A stretch of 55,748 nt of DNA, from positions 1-55,748 of IMG/VR virus record IMGVR_UViG_3300044981_000063. The stretch is one strand, 5' to 3'. The notes under the pieces are model-generated. The model was not told the origin of the DNA, searched no databases, and saw only the letters and a program-made list of their open reading frames with translations. How positions within the stretch are numbered: the stretch's first letter is position 1; each line of letters starts with the position of its first letter. The DNA is from a virus. Shown here piece after piece: positions 1-55,748 of the stretch. The position numbers and the translations under genes were made by a program.

Positions 1-117
1 TTCATCAGGCGTGATTATCCAATCCGGCTCGTTGTAAACGTTGCCGTCCAAAAGCAGGAGCGCGCCAGCATCCGTCTTAGCCTTGAGCGCCCTTGCAATA
101 TCGTGAACGGATCGCAT
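1..117 (-). CDS. Hypothetical protein, cut by window edge
   Basis: Only the first 39 codons are present; the reading frame is still open at base 1, so the gene runs off the left edge. The ATG at 117-115 is preceded by a good AGGAG ribosome site in the leftward direction. The visible peptide begins MRSVHDIARALKAK and has no domain I recognise. It follows the 132-428 gene in the same leftward operon. The start is well supported; the function is unknown. Confidence 0.6.
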   Translation of the reverse strand, partial: MRSVHDIARALKAKTDAGALLLLDGNVYNEPDWIITPDE

Positions 118-131
118 CCCGGCTCCTATTT

Positions 132-428
132 TTACCAAAGGTCTTCTGAGAACAATCGGCCGCCAACATTCAGCGCAGGATGGTCGATCTGTGGTTGCCC
201 TGCGGCCTTCACGATGCGGAGCGCCTTGGTCCGACTTACAAAGCGCCCACGGCTGGTGAGGAAACCTTGAGCGCCGGGACCGATGAATGCATTCTCGTCA
301 ACGGTATCGAATATGTGCCGCATGACGGTGTGATGCCGCGCGGGGGGCGGCAGGTGGTAGACGGTGCCCTTGTAGACACAGGCAGCCGCTACGACTGTCT
401 CAACCGGCTGTGTTTCTAAGACCTGCAC
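132..428 (-). CDS. Conserved phage hypothetical protein, GTG start
   Basis: A 98-residue protein. I chose the GTG at 428 because TAGGAG lies about eight bases upstream and because it starts just after the neighbouring gene ends at 439. The protein is a compact mixed alpha/beta sequence with a central HLPPPARHH segment and a basic middle (TSRGRFVSRTKALRI). The style is typical of small phage accessory proteins, but I cannot assign a function. No membrane segment or signal peptide is visible. Confidence 0.65.
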   Translation of the reverse strand: MQVLETQPVETVVAAACVYKGTVYHLPPPARHHTVMRHIFDTVDENAFIGPGAQGFLTSRGRFVSRTKALRIVKAAGQPQIDHPALNVGGRLFSEDLW

Positions 429-438
429 GAAATCGCTC

Positions 439-675
439 CTATTTTGGTTGTGGTAGTTGGTCAGACCATTCGCGCGGGGCCTGCGTCGGGTCGTACTTGC
501 ATGCTTGCAAGATATTCCCGCAGCCACCCTTCGCTTCGTCATGGTGGCCATCGCGCGTCAGAGAGAAAATCAAAATGATCGCAGGCACCGCGGTGGCTGC
601 GAACCCGACGAATGCCCCATGGATGAACGCGACGGTTTCGCGCGCCTTCCGATCCCGTTCTTCTAAAGTCATCAT
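439..675 (-). CDS. Small single-pass membrane protein
   Basis: A 78-residue protein with a charged N-terminus (MMTLEERDRKARE), one hydrophobic segment at about residues 18-40 and a hydrophilic C-terminal tail holding two cysteines. This suggests an inner-membrane protein with a short exposed tail. A GGGAG ribosome site precedes the double ATG. It lies 11 bases after the XRE regulator gene in the same leftward operon. Role unknown; a superinfection or membrane-interaction function would only be a guess. Confidence 0.6.
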   Translation of the reverse strand: MMTLEERDRKARETVAFIHGAFVGFAATAVPAIILIFSLTRDGHHDEAKGGCGNILQACKYDPTQAPREWSDQLPQPK

Positions 676-686
676 CCGGTCGCTCC

Positions 687-920
687 CTACTTCCTCAACA
701 TTGCTTTTAGAACTTTAAGGCTTGCCGTTTCTGCGGCTCGGTCAATCTTGATCCCCAGCGCCTCGCAGATGCGAACCACGGTCGAAAAGCCAGGGTCTTT
801 GACGTGGCCGGTTTCGATTTTGGAAAGGAGTGCGTTCGATATGCCACATTCCTTTTCCAACCGGCGCAGCGTCCACCCTTTACATTCACGGCCTATCGCT
901 AGAAGTTCGCCAAGGCGCAT
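687..920 (-). CDS. XRE-family helix-turn-helix regulator
   Basis: A 77-residue protein that is essentially one Cro/CI-type helix-turn-helix domain. Residues 1-65 read as the five-helix fold, with the recognition region around ECGISNALLSKIETG. A strong AGGAGG ribosome site lies upstream of the ATG. As the DNA-binding member of the operon driven from the divergent promoter pair near 1.83 kb, it is the obvious candidate to bind the palindrome there; that link is inferred. The protein is short, with no separate oligomerisation domain. Confidence 0.85.
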   Translation of the reverse strand: MRLGELLAIGRECKGWTLRRLEKECGISNALLSKIETGHVKDPGFSTVVRICEALGIKIDRAAETASLKVLKAMLRK

Positions 921-928
921 CGGGCCTC

Positions 929-1273
929 CTATTCTAAGTATTGTTCAACCCAGACGCCATCAATCAGGCGCAAATGCTTGGGCCGAACGGTTTCAACAAA
1001 AGCAATAATCTCATCGCAGCTTGTCGAGAACCATTCCCGACCACGGACTGCGGATTTCTTAAATTCCTTTATCACCGCGCGCTCTACAATCGAGGGACAA
1101 CCGGCGATCATCAGCCAAACCTTCACCATTCTCACAGGCGGCAGATGCTTGCGCCTTGAAGGCGACGTAAGGTTTTTGATGCGGATTTCCGGCTGGCTCG
1201 TAATGCCGATCTTTGTGTAGGTACCATCACTGGCGACATACAGGTACGGCAGGAGGCCGGTGCTGATACTCAT
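929..1273 (-). CDS. GIY-YIG-like (Mug113/T5orf172-type) protein
   Basis: A 114-residue protein. The ATG at 1273 overlaps the upstream stop as ATGA, so the longer in-frame start is unlikely. The N-terminal YLYVASDGTYTKIG segment matches the degenerate GIY-YIG core of the T5orf172/Mug113 group, followed by a conserved basic middle and a C-terminal REWFS element. These small phage nuclease-like proteins are of uncertain activity; some are DNA-binding or homing-related. A second family member lies at 6332-6646. Confidence 0.7.
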   Translation of the reverse strand: MSISTGLLPYLYVASDGTYTKIGITSQPEIRIKNLTSPSRRKHLPPVRMVKVWLMIAGCPSIVERAVIKEFKKSAVRGREWFSTSCDEIIAFVETVRPKHLRLIDGVWVEQYLE

Positions 1274-1812
1274 TTCGGACGCCTCCCCGCCGTGACGCCA
1301 CGCGCGCCCAAGACCTTGTAGGCCGTAGCTGGCCGCCAACCGTGCATAAGATCAATGGCTTCGGCCACGCTGAACTTGGGATTGCGCCAGATAATGAGGG
1401 CCTCCCGCTCTGCCATCTGGCCGTTTTCCCTGCGGCGCGTAGCGGCCCGCTGGCGGGCAAGTTCGGCCATGTACTCAGGAGAGGGCTTGGGCGGATCAAG
1501 GGCTTCGTTCATCATCTGCACACCACTGGCGCGGCTATTCCGGCCCGTCTCAACATCCAGCACCGTAGCGCCCCAGGAATGCACCAGCTTGATAGCCGCA
1601 TCTATGGAGCGCCTGCCTTTGCCGAAGGCCAGAAGGCCGTCCACGACCCCTAGAAACTCGTCTTGGCGCATCTTGAACTTGCCGGGTGTTTCGCCCTTGT
1701 CTGCCCGGTAAATCTGGCGAGGAAGTAGGCCAGATTCTTCAAGCCGCTTGGCATCCTTCTGGTCGCGGGCATAGCCTCGGACGGCGTGAGGGGCTGTTTT
1801 GGCAGTTTTCAT
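1270..1812 (-). CDS. Resolvase-like protein lacking the catalytic serine
   Basis: A 180-residue protein. The N-terminal half resembles the serine-recombinase fold (RGYARDQKD at the beta-1 position, then an IYRADKGET stretch and a GATVLD strand). The C-terminal 40 residues look like a resolvase-type helix-turn-helix (SVAEAIDLMHGWRPATAYKVLG). In active enzymes the first strand ends in a serine nucleophile (YARVS), which is replaced here by YARDQ. The protein is therefore probably a DNA-binding regulator rather than a recombinase. It is the first gene after the leftward promoter at 1819-1848. Confidence 0.6.
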   Translation of the reverse strand: MKTAKTAPHAVRGYARDQKDAKRLEESGLLPRQIYRADKGETPGKFKMRQDEFLGVVDGLLAFGKGRRSIDAAIKLVHSWGATVLDVETGRNSRASGVQMMNEALDPPKPSPEYMAELARQRAATRRRENGQMAEREALIIWRNPKFSVAEAIDLMHGWRPATAYKVLGARGVTAGRRPK

Positions 1813-1818
1813 AGAATA

Positions 1819-1848
1819 TTTCTACACGCATTGACAATCCGCTGTCAA
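1819..1848 (-). promoter_or_regulatory. Leftward sigma-70-like promoter
   Basis: Read leftward, TTGACA (1848-1843) is followed by an 18-base spacer and TAGAAA (1824-1819), close to the start of the 1812 gene. The -35 box is a consensus match; the -10 box matches four of six positions. It would drive the operon 1812 to 1. Confidence 0.6.
1831..1848. repeat. Inverted repeat joining two -35 boxes (candidate operator)
   Basis: TTGACA, six bases, TGTCAA: a perfect six-base dyad whose two arms are the -35 elements of the divergent promoters. A dimeric repressor bound here would block both, and the two polymerases cannot bind at once. The XRE protein at 687-920 is a plausible ligand, by inference. 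Confidence 0.5.
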
Positions 1849-1859
1849 GGGCGTATATG
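1831..1859 (+). promoter_or_regulatory. Rightward sigma-70-like promoter overlapping the leftward one
   Basis: TTGACA at 1831-1836, a 17-base spacer and TATATG at 1854-1859. The expected transcription start is about 1866, just ahead of the tRNA-like sequence and the rightward genes at 2010-3060. The -10 box is weaker than the -35 box. Confidence 0.5.
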
Positions 1860-1865
1860 AGGCTC

Positions 1866-1985
1866 TGCGGTAGTGGCGTCTAACCAGCGTCCGCACGTAG
1901 CTCAGAGGTAGAGCGAGCGTCGAAAGCCTTATGGTGAGGTGAGTAGCAGCGAAGGTCGGTGGTTCAATTCCACCCGTGTACCGCA
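1866..1985 (+). ncRNA. tRNA-like sequence, not a canonical tRNA
   Basis: A clear D-arm (GCTC, loop, GAGC at about 1900-1914) and a clear T-arm (GGTGG, TTCAATT, CCACC at 1958-1974) are present. The 43 bases between them give no convincing anticodon stem, and the acceptor stem directly flanking the arms pairs at only five of seven positions. TGCGGTA at 1866-1872 is perfectly complementary to TACCGCA at 1979-1985, which could close a larger fold starting at the predicted transcription start. It could be a degenerate tRNA, a tRNA mimic, or the remnant of a tRNA-derived attachment site. Confidence 0.35.
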
Positions 1986-2009
1986 CTGAATTTTGTAGAA
2001 AGGGCCGCC

Positions 2010-2201
2010 GTGGAAGACGCAACGCCAATCGAAGTAAACTTACCGTTTCAACGAGTGCCGGTATGCGCCTGTGACCCAGGCCACGGCGAGGCGCCTAAAC
2101 TATGGCAGAGATTAGAATGCGGTTTGCGCGGTGGGCCATGTTCGCCACGCTACGCGAAAGATCACCCAGAAGCGGCAGATGCCGCGCAACCTCCAAAATA
2201 G
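2010..2201 (+). CDS. Small hypothetical protein, GTG start
   Basis: A 63-residue acidic protein. The GTG at 2010 has AGAAAGGG just upstream, and the gene ends seven bases before the next start. It contains a CACDPGHG motif and a further cysteine, which suggests metal binding. A competing 36-codon ORF at 2102-2212 in another frame has no ribosome site and poor composition. First protein gene of the rightward unit after the tRNA-like sequence. Function unknown. Confidence 0.55.
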   Translation: MEDATPIEVNLPFQRVPVCACDPGHGEAPKLWQRLECGLRGGPCSPRYAKDHPEAADAAQPPK

Positions 2202-2208
2202 GCCCGAA

Positions 2209-2700
2209 ATGAGCGAACACGCAGCAGCACAGGTCATCGGAGCAGCAACGCTTGGCGCGCGCGGCCCCAGCAGGGCTCTAAAGCCCGACGCACAGGGCTT
2301 CGATGAAGTCAGGATTATTACCGTCCCGCGCTTCAAGGAAAGTGGTCTGAGCGGAGACGAATGGCGCATATCGGCCAGCATCCAAGTTTTCCGCAAGGGA
2401 AACCTGATCCATGAACAGGATTATAGGAACGTTGAAACTGCCGCTGCATATCTCCCCGCGCTTCTGGGAACCCTGAATGATGACGGGAAGGCTTTCTATG
2501 CTGGCGAGGGTGATGTGTGCGACCAGGAGGGCTGCTGCGCGCCCGCTACGGTGACTTACAAGCTCAAGGCACAATATTGCCGGGATGGCCATAAGTCGGA
2601 GTTGTTTGGCCCTACCATCCGCAAGTTCTGTGAGCGGCACAAGCATCGCGGCGATTGCGGATTGGAAGACTCCGACGACAACTACGAACCATTTGTTTAA
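2209..2700 (+). CDS. Cys/His-rich hypothetical protein
   Basis: A 163-residue protein starting at the ATG at 2209; the longer in-frame start would overlap the previous gene heavily. The C-terminal half holds CDQEGC, then YCRDGH, then FCERHKHRGDC, a likely zinc-binding cluster. The N-terminal half is a plain beta-rich sequence with no recognised domain. The last ten residues are strongly acidic. It is preceded by the 63-residue gene and followed after 12 bases by the 2713 gene, so the three probably form one unit. Function unknown. Confidence 0.65.
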   Translation: MSEHAAAQVIGAATLGARGPSRALKPDAQGFDEVRIITVPRFKESGLSGDEWRISASIQVFRKGNLIHEQDYRNVETAAAYLPALLGTLNDDGKAFYAGEGDVCDQEGCCAPATVTYKLKAQYCRDGHKSELFGPTIRKFCERHKHRGDCGLEDSDDNYEPFV

Positions 2701-2712
2701 AAAGGCCCCAAA

Positions 2713-3060
2713 ATGGCTGAACAGACCGAGCGCGATCGCCCATCACGACACGGCCAAGCCCTCGGGGATGCGCTATGGCTCCTGATGGAGGCAGGCAAGA
2801 AAGACTTCCCAGGCACGCCGCCGGAATGCTGTGCAACCTGCGCCTTCCGCCGCGCGGCGGATCATGCAGTTTGCGCAGAGAACACCTCCGTCCAAGGGAT
2901 GGATCGCAAGCCATTGTTCACGCGGCAAGACCAGATCACAGGCCATCAGCTTACTGTAGTCTCCGCGACAATCGAAACATCTTACCAAGCGGCTCACAAA
3001 ATCCTTCGCTTCCGGCATTCGATGCTCCCTATTTATCCCCGACGCATTGCAGCGCCGTAA
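2713..3060 (+). CDS. Hypothetical protein, possibly truncated at its 3' end
   Basis: A 115-residue frame. The first 45 residues resemble a recurrent phage protein with a PGTPPECCATCAFR motif, expected to bind metal. From about residue 50 the sequence loses that character and runs antisense through the oppositely oriented gene at 2773-3018. I suspect the original 3' part was lost by a deletion and the frame now reads through unrelated DNA. The start ATG is supported by AAAGGCCCC upstream. Confidence 0.5.
   Translation: MAEQTERDRPSRHGQALGDALWLLMEAGKKDFPGTPPECCATCAFRRAADHAVCAENTSVQGMDRKPLFTRQDQITGHQLTVVSATIETSYQAAHKILRFRHSMLPIYPRRIAAP
2773..3018 (-). CDS. Zinc-ribbon-like hypothetical protein, convergent overlap
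   Basis: An 81-residue protein. I chose the ATG at 3018, which has AGGGAG upstream and follows the stop of the 3029 gene. It carries CFDC near residue 15 and CANC near residue 49, a four-cysteine zinc-ribbon pattern. The last 25-30 residues overlap the conserved front of the opposite-strand gene at 2713 and look less natural, so its 3' end may also be affected by a rearrangement near 2.85 kb. Function unknown. Confidence 0.55.
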   Translation of the reverse strand: MPEAKDFVSRLVRCFDCRGDYSKLMACDLVLPREQWLAIHPLDGGVLCANCMIRRAAEGAGCTAFRRRAWEVFLACLHQEP

Positions 3061-3214
3061 GTTTATTTCCCAACGCCGTATCAATCTGATGAACGGCAGT
3101 AAGTACGTCCTGCGGCACATACCCACCGCCCATTTCATGCCGAAACAATAGAACATCACGCGCTGTCTTAAGCGCGGACTTTTGTTCTCTGTAACGGGTG
3201 AACTTAAGTGGCAT
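3029..3214 (-). CDS. Small hypothetical protein
   Basis: A 61-residue basic protein (MPLKFTRYREQKSALK) with two predicted helices and no cysteine cluster or membrane segment. AAAGGAGC just upstream of the ATG at 3214 fixes the start; a TTG one codon earlier is less likely. It sits between the HTH protein at 3227 and the zinc-ribbon gene at 2773 in the leftward operon. Function unknown. Confidence 0.65.
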   Translation of the reverse strand: MPLKFTRYREQKSALKTARDVLLFRHEMGGGYVPQDVLTAVHQIDTALGNKLTALQCVGDK

Positions 3215-3226
3215 CAACCGCTCCTT

Positions 3227-3508
3227 TTATGCCGCCGTCTGCGCCGGCAATAGCCGCGAAATCTTCGCGTGGGCCGGACTTTCCCGATCCATTTCCTTGT
3301 AGATTTCCACCACCGTCAGAAGATAGCGCAGCGCGCACCAGGCGAGCGGCGTCGGCCGGAAAGTTGGGTCTTGTTCCCAATTGCGGATTGTGCGGGCGCC
3401 GCGGGAGCCAAAGCCCAGCGCGTCGGATAGTTCATTCTGGGAAAGGCCAAGATGCTCGCGGATCTGGCGAAGCTCGGGGCCGGTTGGAATTGCGCTTGTG
3501 ATCACCAC
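3227..3508 (-). CDS. Helix-turn-helix DNA-binding protein
   Basis: A 93-residue protein with an XRE-like helix-turn-helix at about residues 11-45 (LRQIREHLGLSQNELSDALG, then an RTIRNWEQ recognition helix). The C-terminal part (PLAWCALRYLLTVVEIY) is helical and may mediate dimerisation. Start GTG at 3508, overlapping the end of the tiny membrane-protein gene at 3502-3579. It could regulate the leftward early operon or a host gene; no binding site can be assigned. Confidence 0.75.
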   Translation of the reverse strand: MVITSAIPTGPELRQIREHLGLSQNELSDALGFGSRGARTIRNWEQDPTFRPTPLAWCALRYLLTVVEIYKEMDRESPAHAKISRLLPAQTAA

Positions 3509-3579
3509 CGCCAGAGAACCCCCGCTGCAGCCAATATCGTGATTATGAGCATGAGGATGTTGAAATTCCGTTCGCTCAA
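3502..3579 (-). CDS. 25-residue single-pass membrane peptide
   Basis: TTG at 3579 opens a 25-codon frame, MSERNFNILMLI followed by TILAAAGVLWRW, almost entirely one transmembrane helix. The start overlaps the upstream stop as TTGA and the stop overlaps the next gene's GTG start, the tight packing seen throughout this operon. Being short it needs experimental support, but the position fills an otherwise unexplained gap exactly. Confidence 0.45.
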   Translation of the reverse strand: MSERNFNILMLIITILAAAGVLWRW

Positions 3580-3755
3580 GAAAATGCCCACCCCAGAAAA
3601 GCTATAGCGGACACCAGCAGGCATATGCAGGCCAGGCGGAAAACCTCCAGCCACCAGCCTGAATAGGGCTGTGAAGGCTCCGGTGCATCCCCAGAATGAA
3701 CCCGAACGAATTTGTCCTGATAGTCAGCCATGAGGCTAGGAATGGGGCGGCTCAT
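3576..3755 (-). CDS. Small C-tail-anchored membrane protein
   Basis: A 59-residue protein. The ATG at 3755 overlaps the upstream stop as ATGA. The N-terminal 35 residues are hydrophilic (DKFVRVHSGDAPEPS); the last 20 form a hydrophobic segment (LACICLLVSAIAFLGWAFS) ending at the C-terminus, the layout of a tail-anchored inner-membrane protein. Function unknown. Confidence 0.65.
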   Translation of the reverse strand: MSRPIPSLMADYQDKFVRVHSGDAPEPSQPYSGWWLEVFRLACICLLVSAIAFLGWAFS

Positions 3756-3940
3756 GGGCCATATCCTTCGTCGCGGTCTGCGCAAGCGTCGCACTGATAG
3801 CCTTGTGCTTTGTCAGCCGGCGTCAGGCGGTTCGGTTCCCCGCAGGTAGGGCATAGAAGATTGCGCGGGTTTCTGGGACCGGAGGCGCGCAGCGCGCTCC
3901 GACCGCTCGGGTCTTCAAACATCCTGTTGCGATCGGTCAT
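3752..3940 (-). CDS. Zinc-ribbon protein
   Basis: A 62-residue protein with LCPTCG and QCDAC spaced about 20 residues apart, a typical rubredoxin-knuckle zinc ribbon. The ATG at 3940 overlaps the previous stop as ATGA. The N-terminus (MTDRNRMFEDPSGRSALR) is basic and polar. The fold is consistent with nucleic-acid or protein binding; no specific role can be given. Confidence 0.65.
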   Translation of the reverse strand: MTDRNRMFEDPSGRSALRASGPRNPRNLLCPTCGEPNRLTPADKAQGYQCDACADRDEGYGP

Positions 3941-4230
3941 GGAAATGCCGCCCAAATAGCTGCGCCCTCGATCGCCATAACTTCATCGGCATGATCATCA
4001 GCAATCCGGTGGGCATTGGCAAAGCCGCCGCGAAATGGATCGGAAGTATCGGCGGTATCGTAAACCGTCTCCTGGGCCACAACCCGGAAATGCTCTCCGA
4101 TGCGCCCGTGCTTGACGCTGTAGCGGTGCCATTCGTCGGCATAGGCCTTGGCCTGCTCAAGATCAGGCGAGGGCCCGAAAGCTATCTCGCGCTCTCCTTG
4201 CAGGTTCAGGATAATGTATGTCTTGCCCAT
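3937..4230 (-). CDS. Hypothetical protein after an internal promoter
   Basis: A 97-residue protein, MGKTYIILNLQGEREIAFG at the N-terminus, with a beta-alpha character and an acidic C-terminal helix. The ATG at 4230 has GGGAGGC upstream; the long in-frame extension to 4584 is antisense-like and rejected. It is the first gene downstream of the promoter and palindrome at 4253-4283, so it may head a separately regulated transcript. Function unknown. Confidence 0.65.
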   Translation of the reverse strand: MGKTYIILNLQGEREIAFGPSPDLEQAKAYADEWHRYSVKHGRIGEHFRVVAQETVYDTADTSDPFRGGFANAHRIADDHADEVMAIEGAAIWAAFP

Positions 4231-4252
4231 AAAAGCCTCCCGATTGTCTTCA

Positions 4253-4269
4253 AAACTATGCCATAGTTT
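4253..4269. repeat. 17-bp perfect palindrome (candidate operator)
   Basis: AAACTATG, central C, CATAGTTT. It lies in the only gap of this stretch of the operon and covers the putative -10 box of a leftward promoter (4255-4283). This is the usual geometry of a repressor site. Confidence 0.5.
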
Positions 4270-4283
4270 CGCACAGCGCGCAA
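4255..4283 (-). promoter_or_regulatory. Candidate internal leftward promoter
   Basis: Leftward, TTGCGC (4283-4278), a 17-base spacer, and CATAGT (4260-4255), just upstream of the gene starting at 4230. Each box matches consensus only partly; the overlap with the 17-bp palindrome makes the site more credible. Confidence 0.4.
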
Positions 4284-4312
4284 CGCTAAAGATTTGCCGA
4301 ATTTCCGCTATT

Positions 4313-4795
4313 TTAGACGTTTGGATACCGCATAGGACCGTTAATAACATCGCAAATAATTTCACCTTCTGGGACATCGGATTCCAACCATCCGGGCTGC
4401 CAAAGCTGCTTGGCCTGCATCCACCAGAGCATCGGCCTGCCTGCAAATCGGTCTGGCGCCCGCTGTCCTTTAGCGCGATCGGCTGCATCAGCGCGCGTCC
4501 GCTCAATCGCAAAGACAATATCGCCAATCTTGGGGAATTTCGTGCGCGCCACATCACGACGCCATGTGCCGGCGAACGCCTCAAGCTCCGGCGTGCGGTA
4601 CTTCGCTAAATCCTCCAGGTAATCCGACAGCAGTTCCTTGGCCTGGGCGCGCGTGAAACTCGGCGTCCAGTAATGCGAGCCCAGCTTGAGCAAGATCATC
4701 AGCTTGCGTTCATTTTCCGTTGGATCGCAGTTCGGCTGCGAGGTCGGCTGCACCAGCAAGCCAGTTATCGTTGTTTGATGGTTTTCCGTGTCCAT
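4313..4795 (-). CDS. Helicase-loader-like replication protein (tentative)
   Basis: A 160-residue protein. The SHYWTP segment, the helical EDLAKYRTPELEAFAG and the KFPKIGDIVFA motif resemble phage loader proteins in which helices precede a conserved FP...G element. It follows, with an 86-base overlap, a protein whose C-terminus looks like a primosome/replisome-organiser domain, the usual O/P or DnaD/loader pairing. Together they would bring the host helicase to the phage origin. The assignment rests on pattern and context only. Confidence 0.5.
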   Translation of the reverse strand: MDTENHQTTITGLLVQPTSQPNCDPTENERKLMILLKLGSHYWTPSFTRAQAKELLSDYLEDLAKYRTPELEAFAGTWRRDVARTKFPKIGDIVFAIERTRADAADRAKGQRAPDRFAGRPMLWWMQAKQLWQPGWLESDVPEGEIICDVINGPMRYPNV

Positions 4796-5198
4796 TGGGT
4801 TTGCTCCTGTTTTGCTCTTTTGCGAGCCATCGGTTTATAAAACTCGGCATTCCGGTGAGCGTCTTAGCGTTGCTGCGATTATGGATTAGCCAGCCTTCCA
4901 TGTTGCGAAGGTGCTGGGCGATATCGACGGCGGGGTAAAGCAGGACGAACTTCTGAAATTGGCTTTCATGCACACAATAGAAAACGCGATCTTGATTGGT
5001 GGGCAACGAAATAAAGACTGGGTCATTGATTGCGATCGCATTGGATTTACCGGGGCGCTTTTTCTTGTCTGGCGCTGCGTCCAGATATGCCGTCACCACC
5101 TGCAGGGCCAAAGCCGTCACCGATATTTTTGGGTCATTGATATAGGGGCGCAGGATGGCCTCGGCGGCTAAGATTTGTTCTAGATCCGGCGATTTCAT
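4710..5198 (-). CDS. Primosome / replisome-organiser-like protein
   Basis: A 162-residue protein. The central-to-C-terminal NMEGWLIHNRSNAKTLTG followed by MPSFINRWLAKEQNR is the characteristic small domain at the end of many phage replication-initiation proteins (nucleic-acid and helicase-loader contact). The N-terminal 70 residues do not show a clear winged helix, so the origin-binding part may be absent or divergent. Start ATG at 5198 comes directly after the preceding TAA. A plausible partner of the 4313-4795 product. Confidence 0.6.
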   Translation of the reverse strand: MKSPDLEQILAAEAILRPYINDPKISVTALALQVVTAYLDAAPDKKKRPGKSNAIAINDPVFISLPTNQDRVFYCVHESQFQKFVLLYPAVDIAQHLRNMEGWLIHNRSNAKTLTGMPSFINRWLAKEQNRSKPNGHGKPSNNDNWLAGAADLAAELRSNGK

Positions 5199-5363
5199 TT
5201 AATATTTCCCCTCGTATTCTTTCGGGTCAATTCTTCTTACGCCGGATGCGGGGCCGAACGTTCCCCTTACCTTTGGTCGCGCTGCTTTCGATCCTGCAAT
5301 ATATTGGATCAATTTCGGTGCTTTTCCAGCAGCTCTCAAAAGCTTGTTCTTCCGGTTTTTCAT
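5199..5363 (-). CDS. 54-residue basic protein
   Basis: Reading the gap gives ATG at 5363, overlapping the stop of the 5360 gene as ATGA, and a stop (TAA) abutting the ATG of the 5198 gene. The product starts MKNRKNKLLRAAGKAPKL and is rich in Lys and Arg throughout, consistent with nucleic-acid binding. Exact fit between two genes supports it. Function unknown. Confidence 0.6.
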   Translation of the reverse strand: MKNRKNKLLRAAGKAPKLIQYIAGSKAARPKVRGTFGPASGVRRIDPKEYEGKY

Positions 5364-6124
5364 GCTGCGAGCGCCCTTGGAAACGCTTTGTGTTCGACCC
5401 CATCAACCAAACACCCCGTCGCTTTGCCGCGCACCCCGCCGTTCTGTTTGTGGTGGAAGGCGATACCGAGGTCGCGACACTGGTCCCGGAGATAGCGAAC
5501 TGCATCTATGTCCAGCGGACGAAAGCCGAGGCCGCTCTCGCCGCCCGTGATGATCCAGTCCAGGTTCGCCTTGGCGTCCTTATGGTCAAGGACGATGCGG
5601 CCAAGCAGCGGTTCGGCGCTGACCCCACGCCAGGGTGCCGGTACGGCGGACAGCTTGAGCCTGTCCCGGTCGTATTCCTCTTGGTTGACCATCGTGGCCA
5701 TGATCCCCACATGGGCAAACGGCCAATCCGTGGGGACCATCCTCAAGACGTTCCCGATGCGCTTGGTCAAGAGAATCCACCGCAGGTTCGGCGTCTCGCG
5801 GAGAAGCTGCCATAGGTCAGCGCGCCATTCGTCTGGCACTTCATTGTCGAACACATCGGCCAGCGAGGCACAGAATACGCGCGGGCGGTATCCCGTCTCT
5901 ATGGCCTTCCGGTTCCAGCGTAGTGGCTGCTTCCACGTAGAAACTGATGTTCTGTGCCTTGGCTGCCCTGATCCCCATTTCGCCCAGCCATATCTTTGGG
6001 ACAAAGTCCGAGCATAGCAGTTGTCACAACCGCCGCCGCCAGTCTTTTTGATGCTAACCTCTGTGCATCCTATCCACGGGTTCATTGTACAGTCGCACCA
6101 GGAAATGTTTGTCGTTTCAGCCAT
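5360..6124 (-). CDS. Phage Gp37/Gp68-like protein (DUF5131 family)
   Basis: A 254-residue protein of the DUF5131 (Gp37/Gp68) type. The N-terminal ISWCDCTMNPWIGC motif and the following CDNCYA cluster are diagnostic; later landmarks are VFCASLADVFD, RWILLTKR and WIITGGESG. Length is normal for the family. The cysteine arrangement recalls iron-sulphur or radical-SAM-like enzymes, but no reaction is established to my knowledge. The family is common in phages and prophages. It overlaps its neighbours at both ends (ATGA), so it belongs to the leftward early operon. Confidence 0.85.
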   Translation of the reverse strand: MAETTNISWCDCTMNPWIGCTEVSIKKTGGGGCDNCYARTLSQRYGWAKWGSGQPRHRTSVSTWKQPLRWNRKAIETGYRPRVFCASLADVFDNEVPDEWRADLWQLLRETPNLRWILLTKRIGNVLRMVPTDWPFAHVGIMATMVNQEEYDRDRLKLSAVPAPWRGVSAEPLLGRIVLDHKDAKANLDWIITGGESGLGFRPLDIDAVRYLRDQCRDLGIAFHHKQNGGVRGKATGCLVDGVEHKAFPRALAA

Positions 6125-6342
6125 CAGATGAGCCCTTCTTTCTCCGCAAACCAGCGGCGGACTTGGAGTTGGATATCATCCCCTTCAGAGCCATCTAAAA
6201 GCCGGTCATCACCGCCATGCACGCAAGACCGCGGGCACCAGCATATCGTGCCATGGTCGTCTTCGATCTGCACCGCCTTTGGCCGCACAGCTAAAACCTT
6301 GCAGGAAATTGTTGTGTATGGATCATCGTAGTCAAATGGCAT
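6124..6342 (-). CDS. Small hypothetical protein
   Basis: A 72-residue acidic protein with a beta-rich first half (YTTISCKVLAVRPKAVQIED, then ICWCPRSCV) and an amphipathic tail. The composition is compatible with a small OB- or SH3-like barrel, but this is a guess. Three cysteines lie close together. It overlaps the upstream GIY-YIG gene by 11 bases and the downstream DUF5131 gene by one start/stop. Confidence 0.6.
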   Translation of the reverse strand: MPFDYDDPYTTISCKVLAVRPKAVQIEDDHGTICWCPRSCVHGGDDRLLDGSEGDDIQLQVRRWFAEKEGLI

Positions 6343-6646
6343 CAGAAACCTCCGCAGGCTGCATTTCAGCCGCGCGCTGAATTAAACTCTTTATCTGATC
6401 CAGATGCTTTCGTGAAAGATGAAACCATTCTCCGTTACGGCGCTGCTTGTAGAAAATATTGTGGGCGTATTTTTCGATAGAGCGAGCATGTGCTGGTGAT
6501 TTGCATTTAACCGTGCCGAGTAATGTGAGCTTGTATGGGCTGCCGGTCTGGAGCCTTCTAAGCCGTTTTTCTGGGTTCGATGACGAGCCAATTTTTATCC
6601 GCTTTAATTCTTGCTGGCGTAGAGCGGTGATAAAATAGACATACAT
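6332..6646 (-). CDS. GIY-YIG-like (T5orf172/Mug113-type) protein
   Basis: A 104-residue protein. VYFITA, RIKIGSSSNPEKRLRRLQTG and GEWFHL are the ordered landmarks of the T5orf172/Mug113 branch of the GIY-YIG superfamily. It is the second member in this window, after 929-1273. Whether it cuts DNA is unknown. First gene of the block 6646-3029; the long gap on its right may contain its promoter, though I could not identify convincing boxes. Confidence 0.75.
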   Translation of the reverse strand: MYVYFITALRQQELKRIKIGSSSNPEKRLRRLQTGSPYKLTLLGTVKCKSPAHARSIEKYAHNIFYKQRRNGEWFHLSRKHLDQIKSLIQRAAEMQPAEVSDAI

Positions 6647-7048
6647 CTAGACTTCTCCATAGCTCTGCATTTTCCGCCTGCCGGAATACCCCGGTCAGAG
6701 ACCGCCTGATGGCCTAGGGGAGATATTCCCCCGCGTACTAACTGATTTGGGCCTCCGCCCCGGCGCTGTTCCCATGTCGCCGTCCACCATCTGGGGATTT
6801 CATCGGCTCCCCAAACATTTTGACTACACAGGCTATGGGCCTCGCCAAAATGCTCCGATACCGCTTTGTAACCGTCTAGGCCGCCCGTTCCATGCCTGGA
6901 GCGCGGGCAATTTTTGACAGAAATAGGCTCTGCCGAGCCGTTGGGACACGACGGGTTTCAAAATGATGGCGGGGCTTGTTTTTAGAACGGGTCGGCTATA
7001 AATTAAGCCTTCCACTGCCCGTTCCTGATGCCGCCAGCATCTTGAACC
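6647..7048. other. Non-coding stretch of about 400 bases
   Basis: No frame with a credible start and ribosome site is visible on either strand. A long stop-free leftward frame (about 6965 to 6605) has no ATG, GTG or TTG near its front and I do not call it. Several short GC hairpins occur, for example around 6716-6732. A + strand terminator follows directly, so a rightward untranslated RNA is possible. This stretch also must hold the promoter for the leftward genes below 6646. Confidence 0.4.
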
Positions 7049-7086
7049 GCCCTCGGTGTCTCCCAAGACTCCGGGGGCTTTTTCTT
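7049..7086 (+). terminator. Strong intrinsic terminator for a rightward transcript
   Basis: GCCCTCGG pairs with CCGGGGGC, the stem continues through a T-T mismatch with GTCT/AGAC around a CCCA tetraloop, and TTTTTCTTT follows. About 12 base pairs plus a U-tract. No annotated rightward gene lies within 3.9 kb upstream, which makes its purpose unclear. Confidence 0.75.
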
Positions 7087-7172
7087 TCTGGTTCCTCCTG
7101 CTCAGTCGGGTGTCTCCCGGGCGATTTGGAACCAATTCACGAAATAACCATAAATCCACTAGCCCTAGGGGG

Positions 7173-7541
7173 TCAACGGCTAGGTGTTGTGGGCTCGCCA
7201 GCGTTAACCACAACTATTGGCGATCTAGCCATTTTGGCGCTGGAACCGGTTAGAGCGGCTCTGGAAGGCCAGCGGAAGGCGGGGTCGTTTGGATGGCGTG
7301 GGCGACCGGCAGAACCTTGCCGCGCCTGGGCGGGCACCAGAATTGATTTGGTGGCTGTTTTGGTCTGATCCTCGGCTTCTAGGGCTTTGAGTTTGGACCG
7401 TAGCGCACTGAGGGTACGCCCCGTAATTGTGGCAATATCGTCTAAAGCGCATATGCCTTCGTAAAAACTCAGCGTCATGGCAGCGCGTAGGTAGAGGATT
7501 TCGACCTTGGACCAGCCGATGTTTTGGGGTGGCCTGGTCAT
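7173..7541 (-). CDS. GcrA/Myb-like helix-turn-helix protein
   Basis: A 122-residue protein. Residues about 10-55 (GWSKVEILYLRA, then ALDDIATITGRTLSALRSKL) look like the tri-helical domain of GcrA/Myb-type DNA-binding proteins: a tryptophan-led first helix, then 'site of action, type of unit, choose partner' helices ending in a basic recognition helix. The C-terminal half is proline- and arginine-rich and probably disordered. GcrA proteins cooperate with RNA polymerase in alphaproteobacteria; a phage version could retune transcription. The start overlaps the upstream stop (ATGA). Confidence 0.55.
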   Translation of the reverse strand: MTRPPQNIGWSKVEILYLRAAMTLSFYEGICALDDIATITGRTLSALRSKLKALEAEDQTKTATKSILVPAQARQGSAGRPRHPNDPAFRWPSRAALTGSSAKMARSPIVVVNAGEPTTPSR

Positions 7542-7759
7542 GTCCTGCCTGCCCGAAACTCCGCGCTGCGGAGCTGGTGGCGCGCATGGCGGTCAGGGTC
7601 GGTCAATGTACATTGATGTACATCGGCGTACATTGGGGGCCTCAAATGCTCTGCCGGCCGTTCACCCTGCAGGTCCAAAATCACCGCCCTTCTCCGCTCC
7701 GCAAGCTGCTCTGCGGCCTTGCTGCGGAAGCGGCGGAAACAATGGCTGCATTTTGGCAT
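7538..7759 (-). CDS. Small CxxC protein
   Basis: A 73-residue protein, MPKCSHCFRRFRSKAAEQL at the N-terminus: one CxxC knuckle followed by a strongly basic segment, then His/Arg-rich tail. TAGGAGG lies upstream of the ATG and the stop overlaps the next start. Its coding region contains three 10-bp-phased GTACAT elements, discussed separately. Possibly a nucleic-acid-binding protein; function unknown. Confidence 0.55.
   Translation of the reverse strand: MPKCSHCFRRFRSKAAEQLAERRRAVILDLQGERPAEHLRPPMYADVHQCTLTDPDRHARHQLRSAEFRAGRT
7608..7637. repeat. Three tandem GTACAT elements at exact 10-bp spacing
   Basis: Units GTACATTGAT, GTACATCGGC and GTACATTGGG. The period equals one helical turn and is not a multiple of three, so it is not imposed by the protein. 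Half-sites resemble TGTACA operators. It lies inside the 7538 gene, about 70-100 bases upstream of the GcrA-like gene start at 7541. Confidence 0.5.
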
Positions 7760-7770
7760 GCGACCTCCTA

Positions 7771-8625
7771 TCAGTGAAGTTCAAAGGCTATCGCGCGGTC
7801 CTTAAGAACTGGTGCCCAACACAAATGGCATTTCCCACAATTAAGGCCTTTGCCGCCTGATTGTTGTGCTGGGCACATCAGGGCATCACCTTTTTCTGCG
7901 ACGGATTTTATGGTGATGGCGCGCGGGCCTGTTTCGGCGTCAGAGGTGCGAACTGCAAATCTATCCCAGCGCGCCTCGCGTAGCTCGTGAACGGCATCGC
8001 CGATCACGGTGCCCTGCTGCCAATGGGTGTAGCCGAAAATATGCAGAGCCGGAAAGAAGTCCAGCGCATTTTCCCAGAACTGAAAATACTTGAGCGAAAT
8101 GAAGTCGCCGAGCACGTGAAGACGAATTACAAAGCCGCCAGGATGCTTGCGCTGCAATTGTCCAAGCTCAAGGCCAAGCTTTGCAATCAATTCTGGCCCG
8201 TATTTATAACGCTTTGCGTGGCCCATCGCATTGCCCATGCAGTTGAGAAAGAGATCGCAGGAGCGCGGGCATGTTTCGCGTTCAACCAGGGTGAGTGAAT
8301 AAATCGGAAAGCCCTTCCACTTGCCCTTCGTCACGACTTTCCCGAGTTTGCGCTGGTTGTCGCCGGATTTCAGCAGCGTTGTTTGGCGAGTGACGGTGTA
8401 GATGCGCCCTTGGAAGACCGTGGTGCCGTTGACGTAGGCAGGGTGGGCTTTCGTGATCGCGCGGCCAGTTCCGCTCGCGTGGAATTGCAGACCAAGCGTC
8501 CGCGACTTCCCGTCTATCGAGCCGCGCGTTCGGCCCATTTCCTTGGCTATCTTGCGAAAATGCCCCCCATGGATATCCCAAAGCCGCCGCAATTCGGCTT
8601 CCTGCGCTGCATCCCATGCTGGCAT
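7771..8625 (-). CDS. HTH-fused Cys-rich phage protein (Gp88-like, tentative)
   Basis: A 284-residue protein. The ATG at 8625 is preceded by GGGAGGGG; the longer frame is rejected. Residues 1-50 form a GcrA/Myb-like DNA-binding domain (ELRRLWDIHGGHFRKIAKEM, then RTRGSIDGKSRTLGL). The rest contains CPRSCDLFLNC, RLHVLGDF, a WRTSD-like RTSDAETG segment and a final CGKCHLCW. This matches, in my judgement, a recurrent phage family with conserved cysteines and a LGDF motif, suggestive of an iron-sulphur or radical-SAM-like fold. Activity unknown. The fusion to a DNA-binding domain is unusual. Confidence 0.55.
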   Translation of the reverse strand: MPAWDAAQEAELRRLWDIHGGHFRKIAKEMGRTRGSIDGKSRTLGLQFHASGTGRAITKAHPAYVNGTTVFQGRIYTVTRQTTLLKSGDNQRKLGKVVTKGKWKGFPIYSLTLVERETCPRSCDLFLNCMGNAMGHAKRYKYGPELIAKLGLELGQLQRKHPGGFVIRLHVLGDFISLKYFQFWENALDFFPALHIFGYTHWQQGTVIGDAVHELREARWDRFAVRTSDAETGPRAITIKSVAEKGDALMCPAQQSGGKGLNCGKCHLCWAPVLKDRAIAFELH

Positions 8626-8755
8626 GAATTCCCCTCCCAAAATAGGAAACCGTGAGCGGCCCCGGCAGGGGGCTGGGGAGGCTTGTTCCGAAAGCCGCCC
8701 ACCGTTCCTATGCACCGAGTGATCAAGCCCGGCGCGAATCTCTTAGACATGTCCT

Positions 8756-9085
8756 TTAGCTTTTGCAAGCCTCAGCGCGAAGGTCCAGATCGGCCCCGAC
8801 GCGGGCTATGGCCCCTAAGGCCGATTGCGGTGCGCCCAATTCCCCACTCCCGAAAGCCTTCACCAGATCGCCCATGGTCATTCCATTTTGGAGCAGCAGA
8901 GACAGGCAAATCGCGGCATCGACCATCAGGGCGCTAAAGTCGTTGCCCTCCTTGGTGCTGCGCATAAAAGCCTCGCGGACGTGCAAATCAGAGCCGAAGC
9001 TGAAAGTGCAATCGAAGGTCATGCCCCGATGCTCGACCGGGACGGTCACGCCGTGGCGGCGGTTTGGCAAAGGCGTGCGGGTCAT
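8756..9085 (-). CDS. Stand-alone TSCPD-domain protein (ribonucleotide-reductase tail-like)
   Basis: A 109-residue protein built as HGVTVPVEHRGMTFDCTFSF, then REAFMRSTKEGNDF, then DAAICLSLLLQNGMTMGDL: the order and spacing of the TSCPD/NrdJ C-terminal domain of adenosylcobalamin-type ribonucleotide reductases. No catalytic reductase is nearby. In alphaproteobacterial phages this piece occurs alone; its role may be in nucleotide sensing or as a partner of the host enzyme, which is inference. The start overlaps the stop of the methyltransferase gene (ATGA). 130 non-coding bases follow. Confidence 0.65.
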   Translation of the reverse strand: MTRTPLPNRRHGVTVPVEHRGMTFDCTFSFGSDLHVREAFMRSTKEGNDFSALMVDAAICLSLLLQNGMTMGDLVKAFGSGELGAPQSALGAIARVGADLDLRAEACKS

Positions 9086-9783
9086 TGTGCGACGTCCAAC
9101 AACGGCGCAGGAGATTCTTTGGCGAAGCGCCGTGCGTCAGCCGGGCGGTGCAGGCGAGCCTTGGTGCCAGGCGGGATGGCGGTGATCGGCATGGGCACGG
9201 CGCCCTTGAGAAAGAAAAACCAAGCATGGCAACTGGCTTGGCTGGCGACCGGGTCCCATTGGCCCAGCACCATGGAAACCCGGTCGGAAAACACGGCGCA
9301 CAGCGTGAGGCGGTTCGGCCCCTCAAAAAGCGCAGAATACCGCTCTTTTCCCTCAAGAAATGCCACACGGCAAAGTAATGCCACGCCCCGGCGCGCACGG
9401 CGCAGGCCTTCGGCAAGGAATTGTTCGGCCCGGTCGAATGGTGGGTTCGTAACCACCCAATCGACCGGCCCTGGCGCGTCGCCCGCCATCAGGAAATCCA
9501 CCACATCGCCATAGCCGTGGGCGTGAATGTCGGAGGCGTGGACGGTCCGGAAATATTCATCCAGTGCTGCCGCCATATGGCCTTCGCCGCAGGCTGGTTC
9601 CCAGACCGCGCAGGCTTCTGGGTCCAGTTTCAATAAGATTTCCGCGCCTGCCCGTGCCGCCCATGGAGGCGTAGGGTAATAATTCAGAACCCGGTAAAGC
9701 GCGGTCTGCGGGTCGTCCGCCTCATGCACCTTTGGTCCTCGTTGCTGGCGCACGGCAGACGATTTATTGGGCCGCTTTTTCAT
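9082..9783 (-). CDS. DNA adenine-type methyltransferase
   Basis: A 233-residue S-adenosylmethionine-dependent DNA methyltransferase. Motif I is EPACGEGH at residues 62-69 (cofactor pocket); motif IV is NPPF at residues 113-116, typical of N6-adenine (or N4-cytosine) enzymes. The target-recognition part is small, suggesting a short recognition site. There is no restriction partner, so it most likely protects phage DNA from host restriction or marks it for regulation. Its neighbours are the TSCPD gene (overlapping) and the RuvC-like gene. Confidence 0.85.
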   Translation of the reverse strand: MKKRPNKSSAVRQQRGPKVHEADDPQTALYRVLNYYPTPPWAARAGAEILLKLDPEACAVWEPACGEGHMAAALDEYFRTVHASDIHAHGYGDVVDFLMAGDAPGPVDWVVTNPPFDRAEQFLAEGLRRARRGVALLCRVAFLEGKERYSALFEGPNRLTLCAVFSDRVSMVLGQWDPVASQASCHAWFFFLKGAVPMPITAIPPGTKARLHRPADARRFAKESPAPLLDVAQ

Positions 9784-9817
9784 CCCCGTTTCCGCCTCTG
9801 GCGCACGGTGGGGGCGG

Positions 9818-10306
9818 TCATGGCTTGATCCTATCGAGCAGTGTGAATTGATCCAACGCCCAAGTCAGGATGCACATGGCCTCGGCAGCATCGTGTTCGG
9901 CTATTTCCCGCCCACGGCGCTTGCAGTAGTCCAGCGCGGCCCTTTTGGGGTTATCCGGGAACCCGTGGCCCAGAACCTTTGCCCGCCATGTGCTTGGCCC
10001 TGGCAGCCGCAGCCAGCCAACCCCGGCATTCGAGGCCGCAGCCTGGGCGGCGCCGGACAGCATTGTCAGGACGCGGCCCGTGTGGGCGGATCGGCCCCCA
10101 AGGCTCAAGGGGGCCTCAATCGCTACCCCGCCGATCCCGTTCGCCTTCGCAACTGCAAGAACGGCAGAATAGATGCTGCCCAAGGACTGGGGCCGTTTTT
10201 CGTCAGAAAACCCCGGAAGCCGCCAAACACCGCAATGAGCGCTGGCAAAGCTATCGCCATGCGCCCATCCCGTGTTCTCAGCGAGGTCTAGGGCCAAGAT
10301 TTTCAC
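9818..10306 (-). CDS. RuvC-like Holliday junction resolvase
   Basis: A 162-residue RNase H-fold nuclease. LALDLAENTGWA carries the first catalytic aspartate, AIEAPLS the glutamate, and AEHDAAEAMCIL the C-terminal acidic residues, the RuvC pattern. It would cut four-way junctions during replication or recombination and debranch DNA before packaging. The length fits phage RuvC-like enzymes. The ATG at 10306 overlaps the upstream stop. Confidence 0.8.
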   Translation of the reverse strand: MKILALDLAENTGWAHGDSFASAHCGVWRLPGFSDEKRPQSLGSIYSAVLAVAKANGIGGVAIEAPLSLGGRSAHTGRVLTMLSGAAQAAASNAGVGWLRLPGPSTWRAKVLGHGFPDNPKRAALDYCKRRGREIAEHDAAEAMCILTWALDQFTLLDRIKP

Positions 10307-10833
10307 GCTGCAGTCTTGCCGCCCGTGATGATCTCAGCCTGGGCATCGTTCCAGCGCCGCATATATTGGACGTGGCCCGGCGCGCCTTCTGGCCAGCGCT
10401 TGGTATCGGGCGTGCGGCCCGTGCTGCCCGCTTGATACCCCTCGGCACCGGCTTGTTCCTCAATAGTCCCATATTTGGGCTCGAACAGGGAGATTTGGAC
10501 GGGCAGACCAGCCTCAGCGGCCATTGTCGCCAGCTGGCGCAGCTGGGCGGCCATATCCAGTGGGTCCATGCGTTGGAATTTCAGGAAAGACATGATCGCG
10601 GCGACATCAACCCCAGCCTCTTTCGCCTTTTTCTTGGCGTCAGAAACCTTGCCTTGGGCGGTGCTGGCCTTGTCCATCCAGCCAGCAATGTTATCGACGT
10701 GGTACATCAGGTCTTTGGTCGGGGGCTGATTGCCAGACAGGAGGGAAAGGTTAACGGTTTCCACTTCCTCGTCTTTGCTGGGCTTTGCAGCCTTTTTGCC
10801 GGTTTTCTTGGGTTTTGATGCTTTCTTTGCCAT
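10303..10833 (-). CDS. Coiled-coil / RMF-like C-terminal protein
   Basis: A 176-residue protein with a Lys/Ala-rich N-terminal tail (MAKKASKPKKTGKK), a helical core (KVSDAKKKAKEAGVDVAAI) reminiscent of the DUF2312/GapR helical layout, and a C-terminal AGAEGYQAGSTGR...W element like ribosome-modulation-factor motifs. AAGGAGAG sits at ideal distance from the ATG. Such proteins recur in alphaproteobacterial phages; nucleic-acid or ribosome binding is plausible but unproven. A 15-bp palindrome lies 25 bases upstream. Confidence 0.55.
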   Translation of the reverse strand: MAKKASKPKKTGKKAAKPSKDEEVETVNLSLLSGNQPPTKDLMYHVDNIAGWMDKASTAQGKVSDAKKKAKEAGVDVAAIMSFLKFQRMDPLDMAAQLRQLATMAAEAGLPVQISLFEPKYGTIEEQAGAEGYQAGSTGRTPDTKRWPEGAPGHVQYMRRWNDAQAEIITGGKTAA

Positions 10834-10857
10834 TCTACTCTCCTTGGGTTGTAAAAT

Positions 10858-10872
10858 TGTTTCACAGAAACA
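10858..10872. repeat. 15-bp palindrome (candidate operator)
   Basis: TGTTTC, ACA, GAAACA, a perfect dyad in the 50-base gap upstream of the 10833 gene. No confident promoter boxes were found beside it. Confidence 0.35.
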
Positions 10873-10883
10873 TAGGATTGATT

Positions 10884-11132
10884 TTATTGAGATTTTTTCG
10901 CTCTTGGGAAATATTCAGGGCACAACTCATGCTCTGTCGGAAACTTTCTTGCTTTGGCTTTTCGGACTGCGGCGGCAACGGCCACGACCCTTTCCCGCGG
11001 GCATCGCCGCCATTGAGTTACGGCTTGGGGGGTGCAGGGGCGCTCCGGCGACGCTTCATTGACGATCTTGGCCAGGGCTGATTTCCCGCCAAGGATATCA
11101 ATTGCAGCTTCTAGGGCCTCTTCCGGGGTCAT
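10884..11132 (-). CDS. YdaS-like Cro-type regulator
   Basis: An 82-residue DNA-binding protein with the YdaS/Cro pattern: AAIDILGGKSALAKIV, CTPQAVTQWRR, then RERVVAVAAAV. The tryptophan after TPQAVTQ and the start-of-helix spacing are typical. It is divergent from the rightward operon beginning at 11280, the classic position of a switch repressor, so it probably controls the 11133-11279 intergenic region. Confidence 0.75.
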   Translation of the reverse strand: MTPEEALEAAIDILGGKSALAKIVNEASPERPCTPQAVTQWRRCPRERVVAVAAAVRKAKARKFPTEHELCPEYFPRAKKSQ

Positions 11133-11279
11133 ACATCTAGGCCTTGGGTGATTTGCAGATCAGGACGCTATGCCTAGGCTTTCGGCGAGTAAAGGCCGTC
11201 GCTTGGAATTATTTAAGCCAGCCAGTTGCGGCCTATGCGAAAGTCTGGCACATTCTGCGTCGAAACAGGGAGACTGGAA
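11133..11279. promoter_or_regulatory. Divergent intergenic control region
   Basis: 147 bases between the leftward YdaS-like gene and the rightward Lar/RecE/RecT operon. Promoters for both directions must lie here by position, but I found no pair of boxes good enough to mark. An AGGGAG ribosome site for the 11280 gene is present at its right end. Confidence 0.4.
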
Positions 11280-11513
11280 ATGGGCAATTTAAGCATGGCT
11301 GAGGTAGTAGACCGGGGCATGGCGCGGCGTGAAATGCCCGCTGTTTGCCCATTTTGTGGGGATGATCCGCCACTAGCGGCCGTCGGATATTCTTTCGGTC
11401 GAAGCCCGCGCTACATGGTCGGATGCCAGAATGATGACTGCCCGGCCCAGCCCAGCGTTTCTGGGGATACAATTGACGAGGCCTGGGCACGCTGGAACCG
11501 GCGCGCACCATGA
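11280..11513 (+). CDS. Lar-family restriction-alleviation-like protein
   Basis: A 77-residue zinc-binding protein. VCPFCGD, then VGCQNDDC, then the DTIDEAWARWNRR tail form the Lar signature (two CxxC-type knuckles and a terminal WNxR). The ATG at 11280 has AGGGAG upstream; the longer frame is rejected. Lar/Ral proteins modulate host type I restriction by acting on its modification activity. It is the first gene of the rightward operon and its stop overlaps the next start. Confidence 0.75.
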   Translation: MGNLSMAEVVDRGMARREMPAVCPFCGDDPPLAAVGYSFGRSPRYMVGCQNDDCPAQPSVSGDTIDEAWARWNRRAP

Positions 11514-12448
11514 AAATCACCAAGGCTGGCCTTTACAGCGGCGTCCCCATGTCTGCCTACCAGGGTGATCTTTGCGGCGAGCCGTCGATTTCATCGTCTG
11601 GCCTTCGCACGCTATTCCTCGAAAGCCCCAAGCATTACTGGCGGGATTCTTACCTCAACCCCCATAGGCCAGAACAGAAAGACAGCGACGCTTTTGTGTT
11701 GGGGCGGGCTGCGCATCATTTGCTTTTGGGCGAGGACGCCTTTTCCACCCTATTCATCATGCGCCCCGATAAGTTCGATTCCTGGCGCACAACCGCATCC
11801 AAGGAATGGCGTGCAGAACAGGAGGCGGAAGGCCGCACCGTGCTGCTGCCCGCCCAGCTTGAGCAAATCCGGGGCATGGCGCGGTCGCTGGCTTCTGAGC
11901 CGCTTATTTCAGCCGGCATACTCAATGGGCAGATCGAGCAGAGCTTGGTCTGGAAAGACAAGGAAACCGGGGTTTATTTGAAGTCCCGGCCTGACGCAAT
12001 TCCTAATGACAGCGGGGATTTTTGCGACCTCAAAACTTCTGTGAACTATGGCTTTGATCTGGACCGCGATATTTCCAAGTACAGGTACGATATTCAGGCT
12101 GCATTGTGCGGCATGGGCGTGCGCGAAATTCTCAAGCGCGAGATGGAAAGCTTTTCCTTCTGCTTCGTGGAAAAGGACGCGCCATTCAGTGTCGAAATCC
12201 TAACCCTCAAGAAAGAGGACATTGCCGCCGCTGAGCAAGATATCCGCGTGGCGCTGGATACCTTCGCCTGGTGCCTGAAAACGGGGGATTGGTTTGGCCC
12301 AGCCGGAACGCAGCGCGACGCGCGGCCTGTGTTTATTTCGGATTGGGCTCGCCAGCAGGCAGAATTCCGGCGCGACTTTCTTAAGCGGGAGATCGCGCGG
12401 GCAACTATGGACGGCCCGACACAGGCCGATTATTTGGGAGCAGGTTGA
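11510..12448 (+). CDS. RecE/exonuclease VIII-like PD-(D/E)XK nuclease
   Basis: A 312-residue protein. SISSSGLRTLFLESPKHY, LGRAAHHLLLG, LKSRPDAIP and DLKTSVNYGFD follow in the order of the PDDEXK exonuclease family (motifs H, DA and DLKT). The probable catalytic residues are the aspartate of RPDA, the aspartate and lysine of DLKT, and the histidine of AAHH. It digests duplex ends to expose single strands for the RecT-like annealing protein encoded immediately downstream (TGA then ATG). Together they form the homologous-recombination module. Confidence 0.85.
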   Translation: MKITKAGLYSGVPMSAYQGDLCGEPSISSSGLRTLFLESPKHYWRDSYLNPHRPEQKDSDAFVLGRAAHHLLLGEDAFSTLFIMRPDKFDSWRTTASKEWRAEQEAEGRTVLLPAQLEQIRGMARSLASEPLISAGILNGQIEQSLVWKDKETGVYLKSRPDAIPNDSGDFCDLKTSVNYGFDLDRDISKYRYDIQAALCGMGVREILKREMESFSFCFVEKDAPFSVEILTLKKEDIAAAEQDIRVALDTFAWCLKTGDWFGPAGTQRDARPVFISDWARQQAEFRRDFLKREIARATMDGPTQADYLGAG

Positions 12449-13582
12449 ATGGATATCGACAAACTGGAAGGCAAGATTGACCGGGTTGCGGCCGGCGCTA
12501 CCGAAATCCACATGGGCTTTGGCGGTGTGAAATTCCAGACCATGATGGAATTGATGGAGTTCTCGAAGTTGATGGCGGTTTCTGGCTCTGCTGTTCCTTA
12601 CCATCTGCGCGGCAATCCGGGCGCATGCCTCGCCATTTGCACCAAGGCGCTGCGGTTTGGCTTCGACCCCTTTGCCTTGGCAGAACACTCTTTTGCGATG
12701 AGCAAGGAAGTTGACACCACGGTCACCCAGCCAACGGGAGGCCGTACCACTATCAAGGAAAAGGTCGAAACTATTGCCTACGATTCCTATGTGCTCCGGG
12801 CGATAATAGAATCCCATGCTCCGATTAAGGGGCGGCTAAAATATTCTTATGCAGGAGAAGGCGACGAGCGGACCTGCACAGTCAGTTGCATACTGTTGGA
12901 AACAGACGAGATTATTTCCCTCACATCAGTCACGCTGGGCAAGCGGAAAAAAGACATTGGCACGAGCGAGAAAGGCAATCTCAAGGGCTCGTCGCTATGG
13001 ATCACGAAGCCAGATCAGCAGCAGGGATATGACACCGCCCGCGATCTATGTCGCCTGCACTTTCCTGAAGTCTTAATGGGATGGTACGACAAGGACGAAT
13101 TTGACGAATACGCCAAGGCTGCGGCGGCTACGGACGTGACCCCCGCATCTGGCCTTAAGGAACGGCTGGCTGCGGGCACCAAAGGTGAGGCCAAAGGCTT
13201 TTCCGCTGCCCATGTGACCGAACAGATAGGCCACTCCCCCGGAACTGTCCTAGACGCCAGTATGCCCGCGAAAGAACCGGCACTGGCTGGCGAGGCCGGG
13301 GAGGGTGGCACCAAGGGCCGCAAGCGGAAAACAGCCGCCAGTGAGGCTCCTGAGCCTTCCAATGCTGCACCCGCGAACGAACCTCTAGCCGATCTGACCG
13401 CCGAATGGCTGGACGAGAAGATCGCCGAGGCCAATAACCTGACGGCCATGGCGCTGCTGGATGAACTGGACCCGGCGGTTTGGAAGCGGCTGGATATCGA
13501 CGGGCGCAAGAAAGACCTGGGCCCGAAATGGGAAGCCGAGGGCTTTGAACCAAACCGCGCCCGCCTTATGAGCGCCACATGA
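12449..13582 (+). CDS. recT: RecT-family single-strand annealing protein
   Basis: A 377-residue protein. ELMEFSKLMAVSGSAVPYHL, then CLAICTKALRFGFDPFA, then a conserved core ending in ARDLCRLHFPEVL correspond to the RecT family. The C-terminal 130 residues are low-complexity (Pro/Glu/Ala/Lys), as in many phage versions, followed by a small folded tail. It anneals complementary strands exposed by the upstream nuclease. The gene begins the base after the nuclease stop, indicating coupled expression. The three-letter symbol is by family, not by proven orthology. Confidence 0.8.
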   Translation: MDIDKLEGKIDRVAAGATEIHMGFGGVKFQTMMELMEFSKLMAVSGSAVPYHLRGNPGACLAICTKALRFGFDPFALAEHSFAMSKEVDTTVTQPTGGRTTIKEKVETIAYDSYVLRAIIESHAPIKGRLKYSYAGEGDERTCTVSCILLETDEIISLTSVTLGKRKKDIGTSEKGNLKGSSLWITKPDQQQGYDTARDLCRLHFPEVLMGWYDKDEFDEYAKAAAATDVTPASGLKERLAAGTKGEAKGFSAAHVTEQIGHSPGTVLDASMPAKEPALAGEAGEGGTKGRKRKTAASEAPEPSNAAPANEPLADLTAEWLDEKIAEANNLTAMALLDELDPAVWKRLDIDGRKKDLGPKWEAEGFEPNRARLMSAT

Positions 13583-13842
13583 CCAAGAAAAAGATGGGTC
13601 GCCCCCGCACCCGCGCAAAGCCCAACAGGTTCGACCGGGAAGTTGGTGCCCGCATCAAGGCAGCGCGGGAGAAGGCTGGGCTAAGCCCGACTCAGGCGGC
13701 CATCCAGGTCAAAAAACATCTATCCACTCTGATGCGGTGGGAGGCAGGCGACGTCTGCGTGCCTATCAATATGCTGGCGTGGCTGGCGAAGATTTATGGG
13801 TGCCAGATGCAGGATTTCTTGGACGGTGTGAGGCCGCGATGA
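13579..13842 (+). CDS. XRE-family regulator
   Basis: An 87-residue protein. VGARIKAAREKAGLSPTQAA, then HLSTLMRWEAGDV, then NMLAWLAKIYG form a standard Cro/CI helix-turn-helix at residues 18-80. The first 17 residues are basic. It overlaps RecT (ATGA) and the next gene (ATGA), so it is expressed with the recombination genes and may provide feedback on the operon. Confidence 0.8.
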   Translation: MTKKKMGRPRTRAKPNRFDREVGARIKAAREKAGLSPTQAAIQVKKHLSTLMRWEAGDVCVPINMLAWLAKIYGCQMQDFLDGVRPR

Positions 13843-14105
13843 GCGAAATGGTAGATCGCGTGGCCGCCGCAATGAAAGATGCTTTTAATCGGCATGACGG
13901 CAAAATTTTAAACCTCAAAGATTGGCAAGAGGAAGGAATACAATTGGCGGCTCTCGCGGCTATCGCCGCCATGCGCGAACCAACTGGGATTATGTACATT
14001 ATGGGCGCTAACGCAATTCCTGGTGACCCCACGACATATGAAAATATGATTGATTATTTGTCTGTCGCCTGGAAAGCCATGGTTGATGAGGCACTCCGTG
14101 ACTAA
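13839..14105 (+). CDS. Hypothetical protein
   Basis: An 88-residue mostly helical protein (MSEMVDRVAAAMKDAFN, then QLAALAAIAAMREPTG) with no cysteines and no membrane segment long enough to call. The ATG overlaps the stop of the XRE gene. In phages of this type such proteins often sit between recombination genes and an HNH nuclease. Function unknown. Confidence 0.6.
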   Translation: MSEMVDRVAAAMKDAFNRHDGKILNLKDWQEEGIQLAALAAIAAMREPTGIMYIMGANAIPGDPTTYENMIDYLSVAWKAMVDEALRD

Positions 14106-14478
14106 ACCCGTCAGCCGCAAGATGGCCGTGGACGCGCTGCTGTTTTACATGCGGGCGCACCTCTGCACGACGCATGATGAGGCCGGGAAACTGGTGGCCT
14201 TCATTCCCTGTCCCGAATGTGGCCACCCATTGCTGGCCGGCCAAGCGATCCAGTTTGATCATCACCACGCGGACGGAATGGGTGGCCCGCACGAATACCA
14301 GAACCTGCGCCCAATCCATTATGATCCGTGCCACAAGAAAAAGACGGCACGCGATGTTGGTGCCCAGGCGAAGGTTCGCCGCATCACCGGCCAAAACAAG
14401 CCGCGCCCTAAGACCAAGATTGCAAACAGGCCGTTTCAGAAAACCCATCGGCCATTCCGAAGGAGTCCGAAGCCATGA
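14098..14478 (+). CDS. HNH-type endonuclease-like protein
   Basis: A 126-residue protein. I prefer the GTG at 14098, which has GAGG upstream; an ATG at 14086 is possible. CPECGH begins the domain, followed by FDHHHADGMGGPHEYQNL and HYDPCHKKKT: two zinc knuckles with the HNH histidines and asparagine. The tail is very basic (over 20 Lys/Arg in the last 45 residues) and would bind DNA. A role in DNA processing or host-DNA attack is possible. It overlaps both neighbours. Confidence 0.7.
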   Translation: MTKPVSRKMAVDALLFYMRAHLCTTHDEAGKLVAFIPCPECGHPLLAGQAIQFDHHHADGMGGPHEYQNLRPIHYDPCHKKKTARDVGAQAKVRRITGQNKPRPKTKIANRPFQKTHRPFRRSPKP

Positions 14479-14786
14479 CATTAGCGGATAGGCTCTTTAG
14501 GGTTGCAATAACAGGCATGGTTCATAAAGATGACCCACACGTGATCGCCGAAGCGCAAGGCGAGATCGAGAGACTTAGCACATGGGAAAAGATGGTTGTG
14601 GCAGCCGCCGATGCGATATTAGCCATTCTGGGGCTGCGGCGCGGCGCCTCCCTGGATGACGTGCAGAGGAAATTTCGCGAACTTGCGGCTAAGCGCCATC
14701 CAGACACGCATGGCGGCAGCACGGCAGCATTTCAGGATTTGGAGCGCGCCCGCCGGGAGGCGATGAAGCAATGCGTGAGTTCTTAG
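14475..14786 (+). CDS. J-domain (DnaJ-like) protein
   Basis: A 103-residue protein. Its C-terminal 55 residues, LRRGASLDDVQRKFRELAAK, then the RHPDTHGG loop and FQDLERARREAM helix, match a J domain with the essential HPD motif between helices II and III. The N-terminal 45 residues are an unrelated helical region. J domains stimulate the ATPase of Hsp70/DnaK, so it probably directs the host DnaK to a phage or host protein, for example a replication complex. It overlaps the HNH gene (ATGA). Confidence 0.7.
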   Translation: MTLADRLFRVAITGMVHKDDPHVIAEAQGEIERLSTWEKMVVAAADAILAILGLRRGASLDDVQRKFRELAAKRHPDTHGGSTAAFQDLERARREAMKQCVSS

Positions 14787-14845
14787 AAGCAATGGCGTGG
14801 ATTGCAGTGGTGATACTGTTTGCGCATCTGTGTGGGGTTTGGTGA
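14771..14845 (+). CDS. 24-residue membrane peptide
   Basis: The ATG at 14771 has GGGAGG eleven bases upstream; the product, MREFLEAMAWIAVV followed by ILFAHLCGVW, is one hydrophobic helix. It starts inside the end of the J-domain gene and its TGA abuts the next ATG. Short and unproven, but consistent with the gene packing. Confidence 0.4.
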   Translation: MREFLEAMAWIAVVILFAHLCGVW

Positions 14846-15283
14846 ATGGCCACGTATATTTTCGATATTGACGGTACGTTGGCGGACTGTTCTCATCGGC
14901 TGCACCACATCCAGGCCAAGCCGAAAGACTGGCGCACGTTCTTTTCCGAGTGCCACGGTGATTTCCCCATCCAGCATGTGATCGACGTAGCCCGCTCTCT
15001 TTGGCTGGCGGATAACCAAATCGTCTATGTCTCCGGGCGTTCCGACGAGTGCGAGGAAAAGACCCGCGCATGGCTGTTGAAGCATGGTCTACCAGAAGCG
15101 CCGCTCTATATGCGCAAGGCTGGTGATTATCGCGCCGATGACATCGTGAAGGGGGAACTGCTGGACCAAATCATTGCCGATGATATTCGGCCCGTCATGG
15201 CCTTTGATGACCGCGACCGGGTTGTGGCGATGTGGCGGGCGCGAGGCATTCCGTGCGCTCAAGTCGCGGCGGGAGAATTCTAA
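14846..15283 (+). CDS. HAD-superfamily polynucleotide 3'-phosphatase-like protein
   Basis: A 145-residue single-domain HAD hydrolase. FDIDGTLADCSHR is motif I with both aspartates, YVSGRSD motif II, and MAFDDRDRVVAMWR motif III/IV, the pattern of the phosphatase half of T4 polynucleotide kinase (PseT). No kinase half is present. It probably removes 3'-phosphates or cyclic phosphates from broken nucleic acid. It is joined by TAATG overlap to an RlaP-like nucleotidyltransferase, which suggests a shared RNA-end-repair role (inference). Confidence 0.75.
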   Translation: MATYIFDIDGTLADCSHRLHHIQAKPKDWRTFFSECHGDFPIQHVIDVARSLWLADNQIVYVSGRSDECEEKTRAWLLKHGLPEAPLYMRKAGDYRADDIVKGELLDQIIADDIRPVMAFDDRDRVVAMWRARGIPCAQVAAGEF

Positions 15284-16035
15284 TGGACGCCAAGACCATC
15301 GCAGACGAAAACACCATCCTCCGGGGCCTTGTCGGATCGACGGCACACGGCACCGGCCTAGACGGTCACGAAGACCGCGACGAAATGGGCATCTGCATCG
15401 AGCCGCCAGAAACTGTGGCGGGGATCAGCACATTCGAGCAACACATATTCCGCACCCAACCAGAAGGCGTTCGCAGCGGTCCAGGCGATCTTGACCTTGT
15501 GGTTTATTCGCTACGGAAGTTTTGCCACCTTGCCTACAAGGGCAACCCGTCAATCCTGATGCTGATGTGGCTCCCCGAATATATGACCAAAGAGGTCTTG
15601 GGCGTTCAGCTTATCCAAATCCGGGACGCCTTCGTGTCGCGCGAAGCGGGGTGGCGCTATCTGGGCTATCTGACGGGCCAGCGCGCGGGACTGACTGGGC
15701 AGCGCAGCCCCAAGGTAGCGCGGCCGGAGTTAGTCGAGCGGTTCGGCTATGACACGAAGTATGCCATGCACGCCCTGCGGCTTGGCCTTCAAGGCATCGA
15801 ATACCTGACACACCGCCGAATCAGCATCCCCATCCAAGAGCCTGATCGGGAATATCTGCGGTCTGTGCGACGCGGGGAATTGTCCATGACCAAGGTGATC
15901 GAGGACATTGACAGGATCGCGGCGGAACTGAAAGACCTCACGGAGCGCAGCACAGCGATTGCGGACCTTCCAACCATCAACCGCTTTCTTGTCGAGGCGC
16001 ATCAACGTCATTGGAAAAATCGCGGTCTGGTTTGA
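15283..16035 (+). CDS. RlaP-like nucleotidyltransferase (PF10127-type)
   Basis: A 250-residue protein of the DNA-polymerase-beta nucleotidyltransferase fold. GSTAHGT followed by HEDRDEMGI gives the GS and DxD-like catalytic elements; DLDLVVYSLRKFCHLAYKGNP is the conserved helical element of the RlaP branch, annotated as RNA-repair polymerase-beta-like. The ATG at 15283 shares a base with the previous stop; the upstream in-frame start at 15232 is rejected. Probably adds nucleotides to, or otherwise modifies, RNA ends together with the adjacent phosphatase. Confidence 0.7.
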   Translation: MDAKTIADENTILRGLVGSTAHGTGLDGHEDRDEMGICIEPPETVAGISTFEQHIFRTQPEGVRSGPGDLDLVVYSLRKFCHLAYKGNPSILMLMWLPEYMTKEVLGVQLIQIRDAFVSREAGWRYLGYLTGQRAGLTGQRSPKVARPELVERFGYDTKYAMHALRLGLQGIEYLTHRRISIPIQEPDREYLRSVRRGELSMTKVIEDIDRIAAELKDLTERSTAIADLPTINRFLVEAHQRHWKNRGLV

Positions 16036-16058
16036 TTAGCACCACTAAGGGGCACACC

Positions 16059-16178
16059 ATGAGGCACCGGGGCCAGTTTGAGGAAGAACGCGAAGGCGGC
16101 GCTGTATGCTTTTGGATCATTGGCGCGCTGATGTTGTTGTGGAGCGCGGTGATTACCTGGACCGTTTTCTTTAGCTAG
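16059..16178 (+). CDS. 39-residue membrane protein
   Basis: ATG at 16059 with AAGGGGC upstream. The product begins MRHRGQFEEEREGGA and continues into a single hydrophobic helix (FWIIGALMLLWSAVITW). It has the charge pattern of an N-in inner-membrane peptide. It lies between the nucleotidyltransferase and the last small gene of the rightward operon. Function unknown. Confidence 0.5.
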   Translation: MRHRGQFEEEREGGAVCFWIIGALMLLWSAVITWTVFFS

Positions 16179-16191
16179 GTGGATCGGTCAG

Positions 16192-16353
16192 ATGGTTACA
16201 GACCAACAATTGCGCGACGGGCTTAAAGCGGTCGTGAACGATGCCGCCGCTACACTCTGCCATGAAATTGACGCAGCGCCAGACCGTCCAGCATTAGAAG
16301 AAATCGCCAAGCGCATTTCCGGGCTTCCGGCAATGCTGACGCCCGCGAAATAA
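16192..16353 (+). CDS. 53-residue hypothetical protein
   Basis: MVTDQQLRDGLKAVVND at the N-terminus, wholly helical in appearance and acidic. The stop codon lies inside the U-tract of the leftward terminator at 16351-16383, so this gene marks the end of the rightward operon. The weak ribosome site (AGGTGGATC) and small size leave some doubt. Confidence 0.45.
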   Translation: MVTDQQLRDGLKAVVNDAAATLCHEIDAAPDRPALEEIAKRISGLPAMLTPAK

Positions 16354-16383
16354 AAAAGCCTCCCGCCGGCTAAGGCGAGAGGC
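16351..16383 (-). terminator. Intrinsic terminator ending the leftward late operon
   Basis: Read leftward, GCCTCTCGCC pairs with GGCGGGAGGC (ten pairs including one U-G) around TTAGCC, followed by TTTTTTA. It lies just after the last late gene (16408) and where the two converging operons meet. Confidence 0.85.
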
Positions 16384-16407
16384 AAGGTGGGGAGGTAGGC
16401 TGCGGAA

Positions 16408-16794
16408 TTAGGGGGCGGCGGGCGTCAGGGTTGTTGCAACGGCGTGATAAGCCTGCTGGGCGAGCATCTGAGCATCTTGCTGCAGAACGGTCTGGCCAGC
16501 CGCTTTTGCCGCCGACATGATTGTTGCGGCCGTGATGGTGTTTTTCTGGGCGCCTGTGAGATTATTGAACTCCTGCGTCGCCAGCGTCATCACCATCGTG
16601 GTGGCTACCGACCGGAACTGGCTGAGAACCAGCATGATGTCCTGCTCGACAACGGGGACAATCTTGCCTTCAGCCGCAACGGCTTTCCCTTGCACAGATT
16701 GCCAAAGATTGAGGGCATCGGTTTTCAGTTCATCCCATAGACCTGCGAAGGTCGATACAGGGGCGACAGTGACTGGGGTGGCGGGTGAGGACAT
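16408..16794 (-). CDS. Last gene of the late operon, hypothetical
   Basis: A 128-residue helical protein (FAGLWDELKTDALNLWQS, then QEFNNLTGAQKNTITAATI). It resembles small phage proteins found beside lysis genes in alphaproteobacterial phages; I cannot assign a function. No signal peptide or membrane segment. TAGGAG lies upstream of the ATG and the terminator follows its stop. Confidence 0.6.
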   Translation of the reverse strand: MSSPATPVTVAPVSTFAGLWDELKTDALNLWQSVQGKAVAAEGKIVPVVEQDIMLVLSQFRSVATTMVMTLATQEFNNLTGAQKNTITAATIMSAAKAAGQTVLQQDAQMLAQQAYHAVATTLTPAAP

Positions 16795-16874
16795 GCGGGG
16801 GATCTCCTAGGTTATTCGCTCTGCAAAGCGGGGCTGGAATATGCGCGTGAAACCTTTTGCCGTCTAGGGATAAT

Positions 16875-17297
16875 CTAGCTATGAGGGTCTGCCACTAATG
16901 CCGAGTGGTCCCGGTTGGTCAGGCCGGTGATGCATTTTGCTAGAATGACGATGGAATCCTGCCCAGTAATACCGATCCCGGCCATGGTGGCCGTTGCGGC
17001 GCCGCCGACGGCCCCGGCTGCTGGGATCAATGGATTTAGAACGGCTTCCGCTGCGTTGCTCGTGGCGCCCGTCACGGTGGCCTGGGCGACGGTCCCCGTG
17101 TCGAAGCCGGGCGAATAATTGTCTGCCACAGAATGACATTTCCGCAAATCAGCGGCGTACTGTGCCGGATCGGTCACTTCGACCGTTACCGGGACATAGG
17201 TAGTTGAATTCGGAAAGATAGTCGCACAGCCAGCCAAAGCGAAGCAGAAGGGCGCGAGGGCTATCTTACGGCCCACAGATAGCCTCACGGGCGGCAT
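16875..17297 (-). CDS. Lipoprotein with glycine-zipper segment
   Basis: A 140-residue protein with a signal sequence ending in a lipobox, ALAGC, at about residues 21-25, and later an AGAVGGAATATMAGIG glycine-zipper-like hydrophobic segment. It is expected in the outer membrane or periplasmic face. The start (17297, with AGAAGG upstream) overlaps the previous gene by 32 bases. The position after spanin-type genes suggests a role in the lysis step or envelope disruption; that is inference. Confidence 0.6.
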   Translation of the reverse strand: MPPVRLSVGRKIALAPFCFALAGCATIFPNSTTYVPVTVEVTDPAQYAADLRKCHSVADNYSPGFDTGTVAQATVTGATSNAAEAVLNPLIPAAGAVGGAATATMAGIGITGQDSIVILAKCITGLTNRDHSALVADPHS

Positions 17298-17586
17298 TGA
17301 ACCTTCTAATGGCCTTCACGGTATCGGGCGTATCGAAGGCGTTGCTGGGGTCTGGGAGGGTGCCTGCAATCCATGCCTTGGCTTGGGACAGATCCAGCGG
17401 TGCGTGAAATCGAAGCGCCTCCAGCGAGACGCAGGGAACGGCTTTGACCGGGCTGCTAATGATTGGGCCCGGTGGCGGGGCCGCTATTGTCATTGTCCCG
17501 CACGATGGCAGCGGCGCTATCATCAACAGCAGTGCGAGCGTCCGAAGCCTTCTGGATGTTCCGCAGTTCGGCTTGAGCATCGGCAT
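17266..17586 (-). CDS. Rz1-like outer-membrane lipoprotein (o-spanin candidate)
   Basis: A 106-residue protein. I chose the ATG at 17586 because CGGAGG lies at correct spacing. The signal peptide RRLRTLALLLMIAPLPSC ends in a lipobox (LPSC) and is followed by a proline-rich TIAAPPPGP, as in Rz1. Its 5' end is embedded in another frame of the 17456-17659 gene, the classical Rz/Rz1 arrangement. It would link the outer membrane to an inner-membrane spanin to complete lysis. Confidence 0.6.
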   Translation of the reverse strand: MPMLKPNCGTSRRLRTLALLLMIAPLPSCGTMTIAAPPPGPIISSPVKAVPCVSLEALRFHAPLDLSQAKAWIAGTLPDPSNAFDTPDTVKAIRRFNAAREAICGP

Positions 17587-17659
17587 TTTCGACCTCCGAT
17601 TTTCCAAGGTCTTCCCCAGAAAAGAGAAGGCGCAGGAACTTCATAAGCATGGCCCACAT
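17456..17659 (-). CDS. Small helical protein overlapping the Rz1-like gene
   Basis: A 67-residue protein with a short hydrophobic N-terminus (MWAMLMKFLRLLFS) and a hydrophilic helical remainder (ENADAQAELRNIQKASDAR). The hydrophobic stretch is short for a full membrane anchor. The out-of-frame overlap with a lipoprotein gene suggests an Rz-like i-spanin, but the product at 18020-18349 is a better i-spanin. The start could be a later in-frame ATG at 17644. Confidence 0.5.
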   Translation of the reverse strand: MWAMLMKFLRLLFSGEDLGKSEVENADAQAELRNIQKASDARTAVDDSAAAIVRDNDNSGPATGPNH

Positions 17660-17691
17660 GCTTAGAAGTTACGCCCGGATGGCCTGGCTGT

Positions 17692-17892
17692 CTAGCGCAG
17701 ACGCAAGGATGGGCCGCCCGTGCCAATCAGGCCGAACTGATCAACAACCATGAAGACCTCAACCAGCACGATCAAAACCCAAACCACGGTGGCGATAGGC
17801 TCGGGGACTGCGAATGCAGCGAGAAGCTTCCTGGCCGCCCAAACAATCGCACAAAATACGATGAGCAGAACCAACAGACCGACAATGGACAT
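17692..17892 (-). CDS. Two-helix membrane protein, holin-like
   Basis: A 66-residue protein with hydrophobic segments at about residues 3-20 (IVGLLVLLIVFCAIVWAA) and 30-48 (TVVWVLIVLVEVFMVV), and a short basic tail. The start at 17892 has AGAAGG eight bases upstream. Size and topology fit a class II holin or antiholin. It lies in the lysis cluster. A second candidate holin is at 18346-18774. Confidence 0.55.
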   Translation of the reverse strand: MSIVGLLVLLIVFCAIVWAARKLLAAFAVPEPIATVVWVLIVLVEVFMVVDQFGLIGTGGPSLRLR

Positions 17893-18019
17893 GGGCATAG
17901 CCTTCTGAGGCGCATAGGAACGCGCCATGACCCTGAAAGTTCATTATGGGTGTGGTCTTAGCGCCAGAGCGCCTACGATCCGCATAGTCTCGGAGGGTGA
18001 CTTCGCTCACGGCTGAAGC

Positions 18020-18349
18020 CTATTTGCTGGCCGGATGCGGGCAGTTGTCGGTAGGAAGGTCTTTGAATTGCGGCATTGGAACATTGTCCACGTTGGCGGA
18101 AAGAATTGCCTGGCCGGCGATACTAGCGGTCTTATTGGCGCGATTATGTTCGCAAGCCGCTTCTTTCTGCACGACCGCCGCCTGCTGTTGGACAACCGGC
18201 AATTTGGCGGCCTGCTTTTCGAGATTCTGCGTGCCGTGATAAACATTTGCCAGCATCCAACCCACTAGCACTAAGCCAACCCGCTTGGACCAGCGGGTGA
18301 CCCAAGTATCGACCAACTCCGAGGCTTTCATGGTAGCGTCTGCGCTCAT
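18020..18349 (-). CDS. Rz-like inner-membrane spanin candidate
   Basis: A 109-residue protein. After a hydrophilic N-terminus, one membrane helix (RVGLVLVGWMLANVYHG) is followed by a long coiled-coil-like region rich in Gln, Lys and Glu (NLEKQAAKLPVVQQQAAVV) and a C-terminal tail, the layout of an i-spanin. The ATG overlaps the upstream stop (ATGA). It should pair with one of the lipoproteins downstream. Confidence 0.6.
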   Translation of the reverse strand: MSADATMKASELVDTWVTRWSKRVGLVLVGWMLANVYHGTQNLEKQAAKLPVVQQQAAVVQKEAACEHNRANKTASIAGQAILSANVDNVPMPQFKDLPTDNCPHPASK

Positions 18350-18774
18350 GGGCCACCTCCGTTTGACTTGTTCCCTGGAGCATACTTGGTGAATACCGAC
18401 GAGATTGTGTCCATAATCCATTGGAAACCTTCCGGGCCACGCACGCCCATAATCAAGAGCAGACCGCCCAATGCGGCATCAGCATCTATCTTACCAACGT
18501 GCGCCGCGAGAAAAACAACACATGAGGCCACGGCCGCGAGCGGAACACAGCACAGCAGCATGGCTATGGCCTTGTAGAAGTCCTTTAGGGAAACGTCTGA
18601 TGGGCCATCAAGTTTCTTGTAAAGCGTAAGGCCAGTACGCGCCATGCAACCGCCAAAGAAACAGCCGCCGCCCAGAAAAAGGGTTGTCAGCGAGACGCCA
18701 AACGGCGCGAAAGTGAGAACGGCTGCTATGCCAACCACGGCTCCGCTGCCACTCGTTATTGCTGGATCGGCCAT
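18346..18774 (-). CDS. Multi-pass membrane protein, holin candidate
   Basis: A 142-residue protein with three to four hydrophobic segments (around residues 10-48, with a GGG/CFFGGC turn, then 70-92 and 95-105) and a short charged tail. Its ATG overlaps the endolysin stop as TAATG, so endolysin and this membrane protein are co-translated, the normal endolysin-holin arrangement. I favour a holin, by topology and position only. Confidence 0.6.
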   Translation of the reverse strand: MADPAITSGSGAVVGIAAVLTFAPFGVSLTTLFLGGGCFFGGCMARTGLTLYKKLDGPSDVSLKDFYKAIAMLLCCVPLAAVASCVVFLAAHVGKIDADAALGGLLLIMGVRGPEGFQWIMDTISSVFTKYAPGNKSNGGGP

Positions 18775-19223
18775 TATGTAATCCCTTCTTTTATCAGCGC
18801 TTGGATTTTTGGACCGCGACTTCCAATCTGTTTCCACCACAGAGTGGTCTGCAAATCATCTGCAGCCTGACCATACTGGCCAGCCTGCATGAGAGACAAG
18901 AAAGTGTTGAAGCCGAGAAGGCCAGACACCCCGAGGTTATAAGCCATATTCGCCAAGGCCCGCTGACATGGTTCCGGGATATTCTGTGCCCAAGGGATTT
19001 GAGCCACCAAGCTATTCCAAGCATCAGTGGCTCGGCCTGTCAGGATTGGAAGGGCTTCGGCCTGGGTTAGAGGCGCCGTATCGAGCGCAAATCCCCAACC
19101 GATTGTTGGATGGCCCTTTACAGTTGATCCTGGTCCTATTCGCGCGCCATTCGCGTCGTCATAGAGGTGGCCAACCCATCCTTCGGCATCTTGGAGATCA
19201 GCGACGAGCTTTTCGGTATCCAT
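18774..19223 (-). CDS. Endolysin, GH24 lysozyme family
   Basis: A 149-residue muramidase. The expected catalytic glutamate is E14 in QDAEGW, followed by D23 after eight intervening residues, and the threonine of the HPTIGWGF motif; the loop between D23 and the threonine is longer than in T4 lysozyme. CQRALANMAYNLG and GFNTFLSLMQAG are further family landmarks. No signal peptide, so it needs a holin. The start could also be 19238; I chose 19223 because it gives no overlap with the upstream gene. Confidence 0.9.
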   Translation of the reverse strand: MDTEKLVADLQDAEGWVGHLYDDANGARIGPGSTVKGHPTIGWGFALDTAPLTQAEALPILTGRATDAWNSLVAQIPWAQNIPEPCQRALANMAYNLGVSGLLGFNTFLSLMQAGQYGQAADDLQTTLWWKQIGSRGPKIQALIKEGIT

Positions 19224-19224
19224 G

Positions 19225-20145
19225 TCAGTAATATTCATCAACTATGATGTACCCGCCGCCGCCAGCGCCGCCAGTAAATCCAGACGTTCCTGGATTGCCG
19301 CCAGCGCCGCCAGCCCCCACCGAATAAGCATAAGTTGCGGCTGGCTGATTGATTATCAACTCAAGATATTCACCTTGACCGCCGCCGCCTGCGGTTTGCC
19401 AATTTGCAAGATCTGTAAAGGTTTGGCCGGCAGCGCCAGCGCCAGCGCCGCCAGCGCCGGTTCCAGCGACGGCAGCGGCACCGTTGCTGCCTGACACAGG
19501 AGTGCCACCACCTTGTCCGCCGCCTTGTCCGCCGCCCGGCTGTGCCAGCGCCGCGCCTATAATCGCTGTAACGGCGTTACCGCCGGGCTCTCCTGCCAAT
19601 CGAAACGACGCAGGCCCAACGCCGCCAGATCCTCCAGTCCCACCTTGGCCGCCCTGCACGTTATTCGAACCGCCGGTCCCGCCTGCTGCTGTGCTGGTAC
19701 TAAAGGCGGTAGCTTGGCCACCGGGCCCCGTAGTGTTTCCCGATGTCCCGGTGCCAGCGCCGCCACCGCCGCCGCCGATCATTCGTATCCGCAACTGTCT
19801 GCATCCAGCGGGCGTGATGTAATTCGCGGCACCGGAGAGAAATACTTGTCGTGTCGATAGCGTAGTCGGCGCCCCTTGGACTGGATCTGCGGTCCAAATC
19901 TGATTGCCTAATGAATCCGTCAGGACTGCCGCATAAGCTGCGGCCTGCAGGAAAATACTCGGGAACTGCCCTCCTGCGTTCGCGACCACGGGATTAGTGT
20001 TTGGAATCGTGAGAGCGGAATCCGAATAAGTCGTCAGCGGGGTGGACGTTCCTGACTGATAGAAATTCAGCAGCGCGCCAGGGATCGGAACGCCGGCCGC
20101 AGTGATCACCGTCTGATATGGAAGAACGAATCTCGTGCTGGCCAT
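19225..20145 (-). CDS. Glycine-rich tail fibre / receptor-binding protein
   Basis: A 306-residue protein. The N-terminal 100 residues (LLNFYQSGTSTPLTTYSD, then NTNPVVANAGGQF) match the head- or tail-attachment domain found on many phage fibres. From about residue 120 to the end it is dominated by runs of Gly with Ala, Thr and Asn, consistent with polyglycine-II-type adhesin tips or collar-like fibres. Gly-rich coding makes the DNA locally repetitive. It lies between the 20145 gene and the endolysin. Likely a receptor-binding component. Confidence 0.7.
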   Translation of the reverse strand: MASTRFVLPYQTVITAAGVPIPGALLNFYQSGTSTPLTTYSDSALTIPNTNPVVANAGGQFPSIFLQAAAYAAVLTDSLGNQIWTADPVQGAPTTLSTRQVFLSGAANYITPAGCRQLRIRMIGGGGGGAGTGTSGNTTGPGGQATAFSTSTAAGGTGGSNNVQGGQGGTGGSGGVGPASFRLAGEPGGNAVTAIIGAALAQPGGGQGGGQGGGTPVSGSNGAAAVAGTGAGGAGAGAAGQTFTDLANWQTAGGGGQGEYLELIINQPAATYAYSVGAGGAGGNPGTSGFTGGAGGGGYIIVDEYY

Positions 20146-20483
20146 TATTGGCTCCCGGCGGTTTGCAAGATGCGCGGCCGTTCTTGGGGATGCGCCTGTC
20201 TTAATAGCTCGCCAGGCCTTACCAGCCTCGCCATGCGGGAGAATATATCTCTTATCTGAAAAGGCACGACACTGCTAGGATGGGCGCACCAATCGTTAAA
20301 AGCTGCCTCGATGGATTCCCAGATTTTATTCTCTGGCGAAAAACCATTGGCACCATATCGGCCGATCCAGTTTCCGGCTCTGGCAGCGGCTTCAACGGTC
20401 TGCTGATCTTCCTCCGGAAGATTGGCGAACGCTTCCGCAGGCGTGAGCGGTTCCCATTTGCGTAAGTGCAGCGTCCCTCTCAT
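20145..20483 (-). CDS. Small virion or assembly-related protein
   Basis: A 112-residue protein with a C-terminal helical region and a WESIEAAFNDW motif. It starts by ATGA overlap with the end of the 1118-residue ejection protein gene and ends by TAATG overlap with the fibre gene, so all three are translated together. Likely structural or an assembly aid; no recognised domain. Confidence 0.5.
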   Translation of the reverse strand: MRGTLHLRKWEPLTPAEAFANLPEEDQQTVEAAARAGNWIGRYGANGFSPENKIWESIEAAFNDWCAHPSSVVPFQIRDIFSRMARLVRPGELLRQAHPQERPRILQTAGSQ

Positions 20484-23400
20484 GGACTGGCCATCAAAGC
20501 GGCTGATGCTGTGGTGGCACGGATAGCGCGCGCCAAACCATTTCCAGCTTTGGGCGTCGCCTTGGTTGGCGCCTTCGATAGCAATTGCTTTGCAACAGAA
20601 GGATTGAGCATGGCCTTGGTCACAAGCTGGTCGACGCGATCGACGCCAGCGGCGCGGAGGCTTTGGATAGCGTCAGCGCCAAATCCGCCAAGGAATGTTC
20701 CAACCGGCCCCCCAAAATGTGCCCCAATGCCAGCGCCAAGAATATCAATGAACCGGCGCGTCGCCGGAGATGACTGCTGGTCATGGGTGCGGACCCCAGT
20801 GATATCCTGGGCAGTGTTGGAACCGCCTGGAAGTTTGATCGCGTTCTCCGACCGCTTAGCGCGGTTGATGTCCGCTGCAATGGCTTCGATATTGGCGACT
20901 TCTTCCGGCTTAAAGACGGCGTTCAAGGCGATGCGGTTTTGTTTGACGAAAGACTGGAATGCGTCGGCTTTGATCAGATTGGTCCCGGACGTTCCGGCTT
21001 CAGTATTCGAAATGAACCGCTTGGCGATATGGTCAGCTACTGCTTGGCGCAGGCCTTCCATGGCGAGGGGGTCTTTAGACGCCACGCGGGCCAGTTCGCG
21101 CATATCGGCAACCGCTGTTTTTCCGCTGAATAGGCCGCCAACAATCCGGGTGACATCATCGGAATTTGTGGCCCCCATGATGCGTCCAATAGCACCCTTC
21201 TGAGCATCTTTCAGGGTAATCTCTCGCAGCCTGGTCGCGTCGGTAACAGCGCGCGAGGCATCCGCCGCAGTCGCAAAAGTCTTTTGGATGTCGTCTGGTA
21301 AAGCACGCAAGGCGTCGGCATGGGAGGCCTTCCACGCAGCATATTTCCTCGGGTCCAATGTGCCATCATCGCGCATCGCGGCGCGGCGCAGACTGGATGC
21401 AGCGTAATCTTGGATAATTGGAACGGCGCGATCCTGCCCCACAGACCGGTAAAGCGCCTGCATATCGTTGAAGCCAGTCGGACCAGGATGAAAGAACCGC
21501 TGCGGAACGCGCGCCTCTTGGAGTTTGTAAAGATCGCTCGCGCCAGCCTTTGCCAGCACCGGCCCAACAGGATTTTGCCCGAAGGTGCGGGCGCGATCCC
21601 TGGTGGCAGCGGTCGCAGCGGCTAGGCGCTCGGCTCCGGCGGCGTCGAAAGTGGGGGAAATATAGCTGGGCTGTTTTTCGGTTTTGGCGATCTCATCCAG
21701 CGCGGCTTCCCACGGCTTTTCAAAGCCGCGCGGAGGCTCAAACTCACGACGCACGCCAGCGACTGACCCCATTTCGGCGTAGGCCTCGCCAACGCGGCCA
21801 ATGAGTTGGTTTATTTGCGTCGAATTCTTTAGGCCAGCAGCCGATATCGCAGCCGTCATTTCTGATTTTGGGAGGCCAGCCTCAAGATCGCGTACACGGA
21901 CAATCGGAACGGAGCGCAGACCAAGTTGTTGCGCTGCTGCCAGTCTGTGCTGGCCCTCGATAACATTGCCGTCTTGGTCAGCGATAATCCGTTCAAAGTA
22001 TCCTTTCGGAGACTTCATCTGTTCCGCGATCTTCGATACGCGCGCAGGATTGTCCCCTTCAGACGTTCCGCCGACTAGGCTTTCCGTCGGAACGGTTTCG
22101 TTCCCCACGACTTTGCCGTTGGTGAAATTTGCGTCCACCACGTTCGACAGGTCTTCCTTGGGGGGGCGAATATCCCTTAATGGCCCAACATCTCCCGATA
22201 GTCCTTCAATGCCCGCAGCACCGATAGATCGCCCCGCTGCCGGAACGACTGTTCCATCAGTGCCAGTTGCTTTAGCTGTTCCTTTTCCGGCAGGTGCGCG
22301 AGCACTGGCACCACCGACATCCCCGGTCGCGTCACGGGTTGCATAGAACTCATTTTGCCACTCCTGTAATTTGGCAAGCGTTGAATTGGCTGGGCTGATT
22401 TCGCCGCGGGCTACTGCCGGGGCTTCATTGGCGATGCGCTCGCTGATCGTGTTATTCAGATTGTCCTGGATCGCGCTGCGCAATTGGGTGAGTCGCGCAT
22501 AGGACGGTGAGCGGCCATTCGTGATCAGTTCGTTGCGCATTTCAGTCGAAACGCGGCTGCGTAAGGCAATGAGGTCTTGAACCGGTGCCAAATCCGGCAT
22601 GGCCTTCGCCGCATCGAATATCGCGCCTTCCTCACCGGACATCGGCTTGGCGGTCTTTGGAATATCCTCGGCGATATCGTTGGCCGCGCCTCTGGTCTGG
22701 GTGACGTTGCCTGTCAGATCACCATGAGGATCGACGGCGGTCCATAAACCTTTCTCGCGGGCTCTCGCGGCATCTTCGGCAGTCTGTACGGCACCCCGGA
22801 CTTGCTCGCCATATTCGTCGGCCGTGAGATTGCCACCGGTATTGGCCGCCGCCCCTTGGGCCTTGGTCAATAAGTTATCCACATGCTGGTTGGTTTGAGC
22901 TTCGAGGTCGCGCCACTGACCGTTCAAAGCCCCCGCCAAGGCGTTGGGATCACCGCCCTGCTGGACCTGGCTTAAGGATTGAACTCGGGCCTCATTCTGC
23001 TCCCCGCGGCGCTGGGCGAACAAATCCGGGTTTTTGGTGGCAACCTCCCGCTCAAGGCTACCCAAGCCCTCGTCACCGGTCTGCTGGAAGGTGGTGGGCT
23101 GGGAACCCGGGACTATCTCCTGTGGCCCCTGCGCCAGCATATCCCGGACAGTCCCGACATCGCTTGCCCTTTTGGCCAGCAGAGCACCCGCCTGGGCCTC
23201 AGCAGCGCCTTGGGAGAACCGGGCGGCTATCGGGGCCACAACCGGCGCAGCGGCGTCAGCGACCGCCCCAGCGGCCCGTCCGATTAGTTTAGGGGCAGTA
23301 TGTGTGATGGCTGCGGTGGCTAGACCCCCTGCTAGGGCTGCGGCTGGCTTCAAGGCATCTGGGGCGAGTTCTTGGGCACCGGTGGCACCCGTCACCACAG

Positions 23401-23836
23401 CGGCGCCGGTCATCATGTTCCGGAGCATATTGGCGACGCTGATCTCGCCCTCACCGGGGATCAGGGTCTGGGGCAGCACGGTCCCAAGGCCTTGGGCAGT
23501 TTTTTCCAAGAAAGTATTGGCGCGAACCTTATCCAGTCCCGTAGCCTTCAAAACTCGATTCGACGTTGCCCTTCCTGCATTCTCGGCATCTCGCGTCTGA
23601 AACGGCATCGCGTCTGGATTGGAATTGGCAATCATGTTCACGAAACTGCCAGGGATTTTGGCTACGCCGGCCAAGAAGTTCTGACCTAGACTGGACCATG
23701 AGTTGGAGGTGTCCGGGGGATTCTCGACATCGTCCATCTGCTGGAAGACATTTCCGGATGGCGTGTTGCTATTGGCAGGTGCCGAAGCGGACGCAGGTGT
23801 GGCAACCCCATCCATCTGGGCGAAGACGTTAGGCAT
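20480..23836 (-). CDS. Large internal virion (ejection) protein with ParB-like domain
   Basis: An 1118-residue protein in the place where short-tailed phages encode DNA-ejection proteins. The N-terminus has a repeated NVFAQMD / NVFQQMD element (residues 3 and 29), then hydrophobic Ala/Gly-rich segments (about 140-205) suited to membrane insertion, then long helical regions. Residues about 575-655 contain a ParB/sulfiredoxin-like element with GNVIEGQHRLAAAQQLG followed by VPIVRV. The C-terminus has another Gly/Ala hydrophobic patch. Probably ejected into the cell to form a DNA conduit; the ParB-like part may act on nucleic acid after entry. Confidence 0.7.
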   Translation of the reverse strand: MPNVFAQMDGVATPASASAPANSNTPSGNVFQQMDDVENPPDTSNSWSSLGQNFLAGVAKIPGSFVNMIANSNPDAMPFQTRDAENAGRATSNRVLKATGLDKVRANTFLEKTAQGLGTVLPQTLIPGEGEISVANMLRNMMTGAAVVTGATGAQELAPDALKPAAALAGGLATAAITHTAPKLIGRAAGAVADAAAPVVAPIAARFSQGAAEAQAGALLAKRASDVGTVRDMLAQGPQEIVPGSQPTTFQQTGDEGLGSLEREVATKNPDLFAQRRGEQNEARVQSLSQVQQGGDPNALAGALNGQWRDLEAQTNQHVDNLLTKAQGAAANTGGNLTADEYGEQVRGAVQTAEDAARAREKGLWTAVDPHGDLTGNVTQTRGAANDIAEDIPKTAKPMSGEEGAIFDAAKAMPDLAPVQDLIALRSRVSTEMRNELITNGRSPSYARLTQLRSAIQDNLNNTISERIANEAPAVARGEISPANSTLAKLQEWQNEFYATRDATGDVGGASARAPAGKGTAKATGTDGTVVPAAGRSIGAAGIEGLSGDVGPLRDIRPPKEDLSNVVDANFTNGKVVGNETVPTESLVGGTSEGDNPARVSKIAEQMKSPKGYFERIIADQDGNVIEGQHRLAAAQQLGLRSVPIVRVRDLEAGLPKSEMTAAISAAGLKNSTQINQLIGRVGEAYAEMGSVAGVRREFEPPRGFEKPWEAALDEIAKTEKQPSYISPTFDAAGAERLAAATAATRDRARTFGQNPVGPVLAKAGASDLYKLQEARVPQRFFHPGPTGFNDMQALYRSVGQDRAVPIIQDYAASSLRRAAMRDDGTLDPRKYAAWKASHADALRALPDDIQKTFATAADASRAVTDATRLREITLKDAQKGAIGRIMGATNSDDVTRIVGGLFSGKTAVADMRELARVASKDPLAMEGLRQAVADHIAKRFISNTEAGTSGTNLIKADAFQSFVKQNRIALNAVFKPEEVANIEAIAADINRAKRSENAIKLPGGSNTAQDITGVRTHDQQSSPATRRFIDILGAGIGAHFGGPVGTFLGGFGADAIQSLRAAGVDRVDQLVTKAMLNPSVAKQLLSKAPTKATPKAGNGLARAIRATTASAALMASP

Positions 23837-25980
23837 TATTTATCCCCCAGAATGACGGAGGAAAGGCCTTTGCCATAATAGGCGTCGAAGTCCTTGGCGG
23901 CTTTTGGATTGGCCTTGAGATATTGGACGCGCGATTGCGGCACGCCAGCAAGCAGCGCCATATTCGTATAATGCTGGACCGGATAGGCTTTGTTGAAAGC
24001 GACATCGGCGCCCATCGTATTTGCATGCGTCTGCGCCCAATTTTGCAGATATTCGTAATAGTCGGACTGACGCTGGGCAGCGGTGTTGAGGGCACCGAAA
24101 ATCAGTCTCGCACCGCGAGGCGTGTTTTCAAGACCAGGCACAGCGCCAACCGCCTGCTGCACGATCATCATGGCTTCGCGTGAACCTAACTGGCGAGCGA
24201 GATCGAAGCCGAGGCGTGTCGTGCCCTTCACGATATCTTCGCCGGAAGCTACCTTATTGGGATCGAACAAATTCCTCTTAATGTAATCGTCACTCATACC
24301 CGCAGCGCTGGCCAATGAATTGATGCGCTTTGCGAACGCCAGCCGCGAAGTATCGCCCGTGCCTGGCGTGAGAAAACCAGAGGTCCCCATTTGATTCAGC
24401 TGATCCTGCATATTGGCAAGCTGAAGCTTCAGATTCTGGGCGCTCTGATAACTTTCCTCAGCCTTCTCGAATTGTGCTGGCAACTGCTTGGTTTGAAGTT
24501 CGCGCTCTTCTGGCGACAGAGTGCGCGGCGAATTTCCCGGTGTCGGAATTCCGATGTCTACCGGTTGCACACCAAACTGCGCTGCGATCGAGCGCGCATA
24601 TCCACCGGCAGTTTGGCCCTTCAATTCAGGATTGGCCTTCAAGACTTCTGGCGAAACAATATCCTCCATCTTGGCATCTGGAGGGGCATCGAGAATCTTT
24701 GATGCCCCATCCGGTCCAAACCGATGGGCGAGCGCCAAGGTCGTGCCATTGACGGGCTGTCCATCTGCGACGAGTTTCGCGCCATTGGCTTTCGCATAAG
24801 CCGCCGTCATTTCCTGGGAGAATGCAGGATCGCGCCGCATCTGTAGGATTTGCTGGTCGTTCATTCCCTGCACGACATCGGGAAGCGACGCCTTGGCAGT
24901 TTGAAGCCAAGTGGAATCGGTGAACTGACCATTTCCGGTCGCGGTGGAGCGAGGATTTTGCGCCGTGCGATCACCGGTAGCATTCTCGGCTTGGTTCATC
25001 TGCCCAGCCCATGTCGTGACTGGAACTGCAGGAGGTGCATTGGGATCAACCGGATCACCAGCGATGGTTTTCCCAGTGTGCGCGTCGACCAAAATAGGAC
25101 GGCCCTGCGCATCCGTCTGATTGGTGCGCGCATAGGAGGGCGTGGATGCCAGATTGACAGCAGGCGTCCCCGGCGGCGCATACGGATTGACTTCGTAAAT
25201 CCCAGCGTCCGTCTTGATGATGTTGCGCGGAATTGGAACACCAAGCCCAGATTGCATCCGCGTGGTGGCGCGCTCCATGGCGTCCCTTATAGGCGTCATG
25301 TTTTTGATGAGCCGCGCCGCTGAGGCATAGTTGAGCGGGTTCCATTCCGTGTTGGGCAGCAATTTATCAATGGGAATTCCATTCTGCCGCAAAGTCTGGA
25401 TTTCAGCGTCCCAGCTTTCTTTATCCTTCACGTTGTTGAAGGACGAAATCGCCCGGTTCATATTGCCAAGAGACTGCGCAATCTGCTGCGGCGGCAATTG
25501 CGAAATCTGCATGTCCAGCATCTTGGGATCGGGCCCAGCAGGTGCCTGACTATTTGCCGATTGGCTTCCAGACTCGCCAGCAGCAGGCGCACCATAGACC
25601 GCGCTGATCTGGTCGGCTTTGGCAGGATAATAATGACCGATGAACTGGCGCGCGGCAGGGTGGCCGGCATCAGCCGCTTTCTGCATTCCTGCATCCCATA
25701 CCGAAGGCGCATCCGCAGGATCAGCCGCCTGCGCATCTTTGGCGGCTTGGGCAATCATGTCGTTCCCGGCCTGCGTCTGTGCCAGCATGGCCTCGCGCTT
25801 TTTGGCTTCGGTGGCCAGTGGGATAAGTTGCGATTGCTGTTCCAGTTCGAGGGGCTGGAGTGTTTGCTGCCTTTGCAGATTGAGTTGCGCCAAGCCAGAT
25901 TGTGCCGCGGCCTCATTGGCCGTAGCTCCAAAGCCTACGGGATTAACACTGAGTGCTGGCAGGCCGGACAAATCTGGCAT
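23836..25980 (-). CDS. Internal virion protein with lysozyme-like domain
   Basis: A 714-residue protein. Residues about 325-435 resemble a virion-associated transglycosylase/lysozyme fold: QAENATGD (E332 candidate catalytic), TATGNGQFTDSTW, then ALAHRFGPDGASKIL. The remainder is helical and coiled-coil-like, with the N-terminus rich in Gln (LQRQQTLQPLELEQQSQ). It would locally open the peptidoglycan during DNA entry. It adjoins the other ejection protein and is read in the same leftward operon. Confidence 0.75.
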   Translation of the reverse strand: MPDLSGLPALSVNPVGFGATANEAAAQSGLAQLNLQRQQTLQPLELEQQSQLIPLATEAKKREAMLAQTQAGNDMIAQAAKDAQAADPADAPSVWDAGMQKAADAGHPAARQFIGHYYPAKADQISAVYGAPAAGESGSQSANSQAPAGPDPKMLDMQISQLPPQQIAQSLGNMNRAISSFNNVKDKESWDAEIQTLRQNGIPIDKLLPNTEWNPLNYASAARLIKNMTPIRDAMERATTRMQSGLGVPIPRNIIKTDAGIYEVNPYAPPGTPAVNLASTPSYARTNQTDAQGRPILVDAHTGKTIAGDPVDPNAPPAVPVTTWAGQMNQAENATGDRTAQNPRSTATGNGQFTDSTWLQTAKASLPDVVQGMNDQQILQMRRDPAFSQEMTAAYAKANGAKLVADGQPVNGTTLALAHRFGPDGASKILDAPPDAKMEDIVSPEVLKANPELKGQTAGGYARSIAAQFGVQPVDIGIPTPGNSPRTLSPEERELQTKQLPAQFEKAEESYQSAQNLKLQLANMQDQLNQMGTSGFLTPGTGDTSRLAFAKRINSLASAAGMSDDYIKRNLFDPNKVASGEDIVKGTTRLGFDLARQLGSREAMMIVQQAVGAVPGLENTPRGARLIFGALNTAAQRQSDYYEYLQNWAQTHANTMGADVAFNKAYPVQHYTNMALLAGVPQSRVQYLKANPKAAKDFDAYYGKGLSSVILGDK

Positions 25981-26217
25981 TTACATCCCCGGAGGGCCAC
26001 CAGGACCAGCGGGACCAGCCGGCGCAGGAGCAGCACCGCCGCCCATTGCGGGAGGCGCGGCGTTCGGATCAAACGCGGGCGCACCCGGCGCGGACGGGAA
26101 TGCTGGTGCTGGCGCGATGGCTCCATATGCAGATTTTCCCGTCGAGGAAAGTTTACGCATTCGGATATGCGGTTTTGTCGTGCCGCGTTTTTCAGCGTGT
26201 GGCTTGGCGATTTTCAT
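25981..26217 (-). CDS. Ala/Pro/Gly-rich small protein
   Basis: A 78-residue protein: basic N-terminal 30 residues (MKIAKPHAEKRGTTKPHIR) and a disordered low-complexity tail of Ala, Pro and Gly. Stop and start are flush with neighbours (ATG at 26217 overlaps the stop of the 26217-27407 gene). Possibly a virion-associated linker or DNA-binding tail; function unknown. Confidence 0.5.
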   Translation of the reverse strand: MKIAKPHAEKRGTTKPHIRMRKLSSTGKSAYGAIAPAPAFPSAPGAPAFDPNAAPPAMGGGAAPAPAGPAGPGGPPGM

Positions 26218-27407
26218 TATGCGGCCCTTTTCATCGGAGGAAGGTTAGAAATCCTGCGGTAATTTACGCGGTCGAAATTGTCATAGCCCCGGCGGACTGC
26301 GCCCGGATCAACGCGCCTGACTTCGTCAGCCATCACGCCTAACTGAGTCTGCGCCATGCCTTTGAGCCTGTAGGAATACACGGCCAATCCAGATTCCAGC
26401 CTTCCAACCTTCTTGATATCGGTCTTGGCGCGACGATCAGACAGCATGTCGAATTCGCCGTTTCCATCGCCGGTATAGGTCGGCGTTGTGGGAGGTGGCT
26501 GAAAGAGCGCCTGCAGCGATGAATTATTAAGCAGTGTCCCAAAATTGTTTGCTGCTCCTGCATAACCACTGGCTGCGGCAGTTCCGGCATTGGTGAGCGA
26601 ATTGCCAGCGTTCAATGCGCCAGTTGTTAAGGCCGATGCCTGCTGACCAGCACCTGCGGTAAGTGCACTGCTAATTCCAGAAGCAGCAGCAGACCCAGCA
26701 TTACCGGTCATGGCAGCGGCATTCTCGCCCAGGTTTGCGATGCCGGCGATTTCATTGCCATAGGTACCGTACTGGGAGGCGACGCCGCCAAGACCTGCGC
26801 CGTAACTCCCCAGCTGCGAACCGTAATTGCCGAATTGATTGAGAGCGGTTCCATAAAGCTGAGAGGCCATTCCCTGACCGAAAGATTGCGAATCCTTGAG
26901 TTGGCCGCCCGAGAGCAATAATCCGCGCGATGCTGCCGACCGGTCAAGTGACTGCTGGCCCTGCTGCAAGGCGAACTGATAGCCGGGATAATTCTGGAGA
27001 GCCGAATTCATCCCAGCCGCTCCTTGCGGACCCAATCCGAGCATCGACGAAATCGGACCGTTGGAACCATAGAGGCTCGCCAATGGGCCACCTGGACCAT
27101 AGAAGGACGAAAGTTGCCCAAGAGTGGAATTGACCGGACCCTGGGGCCCCAGGAACGACATCAGTCCAGATTGGGCAGTTTGGCCGTTCTGATTGTACGG
27201 TGCCAGATTCGCACTCGTCTGGTTGTACATCTGCAGCTGGGCGGCGGTAGCTTGCTGTGATGCTTGGGCAGATATCTGGGCAGATTGCGTGGCGGCGTTA
27301 GCCTGCGTATTGGCTGCGGCCTGCGCGCCGCTCGCCTGCGTGTTGGCAGAGAGCAAAGATGCGCCGCCACCAATTACCGCCCCGCCGATGGCCGCCGTGA
27401 TTGCCAT
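26217..27407 (-). CDS. Virion protein with C-terminal S74/intramolecular chaperone domain
   Basis: A 396-residue protein. The first 320 residues are repetitive Ala/Gly/Gln/Ser (QANAATQSAQISAQASQ and so on), probably a helical or fibrous region. The last 75 residues, SDRRAKTDIKKVG then LGVMADEVRR and a final FDRVNYRRI, are the peptidase S74 / endosialidase-chaperone domain, which trimerises fibres and is often cleaved off. The N-terminal segment (ITAAIGGAVIGGGASLL) is a hydrophobic glycine-zipper helix resembling phage tail-needle or ejection proteins. Confidence 0.7.
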   Translation of the reverse strand: MAITAAIGGAVIGGGASLLSANTQASGAQAAANTQANAATQSAQISAQASQQATAAQLQMYNQTSANLAPYNQNGQTAQSGLMSFLGPQGPVNSTLGQLSSFYGPGGPLASLYGSNGPISSMLGLGPQGAAGMNSALQNYPGYQFALQQGQQSLDRSAASRGLLLSGGQLKDSQSFGQGMASQLYGTALNQFGNYGSQLGSYGAGLGGVASQYGTYGNEIAGIANLGENAAAMTGNAGSAAASGISSALTAGAGQQASALTTGALNAGNSLTNAGTAAASGYAGAANNFGTLLNNSSLQALFQPPPTTPTYTGDGNGEFDMLSDRRAKTDIKKVGRLESGLAVYSYRLKGMAQTQLGVMADEVRRVDPGAVRRGYDNFDRVNYRRISNLPPMKRAA

Positions 27408-27979
27408 TAGGCGGGTTCCTTCAACAGTTTACCGAATTGATTTTCGGTGTGGCCATAGCCAAGCACCTGCAAAACGTTGCCAAGCGTGAGATCAGTCCCG
27501 AACATGCTGTCTGGAATATCTTGGCCGGTAATTTCTTCGACCTCATGAATATCCGAAATCGTCTGGAGAGAATCGCCATATTCTCCCAGAAGCGCATCGC
27601 TCTTGGCATGGTAAAAAACCTTGGAAGCGCCCATGGCACGTAAAGCCTTTTCCACTTCGATGATCAGTGCGATCCCGGTTGCCCCACGCTCTTCTTTGGT
27701 CAGGAAAATCACATCATTGACGGCGAATACATCGCCTTTGTAATGCCGATGGCGCATGACGTAGAAGGCATTATAACCGACGAGATCACCGTCACGGCGT
27801 GCGGACCAAGTGATAAACCGACCTTGCCGCTCATCTTCCAGATAACCGGGCCAATCCGGGTCGAGAGCGATAGCGTCCCTGTTATGCGCCACCTCTTCCC
27901 AGTGCTCGCGCAAGAGCGCTTCAAGGCCGGAATCCAAAAGGCCGGCCAAAGGTTCGCGCGCGATGACGATGGCGCTCAA
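27407..27979 (-). CDS. GNAT-family acetyltransferase
   Basis: A 190-residue protein. DGDLVGYNAFYVM, AVNDVIFLTKEERGATGIALI and EKALRAMGASKVFYHAK follow the beta4-alpha3-beta5 order of GNAT N-acetyltransferases, with the acetyl-CoA pyrophosphate loop in KEERGATGIAL (an RGxxG/A-like motif). Substrate unknown. It is embedded in the tail region and overlaps the 2OG oxygenase gene, so it could modify a virion or host-surface-interacting protein. This is inference. Confidence 0.7.
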   Translation of the reverse strand: MSAIVIAREPLAGLLDSGLEALLREHWEEVAHNRDAIALDPDWPGYLEDERQGRFITWSARRDGDLVGYNAFYVMRHRHYKGDVFAVNDVIFLTKEERGATGIALIIEVEKALRAMGASKVFYHAKSDALLGEYGDSLQTISDIHEVEEITGQDIPDSMFGTDLTLGNVLQVLGYGHTENQFGKLLKEPA

Positions 27980-28545
27980 TGCACGACCTCCGGCTTGCGA
28001 ACATCGACAATCAAATGTATGCGCGGATTATTTCCAAAATTGACGGCAGAGTGCAGCACGCGATTGTTGAGGAAGGTAAGCTGGCCAACAGGCAAATTAA
28101 GTGCCATCCCGCCGCAGAAAGTCAAAGCACCAGCCGACGGTACTAGGCAGACGTGAAACCGATCATGCGCCTGGGCATATGGTCCCTGATCAGTGTGCCA
28201 ATCGACCCACCCGCCAGCCTTGAGCGATACAATCATGGCCTTGCCAAATAGCGGTTCAACTCCGGAACGCTGGATATGGGATTTGGCAATCGCTGCCATT
28301 ACCTGCTGAGCGCTTTGCCAATCGTTGAAAACCTGAGTATCGGCGTGGGGGATATCCTCAAACCAGGATTCGGTGGTGATCTCGCCTATAGGGACACGCA
28401 AGTAGATAGCCTGAGTATCATGATGGGGAGAACCTGGAATTTCCTGGCGGCGCGTTTCGTCCGTGAAATGCACGGCTTTTTTCAGCACTAGCGTCGCGGC
28501 CATGCGCGACACATCAATGAAATCCACAGGAAGAATGAAGTTCAT
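27976..28545 (-). CDS. 2-oxoglutarate/Fe(II) oxygenase (aspartyl hydroxylase-like)
   Basis: A 189-residue jelly-roll oxygenase. Iron ligands are the His and Asp of VDWHTDQG and the His of RVLHSAVN; the 2-oxoglutarate-binding arginine is probably that of PRIHLIVDVR. The arrangement resembles aspartyl/asparaginyl beta-hydroxylases. Phage 2OG oxygenases sit near tail genes in several phages. The substrate might be a virion protein, since it is co-translated with the GNAT gene and neighbours the tail genes. Confidence 0.75.
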   Translation of the reverse strand: MNFILPVDFIDVSRMAATLVLKKAVHFTDETRRQEIPGSPHHDTQAIYLRVPIGEITTESWFEDIPHADTQVFNDWQSAQQVMAAIAKSHIQRSGVEPLFGKAMIVSLKAGGWVDWHTDQGPYAQAHDRFHVCLVPSAGALTFCGGMALNLPVGQLTFLNNRVLHSAVNFGNNPRIHLIVDVRKPEVVH

Positions 28546-28578
28546 GGTCAGACTGGCCTATTCTGCTGGGGAACGGGG

Positions 28579-28758
28579 CTATCTGACTGGCTGGACTACG
28601 AGATACCACAACACGCCAAAATGGGGAAGTGGAGCAGATGGCAGAACAATCACCCCCTGCGTACCAAGGCTGGGCACCTTGCGACCATGGTTCTGGCCCA
28701 CATCCGCAGCGCAATTAATATCCGAGTTCTCAATGGATTGAAACTTAGCGCGCACCAC
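28579..28758 (-). CDS. 59-residue hypothetical protein
   Basis: A frame starting at GTG 28758 overlaps the previous small gene by 14 bases. The product has a plausible beta-rich sequence (PSLGTQGVIVLPSAPLP, ending LWYLVVQPVR). No ribosome site is evident, so the start and even the gene are uncertain. The same frame extends upstream to 28839 with basic, less natural residues. Confidence 0.4.
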   Translation of the reverse strand: MVRAKFQSIENSDINCAADVGQNHGRKVPSLGTQGVIVLPSAPLPHFGVLWYLVVQPVR

Positions 28759-28906
28759 GGCCAGGAAGCCGCTGAGTCTTCTGCTGGATGGCCGGCGGTT
28801 TCTGGGCTTTTGTTGCCGCCTTGATGCCAGCGCGATCATGAGGCTGGGTGCTCCAATGCGCTGTCGAACATAAACGGCAATATGGTGGCGAACACGCTTT
28901 TGTCAT
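28745..28906 (-). CDS. 53-residue CxxC protein
   Basis: ATG at 28906 overlaps the previous TAA as TAATG and has GGAGG nine bases upstream. The product starts MTKACSPPYCRLCSTAHW, a compact metal-binding-type Cys/His pattern, followed by a Lys/Gln-rich tail. The fit between the structural genes and the good ribosome site support it. Function unknown. Confidence 0.6.
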   Translation of the reverse strand: MTKACSPPYCRLCSTAHWSTQPHDRAGIKAATKAQKPPAIQQKTQRLPGRGAR

Positions 28907-29202
28907 TACCCTATCCTCCAAGCTGCGCCATCCGAAAATGTAGGCACGTTATTAGCCCCTCCACCAGCTACAACGGAATTAAAGGTGGTTGCGGTGGCGT
29001 CCGAAACAAAGAACCGTGCCCCAGCTGGATATGGTTGGGCGGGCAGACTTGCCACCGTTACTGGGGTCGTCAAGTTAGTGAGGCTCGTCCAAAGCTGCTG
29101 AAGGAATGATATGAATGTCAGGGTTGCGAGGCCGGACGAGACATTAACAATCGGCAGCTTCGTGACAGGTGGTGGTGTGCCGCTGAGAAGTGGACTGACC
29201 AT
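28906..29202 (-). CDS. Small structural protein
   Basis: A 98-residue protein ending in GARFFVSDATAT...GGGANNVPTFSDGAAWRIG, a C-terminal motif repeatedly found in small proteins that follow the tail-hub gene of podoviruses. Probably a minor tail component or chaperone. The stop of the 29203 gene is immediately before its ATG. Confidence 0.65.
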   Translation of the reverse strand: MVSPLLSGTPPPVTKLPIVNVSSGLATLTFISFLQQLWTSLTNLTTPVTVASLPAQPYPAGARFFVSDATATTFNSVVAGGGANNVPTFSDGAAWRIG

Positions 29203-30636
29203 TTATTGCATTCCTAACTCAATGTCAGCATATGCGCCGATCAAGACGCGCTTTACTGGATCGGAAATAACGAGCCTAAATGTCCACTGATATGCCTGTC
29301 CTAACGAAAGCCAGCGCAGACGTTTGGTAAATTCTCCAATCTTACCCATAGAACGCCAAGGCTGCAGGACCGACCAAGTTTTGCCGCCGTCCTTGGACCA
29401 TTGTAGCATGGCCTGCGGAGTTGATCCCTGGCCTGATGCTGTTCCTACACCGGTCTCCATGTCGATTTCGAGCCGGGGAATGAAAATTCGGCGCCTGTCC
29501 TGGGCTAATGTGGAGGAGCAAACCAGCATCTGCATGGTGTTTCCATCCTCCGTGTAATTATTCCAGTCCAGAATAAAAATTTTTCCTGTCAGAAAATCTC
29601 CAACCAGGATGCGCGTATAAATCTGGATGGCGCAGTTCCCGCGCCAACGCATCAAATCTGCATTAAACGAATCTCGGGAATATCTCTCATGCCAAAACTG
29701 TGTCGAAATATCATAGACCCAAGAATGCGGGACGGACGGGAATGTCACATGGATCATTTTATGGCCTTCCAATGTATAGGTCATGCAGACCGCATCGGAA
29801 ACGCCGCCATAAGTGGCAAAGGCGTGCTCCACCCCATGCTGAGACACCCTAACCGGAACATTGCCTTGGAGGCGGTAAAAGACCAGATCCTGGCCGAGGA
29901 AAAAAAGCGCCTCGTCTTGGGCGATCACAGTAAGAGGTGAAACACAGCCCTTCTCGATCACGCCGCCAGCATAACGTTGGAATGGAAATGAAGGAGTTCC
30001 AGCGTCGTACCACATCTCGATATGATTCTGGCAGAACAGGAACAGAAGCTGGAGATTCTGAGCAACTGCCACGAGGAATCCTGGCTGCGCTTCTGCGGTC
30101 GCAAAATCAAGACCGGAATAGGTCATCCCGTCATATAGCGCGGACAGAAAGAATTCGTTGGTCCCAACGCGATCAAAAACGAAATATCCATCAAAAAATA
30201 TGACGGTGTTGGCAGGATAGAAATTTAGATTGAATATTTGCTGAAAGCGAAGATCAGGAAAGATATTTGTCCGATTTGGATTGTAGTCCCAGCCTCCAAA
30301 GCCATTGACGATCACAAGCTCAATGCCGTTATCGGCCATTGAGACATTCCCGGTCCCGGTGATGCCAGAACCAATAAATGTCGCAACTCCGGTAAAATCA
30401 AAACTATAAAGACTGGTGCCAATTACGGCAAAGAGAACGCCGTTGAAGTTCCAAAACCCGCGGACATCGACATCCGAAACCTGCGACCATGTGGTTAGTC
30501 CCGGTGCGCCGAATACCGGAACTTGGCTCTTGGCTCCCTCCGGTTGTTTTTCTAGGAAGGCGTTGGACACCTGTTGGGCCGAGAGCGGGATTGATCTGCT
30601 CGTATATGATTGCGTAGCAAATAATATTTGCGGCAT
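29203..30636 (-). CDS. Tail hub protein, P22 gp10-like (packaged-DNA stabilisation)
   Basis: A 477-residue protein. The N-terminal SRSIPLSAQQVSNAFLEKQP and KSQVPVFGAPGL, the repeated beta-blades (DVRGFWNFNGVLFAVIG, and VISDAVCMTYTLEGHK-type segments) and the C-terminal RLRWLSLGQAYQWTFRL match the beta-propeller of P22 gp10-like proteins. They sit below the gp4 ring, close the tail and hold in the packaged DNA. The neighbouring gp4-like gene at 30640 supports this. The gene is of normal length. Confidence 0.75.
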   Translation of the reverse strand: MPQILFATQSYTSRSIPLSAQQVSNAFLEKQPEGAKSQVPVFGAPGLTTWSQVSDVDVRGFWNFNGVLFAVIGTSLYSFDFTGVATFIGSGITGTGNVSMADNGIELVIVNGFGGWDYNPNRTNIFPDLRFQQIFNLNFYPANTVIFFDGYFVFDRVGTNEFFLSALYDGMTYSGLDFATAEAQPGFLVAVAQNLQLLFLFCQNHIEMWYDAGTPSFPFQRYAGGVIEKGCVSPLTVIAQDEALFFLGQDLVFYRLQGNVPVRVSQHGVEHAFATYGGVSDAVCMTYTLEGHKMIHVTFPSVPHSWVYDISTQFWHERYSRDSFNADLMRWRGNCAIQIYTRILVGDFLTGKIFILDWNNYTEDGNTMQMLVCSSTLAQDRRRIFIPRLEIDMETGVGTASGQGSTPQAMLQWSKDGGKTWSVLQPWRSMGKIGEFTKRLRWLSLGQAYQWTFRLVISDPVKRVLIGAYADIELGMQ

Positions 30637-30639
30637 CGG

Positions 30640-31644
30640 CTACCTCGTTTGCGACGAGGCGCGGCCAAAGTAAACTGAGCCTTTTTCACGATCCCAGCCT
30701 TCGATCAATTCCTTTTTCTCCATCGCCATGATTTTAATGCGATCCCAGCGTTCTGCCGGAATGGAATATCCCGGTCCAAGCTCTTTGGCGAGATTCCAGA
30801 TAATGGCGTTCTGCCATTCCTGCGGAAAATCTCCAGTATTGGCCTGTGTCACCCAATCTTGGATAGGACGATAGGCGGTGAAGCGCAGGGCATATGTTGC
30901 GTTGACCGGCACATTCCAAACCCACATCTCACCCTGGTCGCGTGCAGGATTATAGAAAACCTGATTGACCAGACCGGGGGTATTTGGACTAGGCAGGTTC
31001 ATGAAATCCTGCCGGGATGACATGGGGCCTATCGGGGTGACGATGCCGCCCCAATCAGGTGCCGCTACGGTCCCGGCCACCAGATTAGGCGCATATTGAA
31101 GCCTGCGGGCCTGGGGAACGTCCAGGGGCCTAATCAGGGCAGCGGAAGCCGGATAGGTGATCACAGATGCCTGGGCATTGGCTGGGCCCGCAAGGGGCGC
31201 TGCGGGGGTCACATTGCCTCCTGAGGGAGGGGTGCTCACCGTCGTCCATTGCATATTTCCGGCCGCCAGCAGGATACCGAGGTTGTCGCCACTATTTATC
31301 CCCGTTGTGACGCCAAGATTTAGAATGCTCGCGCCCGCGTTATAGGAAACCTGAAGCTGGGAATAGACCCATGAATTGGCGTCGCAGGCCTGATCAGTTG
31401 TCGTGCCACCTAGCAAATAGCGCCGTTGGTATTGCTGGAGGAATAGAACGGCCTCTTGCTCCGTCCAGATATGAATGCCGGTCGCTTCCCACTCCTTGGT
31501 CATGGAATTTAGGGTGGAAAGGCCATCGGCATATTGACCTTGCGTTGGCGTTTCATCCTCGTTGATCACGGCCATCTTACGAAAGGCCTGCGTGATGATC
31601 TGCACCGTGTTTTGGTTCCATGCCGTGATCCCTGAGGCAGTCAT
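30640..31644 (-). CDS. Head-to-tail adaptor, P22 gp4-like
   Basis: A 334-residue protein. TQAFRKMAVINEDETPTQGQ and the LSTLNSMTKEWEATGIHIWT helix at the N-terminus, plus AYRPIQDWVTQANTGDFPQEW and LAKELGPGYSIPAERW at the C-terminus, follow the alpha-helical core of P22 gp4. A beta-rich insertion (about residues 95-230) makes it twice the length of gp4. It binds the portal ring and extends the DNA channel; some gp4 proteins have muramidase activity, which is not shown here. Confidence 0.7.
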   Translation of the reverse strand: MTASGITAWNQNTVQIITQAFRKMAVINEDETPTQGQYADGLSTLNSMTKEWEATGIHIWTEQEAVLFLQQYQRRYLLGGTTTDQACDANSWVYSQLQVSYNAGASILNLGVTTGINSGDNLGILLAAGNMQWTTVSTPPSGGNVTPAAPLAGPANAQASVITYPASAALIRPLDVPQARRLQYAPNLVAGTVAAPDWGGIVTPIGPMSSRQDFMNLPSPNTPGLVNQVFYNPARDQGEMWVWNVPVNATYALRFTAYRPIQDWVTQANTGDFPQEWQNAIIWNLAKELGPGYSIPAERWDRIKIMAMEKKELIEGWDREKGSVYFGRASSQTR

Positions 31645-31940
31645 GCCACCACCTCAAGATACTCGCGGGCGATGTGCTCAATGTTCTTGCTTGGCCACAT
31701 GACCTTGACGCGATGCTGGCGCTGCTCGAAACCGATGACCTCGCCGACGATATCTTTATCTCTTGCCCGGCCGCCAGCCTTGGATTGGGAAAGCTTCTTA
31801 TGAGCAGCGGCGTTTAGGACCACTTTCGTACCGTCTAGGAGTGCCACAGCAGGATTTCGTAAGGCAGCATTCTGTGCCTTTAGCGCAGCCACTTCGGCTA
31901 GTATTTCCTCCATCGTCTTCGGTTCTTGTGTCTCGCTCAT
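31641..31940 (-). CDS. Coiled-coil hypothetical protein
   Basis: A 99-residue protein: helical N-terminus (TMEEILAEVAALKAQNAALR) and a basic beta-rich C-terminal part (GEVIGFEQRQHRVKVMW) that resembles an SH3/KOW-like barrel. It overlaps both neighbours (ATGA). Probably an assembly factor or minor tail-joining protein; not recognised. Confidence 0.55.
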   Translation of the reverse strand: MSETQEPKTMEEILAEVAALKAQNAALRNPAVALLDGTKVVLNAAAHKKLSQSKAGGRARDKDIVGEVIGFEQRQHRVKVMWPSKNIEHIAREYLEVVA

Positions 31941-32398
31941 GGCCCCACAGATCCGTAATTCACCACATCGTTACCAGATTGCGCCGTATAAGGCATTGGG
32001 GCGGCAATAGTAATTCCAAGCGTAGTTGAAGGGCCGACCTGTGCAGTATTAAACATCACCCCATTGTCAAGCATGATCCCGACGGCATTGCCGGCCGTAA
32101 ATGTATTGACGGCATTCAGGGGAATGAAAGTGGCCCCGATAGCAACATTAGCCGAGATTTGTGCGTAAACGGGGCCATAGAATCCCGGGGGAGGGCTGGG
32201 ACGGGGATTTGGAACGGTTTGTATGTCAGGTACCCCGCGAACGAAATCCTGTGGCTGGCGCTCTTCCCAGAGGTCTTTACCTACGATCAACCCGTTCCAT
32301 TCTTGCTGAGTATCATCAGCCCGTCGCACGAAGCCAGACCGGTCATCGGCCCTGAAAAACGATCCTGGGCGGTATTGAATTCCTCTTTGCCGTCCCAT
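31937..32398 (-). CDS. Structural protein of the head-tail junction
   Basis: A 153-residue protein. I chose the ATG at 32398, preceded by AAGGAATTC. N-terminal SGFVRRADDTQQEWNGLIV and ERQPQDFVRGVPDIQTVPNP resemble phage proteins encoded between portal-side and tail genes. The C-terminal half is a beta-sheet-rich domain. It is likely a minor virion protein. Confidence 0.6.
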   Translation of the reverse strand: MGRQRGIQYRPGSFFRADDRSGFVRRADDTQQEWNGLIVGKDLWEERQPQDFVRGVPDIQTVPNPRPSPPPGFYGPVYAQISANVAIGATFIPLNAVNTFTAGNAVGIMLDNGVMFNTAQVGPSTTLGITIAAPMPYTAQSGNDVVNYGSVGP

Positions 32399-32461
32399 AG
32401 TGGAATTCCTTGTCAATCACTTTTGGACAATAGCATCATCTTCGTCGCCGTTAGGCTGATT

Positions 32462-34369
32462 TTAACTACCGCTTGAAGTTTGCGGCACGATAATTGCCAG
32501 CCGTGCCTTCGTCGCCGCGAGGTTTGTCTCCGCAGATGCAATATCTGACTTAGCTATAGTGAGAGTCGTAGCGGCCGCAGCGGCAGCCAAATTTATCTCA
32601 GCTGCTGCTAGATTCGCCTGCGCCTCTCCCACGAGGAATAATATCTCAGCAATAGGCAGAGTCGAAGTAACGGGCACCGGAGCGGGCGTAGGTGCAGGGC
32701 TTGGCGCAGGGATAGGCGTGGGTGCTGGCGCAGGTGCTGGTGTTGGATTCGGCAGAGTGACGACGCCCTGAGGAGCCACATTGATCGAAACTCGATCCTG
32801 CATGAAATTCTGCTTCAGGATCATCGCGTGGTTGAGCGCATAATCGGCTTCGATGGTCGGCCACGCGCTGAGAATATCCAAGCCCGGCAGTTTCATGCGG
32901 GCAAGCCGGACGGCCAAAGCGAGCGCAGCGTGGGTGTCCAGCAACGAATAGCGGTCCCAATTGATGAACTGGCCACCGCCTGTCGGGTCTTTGACCAGCG
33001 CCGCGACCTGGGCCTGTGTGAGGTTGTTGGAGCCGCCTGCCGTTGCATTCACTGCTGCGACAAGGTTCGTCCATGCAGCCCCCCAGGTCAAGAAATCCAT
33101 CGGCTTCATTGTCGCCAGGACGGCAGTATCCAGGAACGAGTTGGCGAAAGCCGGAGAGACTACGAGATAATACGCCGTCGGCATGGCGACGGGCCAGCCG
33201 GCTTTCCCGTTGACGCGTGGTTGTAGATTACGGGTGATCGTCCAGAGGTAAAACACCTGCCATTCCGGAAAATGCTCCGCGATGAAGGCCAGCGTGATGT
33301 TCATGTAGTCCTGCTCGAAGAATGGGACTTTCGCCACCATCGGGAAGCACCCGAACGTGTCGAACGCCGGGTTGTTCATGTAGGTCGCGGTGAAGAACGC
33401 GAGCTGGTTGTCGAGGATCGTCTTCCAATAGCTGGATGGGTGAAGCCACGCCGGGACGGAGCCGAAGTCTTTTTCGTAGAGAGCCGTCGCATAGGCGGCT
33501 TGTGCGATGTCGCGGAGAATCCAAGCCGCCGTCCGGGTCTGGCCCTGAGAGACATGATAGGTGGTTGACGAACTCCAGAAATTGTCCTGGAGCATGCACT
33601 TCGTCGTGGCGAACTGCATGATCTCCAGATAGTAAATATCATGCGTGGCCAAGAACGCCATGAATGCTGGCGACGGATTATGGCCCGCTTCCCAATTCCA
33701 GCGGCCCGATGTCGATGCACCAGCGGGAGCGTCCGGTCCGATATAATTTGCCGCCCCTTGGGCCGGCCCGTAGTCCTGAATCTGTGGGTGTTTGATGAAA
33801 TCGAATGGTTGTCCCGTCGCCGGATCGATGCACCAGATCGGCGCTGACTGGAACCCCTCCACTGTGTTCATCATCGGGACGGGATCGCCGGTCAGCATGT
33901 AATTGGCGTCCCACTCGGGAACGAATCCGATATCGTTGCGCTCTCCAGTGGTGCCCATGTTCTGGGTGATGCCGTCTGCGGAGCCTGGAACTGGGACGGG
34001 AGCGGTTGGGGGTGACGCCTGCGCTATGTTCGGGATCACGCCATATGGCAGCGTGTCGTTCGCCGCGAGTATCTGCGCCGGGGTGAACTTGATCGAAGCC
34101 GGTGTCTGGCGATAGGTCACGCGCCCACGCCATTGAAGCTGCGGAACGGCTAGGGTCTTGACCAGCGTGGTGCCGCTATAGAAATCAATCGTGAAGGCAC
34201 CAAGATCGAATGCGGGCAGAGGCGCAGCGGGCCATTGCTCTACGCCAAGTTGGAGCGCGGCATAGTTCGGACGAAAGAACGCCTGAAGTCCGGGTAGTAT
34301 GGGGCCATTAGGGACATTGGGAAACGCATAATCCTTGCCGTTGATGTGGGCGACGAGATTGTCGATCAT
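32462..34369 (-). CDS. Large virion protein with helical domain and Pro-rich linker
   Basis: A 635-residue protein. After a beta N-terminus (about 1-110), a helical domain (about 235-500) contains RTAAWILRDIAQAAYATALYE, HFPEWQVFYLWTITRNL and a YLEIMQF/HALA pattern that recalls the alpha/alpha-toroid of glycan-active enzymes. A 26-residue Pro/Ala/Thr linker (about 542-567) follows, and a final 68 residues of Ala-rich coiled coil. The enzymatic idea is inference; no catalytic residues are identified. No signal peptide, unlike the four genes that precede it in the transcript. Confidence 0.5.
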   Translation of the reverse strand: MIDNLVAHINGKDYAFPNVPNGPILPGLQAFFRPNYAALQLGVEQWPAAPLPAFDLGAFTIDFYSGTTLVKTLAVPQLQWRGRVTYRQTPASIKFTPAQILAANDTLPYGVIPNIAQASPPTAPVPVPGSADGITQNMGTTGERNDIGFVPEWDANYMLTGDPVPMMNTVEGFQSAPIWCIDPATGQPFDFIKHPQIQDYGPAQGAANYIGPDAPAGASTSGRWNWEAGHNPSPAFMAFLATHDIYYLEIMQFATTKCMLQDNFWSSSTTYHVSQGQTRTAAWILRDIAQAAYATALYEKDFGSVPAWLHPSSYWKTILDNQLAFFTATYMNNPAFDTFGCFPMVAKVPFFEQDYMNITLAFIAEHFPEWQVFYLWTITRNLQPRVNGKAGWPVAMPTAYYLVVSPAFANSFLDTAVLATMKPMDFLTWGAAWTNLVAAVNATAGGSNNLTQAQVAALVKDPTGGGQFINWDRYSLLDTHAALALAVRLARMKLPGLDILSAWPTIEADYALNHAMILKQNFMQDRVSINVAPQGVVTLPNPTPAPAPAPTPIPAPSPAPTPAPVPVTSTLPIAEILFLVGEAQANLAAAEINLAAAAAATTLTIAKSDIASAETNLAATKARLAIIVPQTSSGS

Positions 34370-34372
34370 GTC

Positions 34373-35677
34373 TTATTCCTCTCCGGCCCAGCGGCGCGGT
34401 ATGAAGTCTTCGTTATCGCCCAGCATAATATCCGCTGGGATCAAGGTTTCGATCAGCCTATGCCGTGCCGTGGCAGACCCGGTACCGATGTCGAACGCGC
34501 TAATCCGAATGCTTATATATGGGCGCTTGGTCGTCGTAGCCGAACTCCACGCCGCGTTTTTCCGCGTGTAATAATCGTTGCTCTGACTACCGTTGAAGGT
34601 GGTGTCCATAGCATTGGCCGCGTCAAAAACAACGTTGGTCGTTGTGATATTTCCAGCACCGGTCGCCACAAAGCCTGCACGATACGCGGTCGCTGCCGAA
34701 AAAGCCGCTGGTGCGTAGCCGAAACATTGCGCGGCTTGATTGAAGCTTCCTGCGCCGCCGCCAGTTGCGCGCGACCATAGCGGGTTTGGGGAAACTGTCC
34801 CCAAAACATTTGGCGTTGAAGCTGTGTCGGTGAGTTCGGCATTGAAGGTTGCAGTGGAACCCGCTACTGCCACACCGCCGCAAGTGGCGTCAATATACCC
34901 GCCAAAATTGAACAGAAGCCCGATACCTGTTTCATTGAACCCGCTGCTGCTGTTATAGGCGTCGGCGTTCGGGCTGTTCCAAATATCGTATGGGTAGCTG
35001 CCCATAAGCGTGGCGATTTTGCCGCTTCCTAGTGTGAAGTAAATGGAAGGCGGTGAGGTGCCGTTATTAGTCCAAGATACTCCGCTATTTGTGGACCCGT
35101 TTAATTGAAGGCCATATCCACCATCGTAAAGTTGAGTAACGCCACCAAGCCGGATATTGCCGGTGTCATAGCCGGATGTTTTCAGATGGACTACAATCGG
35201 TTGACCGTTGGTAACGGTTGGCGGTGTTGTCAAAGCCGGACTTGTCGCCATGCCGCCATTGGGGAATGCGCTGAAAGCTTCCGTTGCCGACGCACCGGCA
35301 GAAACCAACCCGCCAGGATTTACCGGTGGTCCACTCGTGCCCCAATTCTCGATACTCCAAACAACTGACCCGGTGCAGCCAGAACAAGTTTTGGATGCAG
35401 TATTTATGGTAATGGTCGAAATTGTATCGGTGCCGCCGTTTTGAAAAGTTTTATCCTGTCCATAGAGATATCCAACTATGGCGATTTCATTTGTTGCGGC
35501 GCTGAGATTTGTGCCAATGCCGCCGCTGTTCGCCCATGGCCCAGGTCCGCCACTATCCGGGATAGCAGGAAAAACAAGCCCCTGCCCCGGCACCTGCGCA
35601 ATATACGCCCGTGCGGGCAGAGTTTCAGGAAGCACGAACAGCGTAGACGCGAGAAGAATGTTTGCGATCTTCCTCAT
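34373..35677 (-). CDS. Exported beta-rich protein, signal peptide (paralogue A)
   Basis: A 434-residue protein that begins MRKIANILLASTLFVLPETL and ends its signal peptide at ARA (about residue 24). The mature part is Ser/Thr/Asn/Gly-rich, beta-rich, with a CSGCTG pair and further cysteines. It shares the LTDTASTPNVLG and NGG-W pattern with the next gene, so the two are paralogues. No enzymatic motif. Being exported while embedded in the virion operon is unusual: fibres normally lack signals. Possibly periplasmic or outer-membrane adhesin-like. Confidence 0.6.
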   Translation of the reverse strand: MRKIANILLASTLFVLPETLPARAYIAQVPGQGLVFPAIPDSGGPGPWANSGGIGTNLSAATNEIAIVGYLYGQDKTFQNGGTDTISTITINTASKTCSGCTGSVVWSIENWGTSGPPVNPGGLVSAGASATEAFSAFPNGGMATSPALTTPPTVTNGQPIVVHLKTSGYDTGNIRLGGVTQLYDGGYGLQLNGSTNSGVSWTNNGTSPPSIYFTLGSGKIATLMGSYPYDIWNSPNADAYNSSSGFNETGIGLLFNFGGYIDATCGGVAVAGSTATFNAELTDTASTPNVLGTVSPNPLWSRATGGGAGSFNQAAQCFGYAPAAFSAATAYRAGFVATGAGNITTTNVVFDAANAMDTTFNGSQSNDYYTRKNAAWSSATTTKRPYISIRISAFDIGTGSATARHRLIETLIPADIMLGDNEDFIPRRWAGEE

Positions 35678-35678
35678 G

Positions 35679-36893
35679 TCACTGCCCCGTCGCGTTGTCT
35701 ATGGCGACAATGCCAACAGCCCACCACGGAATTTGTGTTTGCGTAGGGCTTCCCCAAGCGGCGCTGGTCGTGTTGCGTTGAACCATTTCGCACAGATTTC
35801 CGCACCCGAATAGAAGGTTTATCGCTCCCACGGGGATATTCAAAATCATAGTGGAAACATTGTTGGCGGTCGTAGGCGACATCGCAAAAACGTACTTCGT
35901 GTTGCGGGTTATCGTGACTCTGCTGGAACTCCCTGAGACCAGCATAGGAATGCAGGTTTTCCCTTGAGTGCCGCCATTGTGGTTAGCCTGCGTACCCAAT
36001 AAAGACGTAGACGCCAAGACATTCGGCGTTGATGCCTCATCGGTAAGTTTCCAAGTTACGTTAGCGGTTGGTAAAATACTAACGTTGGCGCAGTAGCTGA
36101 TTTCTTGATTATCGAAGGGAGTTTGAAACTCAAGACCATATTCGAGTGGCGTCGAACCGTTGTTCCAGCTTGTTTGCCCGCTCGTATAGTCAAGCGGCAT
36201 GATGCCTTCGAATGTGGCGTAAGTGCCGTCATCGGCTTCGAACATCACGTCAGGAATTTCAGTTCCGCCCGCGCTCACACTTGCAGCGGTATATGTTGAG
36301 CCGCCATTCGACGAAGATATGATTCCGGGCCCGAAAGGAGAGGGATCGGTGCCAAACGGACCATCAGTTGTCAGCGAACCGCTCGTGTATGCGGAAAAGC
36401 TGAGAACTTCTACAAACTCCTGGTAACAATTCACCACGCCAACGGCGGTAAAATTCGGCGACATGTTGAAAGAATTTGCGGTAACCGCAGAGCTTAACAT
36501 TGTCGCAAGCGCGAGGCCGCTACCAAAAGATGTTCCCGTAGGTACGCCAGGATTGCCTGAACCTGTCGAAATAGGATCGATTTCAATTTGAAGGGTCCAA
36601 GTGCCGGATTTTGTTCCGGCCAAAAATCCAGCGTTCTGAATATTTTTTGAACCGCCGTTGCGACAGGCAAGTGTCGGGCTCCAAAGCCGTCCGACAAACG
36701 CACACCTGGAAGTCGAGGTATTCATGGTGCAACTGGTATTAGCTGTACCGTCCTCCAGTGTGCCCATGTTTATAGGCCATTGCGGCCATTCAAGCGGCTG
36801 GCCACCAATCTCCTGCATCGCCGCCAGCGCCGGAGACGTGAACAGCGCGAAGGCGGCGGCCAGCGCGAGGGTGCTGAATTTACGCAGCATCAT
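35679..36893 (-). CDS. Exported beta-rich protein, signal peptide (paralogue B)
   Basis: A 404-residue protein. Signal peptide: MMLRKF, a long Ala/Leu/Phe hydrophobic core, and an ALA cleavage site at about residues 22-24. The mature protein has several paired cysteines (SCTMNTSTSRC, CGNLC) and beta-rich repeats; the LTDEASTPNVLAS motif is shared with the 34373 gene. I chose 36893 over 36902 because it overlaps the upstream stop as ATGA. Cysteine-rich exported proteins fit disulphide-stabilised surface or periplasmic roles. Function unknown. Confidence 0.6.
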   Translation of the reverse strand: MMLRKFSTLALAAAFALFTSPALAAMQEIGGQPLEWPQWPINMGTLEDGTANTSCTMNTSTSRCAFVGRLWSPTLACRNGGSKNIQNAGFLAGTKSGTWTLQIEIDPISTGSGNPGVPTGTSFGSGLALATMLSSAVTANSFNMSPNFTAVGVVNCYQEFVEVLSFSAYTSGSLTTDGPFGTDPSPFGPGIISSSNGGSTYTAASVSAGGTEIPDVMFEADDGTYATFEGIMPLDYTSGQTSWNNGSTPLEYGLEFQTPFDNQEISYCANVSILPTANVTWKLTDEASTPNVLASTSLLGTQANHNGGTQGKTCIPMLVSGSSSRVTITRNTKYVFAMSPTTANNVSTMILNIPVGAINLLFGCGNLCEMVQRNTTSAAWGSPTQTQIPWWAVGIVAIDNATGQ

Positions 36894-38092
36894 TGGTCGC
36901 ATTCCATATCAATTTGGGCATATTTTGCGGTAGCGACCGTCTTCAACTGAATGCCAAAAATATCGTTCGCGGTCACGGTGGTTGTCCATCCGGTCAAGGT
37001 GGTAGAGTGAAGCGCGGTACCAGTGGAAAGCGCCGGGAGTGCCGATGCGGTGATCGTATTGGTAACGGTAGGAATTGAGGTGCCGGTAGCTATCTTCCAC
37101 ACGTCGAAGGTAACCGTGCCAGCGTCAACGGTGATGTTGTACGCCGATATGGTGCAGGCATACGGCACGGTGAAATAGACGATTGGACCTGAGGTTAACG
37201 CAGATCCAGTCGTGTCTCCGAAGGTAGTGCCGAAGTCACGGATGCGGGTAATAGCCGGGTTACTTGAGAACTTGGTGAAGGTCGCCGGATCAGTGCCAAT
37301 CGTGTTTACGGTCGAAGTGATGATCCATTGGGTCGTTCCATTCACCGTTCCATTGATAACTGGGATAGCCCCCGTGTTGTTAATGTCGCTGGGCTGGTCG
37401 TAATCGAGCGCACGGGTCAAGATCAGTGGCAGCGCAAGCGCCTGGACCTGGGTGACGTAGTAAATCCCGTTGAATGCTCCACTTGGGCTTTGCGTGTCGT
37501 TCTTGACTAGGAGGCGTTGGCCTAGAGCGGTGAAAGTAAATCCATCCACGGTGAGTGCCGTATTATTCGCTCCCGTGAGAGTCGCCCCAATGCCAGAAAC
37601 GCCATTGTTGTAGGTGTAGGCCGATGTATCGCTCGCCTGTGTCGTAGCGGCTTGGACGGCCACCGCAGGATTTACACCCGCCACGGCATTCGCGATCCCG
37701 GTCGTGACATAGGCGGTGGAGGCGGCCTTGGTGCTGTTGTCGGACGCGGCCTGAGTGGGAACAATCGGGCTTCCGGTAAAGGTCGGGCTCACTGTTCCGG
37801 CAGGGCCGCCTGTACCAGAAGAGGCACCCCCTAAAAGTGTACCTACCCCAGTCCCGAGACCGGAAACTCCGGTGCTAATCGGCACGCCAGTAATATTGGC
37901 GCCATTTCCACTAGACGGCGTTCCAAGGGCGCCAGCGCCCTGTAGGCACGTTCCTGTGGTTGTACCGAATGAAGAACATGGGCCAGATGATCCGCTGCCA
38001 CCGCCGCCCGGAATGGTCTGCGCATATGAATTAGATACACAGACACCAAGACCAACAACTAGCGCGAGAAGAAGACGATAGACCTTTTGCAT
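36890..38092 (-). CDS. Exported tail-fibre-like protein, signal peptide
   Basis: A 400-residue protein starting MQKVYRLLLALVVGLGVC, with a YA cleavage site at about residue 24. After the signal comes typical tail-fibre sequence: GTPSSGNGANITGVPISTGV, GGASSGTGGPAG, then SDNSTKAASTAYV, which normally begins fibre repeat regions. The C-terminal 150 residues are beta-rich. A phage fibre with a secretion signal would reach the periplasm rather than the assembling virion in the cytoplasm. It could be a receptor decoy or surface-altering protein; that is inference. Confidence 0.6.
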   Translation of the reverse strand: MQKVYRLLLALVVGLGVCVSNSYAQTIPGGGGSGSSGPCSSFGTTTGTCLQGAGALGTPSSGNGANITGVPISTGVSGLGTGVGTLLGGASSGTGGPAGTVSPTFTGSPIVPTQAASDNSTKAASTAYVTTGIANAVAGVNPAVAVQAATTQASDTSAYTYNNGVSGIGATLTGANNTALTVDGFTFTALGQRLLVKNDTQSPSGAFNGIYYVTQVQALALPLILTRALDYDQPSDINNTGAIPVINGTVNGTTQWIITSTVNTIGTDPATFTKFSSNPAITRIRDFGTTFGDTTGSALTSGPIVYFTVPYACTISAYNITVDAGTVTFDVWKIATGTSIPTVTNTITASALPALSTGTALHSTTLTGWTTTVTANDIFGIQLKTVATAKYAQIDMECDQ

Positions 38093-38102
38093 ACCATCCT
38101 GC

Positions 38103-38624
38103 TTATTGGAAATTCGCGGTGAATGTGTCTGTTGCCGTCCCTGTGATGCTCACTTGATCCGTCAAGACACCAAGGCCGCCAACCGCGCACGCTATTGACC
38201 CTCCTGGAGTTGTCGCCGTTCCGGGGGGTAATCCGAAGGCCGTGGCTTTTGTTGCGCTGCCGATCGGCCCGAAAAAAACCCACATCTCGTTAGCTTGGGA
38301 ATTGTTCTGGATCAGGCAACCATTGCGCCCTGCCGTGGAAGCTTGAATGGATTGAAAAGTATTGGTCACCGAAATTGTGCTGGATAGATTTGTCGATGTG
38401 AGGGCGGCAACCGTCACAGTGGCGGAGACGGTCGCGTTGACGCAGGATTTTCCGTTGACATCCTGCGTGATGGCGCGGTTTGTCCCGGCGACATAAGTAG
38501 CCGGAGGTGTGCCGCAGACCGCTACGACTATAGCAGATGAGCTTTGAGCTTCTGCTGGCATATTGCAGGCCGCCAAGACAAAGATGCCCATCACCCACGG
38601 GAGCATGAACAAAAACTTTCTCAT
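38103..38624 (-). CDS. Exported/lipoprotein-type protein with phage decoration-like repeat
   Basis: A 173-residue protein. The N-terminus MRKFLFMLPWVMGIFVLAAC has a lipobox (LAAC) at residues 17-20, so it may be lipid-anchored; an AEA site just after it is an alternative signal-peptidase I site. The mature part VVAVCGTPPATYVAGTN and RAITQDVNGKSC is a motif set seen in small phage virion proteins encoded near capsid and fibre genes. Its start overlaps the 38621 gene stop (ATGA). It may be an envelope-anchored form of such a protein. Confidence 0.6.
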   Translation of the reverse strand: MRKFLFMLPWVMGIFVLAACNMPAEAQSSSAIVVAVCGTPPATYVAGTNRAITQDVNGKSCVNATVSATVTVAALTSTNLSSTISVTNTFQSIQASTAGRNGCLIQNNSQANEMWVFFGPIGSATKATAFGLPPGTATTPGGSIACAVGGLGVLTDQVSITGTATDTFTANFQ

Positions 38625-39046
38625 TGATGGATTCCCTTAGTGCCGCGGATTTTCAGCGTGTATTGGGAACTTACCTGGGGTAGCACGGTAGAGAGGAGGA
38701 TTTTTCCGGTGGCACCAACTAAGGTCGGTGGGATCACCAATCCGCCGACCTTATCGAAATTGAATTTCCCATATCCCTCCAGAAGCAGGCAGTTGGCCGG
38801 CGTGGGAGAAGCATCCCAAGTGAGTTTTACGCCCATATTCTGGACGCTATACTCGACTTCCCTAATTTTCAGATGCACGCCAGGATAGAGAGTCTGCCCT
38901 ATGAGGTTCACGCCTAAGGGCCCGGAAGGAGATCCATCCACCTTCACCACATTGGTTTCACCAGTACCGTCGGAAAGATTGGTAAGGACATAAACCCACC
39001 AATTATTTCCATTTTCGACAAGCTGAGATGTCACGACATCTGCCAA
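38621..39046 (-). CDS. Small tail or decoration protein, TTG start
   Basis: A 141-residue beta-rich protein with SVQNMGVKLTWDASPTPANCLL and VGGLVIPPTLVG segments. GGAG lies at good spacing upstream of TTG 39046; no better ATG exists. No signal peptide. The terminator at 39061-39100 precedes the gene, so it could begin a separately transcribed unit if termination is efficient, or be read through. Likely structural. Confidence 0.6.
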   Translation of the reverse strand: MADVVTSQLVENGNNWWVYVLTNLSDGTGETNVVKVDGSPSGPLGVNLIGQTLYPGVHLKIREVEYSVQNMGVKLTWDASPTPANCLLLEGYGKFNFDKVGGLVIPPTLVGATGKILLSTVLPQVSSQYTLKIRGTKGIHQ

Positions 39047-39060
39047 GGTGAGAACTCCAT

Positions 39061-39100
39061 AAAGAGAAAGGCCCAGCCCGCATATATCGAGCCGGGCCTT
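39061..39100 (-). terminator. Intrinsic terminator inside the late operon
   Basis: AAGGCCCGGC pairs with GCTGGGCCTT (ten pairs including one G-U) leaving a 13-base loop, followed by TTTCTCTTT in the leftward direction. It lies between the 39125 and 39046 genes and probably reduces transcription of the downstream fibre cassette relative to the upstream gene. Confidence 0.65.
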
Positions 39101-39124
39101 CCCGTTTTTACGCTAGTCCGATTA

Positions 39125-39790
39125 TTAGATCGGGATTTCTTCCCAGATCGCGGTAACGCCCGTTGCGGTCTGGCCCGAGGTGGTGATGGTCGTACCCACG
39201 ATCATCAGGCAGCCCGGCGGCAGGATCAGCGTGCCGTCAAAGTCTTCCGACATAATAGGTTGCTGCGCAGGGGCGGTAATAGCACCTGTGCCCGCTGACA
39301 TGCCGTTGTTGCGGAACATGGTGGCGGCAGAGCCCAGGGTTGCCGCGCTTGCCACGACAGCAACCGAATTGCCGGCGCCTGCCACGGTCGGGATAAGCAC
39401 CGGACCGCGCGTGGCCGTGATCGGGGTAACGGCCGAGACTGGTGTACCAAGGCCCTGACCAGCATTTGGCAGGAACGCATAGCCATAACCGGAAGCCGTG
39501 GTCATCGCAGTGGTTGGCGTAATCTGGACACGGATGATCGACAGGTTCTTGGTCGTGCTCTGGTTCCAGAGAACAAACGTCGGAGAAGTCGAGGACAGGA
39601 TCGGCAGCGTCACGCCAGCAAGAGCAGTCGAGCCCCAATACACGTTGCCGCGATAGGCCTGTGTGTAATATTTGCCGTGCAATTCGCTGACAATCTGGTC
39701 GCCCTGCTTGCCTTGCAGTGCCGGCAGGTTGGTACCGTCCGAGGCCGAGACGTTCGACGGCGGGTTAACTAGTCCATATGAAACAGGCAT
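39125..39790 (-). CDS. Major structural protein (tail or decoration)
   Basis: A 221-residue protein, Thr/Ser/Ala/Gly-rich and beta-rich, with ALQGKQGDQIVSELHGKYYT at the N-terminus and QPIMSEDFDGTLILPPGCL at the C-terminus. It follows the short tail-operon genes and is followed by a terminator, the position expected of a highly expressed virion protein. No cysteine cluster or signal peptide. Role not identified further. Confidence 0.65.
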   Translation of the reverse strand: MPVSYGLVNPPSNVSASDGTNLPALQGKQGDQIVSELHGKYYTQAYRGNVYWGSTALAGVTLPILSSTSPTFVLWNQSTTKNLSIIRVQITPTTAMTTASGYGYAFLPNAGQGLGTPVSAVTPITATRGPVLIPTVAGAGNSVAVVASAATLGSAATMFRNNGMSAGTGAITAPAQQPIMSEDFDGTLILPPGCLMIVGTTITTSGQTATGVTAIWEEIPI

Positions 39791-39849
39791 TTTCGTCTTC
39801 CTTTCAAACCCCGAGAAGCGCCGGGTACGCCCAGGCCATTCGGCCTAAA

Positions 39850-40059
39850 TTAGTTGGTAGCCCCCGCTACGGGAACGGGAATGCCGAGTTGAACCGCGAT
39901 GTCATTGCGGAAGCGATCGAGGTCATCGACCGCCTGCCCCCCCATCATCTGCTGCAGCAGCATCGAGATGACGCGGCTCTCGATCAGATCCAAATCCAGC
40001 ACGGGATCATTTCCTAGGCTCAAATTGCCTTGGGTATCGCCAGAGAGTCCAGTTGGCAT
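39850..40059 (-). CDS. Small acidic helical protein
   Basis: A 69-residue protein, MPTGLSGDTQGNLSLGND at the N-terminus and a helical RVISMLLQQMMGGQAVDDL in the middle. GGAGAA precedes the ATG. It lies in the tail-gene operon downstream of promoter 40520-40548. Probably a tail-assembly component; not recognised. Confidence 0.6.
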   Translation of the reverse strand: MPTGLSGDTQGNLSLGNDPVLDLDLIESRVISMLLQQMMGGQAVDDLDRFRNDIAVQLGIPVPVAGATN

Positions 40060-40071
40060 GGGAAGTTCTCC

Positions 40072-40395
40072 TTAATCGACAGGCTGCACGAGAGACAATG
40101 AAACAACCGGTGTCCCACTGGTAATGGTCAGAATATTGATTCGGATGGCAGTCGCCGGGAACTGCATCGAGCCGTTTTTCGAGGCCGTCAAATTGGTCAT
40201 GTTGTCCATGCCGTTGACGATAGTGCCGAAGCCCGGAAGCTTAGGATCCTGGCCGGTGACCTCGATGTTATAGGTGCAAGCCCCGCCGGAAAGGTTCGCG
40301 ATCAACCCGCAGCCGACATTGAAGGAATTGAGATTGACCAGCATCCAGGCGCTTGGGCCGACTGCACTCTGCTGCTTGGTCTGCGAAATTGCCAT
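40072..40395 (-). CDS. Small structural protein, first gene of tail operon
   Basis: A 107-residue beta-rich protein. I chose the ATG at 40395, which has GGAAGAGG at correct spacing; the ATG six bases earlier is too close. It contains GACTYNIEVTGQDPKLPGF and a hydrophobic C-terminal LTITSGTPVVSLSLVQP. Its own promoter lies 125 bases upstream. Typical of small virion decoration proteins. Confidence 0.65.
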   Translation of the reverse strand: MAISQTKQQSAVGPSAWMLVNLNSFNVGCGLIANLSGGACTYNIEVTGQDPKLPGFGTIVNGMDNMTNLTASKNGSMQFPATAIRINILTITSGTPVVSLSLVQPVD

Positions 40396-40519
40396 GGGCA
40401 TCCTCTTCCGATTGCTGGATCAGAAGACCGGCCGGCGCACACGATGTGAAGGGCTATGAAAGCCAAGACCCAGAGACATCGAATTGCTAACGACGGTCTT
40501 ACTGGTCTGGCTGGGGAGA

Positions 40520-40548
40520 GTTATCGCGCAAGGGCGCGGACTTGTCAA
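40520..40548 (-). promoter_or_regulatory. Leftward sigma-70 promoter for the tail genes
   Basis: Leftward TTGACA (40548-40543), 17-base spacer, GATAAC (40525-40520). A near-consensus -35 and a good -10, lying downstream of the HNH-cassette terminator (40555-40586), so the tail genes have their own start. Confidence 0.7.
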
Positions 40549-40554
40549 TTAAGA

Positions 40555-40586
40555 CCAAAGCAAAACCCCGGCCTGGGGAGCCGGGG
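40555..40586 (-). terminator. Terminator ending the HNH cassette
   Basis: CCCCGGC pairs with GCCGGGG (seven pairs) around a seven-base loop, followed leftward by TTTTGCTTT. It closes the transcript carrying the HNH and poly-lysine genes. Confidence 0.75.
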
Positions 40587-40600
40587 CGGATAGGATTGGC

Positions 40601-40660
40601 CTATTCCTTTTTCTTCTTCTTTTTCTTCTTCATCTTTTCGTGTTTGTGTTCCTTGGCCAT
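40601..40660 (-). CDS. 19-residue lysine-rich micropeptide
   Basis: ATG at 40660 with AAGGAATCC upstream; the product is MAKEHKHEKM followed by a run of eight lysines and a glutamate. It sits between the endonuclease gene and the terminator, so it would be co-transcribed. Lys-rich tails bind nucleic acid, but a 19-residue product may be unstable. Composition alone could also reflect a poly-A-rich DNA run, so I keep the confidence moderate. Confidence 0.4.
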   Translation of the reverse strand: MAKEHKHEKMKKKKKKKKE

Positions 40661-40694
40661 GGCGGATTCCTTGCAAGATTACGAGGCCGCCAAA

Positions 40695-41444
40695 CTAGGC
40701 CTGTTTCGCGGGAACCGACAAGGGGGCCGCATGCTTTTCCAGATAGGCGATGGCGGCGCGGAGGGTTTCAATCGAATCGTCTGCACCGCGGCGCCCGATC
40801 ATCGTGTTGCAGCGTCCGCATAACAAACCTCGAACCTTCAATGTCCTATGGTCATGGTCGATGCTCATGCGCCTGGGCTTGCGTTCTGGGTGACGGGGAT
40901 TGACCATACTTTCCGGCTTGCGGCAGATGGCGCATTTGCCGCCCTGTTCCTTAAACATCTCATCGCGGCGCTCGCGCGAAACGCCATACTTGCGCTCATC
41001 GCTCCATGTCTTTCCGTACTCTGAATGATATTCGCGCTGGTCCTGAGTTTCCGGACTGCGAAGGGTGGCGAGCCAGAACATATTAGTCGCAGACCACGGC
41101 TCATCCGCCCTGGCACGGCGCAGTTGATAATCTCCGTCTGGTCGGGTCGGCACATCGGCAATAAATGCCTCGAACTTATCCCAGGAGGTCGGGAATTGGC
41201 CCGGATATCTGGAGCGGAGGTTCTTCCAAGGCTGCTTAAGCGGATGCTCGGCTCGTAGATAATGCTTGGAGCATAGGTTTTTGGAAAAGGCTTTCTCTTG
41301 GCATCCTTCGGCTTTGCATTGGCCGCTATTCACAACATTGATGCGAGCGAGGGTGCCGCGCTTCTTGAGACGATGGTAGCAAGGGCAACAATACCCCCGC
41401 GCCAATATCTTTTCGTTGAAACATTCTGGGTTGATGCATTTCAT
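40695..41444 (-). CDS. Endonuclease VII-like HNH protein (homing-type)
   Basis: A 249-residue protein. The C-terminal QGGKCAICRKPE, SIDHDHRTLKVRGLLC, RCNTMIGRRGADD motif order is that of endonuclease VII-family HNH nucleases. The first 130 residues hold two further cysteine-rich knuckles (CINPECFNEK, GYCCPCYHR, CKAEGC) and a coiled region, suited to DNA recognition. It is transcribed separately from capsid and tail genes, from its own promoter, which suggests a mobile insertion rather than a late structural function. Confidence 0.8.
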   Translation of the reverse strand: MKCINPECFNEKILARGYCCPCYHRLKKRGTLARINVVNSGQCKAEGCQEKAFSKNLCSKHYLRAEHPLKQPWKNLRSRYPGQFPTSWDKFEAFIADVPTRPDGDYQLRRARADEPWSATNMFWLATLRSPETQDQREYHSEYGKTWSDERKYGVSRERRDEMFKEQGGKCAICRKPESMVNPRHPERKPRRMSIDHDHRTLKVRGLLCGRCNTMIGRRGADDSIETLRAAIAYLEKHAAPLSVPAKQA

Positions 41445-41458
41445 CTAACTCTCCTATC

Positions 41459-41479
41459 TTCGATACTATGATTATCGAA
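41459..41479. repeat. 21-bp palindrome over the HNH promoter (candidate operator)
   Basis: TTCGATA, seven bases, TATCGAA, a perfect seven-base dyad that covers the -10 box of the HNH promoter. This suggests the nuclease gene is repressible. Confidence 0.55.
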
Positions 41480-41499
41480 AATTGCAGAGATAGTGTCAA
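41471..41499 (-). promoter_or_regulatory. Leftward promoter of the HNH cassette
   Basis: Leftward TTGACA (41499-41494), 17-base spacer, GATAAT (41476-41471). Nearly consensus on both boxes. It lies between the capsid terminator and the HNH start at 41444. Confidence 0.75.
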
Positions 41500-41508
41500 G
41501 AGTGATAT

Positions 41509-41537
41509 TGAAAAGAAAAGGGCCGCAGAAGCGGCCC
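41509..41537 (-). terminator. Terminator after the major capsid gene
   Basis: GGGCCGC, TTCT loop, GCGGCCC (seven pairs) followed by TTTTCTTTTC in the leftward direction. It isolates the capsid transcript from the HNH unit. Confidence 0.85.
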
Positions 41538-41562
41538 AAATCTAAGTCATTGAAAACATTGG

Positions 41563-42483
41563 TCACACACCGGGCGTTGCCCAGTACGACCGCCAATCCG
41601 TCACGCCTACTGAGAATCTCATATAGAGTGACGCTTTTGCGTTTTTACTATCGAACTCATTGTCAGTATCGAACATAGGCTTATCACGCCACATAAATTG
41701 CGCACCTGCCGGGGCATTTGTGCGGATGTAGAAGGCGGTTCCGGAGAGCAGATAGTGGTTGACCATAATGCCCTTGCGGAACATGCCGGACGCCTTGATG
41801 ACGTTGATGGCGTTGGTCGAGGTGTCGTTCTGCAGAACGGAATGGAGGATGCGGTTGGCGTCATACCAGCCCACGGGCGAGATGCCGAGGGCTTCGGGGA
41901 TCAGGGCGATGCGATTGCCGCGGTAGTCTGTGGCCTGCATGATCTGGATGCCGAGATCCTCGATCGCCACTTCGGAAATGTCCGCACTGGTGTTGAGCAG
42001 GTTGGACTGATTCCCAGAGATGGTGGGATGGGTGGCGGAGAACAGCGCTTGGCCATCGCCGATCGGGAAGGCAGGATTGAAGCCTTGGTTGAAAGGATTG
42101 GCAGCAACGATTTCTTCGGTCTGGCGGCCGGCGAAGGCCAACATGGCGGCGCGGCGCTTGGAGACGACTTCGTAAAGATTATCCCGCAGTTCCTCGAAGG
42201 TGACGATATAGCCGCCGCCGTAAGCGATGTGAGTGTAGCGGGTGACGGAGCCCTGGACTTCAGTGTCGTAGGTGACGGCTTGGCCCTGGTCCTTCTCACG
42301 CAGCACGGAGAAGCCGGAGATTTCGACCTCTTCCTCATAGGCCTTGTCGGAAGTTACGACATCGAACCAGTCGGGATATTCCGCCTCATGTTCGTCGTAT
42401 TCGCGACCCCACCAAAGCTTGATCCCGGGCCACAAGGCTTTGGGGTGCGCGCCTGTGTTAATTACGCCGCCAACTGCTGCCAT
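41563..42483 (-). CDS. Major capsid protein
   Basis: A 306-residue protein resembling Mu gpT/HK97-fold major head subunits. KAYEEEVEISGFSVLREKDQ, a YTHIAYGGGYIVTFEELRDN segment and FSATHPTISGNQSN are the characteristic landmarks. Several hundred copies form the icosahedral shell. It follows the decoration-type gene at 42510, and a strong terminator follows its stop. Size is typical. Confidence 0.85.
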   Translation of the reverse strand: MAAVGGVINTGAHPKALWPGIKLWWGREYDEHEAEYPDWFDVVTSDKAYEEEVEISGFSVLREKDQGQAVTYDTEVQGSVTRYTHIAYGGGYIVTFEELRDNLYEVVSKRRAAMLAFAGRQTEEIVAANPFNQGFNPAFPIGDGQALFSATHPTISGNQSNLLNTSADISEVAIEDLGIQIMQATDYRGNRIALIPEALGISPVGWYDANRILHSVLQNDTSTNAINVIKASGMFRKGIMVNHYLLSGTAFYIRTNAPAGAQFMWRDKPMFDTDNEFDSKNAKASLYMRFSVGVTDWRSYWATPGV

Positions 42484-42509
42484 GATAATCTCCTCTTAAA
42501 CAGATTGGC

Positions 42510-43112
42510 TTACACGCCGACGTTGGATGAGAATTGCGGGTTATTCAGGGTGACGACCCAATCAGCATTGGTGCCGACCGTATTCCCTGGACCTCGCAGC
42601 AAAGCGATGATCTTGACCTGATAGGTTGGATTTGCAGAGGCGGTGACCGATGAGCTTTGCAGCTGCCAGCCAGAATATCCGGTAATGAGATTGCCGGCAC
42701 CCGCCACAAGATTGCCGACCGCAAATCCGGCGAGGGCAGCCGAAATGGCGCCGCCGACAGAATCTTCCTGGACGACGTACATTTGGTCCGGGCTATCGGT
42801 AATCATGGCGTAATTGAGTAGGCCGCCTTGCCGGTAAATGGGGAGGTCGCGGGTGATAGTCACGCCAGAACCTGATGGTCCGTTGCAGTTGCCCAGCATA
42901 GTGCCGAGAATAGCGTTGCCGGCACCAGCAACTGCAGGGCCTACCAGAGGGACGCCGAAAGCATCCGTACCTCCGACCGCCACGACCGGATCACCAAGGA
43001 AGATGTTGACCAACTGGCTCGCGGGAAACGCAACCATCTTCCCTTGCCCTGACCAGGGCGTGGCGTTTTGATTGATCGGCCGAATGCCGAAGGCTTGATT
43101 TGCATTTGCCAT
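42510..43112 (-). CDS. Capsid decoration or minor head protein
   Basis: A 200-residue protein, MANANQAFGIRPINQNATPW at the N-terminus, followed by VAFPASQLVNIFLGDPVVAVG and Gly/Ala-rich beta segments. It resembles structural-cement/decoration proteins encoded beside capsid genes. No signal peptide. Directly upstream of the capsid gene in the same transcript. Confidence 0.65.
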   Translation of the reverse strand: MANANQAFGIRPINQNATPWSGQGKMVAFPASQLVNIFLGDPVVAVGGTDAFGVPLVGPAVAGAGNAILGTMLGNCNGPSGSGVTITRDLPIYRQGGLLNYAMITDSPDQMYVVQEDSVGGAISAALAGFAVGNLVAGAGNLITGYSGWQLQSSSVTASANPTYQVKIIALLRGPGNTVGTNADWVVTLNNPQFSSNVGV

Positions 43113-43204
43113 TGCCGTCTCCGGTCAAGATGAGAGCCAAAGGACAGCGCGACAATCGCGCGGCCCAACATTCTGGCTGGCTATCTTGGGATGGCTTGGT
43201 CTGG

Positions 43205-43876
43205 CTAGGACTGCGAGCGAACCGCCGTCGAGGTCACAGAAATTGCCGAATCCTTGGGGGAATAGAACTTGTCCCTGTCGGATGCCTGTGCCTGACCAGG
43301 ACGTGCCTGGATCGGGTTCTTTTTGATCTCGTCTATCCTAGCTTGTGCCGCATCGTGGCGGGCCTTCATGTCTTCTTCCCAGAAGACTAGGGGTAGTTCC
43401 ATTGCGTAGGCGTACATTGCTCCGCCGTCTCGGCCTCGCCCTACGACTCGCTTGGTTGGCTTGCCTTCCTTGTCGTTGACATATGCCCAGCCATTGCTCT
43501 CAGCTTCGGTCACACGCCCCGGTTCATCGTTGAACCAGTGCCTGTGATAACCCGCTCTCGTCGCCAAAGCAAGTTTTTGCGTGAAGGCACCGAAGGGACG
43601 GCGCAGTTTTCTGATGCGCTCGATGTCGGCATGGAGGTTGGTGGGCTCGCTTTGCGCTACCGCAATACCCGCATCAGCCGTGAGATTTGTCTCGCTCGCA
43701 TCAACGGCGAGGGCTGACAGGGGTGACGATTGTGTCTCCGGCGCGGGAGCGGCAGCAACAGCCACAGGAGGCGCCACGTCCACCTTTGGCTTTGGCTTTG
43801 GGCCCGGCTTTCCCCGCGGCGGAAGCGTGCTGACGGCGGGAGCGTTCGGATCATAAAACCCTTGTTTATCGGCCAT
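43205..43876 (-). CDS. Conserved capsid-region protein
   Basis: A 223-residue protein with a Pro/Lys-rich N-terminus (PPRGKPGPKPKPKVDV) and a conserved block RAGYHRHWFNDEPGRVTEAE, GWAYVNDKEGKPTKRVVG, GGAMYAYAMELPLVFW. The block recurs in phages beside scaffold genes, with unknown role. It overlaps the scaffold gene end. Possibly a head-maturation or assembly factor. Confidence 0.65.
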   Translation of the reverse strand: MADKQGFYDPNAPAVSTLPPRGKPGPKPKPKVDVAPPVAVAAAPAPETQSSPLSALAVDASETNLTADAGIAVAQSEPTNLHADIERIRKLRRPFGAFTQKLALATRAGYHRHWFNDEPGRVTEAESNGWAYVNDKEGKPTKRVVGRGRDGGAMYAYAMELPLVFWEEDMKARHDAAQARIDEIKKNPIQARPGQAQASDRDKFYSPKDSAISVTSTAVRSQS

Positions 43877-44927
43877 TGGGCTTGTTCCTCACTTTGGACT
43901 GGCGAACCGTGTCGAGAACGTCCCCGTGCGGGTTGTTATAGATGTCCAGATATTCCGCCTCGGTGATATCGGGCATCGAGCGACGGATTTGCTCATAGCC
44001 TTTGCGGGCTTCGGCGCGATCGCGGGGGTCTTGGATGCTATCCAGGCCGGCGCGTTGGGCTGGCGGGACTGGGCGGCGGTTTGACGGCGGTAAGGCCGCA
44101 GCGGGGCGGCGGGGCGGCGGCGCATCGCCAGCGGGAGGTTCGTCATCAATGCCGAATTTCTTGGGATAGCGGCGCATGACGGCCTCCTTGGCTTTTTCCA
44201 GCTGTTGAGCCACGGGCAGTGCGGGGGATTCAGCGATGATGATGTTGTGTTCGCCGATCATCGCCGAATTCAAAACCCGGTCGGTATTAAACCAAGGATT
44301 TTCCGCCACAAAGGCTTCGACGGCGGGATCGATGGTCTGGCGGGGCGTTATTTCCTGGCGCGCGGGCGGCGGGTCACCGACCGGCGGGGCTTCATCGCGC
44401 GCTGCGTCCATTTCGGTTATCTGCCCCTCGATCTGGTCGAATTTTGCCACGTCCCCGTCGGTGACCGCTTGGCGCTGCTGGGCCTTCAAATCCGCCATCG
44501 CGCGGTCATAGCCGGACTGATTGGCACGGCGGGAGAAATCCAGAAGCTTTTTCATGTCCGATTGGGTTGATGCCACCAAGGTGCGCAGGCCTTCCATTTC
44601 GGTCGTCATGTTGCCCATGGTCTGCTTCAACTCGCGGTTTTCTTTCTGGACGAAGGGCAGGTAATCCTGACCGCGCTGGATGAAGGTCTTGGCATCTACC
44701 CAGCCACCGGGCTTGCCGCGGTACTCGCCCAGTGGGCGCCAGCCCTGGAGGCGCGCAGCGGTCTCGGCGGTGTCCTTGTGTTCGGCGGATGTATAGCCCT
44801 CGTCCTGGGCAATGCGCTCCAGTTCGGCTGCGTCGGCTTCGTCTAGCGGCAATTCCTCCTCGAATTCCTCTTCGGTCTCGGCGGCCGGCAGCGAAGATGA
44901 GACATGCGTGGAAGACTGGGGTGCCAT
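43866..44927 (-). CDS. Scaffold protein
   Basis: A 353-residue acidic, helix-rich protein. ATG at 44927, after GAGG; the longer frame begins in the previous gene. EEEFEEELPLDEADAAELER, FIQRGQDYLPFVQKENRELK and a long coiled region, then a Pro-rich C-terminal segment (PPPRRPAAALPPSNRRPV). Such proteins guide capsid shell assembly and leave the prohead. It lies between the co-chaperonin and the capsid-side genes. Confidence 0.7.
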   Translation of the reverse strand: MAPQSSTHVSSSLPAAETEEEFEEELPLDEADAAELERIAQDEGYTSAEHKDTAETAARLQGWRPLGEYRGKPGGWVDAKTFIQRGQDYLPFVQKENRELKQTMGNMTTEMEGLRTLVASTQSDMKKLLDFSRRANQSGYDRAMADLKAQQRQAVTDGDVAKFDQIEGQITEMDAARDEAPPVGDPPPARQEITPRQTIDPAVEAFVAENPWFNTDRVLNSAMIGEHNIIIAESPALPVAQQLEKAKEAVMRRYPKKFGIDDEPPAGDAPPPRRPAAALPPSNRRPVPPAQRAGLDSIQDPRDRAEARKGYEQIRRSMPDITEAEYLDIYNNPHGDVLDTVRQSKVRNKPNGR

Positions 44928-44931
44928 GGCT

Positions 44932-45423
44932 TCAAGCCTCTTCGTTGGGTTGGGGGGATTCCTCGATCCCGGCCACACAAGTGTATTCCATCATGCGATA
45001 GGCGCGGCCATCCCGGCCCAAGACTTGGCGGCCAGCATAGCGCTCGACGAAGACGCGATCACCGGGGGCGGGTTTGACGTCTGTCCATTTTGTGCCATCG
45101 CCATAAAAGCGAAATGCCGCCTCGCCAAGCGAGATGAGGACGCCTGTCTCTGACGCTATGTTCATCTGCTCGATCTTTTCGGGGGGAAGGTCAATGCCAA
45201 GACCAGCGGTGCTGGCGGACGCCTTCATACCAGCCTCGGCCAGAAGCTCGGTGCCGGCTTGGCCAGACGTGGTGACGGAAACGAGGTCCATGAGAACCAG
45301 GACGCTGGTGCCGATGGGTCGGACACCTGATTCGTTGCTGCCAGGGTATTCGGCGCGCTCGAACTCGGCTTGGATATTTTTAAGGATGCGTGGCTTCAAT
45401 GCGGTGCTGGGTTCTGCGTTCAT
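44932..45423 (-). CDS. GroES-like co-chaperonin
   Basis: A 163-residue protein with Cpn10 features: RPIGTSVLVLMDLVS, then a mobile-loop-type region, then ETGVLISLGEAAFR, KPAPGDRVFVERYAGRQVL and a C-terminal YRMMEYTCVAGI. This is the beta-barrel of GroES/T4 gp31-type proteins. It would bind the host GroEL and help fold the phage capsid or another large protein. The position between portal and scaffold genes supports capsid folding. Confidence 0.75.
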   Translation of the reverse strand: MNAEPSTALKPRILKNIQAEFERAEYPGSNESGVRPIGTSVLVLMDLVSVTTSGQAGTELLAEAGMKASASTAGLGIDLPPEKIEQMNIASETGVLISLGEAAFRFYGDGTKWTDVKPAPGDRVFVERYAGRQVLGRDGRAYRMMEYTCVAGIEESPQPNEEA

Positions 45424-45770
45424 ACCTGTCTCGTGCTAACTGGCTTTTCTGGTTTCGGATCAACACCGTAGAATTGTTGAATATCACCGAGCTTCAAAAC
45501 ACACAACTCTTCAAGCTCAAGGATTCGACCGCGCAATCCTTGCTTGTCCGCATCCGGCAGCATTCCAGAAACATAAAATTCAGCTGCGGAAATCCTCAGG
45601 GCGTCACTGCGATGGGCCAGGAAGAGTAGGAAGCCCTGCGTTATCGGGTTGTGACGCCAGCCCTGAAAGTCCGCTTCCCTCATCTCCACCGCTCGCGGGT
45701 TGTGATATCGCGGCGGCGCTTGCGCCTCCTCCACTGTCGTCTGGGCGTCCGCCATCTGCTGGTCGTTCAT
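45420..45770 (-). CDS. Portal-associated small protein, overlapping the portal gene
   Basis: A 116-residue protein with READFQGWRHNPITQGFLLFLAHR and LRGRILELEELCVL segments typical of small proteins next to podovirus portal genes. It overlaps the portal 3' end by 167 bases in another frame, over the portal's Gly/Ser/Ala-rich tail. Ribosome-site evidence is weak, but the sequence looks natural and the next gene overlaps it (ATGA). Function unknown. Confidence 0.6.
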   Translation of the reverse strand: MNDQQMADAQTTVEEAQAPPRYHNPRAVEMREADFQGWRHNPITQGFLLFLAHRSDALRISAAEFYVSGMLPDADKQGLRGRILELEELCVLKLGDIQQFYGVDPKPEKPVSTRQV

Positions 45771-48009
45771 TTGCTATCTCTCTTGCTCGAAGGGCCGTGC
45801 CGGCCAGGTTGTCGTGATGGGTGACGGCATGTCCGGTCATGGCCGCATGATGAGTCAAACTGTCGCTGCGCAATTTTGCATCGACCGCCGCCGCCTTGAC
45901 CGTGGTGTTCATGGCTTCGATGTTGAGCCGCATGTTGTTCAGTTGCGATTCCGTCCATTGGATCTGCGCGTCGTTCATCTCGCTCTTGGCTTTGGCGAAG
46001 TTCAGCATTGCGGTGGTATAGGCCTGCAGTTCCTGGGCTCTCGTTAGGCCAAGCTTGGACTTGGATTCCTGCACCCTGAATTGTAATTCCTGCGCTTCCT
46101 GGTTCGCCTTCATCATCTCAGGCGTTGGCTGCGGCGGAGGCATTTTCTCCGGCAGGAAGTCATCAATCCTTGGGATTTGCGCTGCCTCGAATAAATACCG
46201 CTCGGCCGCCAAAGGATTGACCAGCGGATTGTTCTTGGCCCTGTCGACGATGAGTGCGGCCCGCGTGATCCGCTGCATGTCCGAAACCATGGTGGGATCG
46301 GCCACCGGTTCCACCCCGCCGCCCAACCGGTAATCTTCCGGCGTCACGACAAACCACGAATCACCCACCCGGTAGCGCTTGTCTTCGTCCAGATAGGTGC
46401 GGTTGAGCTTGTAAAGCTTGGAAAGCTCGGATTTGAGGGCCCGGAATATCCGCTTGTAGATCGCGGTGTAGACCTTCATGCCCTGGTCGACGAGGGCGAG
46501 CATGGTTGTGGGGGGCGTATTCGCCATTGAAACGTCACCGGTCAGCACATCCTGGATAGACGCCACTTCCTTGCCGGCGCTGATGAGCAGGCCCAGCAAC
46601 TCGAATAGCACTTGGTTCGGACCAGGCCACGGGATGGTGTAAATGTTGTCCCGGATTGCAGAGCCTTTATTGTTGACCGGTTTATATTCGCCCAGCGAGA
46701 AATTCGTGGTGCCGGCCTGAAGCGATAGACCCGTCCCGATAAAGCCGCCGCCCGCGATCTGCAGATGCCCGGCGTCAAACATCTGGTTGAGGGTGGTATT
46801 GATGGCTTCATTCAGGGGTTTGAGAAAATGCCCAAAGCCGCAGGGATATGAGCCGCCTTTCGGATTGGGCAAGAACCTATAAAGCGTATAATTTTCAATT
46901 GGTTGGATGCGCTTCAATCCGCCGTCCTTGGCAATCTCAATTCCATCCTCTTCGTACCGCGCTACAATACGCACAACCTCGGCACTGCGCTGGTGGACCG
47001 TGACGATGATCGGCTCGGCATAACCGTCTCCGTCTAAATCAAACCGTCGGTGCTGCTCCAGGAAGGTATGCGGGGCCGAGGTGTCATTGGGATCAGGCGG
47101 CGGGGCGCCGTTGTTATTGGCCGGCGCAGATGCCACGTCGCCAGGACCATACATCTGCGGCAGGAACATTTCGTCGTCCCGCTCGAATTCCTCGATCTCA
47201 TGGGGGTAGAGGGATTGTATCTCGGTATGGCGGGGGGCGGACTCGAATGATCTGGCGTCCATGTTCCAGACCAAGTTCATCAGGTCGACCACCTCGCTGG
47301 CGTTACAATCCTTGCGGAAATCCCGGTAGGTCTTCCGTATCCCGCCGCCCACGATCGGGATTTGATGCAGCATCCCATCGGTCTGCTCCTCCCAATAATC
47401 CATCTCATCGAGAAGCTGATATGACATGTGGCCGCCGATGCGCTCGGCACGCCGCGCCTTGGCCCCTGGTGCGATCAGCCAGACCGGTTGGCCATTGGCG
47501 TCGAGCTTGGGAGCCCCATCTGGGGTCCCGTCCTGGGTGGCTGCAGTGCCTTTGTCGTCGCCCCATACCGCGCCCTTGGCAATAGACCGGTTGGGAACCA
47601 GGGCCGGATAAGCCACGGCGCCGAAGCGCATGGCGGCGCTGGTGATGAGGGGGAAGATGATGTTGCTCGCGTCCTGCCATGGGTAAGACTTTGGCGGCGC
47701 CTTCTGGGTGGCAAAATTCAGGGCGTTATCGGCCTCGTCCTTCCATTCCGCCCGGCTTTGCTCGTCGATGTTGTATTCGCGGACGACCAACTGGCCCAGT
47801 TCGGATAGCGTCTCCCGGTCTATTTCCCGGGCGATATTGTGATTGTCGATCCACTTGACGAGGCGCTTTTTGATGGCAGCAGCTGTTTCCTTCTTGGGCT
47901 GCGCCGCGGCCTCATCCAGCCCCTCTTCCTCATCCACATAGTCGCCGCTCTCGGGCAATTCCGAAAGCCTGGCAAGACCAGAGGCGCGGCTGGATTCCAT
48001 TGGCGGCAT
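45604..48009 (-). CDS. Portal protein, P22-type
   Basis: An 801-residue portal. WIDNHNIAREIDRETLSELG near the N-terminus and IAGGGFIGTGLSLQAGTTNF, RFLPNPKGGSYPCGFGHFLK and RNYLDEDKRYRVGDSWFVV-type segments follow the order of large podovirus portals. It forms the dodecameric ring for DNA entry and exit. The C-terminal 150 residues are a low-complexity Gly/Ser/Ala/Pro tail that is overprinted by the 45420 gene. ATG at 48009. Confidence 0.8.
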   Translation of the reverse strand: MPPMESSRASGLARLSELPESGDYVDEEEGLDEAAAQPKKETAAAIKKRLVKWIDNHNIAREIDRETLSELGQLVVREYNIDEQSRAEWKDEADNALNFATQKAPPKSYPWQDASNIIFPLITSAAMRFGAVAYPALVPNRSIAKGAVWGDDKGTAATQDGTPDGAPKLDANGQPVWLIAPGAKARRAERIGGHMSYQLLDEMDYWEEQTDGMLHQIPIVGGGIRKTYRDFRKDCNASEVVDLMNLVWNMDARSFESAPRHTEIQSLYPHEIEEFERDDEMFLPQMYGPGDVASAPANNNGAPPPDPNDTSAPHTFLEQHRRFDLDGDGYAEPIIVTVHQRSAEVVRIVARYEEDGIEIAKDGGLKRIQPIENYTLYRFLPNPKGGSYPCGFGHFLKPLNEAINTTLNQMFDAGHLQIAGGGFIGTGLSLQAGTTNFSLGEYKPVNNKGSAIRDNIYTIPWPGPNQVLFELLGLLISAGKEVASIQDVLTGDVSMANTPPTTMLALVDQGMKVYTAIYKRIFRALKSELSKLYKLNRTYLDEDKRYRVGDSWFVVTPEDYRLGGGVEPVADPTMVSDMQRITRAALIVDRAKNNPLVNPLAAERYLFEAAQIPRIDDFLPEKMPPPQPTPEMMKANQEAQELQFRVQESKSKLGLTRAQELQAYTTAMLNFAKAKSEMNDAQIQWTESQLNNMRLNIEAMNTTVKAAAVDAKLRSDSLTHHAAMTGHAVTHHDNLAGTALRAREIANERPADGGRPDDSGGGASAAAISQPASGGDEGSGLSGLASQPDNAGLPTLPGPSQ

Positions 48010-48039
48010 GTCATGGTCCCCGGAAGGTGTAGTGAACCT

Positions 48040-48186
48040 TTAGCGCGTCCGGCGAGAGTTTGCACGGGCTTCGGCTATGGAGCGGCCAATATAGGATGGC
48101 GGTGGCGGCTGACGCTTCCAGGGAAACTTACCGGGGATGCGGATGGCGCGCGGCGGGAAGATGCGGTGCCAGAGGGCGGAGATCAC
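48040..48186 (-). CDS. 48-residue basic protein, GTG start
   Basis: GTG at 48186 overlaps the stop of the KTSC gene as GTGA and has GGAGAAG upstream. The product begins MISALWHRIFPPRAIRIPGK, is rich in Arg and Pro, and ends 30 bases before the portal ATG. No recognised family. Supported by gene packing and the ribosome site. Confidence 0.55.
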   Translation of the reverse strand: MISALWHRIFPPRAIRIPGKFPWKRQPPPPSYIGRSIAEARANSRRTR

Positions 48187-48416
48187 TTCCGCTTCTCCGG
48201 GTGGCCAACCTCAGTGTGGTTGTGATTGGCCTTGATCTTGGAATTGTAGAACGACCCAGGCGATGCCGCACCGGTGAAAGCGGCGTACTTTTCGATGGAA
48301 ACTCCGTCGTAATCGTAGGTCTTGCCGCTGTGGAGCTTGACCCGAAGCTTTCCAGTAGCTTGGTCATAGCCGTGGCCGGCGATGACGGACGAGCCTTGGA
48401 CGGGTTCGAGTTTCAT
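48183..48416 (-). CDS. KTSC-domain protein
   Basis: A 77-residue protein with the KTSC pattern: SSVIAGHGYDQATGKLRVKL, then SGKTYDYDGVSIEKYAAF, ASPGSFYNSKIKANH. In larger proteins this domain is a small nucleic-acid or protein-binding module; in phages it is often stand-alone beside packaging genes. Function unknown. Confidence 0.7.
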   Translation of the reverse strand: MKLEPVQGSSVIAGHGYDQATGKLRVKLHSGKTYDYDGVSIEKYAAFTGAASPGSFYNSKIKANHNHTEVGHPEKRK

Positions 48417-48418
48417 GA

Positions 48419-48691
48419 TCAGCCAGTCTTTCCAGCCGGATCGGCACTGACCTCGGCGGTGATTTTATGGGCCAGAAGATTGACACCGGCTACGAGGAAG
48501 TGTCGGTGTGCTCGACCCGGGGCCCAGTCTGTTACGACATCGCCGTTGCCTTGAACCGCGGCAAGTCCCAACCCGACGATTTCGCCACGTCGCGCCTCTT
48601 CGAGATACTCTTCGAGCATTTCAATGACGCCCTTGCACGGCTCACCGGTATTTATGACCGCGCCGTGAAGTGCCTTGATTTCAGCGGTCAT
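48419..48691 (-). CDS. Hypothetical protein of the packaging region
   Basis: A 90-residue protein: KGVIEMLEEYLEEARRGEIV, then TDWAPGRAHRHFLVAGVNLLAHKI. This pair of segments recurs in small phage proteins near portal genes. The His-rich central region may bind metal. Function unknown. Confidence 0.65.
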   Translation of the reverse strand: MTAEIKALHGAVINTGEPCKGVIEMLEEYLEEARRGEIVGLGLAAVQGNGDVVTDWAPGRAHRHFLVAGVNLLAHKITAEVSADPAGKTG

Positions 48692-48700
48692 TGGCCGCCC

Positions 48701-48922
48701 TTACGGCGCGGTTAGCTTGGCGGTCACTTCGGCCTGCATGGCATCGACGGCATCGCCCAGCGGCTGCAAATCAACCGGTGCCGGATTGCTGGGGAGCGCG
48801 ATAAGCTGATCCAGGGACGCCTTCAAGGCGGTGAGCTTGGTCTGAACGGTGGCGAGGTCCATCATGATTTTGACTCCGATGAGAATGAGGATGAAGAGGA
48901 ATATCGTGGCTATGGTTAGCAT
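48701..48922 (-). CDS. Membrane-anchored coiled-coil protein
   Basis: A 73-residue protein. The ATG at 48922 has GGAGC upstream. An N-terminal hydrophobic segment (LTIATIFLFILILIGVKIMM) anchors it; the rest is helical (VQTKLTALKASLDQLIALP) like a small coiled coil. Topology suggests an inner-membrane protein with a cytoplasmic or periplasmic coil; role unknown. Confidence 0.6.
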   Translation of the reverse strand: MLTIATIFLFILILIGVKIMMDLATVQTKLTALKASLDQLIALPSNPAPVDLQPLGDAVDAMQAEVTAKLTAP

Positions 48923-48947
48923 GGAATTTGCTCCGGGAGAATGGGGA

Positions 48948-49205
48948 TCATGGGCACCCCGTAGAGCCAAGAAGCCGCCCGGCACCGCTTTCGATCGCCC
49001 ATGTATATGCAGTCGGCATCAAACCGTCTGGAACAATAACCAACTCAAAGCCATGAACGGCCTGTAATTGCCTGGCATTCATCGCATTCCCTCGGGTGGT
49101 GTAAAGCTTGATGCAGTGCAGATAGAGGATTCCAAGTCGGCATGCAGCATCGTCCAAGGACGTTTCTGACAAGTCGCAGGCGGTTGGCATCATCTCAAAT
49201 TGCAT
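48948..49205 (-). CDS. Hypothetical protein
   Basis: An 85-residue protein. ATG at 49205 shares bases with the stop of the 49205-49390 gene (TGATG). LHCIKLYTTRGNAMNARQLQ and VIVPDGLMPTAYTW are its main features; no domain recognised. It sits between the terminase-side genes and the small membrane protein. Confidence 0.5.
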   Translation of the reverse strand: MQFEMMPTACDLSETSLDDAACRLGILYLHCIKLYTTRGNAMNARQLQAVHGFELVIVPDGLMPTAYTWAIESGAGRLLGSTGCP

Positions 49206-49390
49206 CACTTTCCCGTTTCCTGCCGAAAGCGGTCCCATGCTACGCGCTCGGGTTCGGACGGCATTCTCTCTTGGTCTGGCCCCCCATGCTGGACGGCTCG
49301 TTCTAAGGCGGCTTTATCAGTCAGAAAATGCCGATCCCGCTCAACAGAATCTAATGCCTCTTTCCTTTTCCGGCTCATCAAAACTGTCAT
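49205..49390 (-). CDS. Small hypothetical protein
   Basis: A 61-residue hydrophilic, charged protein (MTVLMSRKRKEALDSVERD, RFRQETGK), mostly helical. The ATG at 49390 lies just after the terminase stop. No recognised family; possibly a packaging accessory. Confidence 0.5.
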   Translation of the reverse strand: MTVLMSRKRKEALDSVERDRHFLTDKAALERAVQHGGPDQERMPSEPERVAWDRFRQETGK

Positions 49391-49391
49391 C

Positions 49392-50864
49392 TTAATACCC
49401 CGTCACGCGACTTCTTCCGGTCATATCACGCTGGCGGTTTACCGGGAAGTCGTCGGGGACAAAACTGCGTGTCAGGCCGGCTCCGAATAGCTGCGCCGCC
49501 CTATATTCTAGCCCATCCATCAAATCGCTAGCAGGATGATTTTTCTCTGGTTCGTCGCTGAATCTTTCCGTGTGCGTGGCCATGCGGCGGTAATGATAGC
49601 CGCCCAAGAATGCCTTGCGAATGTTGGTGCAGCGCGGGTGCAGGACAAACCGCGGCTCGCCATTGTCGCCCAGTGTGCGCAGGGCCTTGCGCATGGATTC
49701 AAGGCGAAGCGCGAGGTTCTGGTCGCCGCCCTCGATCATGATGCCCTTACCATGAAGGATGTCGAAACAAGTCTTTTCGTCGGTCTGAGCGCGCTGCTGG
49801 CCGGCTGGGTCGCCGAGATCGTCATATTCTACCTTGGCACCGCGGAAAGATCGGCCACAATGCTCAAGCGCCTGGTCCGAGAAGCGGTCAATGCCCATGC
49901 CATCAGCTATCAGTTCATCGAATATCACCCATTGGCCATTCGGCAGCACTTGGCCGAGAGACATAGCTGGCGTGAGCCCAAAATCCCATTGGCGAAGGAT
50001 AGGTCGCCCTGGGACCGGCTCTTTGGCCTTGAGGTGTATTTCGTCCCGGAACTCAGGAAATACCGCTTTGTCGTCCGACACGAAGCCATAGCGGCCTTCA
50101 ATGTAGACTTTCTTCCATTCGGAGGATTTTCCGATCCCGAGGCGCTGGTAATAGCCTGCTGGTAGATTGGGCAGGTTCTCCGCGTTCGGTGCCAGTCCAG
50201 ACGGTTGGTGGAATATCCGGGCGAAGTCGCTGGCTTTGGTAATTCCGGGCGGCAGAGCGCCTACGTTTCTCAGTTCCTCGAAATCCTTGAGCCAGTCGCC
50301 GTCCTCGAAGAACTTATACCACTTGGAATCCACGTCCGGCGGGTTGGTGTCCATCCATACCCCAGACCAAGTGCAGCCGCCGTCTATGGTGCCAGGATAG
50401 CGGCCGCACCGGCCCATAAGCGCCTCGATGATCGGCCATGGTATTTCGCGCGCCTCATTGACCCACCCGCCAGTGAGATCGAGGGAAAGCAGCTTTTTGA
50501 CATCGTCGGGCTGATCGAGTCCGCGGAACAGAACCTCGAATTCCACGCCGGCAAAGGCCTTGACCACATAGCGGGCGTCTGTCTCGTACCAGCGCCCGAA
50601 ATACTGCGGGGGAAGCCATTGGTGGAAGGTTCGGATCGTCGTATCACGCAGTTCCCTCGCGGTGTTCCGCACGACCGCCCAGCGAGTACGGCGGACGCCG
50701 TCTGGACCAGGGCGCTGCTGCTGTGCGCGATAGGGCACCTCGACCACGCAACCGGATGACTTTCCGCTGCCTAGAGGTCCAATAAGACCGCGCAGAAAGG
50801 CGTCGGAATTGCTGAAGTGTCCGATGGTGGGCGCATTGCCGTAATCATAGCTAATGCTCGGCAT
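49392..50864 (-). CDS. terL: Terminase large subunit
   Basis: A 490-residue packaging ATPase-nuclease. Walker A GPLGSGKS is at residues 29-36; Walker B-type GGWVNEAREIP follows, with the catalytic glutamate in NEARE. The C-terminal nuclease contains RQWDFGL, YDDLGDPAGQQR and HPASDLMDGLEYR, with the metal-binding aspartates. It cuts concatemers and drives DNA through the portal. The small subunit is at 53834-54313. Confidence 0.9.
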   Translation of the reverse strand: MPSISYDYGNAPTIGHFSNSDAFLRGLIGPLGSGKSSGCVVEVPYRAQQQRPGPDGVRRTRWAVVRNTARELRDTTIRTFHQWLPPQYFGRWYETDARYVVKAFAGVEFEVLFRGLDQPDDVKKLLSLDLTGGWVNEAREIPWPIIEALMGRCGRYPGTIDGGCTWSGVWMDTNPPDVDSKWYKFFEDGDWLKDFEELRNVGALPPGITKASDFARIFHQPSGLAPNAENLPNLPAGYYQRLGIGKSSEWKKVYIEGRYGFVSDDKAVFPEFRDEIHLKAKEPVPGRPILRQWDFGLTPAMSLGQVLPNGQWVIFDELIADGMGIDRFSDQALEHCGRSFRGAKVEYDDLGDPAGQQRAQTDEKTCFDILHGKGIMIEGGDQNLALRLESMRKALRTLGDNGEPRFVLHPRCTNIRKAFLGGYHYRRMATHTERFSDEPEKNHPASDLMDGLEYRAAQLFGAGLTRSFVPDDFPVNRQRDMTGRSRVTGY

Positions 50865-51160
50865 CAGCCTGCCTGCGACTGCTTGATCCTCGGCGGCATG
50901 TCGGTGCGCCGCGGTGCCTTCGCATCGATCGTGATGTAAGGCCTGGCGCCAACAGGATTGGGCCCGCGGGCGGTCTGCTTGCCGGCATGTTCGCCGCTCA
51001 GGATCGTCACGATCCGCCAGTTCCGGTTGAAGACCTCGATGCGGATCTTACCCGCCCGAGCCAACTGGGAAAGCCCAACGCCGTCGATTTCCGTATTCTT
51101 GGGGCAGCGCTCGCCTGCAGCAGCAATGGCGCAGATGCGGTCGAATAGCTTGTCAGCCAT
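50864..51160 (-). CDS. Small winged-helix-like phage protein
   Basis: A 98-residue protein. The ATG at 51160 has GAGAGG upstream; the longer frame is rejected. RICAIAAAGERCPKNTEIDG, SQLARAGKIRIEVFNRNWRI is a frequent phage motif, resembling a small winged helix. It overlaps the terminase start (TGATG). Possibly a DNA-binding accessory in packaging or regulation. Confidence 0.65.
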   Translation of the reverse strand: MADKLFDRICAIAAAGERCPKNTEIDGVGLSQLARAGKIRIEVFNRNWRIVTILSGEHAGKQTARGPNPVGARPYITIDAKAPRRTDMPPRIKQSQAG

Positions 51161-51164
51161 GGCG

Positions 51165-51593
51165 CTACCTCTCGTTTTTCCAACGGGCAACATGCTCGTC
51201 GGCGATCGGTTTTCCTGTCGGCCCACGGCACGTTAGGCCCGGCGATGCCCCGCATTTGGGACAAGTCCGGCGACGGCGATAGTCGTTCGCTCGGCTTTCA
51301 GGCCTTGGCCTTTCATGGGCCATAATACCGGTTTCGATATATTCCTGTTCGCGGATGGCAAAGCCTTTGGGATCGCGGCGCAGGTCTTCATCATACCAGC
51401 CTATGCGCCAGCTTGTCGCCATATCGTCATCAACGAACGGAGGACAATCGTGCAGTGTCAGTCCGATGGCCCGGGCGGCGCGGCCCTCCCGAGTGACAAG
51501 ATGCAACGTCTTTAAGTGAGCCTTCGCAGCCGAGCCAGCCCCTAAAATGGAATCGATTTGCGCATCCGTCATCATAAGGCCAGAAAGATCCAT
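51165..51593 (-). CDS. Zinc-ribbon protein with RMF-like segment
   Basis: A 142-residue protein; the start could be the ATG at 51572. RAIGLTLHDCPPFVDDD and SWRIGWYDED resemble a ribosome-modulation-factor-like element, and the C-terminal CPKCGASPGLTCRGPTGK, then HVARWKNER, is a zinc knuckle seen at the C-terminus of small phage proteins. Function unknown. Confidence 0.55.
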   Translation of the reverse strand: MDLSGLMMTDAQIDSILGAGSAAKAHLKTLHLVTREGRAARAIGLTLHDCPPFVDDDMATSWRIGWYDEDLRRDPKGFAIREQEYIETGIMAHERPRPESRANDYRRRRTCPKCGASPGLTCRGPTGKPIADEHVARWKNER

Positions 51594-51606
51594 TAGCCGG
51601 TTTCCT

Positions 51607-51831
51607 TTATGTGTCTAGATAGGCGCTATGCGGTCGCCCTGTTACCGGCCCGAGATATTCCCAGCCGCGCCGGCGCATTTCGATGGGTGTAACCGGTCCG
51701 ATCTCATTGCTCGGATACCAAGCGTTGCCCATCCACTCGCAGACTGATGGCATGGATGAGCGTTCGGCATGAAGCCAGTGCCAGCCATGAAAGTCTAAGT
51801 ATTCAGGAGGCGGCCAAGTGCCCTTGGTCAT
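51607..51831 (-). CDS. Small hypothetical protein
   Basis: A 74-residue protein. ATG at 51831 overlaps the previous stop (ATGA). It is Trp-rich (FHGWHWLHAERSSMPSVCEW, GNAWYPSNE) and typical of small accessory phage proteins, with no domain recognised. Confidence 0.55.
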   Translation of the reverse strand: MTKGTWPPPEYLDFHGWHWLHAERSSMPSVCEWMGNAWYPSNEIGPVTPIEMRRRGWEYLGPVTGRPHSAYLDT

Positions 51832-52049
51832 TCTGGGATTTCCATGAATTCTACGAGGTTGGAAACGGTCATAAATCCAACTTTGCGGTCGCCATAGAAG
51901 ATCGCAGACCCAGGGCATGGGAAGAATTGGCCTCGGTTCATAATGACGATATAGGCAACGCGCTGATCATCACGGGCCAAAACCGCGGGTCCGCGCGCAC
52001 CGTCTGGGGCCTGTTCGATCGGATATTCGCTAATTGGCTTCCAGGTCAT
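51828..52049 (-). CDS. Small DUF551-like hypothetical protein
   Basis: A 73-residue protein that begins MTWKPISEYPIEQAPDG, the opening of many small phage proteins of the DUF551 type, followed by a beta-rich body (VAYIVIMNRGQFFPC). ATG at 52049 overlaps the upstream TGA. The family tie is tentative; function unknown. Confidence 0.55.
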   Translation of the reverse strand: MTWKPISEYPIEQAPDGARGPAVLARDDQRVAYIVIMNRGQFFPCPGSAIFYGDRKVGFMTVSNLVEFMEIPE

Positions 52050-52333
52050 CAGTTGCTCCGATTGCTTGGAACGGCTTCGGAATGCTCGCCAATCATACGA
52101 ATGATGTTGCGCTGGTGAAGAGAGCAGGGGCGCGCGTTCGAGGCCAATATCGGACGGACAAATTCGACCTGCATGTCGTGCCCCACGCCGATAGCCCGCG
52201 GCCGCATGCCGAGCAGTACCACACCAGGCGGCCCGCCAAAGCACTCTCCACCGTTATCGCGGCGCCCAATGTTATCCCAGAACTTGCAGTTTCCGCATTG
52301 AGCGGCGAGAGGGTCGTCGGTGATTTGCGGCAT
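52049..52333 (-). CDS. Cys-rich small protein
   Basis: A 94-residue protein with CGNCKFWDN and later single cysteines (CFGGPPG, CSLHQR), a likely zinc or iron-sulphur knuckle at the N-terminus. Starts directly after the 52334 stop. Function unknown. Confidence 0.6.
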   Translation of the reverse strand: MPQITDDPLAAQCGNCKFWDNIGRRDNGGECFGGPPGVVLLGMRPRAIGVGHDMQVEFVRPILASNARPCSLHQRNIIRMIGEHSEAVPSNRSN

Positions 52334-52555
52334 TTACAGCTCCAATATTTCTTCCGGGGTTGTTTTCTCTCCTCGCATGATGGCCAGAAGACCTTCGGAA
52401 AAATCCAACCCCATGTCGCAGGGAATAACAATTGTGACTTCCGCGCCGTTATCTTGATTCCAGACGCGGATAGCGCTGCCTGACTGCGGGACAATTTTCA
52501 ATCCACGCGCGTCGTGCTCGATTGTGACAGGCGTTGCGGAAAGTAATTTGCTCAT
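52334..52555 (-). CDS. Small hypothetical protein
   Basis: A 73-residue beta-rich protein (TIEHDARGLKIVPQSGSAIRV, then TIVIPCDMGLDF). It may form a small beta barrel. No recognised family. Confidence 0.5.
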   Translation of the reverse strand: MSKLLSATPVTIEHDARGLKIVPQSGSAIRVWNQDNGAEVTIVIPCDMGLDFSEGLLAIMRGEKTTPEEILEL

Positions 52556-52557
52556 GG

Positions 52558-52785
52558 CTATTCCTTTTCTGGCTTCTCGTTAAGGATCGCGTCGGGCAAT
52601 TCAACAATATAGGTCTCGCGGCTTATCGGCTCAGGATCACGCCAACCATCGCCCATCCATATCATGGCCTTTCCATTTACCTTGCAAAGATCACCGCGAT
52701 AGAAAGGGCCATCTGTAGGTGGCTCGGTGCGGTCAGGCATCGCATCAAATAGGCCTTGGAAGTGTTCTGCAGCCTTGGTGCTCAT
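52558..52785 (-). CDS. Small hypothetical protein
   Basis: A 75-residue protein with RGDLCKVNGKAMIWMGDGWR, an SH3-like or beta-hairpin pattern. ATG at 52785 overlaps the upstream stop (ATGA). Function unknown. Confidence 0.5.
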   Translation of the reverse strand: MSTKAAEHFQGLFDAMPDRTEPPTDGPFYRGDLCKVNGKAMIWMGDGWRDPEPISRETYIVELPDAILNEKPEKE

Positions 52786-53075
52786 TTGAACATATGCCCG
52801 ATGTAGATTTCATTGCGGCAATTCAAGATGCGCGCAATAGCGGTGTGGTGCATCATTTCGTAACTCGTGGGATTGGTGATCTCGTCTCCCTCCGGGTTCG
52901 AAAACACTTTCCCCCGCTTGACCGCAGGAATCTGAGGACCGTCGCCATAGCGGACCATGCAGTTGCACCGCTCGATTGAGGCGCGCCCCATCATCTTATC
53001 GTAGTCGCGTCCGAGCCCAAGCAAACGCTTAGTGAAGGGGTCGGTGGTCATAGGCACCTCTTCGAGCTTGCTCAC
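52782..53075 (-). CDS. Hypothetical protein
   Basis: A 97-residue protein; the start could be the ATG at 53051. CNCMVRYGDGPQIPAV and MMHHTAIARILNCRN are notable, with several cysteines and histidines. Function unknown. Confidence 0.5.
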   Translation of the reverse strand: MSKLEEVPMTTDPFTKRLLGLGRDYDKMMGRASIERCNCMVRYGDGPQIPAVKRGKVFSNPEGDEITNPTSYEMMHHTAIARILNCRNEIYIGHMFK

Positions 53076-53329
53076 GGCTTACCAGCCAATCCGCAGAATC
53101 CGCCCATTGGTTGATCACGATGAACGCGGTGACGGATTATAGTTACATTTGGATCATCGGGGTCTTGCATCCCGTATAGCGAAGGTCCGCCCCCGAACGG
53201 TTGCCAACGCCACGCCATGCACAAAGAACCAACACACCACATCTCATAAACATCATCTGAATTTCGCTCACCGCGACCGCAATATTGTGGACCGCAGCAC
53301 CGCTTCGTCTTGGCTTCGTCTTCGGTCAC
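53072..53329 (-). CDS. Cys-rich phage protein, GTG start
   Basis: An 85-residue protein. RCCGPQYCGRGERN, then CVGSLCMAWRW, and a closing GGFCGLAGKP follow the arrangement of small phage proteins with four to six metal-binding cysteines. The GTG at 53329 overlaps the stop of the 53326-53472 gene (GTGA). Function unknown. Confidence 0.6.
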   Translation of the reverse strand: MTEDEAKTKRCCGPQYCGRGERNSDDVYEMWCVGSLCMAWRWQPFGGGPSLYGMQDPDDPNVTIIRHRVHRDQPMGGFCGLAGKP

Positions 53330-53472
53330 CAGAATATCCCCCAGTTACGGCAATGAGCGAAAGTATTATGGGCAGCAATGCAGCGTTCACCGCTGGCGTC
53401 AGCCGCCGCAAATGCCCACCAGCAAAAGACGGCGATGATAGCCCAGCCGATTATCTTGGTGGTGATGGTCAT
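53326..53472 (-). CDS. 48-residue membrane or secreted protein
   Basis: ATG at 53472 overlaps the stop of the 53469 gene (ATGA). The product starts MTITTKIIGWAIIAVFCWW and continues AFAAADASG, which reads as a signal peptide or membrane anchor with an AxA site; the remaining 22 residues carry two cysteines. Both junctions fit exactly, which supports the call. Confidence 0.55.
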   Translation of the reverse strand: MTITTKIIGWAIIAVFCWWAFAAADASGERCIAAHNTFAHCRNWGIFW

Positions 53473-53837
53473 GGCGCTGTGCCCTTGAACACCAGTGCCC
53501 GCATGTCTTCCAGATGGGCCTTAGTAGCGCCAAGTTCGCCGCGGTGGTCCTTCATGGCCTCGGGCTTGATCCCGTGCTCCCAGGCAGCATTGACGATGGC
53601 TTGGAGGTAATTGGTGACATCGCCGAGGTTATCGGCGCGCTCCTCGTGGGTCTCCGACAACACTGGCTCCGACACCGCGCCGAAATCGACGGTCTTGAAC
53701 TGCAGCGGCAAGACTGAAACCCGCACGCCATCTGGGCGCCGGGCTGAAACCAGAAGGTGAGTTGAGCCAAAGCTGTCCTGGAAAACCGCTGCGTTCCATT
53801 TCTGGCGGGCGTCATCCGGCCATACTTTCTGGGTCAC
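53469..53837 (-). CDS. Conserved small protein next to TerS, GTG start
   Basis: A 122-residue protein. The GTG at 53837 overlaps the TerS stop (GTGA). THLLVSARRPDGVRVSVLPL and NYLQAIVNAAWEHGIKPEAM are its main blocks; the latter is a helical region seen in other phage proteins near the terminase. Probably a packaging or assembly accessory. Confidence 0.6.
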   Translation of the reverse strand: MTQKVWPDDARQKWNAAVFQDSFGSTHLLVSARRPDGVRVSVLPLQFKTVDFGAVSEPVLSETHEERADNLGDVTNYLQAIVNAAWEHGIKPEAMKDHRGELGATKAHLEDMRALVFKGTAP

Positions 53838-54313
53838 TTCTCATCCCCCTTCGCCGGCCGGTTGTTCATGATGAACTGGATTGGCTCGCCATCTGGGCCA
53901 GAATGTTCAACCCGATCACGCCAAACGCCAGGCTTGCGGTTCTTGAGCCAAAAGATCGCAGCGGTCGTGTCGGGGGGGATGTGCTCAGTGTATGGAACTA
54001 TCACCGGCTTCGTCTTGCCCTGGAATATCTTGACTGCAGGATGGCTGTAACCGGTGGCCTTTTTGAACAGCCTGCCTTCTACCATTTCATCACAAAGCTC
54101 TTTGCCGCGCTTTAGGGCTTCCGAAAAAGCCGGGTGGGCATGCTTCCAGCGATAGAGGGTGATGATACCAACCTCAAGGAAATCAGCGATTTCCGCGTCG
54201 GTCGCGCCGAGCGCTGTTAAGCCTTTGGCTTGCTTTATGAAATCAGGGCGGAATTTTGTGGGGCGACCGCGCTTAGTCTCAGCGGTTGGTTTTGCCGATG
54301 CGGCGCGAGGCAT
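53834..54313 (-). CDS. terS: Terminase small subunit
   Basis: A 159-residue protein: KRGRPTKFRPDFIKQAKGL, then GATDAEIADFLEVGIITLYRW (helix-turn-helix), GYSHPAVKIFQG, and the TAAIFWLKNRKPGVWRDR motif seen in many phage small terminase subunits. It recognises phage DNA and starts packaging with TerL (49392-50864). The separation from TerL by about 3 kb is larger than usual. Confidence 0.85.
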   Translation of the reverse strand: MPRAASAKPTAETKRGRPTKFRPDFIKQAKGLTALGATDAEIADFLEVGIITLYRWKHAHPAFSEALKRGKELCDEMVEGRLFKKATGYSHPAVKIFQGKTKPVIVPYTEHIPPDTTAAIFWLKNRKPGVWRDRVEHSGPDGEPIQFIMNNRPAKGDEK

Positions 54314-54393
54314 TCGATTGGCCTGTCTGTCTGATCTTCCTGATTCCTATGGATATGCGGGGCGCGGGGGAAATGCAAATGGCTGCGGGGAAT

Positions 54394-54636
54394 TCAATCA
54401 GTGCGGGGTGGGTGGTGCGCGAAATGGCTGGGATGGTGCCCAAGTTTGCGGTTCGCCTTGGCGTCAATCTTTTCCTTGGTGGATTCCGACATGCGTCCAG
54501 CCTTTACGGCTTGAGTAGCGCGGGCCTTCGCATTCGCAGCATGTGATGCATCTGGCATTGGATACTTGCGCTCGCCTGGCATCCCGAAGTCAGAAGACGG
54601 GAGGCTATTGCGCTTTGCTGCCTTGAGTTTCGCCAT
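54394..54636 (-). CDS. Conserved small phage protein (DUF6582-like)
   Basis: An 80-residue protein. KAAKRNSLPSSDFGMPGERK and YPMPDASHAANAKARATQAV plus KEKIDAKANRKLG match a widespread small phage family. The family label is from memory of the motif. AGGTGATTT precedes the ATG. Function unknown. Confidence 0.65.
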   Translation of the reverse strand: MAKLKAAKRNSLPSSDFGMPGERKYPMPDASHAANAKARATQAVKAGRMSESTKEKIDAKANRKLGHHPSHFAHHPPRTD

Positions 54637-54646
54637 AAATCACCTG

Positions 54647-54826
54647 TCAGGGCTGTTTGTGCGGGGCCCGGGTGCCGACAGCCGGTGTTACGTCCTTCTC
54701 GACGTAGTCGGGGAACTGGCGCTGTGCGGCCCCCTGTGAGGCTGTGGCGGGAAATCCCAACCCCATGCGGTTAGCCCGTTCGGCTTCCTTGGGATCATAG
54801 CCGGAAAGCACCAGGAGCCCAAACAC
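54647..54826 (-). CDS. 59-residue hypothetical protein, GTG start
   Basis: GTG at 54826 has GAGG six bases upstream; stop at 54647. The product begins MFGLLVLSGYDPKEAERANR, then a Gly/Pro-rich tail. It fits exactly between the 54829 gene and the 54636 gene. Function unknown. Confidence 0.5.
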   Translation of the reverse strand: MFGLLVLSGYDPKEAERANRMGLGFPATASQGAAQRQFPDYVEKDVTPAVGTRAPHKQP

Positions 54827-54828
54827 GG

Positions 54829-55176
54829 CTAGACCTCGTCTTTGTAGCCTTCATGCATGCCATGACCGCCGGGATGGGTCGGACCATGATCAGGACTGGC
54901 CTGAGCCGGGAAATGGTTTTTGGCGTGGTGGATGCTGTCCCCGATCCCGCGCTCATGGTCTTCCAGCGCGGGTTTGGCACCCGTCATAGCCTTGGCATCC
55001 GGGTGAGTTTCGGGAGATCCATGCTCGCTGGCGTAATTTTTTACCCCAAAGCTGCCGCCATCCGAAGTCATGCCGGAAGCCATTGCCTTGCGGGGGCTCA
55101 TGCCTTTGCCACCAGCCATTACGCCGCCTTCGTTGGAGATATGGCCGTGGCTGGAGAGATTATGATGCTTTGCCAT
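54829..55176 (-). CDS. His-rich hydrophilic protein
   Basis: A 115-residue protein. ATG at 55176 has GAGGAAAAAG upstream. It is rich in His and Gly (HHNLSSHGHISNEGG, HHAKNHFPAQASPDHGP) and lacks hydrophobic segments. It looks disordered and possibly metal-binding. It overlaps the small gene at 55160-55330. Function unknown. Confidence 0.5.
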   Translation of the reverse strand: MAKHHNLSSHGHISNEGGVMAGGKGMSPRKAMASGMTSDGGSFGVKNYASEHGSPETHPDAKAMTGAKPALEDHERGIGDSIHHAKNHFPAQASPDHGPTHPGGHGMHEGYKDEV

Positions 55177-55330
55177 TTCGCTTTTTCCTCTTGAAATACT
55201 TGCCCTTAGCCATATCGGCTGAATGAAAATCCCGGCCCACAGACTGCGGAACCCCAACCTTGGCTGCGAAGGCCTGAGAGTGACTTATGGCCGACATAAA
55301 TGCCGCTTGGCGTTTCGAGGTCGATGGCAT
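55160..55330 (-). CDS. 56-residue conserved small phage protein
   Basis: ATG at 55330; the product begins MPSTSKRQAAFMSAISHSQA and continues FAAKVGVPQSVGRDFHSAD, then a basic KGKYFKRKKR tail. The first part matches a recurrent phage motif (PSxSKxQxxFM). Length and fit support it. Function unknown. Confidence 0.6.
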   Translation of the reverse strand: MPSTSKRQAAFMSAISHSQAFAAKVGVPQSVGRDFHSADMAKGKYFKRKKRNGKAS

Positions 55331-55380
55331 TGCCAATCCCGTTTACCACTAGCCAATGGTTTTTGCCATAGGCAGACCAA

Positions 55381-55746
55381 TTATGGATTTGGCCCGAAAT
55401 GCAGCGCGCCCACGGCGAATAGCTCGGTTAGTTCGCGGCCGGCGAGAAGATCGTCAAACTTGAGCGGATCGGATTGCGCGGTCGCAAGCGCCTGGTGCGC
55501 CGCCTCTTCCTGCCGGCGGGTGAGATTTACGGCGGGATTATGCTTGAGTAGGGGAAATAGCGAAATCCGCTGTTCCCGCGCAAAGGATTCAGCCTCGGGA
55601 ACGGAGGTGGCGAGCAAGTATGCTCCTTTATTCCAAAACTGTATCCAGTGCGGCGAACAATTTGTTCGCGCATATTTGGCATAGGTCTTTGTCAAACTTC
55701 GTTTTTGTTCCGCTTGGGATAGTGATGGGAGTAGAGCGAGCGACAT
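55381..55746 (-). CDS. Hypothetical protein at the right edge
   Basis: A 121-residue protein, MSLALLPSLSQAEQKRSLTK, with a helical middle and LTRRQEEAAHQALATA. The start ATG lies two bases from the window end, so the true start may be beyond it. Function unknown. Confidence 0.5.
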   Translation of the reverse strand: MSLALLPSLSQAEQKRSLTKTYAKYARTNCSPHWIQFWNKGAYLLATSVPEAESFAREQRISLFPLLKHNPAVNLTRRQEEAAHQALATAQSDPLKFDDLLAGRELTELFAVGALHFGPNP

Positions 55747-55748
55747 CT

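Follow-up and report, generated by a model that had tools for sequence, protein, structure and literature searches.

We report two overlapping genes in a virus contig of 55,748 bp (the window, analysed at its full length) that encode a kinase-less phosphatase of the PNKP/PseT type (HAD) and a nucleotidyltransferase (NTase) of the RlaP family (Table 1). Our preferred reading, in which we have about even confidence, is that the pair constitutes a small module for healing RNA 3' ends and serves the phage as an accessory, probably counter-defence, cassette within its early operon. It resembles an atypical, pared-down form of the known repair kit, with parts familiar from phage RNA repair in a new arrangement. 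The TAA of the HAD gene, which starts with ATG, and the ATG of the RlaP gene share one base; this TAATG overlap suggests translational coupling, and the two genes apparently form one transcription unit. Both open reading frames that the original prediction had described as a PseT-type phosphatase and an RlaP-type NTase with a TAATG overlap are present, and matches to PF25109, PF10127 and PHROGs as well as the active-site residues agree with this assignment. The family placement is not a matter of chance, with scores far above the curated cut-offs.

Table 1. Position and supporting evidence of the HAD-RlaP gene pair and the genes preceding it in the window.
Feature	Coordinates	Strand	Evidence
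RecE/exonuclease VIII-like nuclease	11510..12448	+	phrog_412 3.7e-68
RecT-like annealing protein	12449..13582	+	phrog_561 2.9e-34
Cro/CI-type HTH regulator	13579..13842	+	PF13560 2.3e-09
HNH endonuclease	14050..14478	+	PF01844 1e-05
Small J-domain protein, upstream of HAD	14475..14786	+	PF00226 5.9e-07
Hydrophobic mini-ORF, 24 aa, MREFLEAMAWIAVVILFAHLCGVW, putative coding	14771..14845	+	read from sequence
HAD phosphatase, PNKP/PseT type, 145 aa, without kinase domain	14846..15283	+	PF25109, phrog_415, T4 Pnkp alignment, identity to L043 solo HAD
TAATG stop/start overlap of HAD and RlaP genes	15281..15285	+	sequence
RlaP-family (Pol-beta superfamily) nucleotidyltransferase, 250 aa from ATG	15283..16035	+	PF10127, phrog_388, alignment A1, AlphaFold model, PDB folds

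The HAD protein matched PF25109 (HAD_PNKP) with 124.6 bits (cut-off 27.6, E 4.2e-36) in a Pfam profile search and the polynucleotide kinase families phrog_415 (1.4e-44) and phrog_505 in PHROGs. It could be aligned to structures of T4 Pnkp (PseT; 1ltq, E 9e-15; 5uj0, E 2e-15) as far as the C-terminal end. The DxDGT nucleophile motif is present, and D7, D9, R18, R65, D98, K102, D121 and D122 correspond to D165, D167, R176, R213, D254, K258, D277 and D278 of T4 Pnkp, which we take to be catalytic residues of the T4 phosphatase. Whereas T4 Pnkp has an N-terminal 5'-kinase, the HAD corresponds only to the C-terminal 140 residues of Pnkp, and the absence of a 5'-polynucleotide kinase domain from the 145-aa ORF also distinguishes the pair from T4-type healing and sealing by Pnkp and Rnl1. 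The HAD is a complete phosphatase of this type without kinase, predicted to act as an RNA 3'-phosphatase. The sole PADLOC match of this protein, to CARF with 12 bits, was judged to be noise.

Relatives of the HAD are frequently found next to RNA ligases. In 11 of 15 virus records with related HADs, a PF09511 or PF09414 RNA ligase (T4-type or Rnl2-type) is located 179–2548 bp from the HAD; the probability of such proximity arising by chance is ~1e-10, calculated as the product of per-record chances with some of the 15 records being related. The nearest relative (52% identity) is a solo HAD in L043 that is followed by an Rnl1 ligase gene, and downstream of a solo HAD in L046 (45% identity) come Rnl1 and, after it, an AAA_33 kinase. 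Since these closest solo HADs adjoin Rnl1, the solo form is an RNA-repair gene elsewhere. The gene after the HAD is Rnl1 in both cassettes but RlaP in the window, where RlaP thus occupies the slot of the ligase. A connection between loss of the kinase and absence of a ligase was considered and rejected, because the solo HADs in G036/L043, G039/L046 and G050/L059 do have Rnl1. In L043 (7297–9992) and L046 (7243–10552), the solo HAD and Rnl1, in L046 together with the AAA_33 kinase, stand in a row with an integrase-like protein, and these rows possibly represent a mobile RNA-repair cassette.

The genomic setting of the pair fits DNA metabolism as well. The HAD and RlaP genes are the last ones of a plus-strand early block with genes for a RecE-like exonuclease, RecT, HTH, HNH and J-domain proteins, while portal, terminase, capsid, connector and lysozyme genes are found on the right side of the record. 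The HAD could accordingly be a DNA 3'-phosphatase serving the RecE/RecT/HNH operon, with the NTase as a terminal-transferase-like enzyme or an unrelated passenger. PNKP-type phosphatases accept DNA too, and RlaP is located near RecT in the Gordonia phages Confidence and Bantam and near ERF/exonuclease in Nanosmite and EniyanLRS. We nevertheless regard a role in DNA-end processing as quite unlikely: the nearest solo HADs adjoin RNA ligases, the HAD scored only 15 bits against the DNA 3'-phosphatase equivalog model (cut-off 108), and the RlaP of Bantam is close to RecT and an RNA ligase alike. Proximity of RlaP to RecT/RecE or ERF/exonuclease was observed in several phages (the window at 11510–16035; L039, L185, L041, L191). 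The hydrophobic mini-ORF of 24 codons stops directly before the HAD start. The GC content is 57–59% in the pair and 57% in the rest of the record, and no near-identical DNA to the left 25 kb was found among phage records.

RlaP stands for RNA ligase-associated Pol-beta. The NTase matched PF10127 (RlaP) with 88.3 bits (cut-off 23, E 8.5e-25) in a Pfam profile search and the nucleotidyltransferase family phrog_388 (E 2.8e-55) in PHROGs, and it shares 42–53% identity with phage and actinobacterial members of this family. In an alignment of 34 sequences (A1), the Pol-beta NTase active site (GS, DxD, third D) is present: G18-S19, D31 and D33 are kept and D69/D71 mostly so, and the block GYDTKYAMH (GxDTKxAxHxxR) is conserved. 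Different from the name-giving association, no RNA ligase was found in the same record as the NTase. RlaP relatives, with identities that reach 51% across most of the protein, are also present in actinobacterial, Acidimicrobiia and Acidobacteria genome contigs (L118-L178; prophage or chromosomal). In many Mycobacterium phages of the Bxz1 group (H176-H186), RlaP gene 3 appears to be split by an HNH-bearing insertion; one RlaP of this group is annotated as 'nucleotidyltransferase with HNH endonuclease', and some matches break near the GYDTKYAMH block.

The confident AlphaFold model of the NTase (15283–16032, pLDDT 95.5) was closest to Hailong HalB (Z 9.3, 172 residues, rmsd 4.3, 12% identity), which shares the overall Pol-beta NTase fold with helical domain and belongs to a bacterial anti-phage defence system, followed by aminoglycoside (antibiotic) nucleotidyltransferases. 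These matches support a Pol-beta NTase whose second domain is helical and leave the substrate undecided; they say little on function, because what they have in common is the generic Pol-beta NTase plus helical bundle, at identities of 9–15%. The NTase might thus act outside RNA repair, as a maker of oligonucleotides or signals, a MenT-like tRNA-modifying NTase or an AMP-transferring regulator, with the HAD acting on a small product. We consider this very unlikely, since by sequence the protein falls into RlaP/phrog_388 and has 42% identity to the RlaP of the RNA-repair operon of Gordonia phage Neville, whereas the fold matches are generic and sequence comparison identified no solved relative. 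The original prediction had named an unrelated MNT toxin-type enzyme as part of the contrary outcome of a structure search. No toxin NTase family was among the family matches of the NTase and no HEPN partner gene was noticed; for the second domain, the fold list includes helical bundles of HEPN-like type, and absence of a family from this list does not exclude that family. A defence identity was not assigned by PADLOC, which gave no match for the NTase. HalB as nearest fold raises the question whether some RlaP-like NTases of phages act as mimics or antagonists of such systems.

RNA-repair genes also accompany RlaP in other phages. Among 20 named RlaP phages, picked for diversity, 14 have an RNA ligase (12 ATP-grasp enzymes and two others RtcB, with none above cut-off in the remaining six) and 12 have HAD_PNKP. 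Together with the ligases near related HADs, these counts address the search for a co-occurring ligase in other phages that had been proposed as a check; in the record of the window itself, no ligase was seen. In Neville, PNK, RNA ligase, RlaP, a Ro-like protein and tRNAs are located within ~11 kb, and the RlaP of Bantam is two genes ahead of the ligase. In a set of 50,697 phage records, RlaP was found in 488, HAD in 3257 and either of them in 3414, corresponding to ~331 records with both compared to ~31 expected, a figure obtained by inclusion-exclusion between searches from records that are not independent, with counts inflated by related genomes. About two thirds of the RlaP phage records also carry HAD, and this share is 55–100% across Mycobacterium, Gordonia, Escherichia and Streptomyces phages.

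Such co-occurrence at the genome level has to be weighed against the poor conservation of the pair itself. No HAD was detected within the fetched flank of RlaP at any of 35 viral RlaP loci, and a match anywhere in the record was obtained for five of the 35, one of them below cut-off. With a joined HAD and NTase query, coverage of at least 80% was reached in only three phage records, all from Streptomyces phages with full PNK and reverse order. RlaP adjoins a PNKP-type enzyme in the Streptomyces phages BRock, LuckySocke and pSt2308; different from the window, the gene order is reversed, the enzyme is a full kinase-phosphatase and RNA ligases are encoded elsewhere in the genome. An overlap of RlaP with a HAD that lacks the kinase was observed in the source record alone. 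In 24 larger virus records that are related to the source phage through portal (23) or RecT (one), neither RlaP nor HAD_PNKP was present, and thus both genes are accessory in this phage group. Co-occurrence in related phages, on which the original prediction had made its reading depend, is found for RlaP, HAD and ligase across genomes, but neither gene occurs in these 24 relatives of the source phage.

These observations are also compatible with two independent accessory RNA-repair genes that were acquired separately and work with host or other partners of their own rather than in a joint pathway. The missing conservation of the HAD-RlaP adjacency, the absence of both genes from the relatives of the source phage and the diverse viral neighbourhoods of RlaP, where no recurrent partner emerged among 119 neighbour proteins, would be expected in this case; TROVE/Ro60, Thg1 and a poly(A)-polymerase-head protein were seen as single neighbours. 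The TAATG overlap, the strong co-occurrence of HAD and RlaP in genomes and the separate PNK-RlaP adjacency with opposite order in Streptomyces phages make independence of the two genes unlikely in our view.

A joint healing module leaves the sealing step to be accounted for. RNA ligases of the families PF09414, PF09511 and RtcB (PF01139) were not found in the 55.7-kb record, which is possibly incomplete, and tblastn with the ligases of four relatives and one kinase revealed no remnant of a ligase or kinase. The ORFs that were scanned lack a polynucleotide kinase domain, and the larger ones among them were structural, of replication type or without assignment. The original prediction was right that no ligase is visible, be it Rnl1, Rnl2 or RtcB. 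Its suggestion that the pair may work with a host ligase needs to be narrowed: RtcB joins 3'-phosphate ends, and since the HAD takes away exactly this phosphate, host RtcB does not suit the pair chemically. A 3'-OH/5'-phosphate ligase may be encoded by the host or by a part of the phage genome outside the possibly incomplete record; alternatively, the lesion may be terminal, so that no sealing is required. Absence of the ligase and the kinase domain, an overlap seen once and 24 relatives without either gene argue against a repair module. Overall, the RNA end-repair reading is partly supported, by the enzyme identities and by their link through residues, co-occurrence and the operon context of relatives, but not by conservation of the pair arrangement, and no candidate for its ligation step was found in the record.

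The tRNA-like sequence at 1866–1985, which had been cited in favour of an RNA-related function, turned out to be degenerate. The element (1894–1978, plus strand) has well-formed D- and T-arms, a partial acceptor stem and a 37-nt stretch in place of the anticodon arm. Its Rfam score is borderline (30.5 bits, gathering threshold 29), ARAGORN found no tRNA gene at 1866–1985, and shuffled sequences fold with equal stability (z +0.43). A normal tRNA is thereby ruled out, and the element adds no support to an RNA function; it is possibly a tRNA remnant or an attachment-site relic.

In the RNA 3'-end-healing module that we favour, the HAD would act on RNA that a host nuclease has cleaved, removing the 3'-phosphate and leaving a 3'-OH, as suggested by its family and residues, and perhaps also open 2',3'-cyclic phosphates like T4 Pnkp. 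Pol-beta NTases require a hydroxyl acceptor. RlaP may use the healed 3'-OH as such and add one or a few nucleotides without template, thereby restoring what the nuclease had removed. Sealing would then be catalyzed by a 3'-OH/5'-phosphate RNA ligase encoded outside the record, or be dispensable where only a terminal tail has been damaged. In a ligase-free version of this repair, the phosphatase would expose the 3'-OH and RlaP would rebuild a trimmed tail, e.g. the acceptor end of a tRNA, and thus reverse tail-trimming defences without sealing; we regard this version as unlikely. No biochemical work on RlaP was found in the literature searched. It was predicted previously that PNK-HAD clears 3' phosphates and that RlaP, ahead of ligation, replaces the nucleotides which the cleaved RNA has lost (PMC7824862). 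The pair in the window may represent those two predicted steps in one apparent transcription unit. The tRNase RloC cuts out the wobble nucleotide, and the resulting cyclic-phosphate ends can be cleaned by T4 Pnk (PMC2610378). Defences that cut tRNA tails exist as well, with a nuclease of the RuvC type (PMC12851939), which should leave a 3'-OH and thus does not directly call for a phosphatase. An overlapping phosphatase and RlaP without kinase or ligase offer a clean system for asking whether RlaP extends phosphatase-healed RNA ends, and also for asking which host tRNA-cutting defences, PrrC-like, wobble-excising RloC or tail-cutting, such repair counters.

Follow-up and report, generated by a model that had tools for sequence, protein, structure and literature searches.

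The window, that is, the whole stretch of DNA analysed here, is an IMG/VR virus record of 55,748 bp. Its virion genes lie on the minus strand in the order portal, capsid, small head genes, cassette, gp4-like adaptor, gp10-like head closure and DNA-ejection proteins. The major capsid protein, which served as the query for finding relatives, is encoded at 41563..42483, the gp4-like head-tail adaptor (Ad3; phrog_637) at 30640..31644, and the gp10-like head closure protein (Hc3; phrog_578, E 1.6e-108) at 29203..30636. Judged by these genes, with gp10-like closure, gp4-like adaptor and DNA-ejection genes ordered downstream of the capsid gene, the phage is a podovirus with P22-like connector genes. 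No DNA-level match to the window was found among phage records. Some further features were noted in the same region and elsewhere. Right behind the capsid gene, and at the same place in several relatives, lies an Endonuclease VII-type gene (40695-41444; E 2.7e-21). A GNAT-acetyltransferase-like gene (27407-27979), just under the Pfam cut-off, is located within the virion operon; acetyltransferase genes are also found near the connector genes of Alcaligenes phage QDWS535 and of JC1, and CRP-902 has one downstream of its capsid gene. Among the DNA-ejection genes, a protein of 1118 aa (20480-23836) contains a ParB-like/methyltransferase-associated domain at aa 598-652. A palindrome with overlapping arms of 31 nt that are 81% complementary occupies positions 2829-2878.

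The cassette is bordered at its 5' end by a small conserved virion-operon gene (38621..39046) and at its 3' end by a conserved gene at 31937..32416; all its genes are on the minus strand. The first signal gene (38103..38624) codes for 173 aa, with a predicted Sec signal at aa 1-26 (38547-38624). It is followed by a gene for 400 aa (36890..38092) with a signal at aa 1-24 (38021-38092) and a C39/C49 pair, by a gene for 407 aa (35679..36902) whose signal extends to aa 27 (36822-36902), and by a gene for 434 aa (34373..35677) with a signal at aa 1-24 (35606-35677). The final cassette gene (32462..34369) codes for 635 aa without a signal and has a Pro/Ala-rich stretch near its C-terminus; the sole relative found for its product is gp39 of EBPR siphovirus 1 (25% identity over 30%). 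Packing is operon-like: 38103 starts inside the stop of 38621 (an overlap of 4 bases), and 36890 overlaps 35679, which could start equally well at the in-frame ATG at 36893. The preliminary description had placed these genes in the tail region of a virion operon. They do lie inside the virion operon, but between the capsid and the gp4/gp10 connector genes and thus not strictly among tail genes.

Signals were called by means of a scorer made for this analysis, which evaluates a charged n-region, an uncharged hydrophobic core and small residues at positions -3/-1, in combination with conservation. The products of 34373, 35679, 36890 and 38103 reached scores of 5.26-5.35, and none of the 24 other window genes tested exceeded 2.4. 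All four N-termini display a positive n-region, a hydrophobic core and an AxA-type site; the predicted cuts are PARA|YIAQ (34373), PALA|AMQE (35679), NSYA|QTIP (36890) and AEA|QSSS (38103). The Sec-type N-termini proposed for the four ORFs were thus borne out at the expected positions, as was the lack of signals in 38621 and 32462, which both score zero. Any signal score at all was obtained for 13 of 267 mechanical ORFs. The best-placed two of these 13 on the coding strand are the small ORFs 16875 and 17692, in what is likely the lysis region: the former (16875-17276) has a lipoprotein signal and the latter (17692-17928) is small and hydrophobic, and they probably code for an outer spanin and a holin.

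The search with the capsid protein yielded 44 related virus contigs as well as prophages and phage contigs in bacterial assemblies. The bacterial matches come mainly from Gluconacetobacter species, plus one Sphingomonas MAG whose contig could be a mis-binned phage; all are diderm Alphaproteobacteria. The borders of the cassette are conserved (38621 at 30 loci, 31937 at 26 loci), and the content between them is variable. Nearly all cassette genes carry a Sec signal in L125, L126, L130, L131, L136, L137, L141, L142, L144, L149, L154 and L157, and in other relatives the slot is empty or occupied by signal-less genes, one of which (153 aa) resembles a gene beside the tail fibre gene of an isolate phage. 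For the related loci as a whole, signals were detected in 28 of 90 cassette genes, compared to 12 of 681 genes outside the cassette; this is an undercount, as for instance the signal of L149:12405 escaped detection. Every in-frame start near the N-terminus was tested for all genes, controls included. Furthermore, a signal-bearing fibre-like gene lies between 31937 and gp4 in 4 of the 12 prophage loci of Gluconacetobacter and in the Sphingomonas contig. The capsid-related isolates Alcaligenes QDWS535, CRP-902, HTVC027P, GB2A and ct2G2228 were rejected as carriers; their corresponding region is devoid of signals.

Two N-terminal families head the cassette, one of which, the CGTPP family, includes 38103. 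They occur at 13 and 12 loci in virus contigs, and in 25 of 25 cases a signal directly precedes the conserved domain; a few of these loci, which fell under the scorer cut-off or were unscored at contig ends, were judged by eye. Homologues beginning only after the signals, named in the preliminary description as evidence that would speak against export, were looked for in both families and none was found. In L124/L219 and in the Sphingomonas contig the CGTPP gene is relocated, once to a place just behind a gene of the tail-fibre type. A tail-fibre type N-terminus of the form GxPxxGAxLxFYxSGTSTPxxTYSD is also encoded in the window, at 19225-20145, and in L219 and L225 a signal-bearing module lies directly behind a gene of this kind.

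In 7 contigs, the window included, the stop of the 38621 homologue overlaps the start of the first signal gene as ATGA or GTGA. Since this gene begins inside the stop codon of its neighbour, its start is pinned at the signal. The codons of the signals contain many synonymous differences, in keeping with a segment that is translated, although it is less conserved than the mature part. Weak ribosome-binding sites at some starts would fit mis-called starts or chance hydrophobic N-termini. Such an artefact is, however, so improbable that it can practically be neglected, given the conservation of the signals in homologues, the start/stop overlap with the upstream gene, and the fact that 36890 offers no alternative start before aa 69.

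Cysteine content provides a second line of evidence. Exported proteins of Gram-negative bacteria favour even numbers of Cys, since these residues pair into disulfides (PMC7678975). The 51 signal-bearing proteins, a set picked by signals and fibre context and not by cysteines, contain 15.8 mature Cys per 1000 residues. The corresponding value is 3.05 for 77 proteins that share the fibre motif but lack a signal (MWU p 1e-14), 7.8 for signal-less cassette genes (p 2e-4) and 2.87 for window virion genes without a signal. The mature Cys counts of the four window proteins are 4 (34373), 8 (35679), 4 (36890) and 4 (38103). Among the 49 proteins with any mature Cys, 45 have an even and 4 an odd number, compared to 19 even and 28 odd in signal-less controls; when each homology cluster is represented by a single protein, the ratio is about 17 to 2 (p 4e-4). 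Two proteins found later, and thus out of sample, are both even. The C-terminal domain of the signal-bearing protein gp19 of BcepC6B contains C272 and C336, and both are missing from the same domain in the signal-less fibres of KpV74 and PP90. As a caveat, disulfides can also occur in virions that are assembled in the cytoplasm, as in phage Milano (PMC10811340).

It is conceivable that the hydrophobic N-terminus is an uncleaved anchor of a virion protein assembled in the cytoplasm and not a working export signal. The genes do belong to a virion operon, and among the fibre-motif proteins from virus contigs a signal is present in only 4 of 81 (three of these 4 adjoin further signal genes), leaving 77 without one. 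An anchor function, however, predicts nothing about Cys parity. In 14 proteins the signal itself contains an odd number of Cys, and 13 of these 14 become even only after the signal is removed; together with the consistent AxA sites and the enrichment of Cys, this makes an anchor quite improbable. Even parity after signal removal is a mark of periplasmic disulfide folding and lends independent support to export. The conserved N-termini, the start/stop coupling, the Cys enrichment and the even parity all back the view, put forward in the preliminary description, that fibre-like proteins are exported, and export of the four proteins is highly likely. Cleavage, localisation and folding in the periplasm, and disulfide pairing are predicted from the same data.

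For 38103, a lipobox had been proposed. The LAAC sequence is real; a lipoprotein reading is nevertheless weakened, as the Cys is absent from most homologues. The protein carries the conserved domain CGTPPxTYxxGxNRxxTQDxxGxxC, and all homologues keep a signal just ahead of it, usually ending in AxA|Q. Because the homologues mostly lack a lipobox yet all possess a signal, processing by signal peptidase I appears likelier than lipidation. The lipobox of 38103 is probably incidental, and lipidation is unlikely to be the way in which the CGTPP family works. Neither a membrane anchor nor a C-terminal aromatic residue recurs consistently in the mature parts. A host origin of the CGTPP protein was considered and dismissed: a search of 385 genomes of the class and 398 genomes of the family gave one positive each, both times the same phage-bearing contig.

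The fibre nature of the proteins is most evident for 36890. Both motifs pointed out earlier, SDNSTKAASTAYV and CGTPPATYVAGTN, were found; SDNSTKAASTAYV is the fibre motif of 36890, in which the motif DNSTK..TAYV is present. Its central fibre domain (aa 113-274) is homologous to the signal-less fibre L023 (43%) and matches the chain 'orf22' of PDB entry 9EFK (E 1.3e-20), in which 18 copies are present. Its C-terminal beta domain corresponds to phrog_35197. For 34373, 35679 and 38103 there was no Pfam or confident PHROG match, and 34373 and 35679 had no close homologue in viral, genome and phage collections. These two are paralogues over their full length, as had been suspected (26% identity, E 4e-14), and their assignment as fibres is based on position and paralogy, with relatives recognised in the window only. 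The AlphaFold models of 35679 and 36890 are poor (pLDDT 38 and 41), and a PDB search with the latter gave weak beta-sandwich matches only. Among the relatives, L125:14077-15828 ends in a Peptidase_S74 domain, and L142:9491 and L068 match tail-fibre PHROGs. The modular build, with a short conserved N-terminal domain, a variable C-terminal part, a fibre motif or fibre domains, and Peptidase_S74 in relatives, makes it probable that the four proteins are of the fibre/adhesin type.

One relative, L219:7270-9624, is a pectin-lyase-like spike (784 aa) whose N-terminus is hydrophobic and signal-like and is followed by 20 Cys. Its presence in the same module, and low-confidence matches of the 36890 model to carbohydrate-binding modules, would fit a role as exported enzymes or adhesins in removing the capsule or exopolysaccharide that surrounds a lysing cell, which would help progeny to spread, without binding to virions. 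We consider such a role improbable; an enzyme domain was recognised in none of the four window proteins.

The best explanation of the whole, which we hold with slight preference, is a module of exported fibres that attach to progeny at lysis. The four proteins would be made late, together with capsid and tail proteins, exported by the Sec route, processed by signal peptidase I, and folded with disulfide bonds in the periplasm. The finished fibres would wait there and attach to progeny once holin and spanins open the envelope, which would give the released phage its host-binding fibres. Conservation of the signals and their coupling to the upstream gene, Cys enrichment and parity, and, for part of the set, fibre homology are the elements of this scheme that the sequences themselves support. 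Attachment at lysis is favoured because of the position in the operon, the fact that signal-less modules alternate with the signal-bearing ones, and the build of conserved N-terminal and variable C-terminal parts. Speaking against it, both conserved N-terminal domains are always found with a signal, whereas a pure virion-docking domain might also occur without one. Moreover, one of these domains spans phages with different capsid proteins, which makes it hard to name a docking partner that all would share. For joining the virion at release, taken by itself, the chances seem about even.

The export evidence would apply equally if the proteins were kept on the host envelope or debris, where adhesin-like decoys or exclusion factors would occupy receptors, as T5 Llp and Cor do, and thus prevent competing phages, or progeny of the phage itself, from binding to the dying cell. 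That the N-terminal domains are found solely with signals agrees with this idea, as does the gene neighbourhood: genes of known exclusion lipoproteins adjoin receptor-binding genes, llp being located downstream of the gene for pb5 (PMC9586334). On the other hand, there is neither a conserved lipobox nor a consistent anchor or C-terminal aromatic residue in the mature parts, the proteins comprise several domains and are of considerable size (up to 1098 aa in relatives), their genes belong to a late operon while exclusion pays most early, and display on the surface needs a route across the outer membrane. We regard retention on the envelope as possible but less likely. A surface decoy on intact cells in particular is less likely, because the signals are of the soluble type, without a conserved lipobox or an outer-membrane anchor.

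Tailed-phage virions are taught as products of the cytoplasm, and signal-bearing fibre-like proteins are unexpected if the particles are built there. If fibres pass through Sec and gain disulfides, tailed phages would have a second assembly compartment. This would explain how cysteine-rich, chemically tough fibres are tolerated and predicts that fibre function depends on the disulfide machinery of the host. If they are instead retained at the envelope, the proteins would form an extensive class of exported phage adhesins that has so far escaped notice. As a tentative generalisation, to which we assign somewhat less than even chances, tailed phages of diderm bacteria may build their virions partly in the periplasm, with Sec-exported fibres that are disulfide-bonded by the host's Dsb system and attached to otherwise finished particles only at lysis. 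The finding is a testable challenge to assembly exclusively in the cytoplasm. In the literature, neither a paper on exported tail fibres nor virion proteomics covering signal-bearing members was found.

Several known systems share individual traits with the cassette. In podovirus JC1, one tail fibre of the slot between capsid and head closure was detected in virions by mass spectrometry (PMC9144972); the JC1 fibres of this slot lack signals and were rejected as signal-bearing counterparts. T5 Llp and Cor are, like the window proteins, exported phage proteins encoded beside genes of receptor-binding proteins (PMC9586334). They are, however, small outer-membrane lipoproteins, whereas proteins of the window type are large, comprise several domains and mostly lack a lipobox. 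The window proteins, with 173-434 aa, are outside this small-protein class, and a conserved lipobox cysteine is missing. In filamentous phages, the virion proteins pIII and pVIII are made with a Sec signal, and their assembly takes place in the inner membrane as the virion is extruded, but unlike the window phage these phages have no tailed virion and do not lyse the cell. The fibres gp48 of KpV74 and gp49 of PP90 (Autographiviridae) have a C-terminal domain in common with the signal-bearing BcepC6B gp19 and L142:9491; they are usual cytoplasmic virion fibres, without a signal and without Cys at the gp19 positions. Gp19 of Burkholderia phage BcepC6B and orf035 of Xanthomonas phage PBR31 resemble the window proteins in that a signal precedes fibre domains, the number of mature Cys is even, and fibre or spike genes are adjacent; gp19 additionally has a short fibre stretch in common with 36890. 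Each is a single gene between spike/fibre and lysis genes, whereas the window cassette lies between capsid and gp4. Gp49 of Bcep781 and gp48 of Bcep43, both Burkholderia phages, are likewise fibre-like, carry a Sec signal and are encoded in a tail operon; they are annotated as 'possible tail fiber; possible signal peptide domain'; the mature Bcep781 protein contains 14 Cys. In contrast to the window, theirs is a single gene of an unrelated phage, in a tail operon with baseplate wedge and tape measure, and its N-terminal domain is not common to the window genes. The old annotation of Bcep781 gp49 is a prior hint of exported fibre-like proteins.
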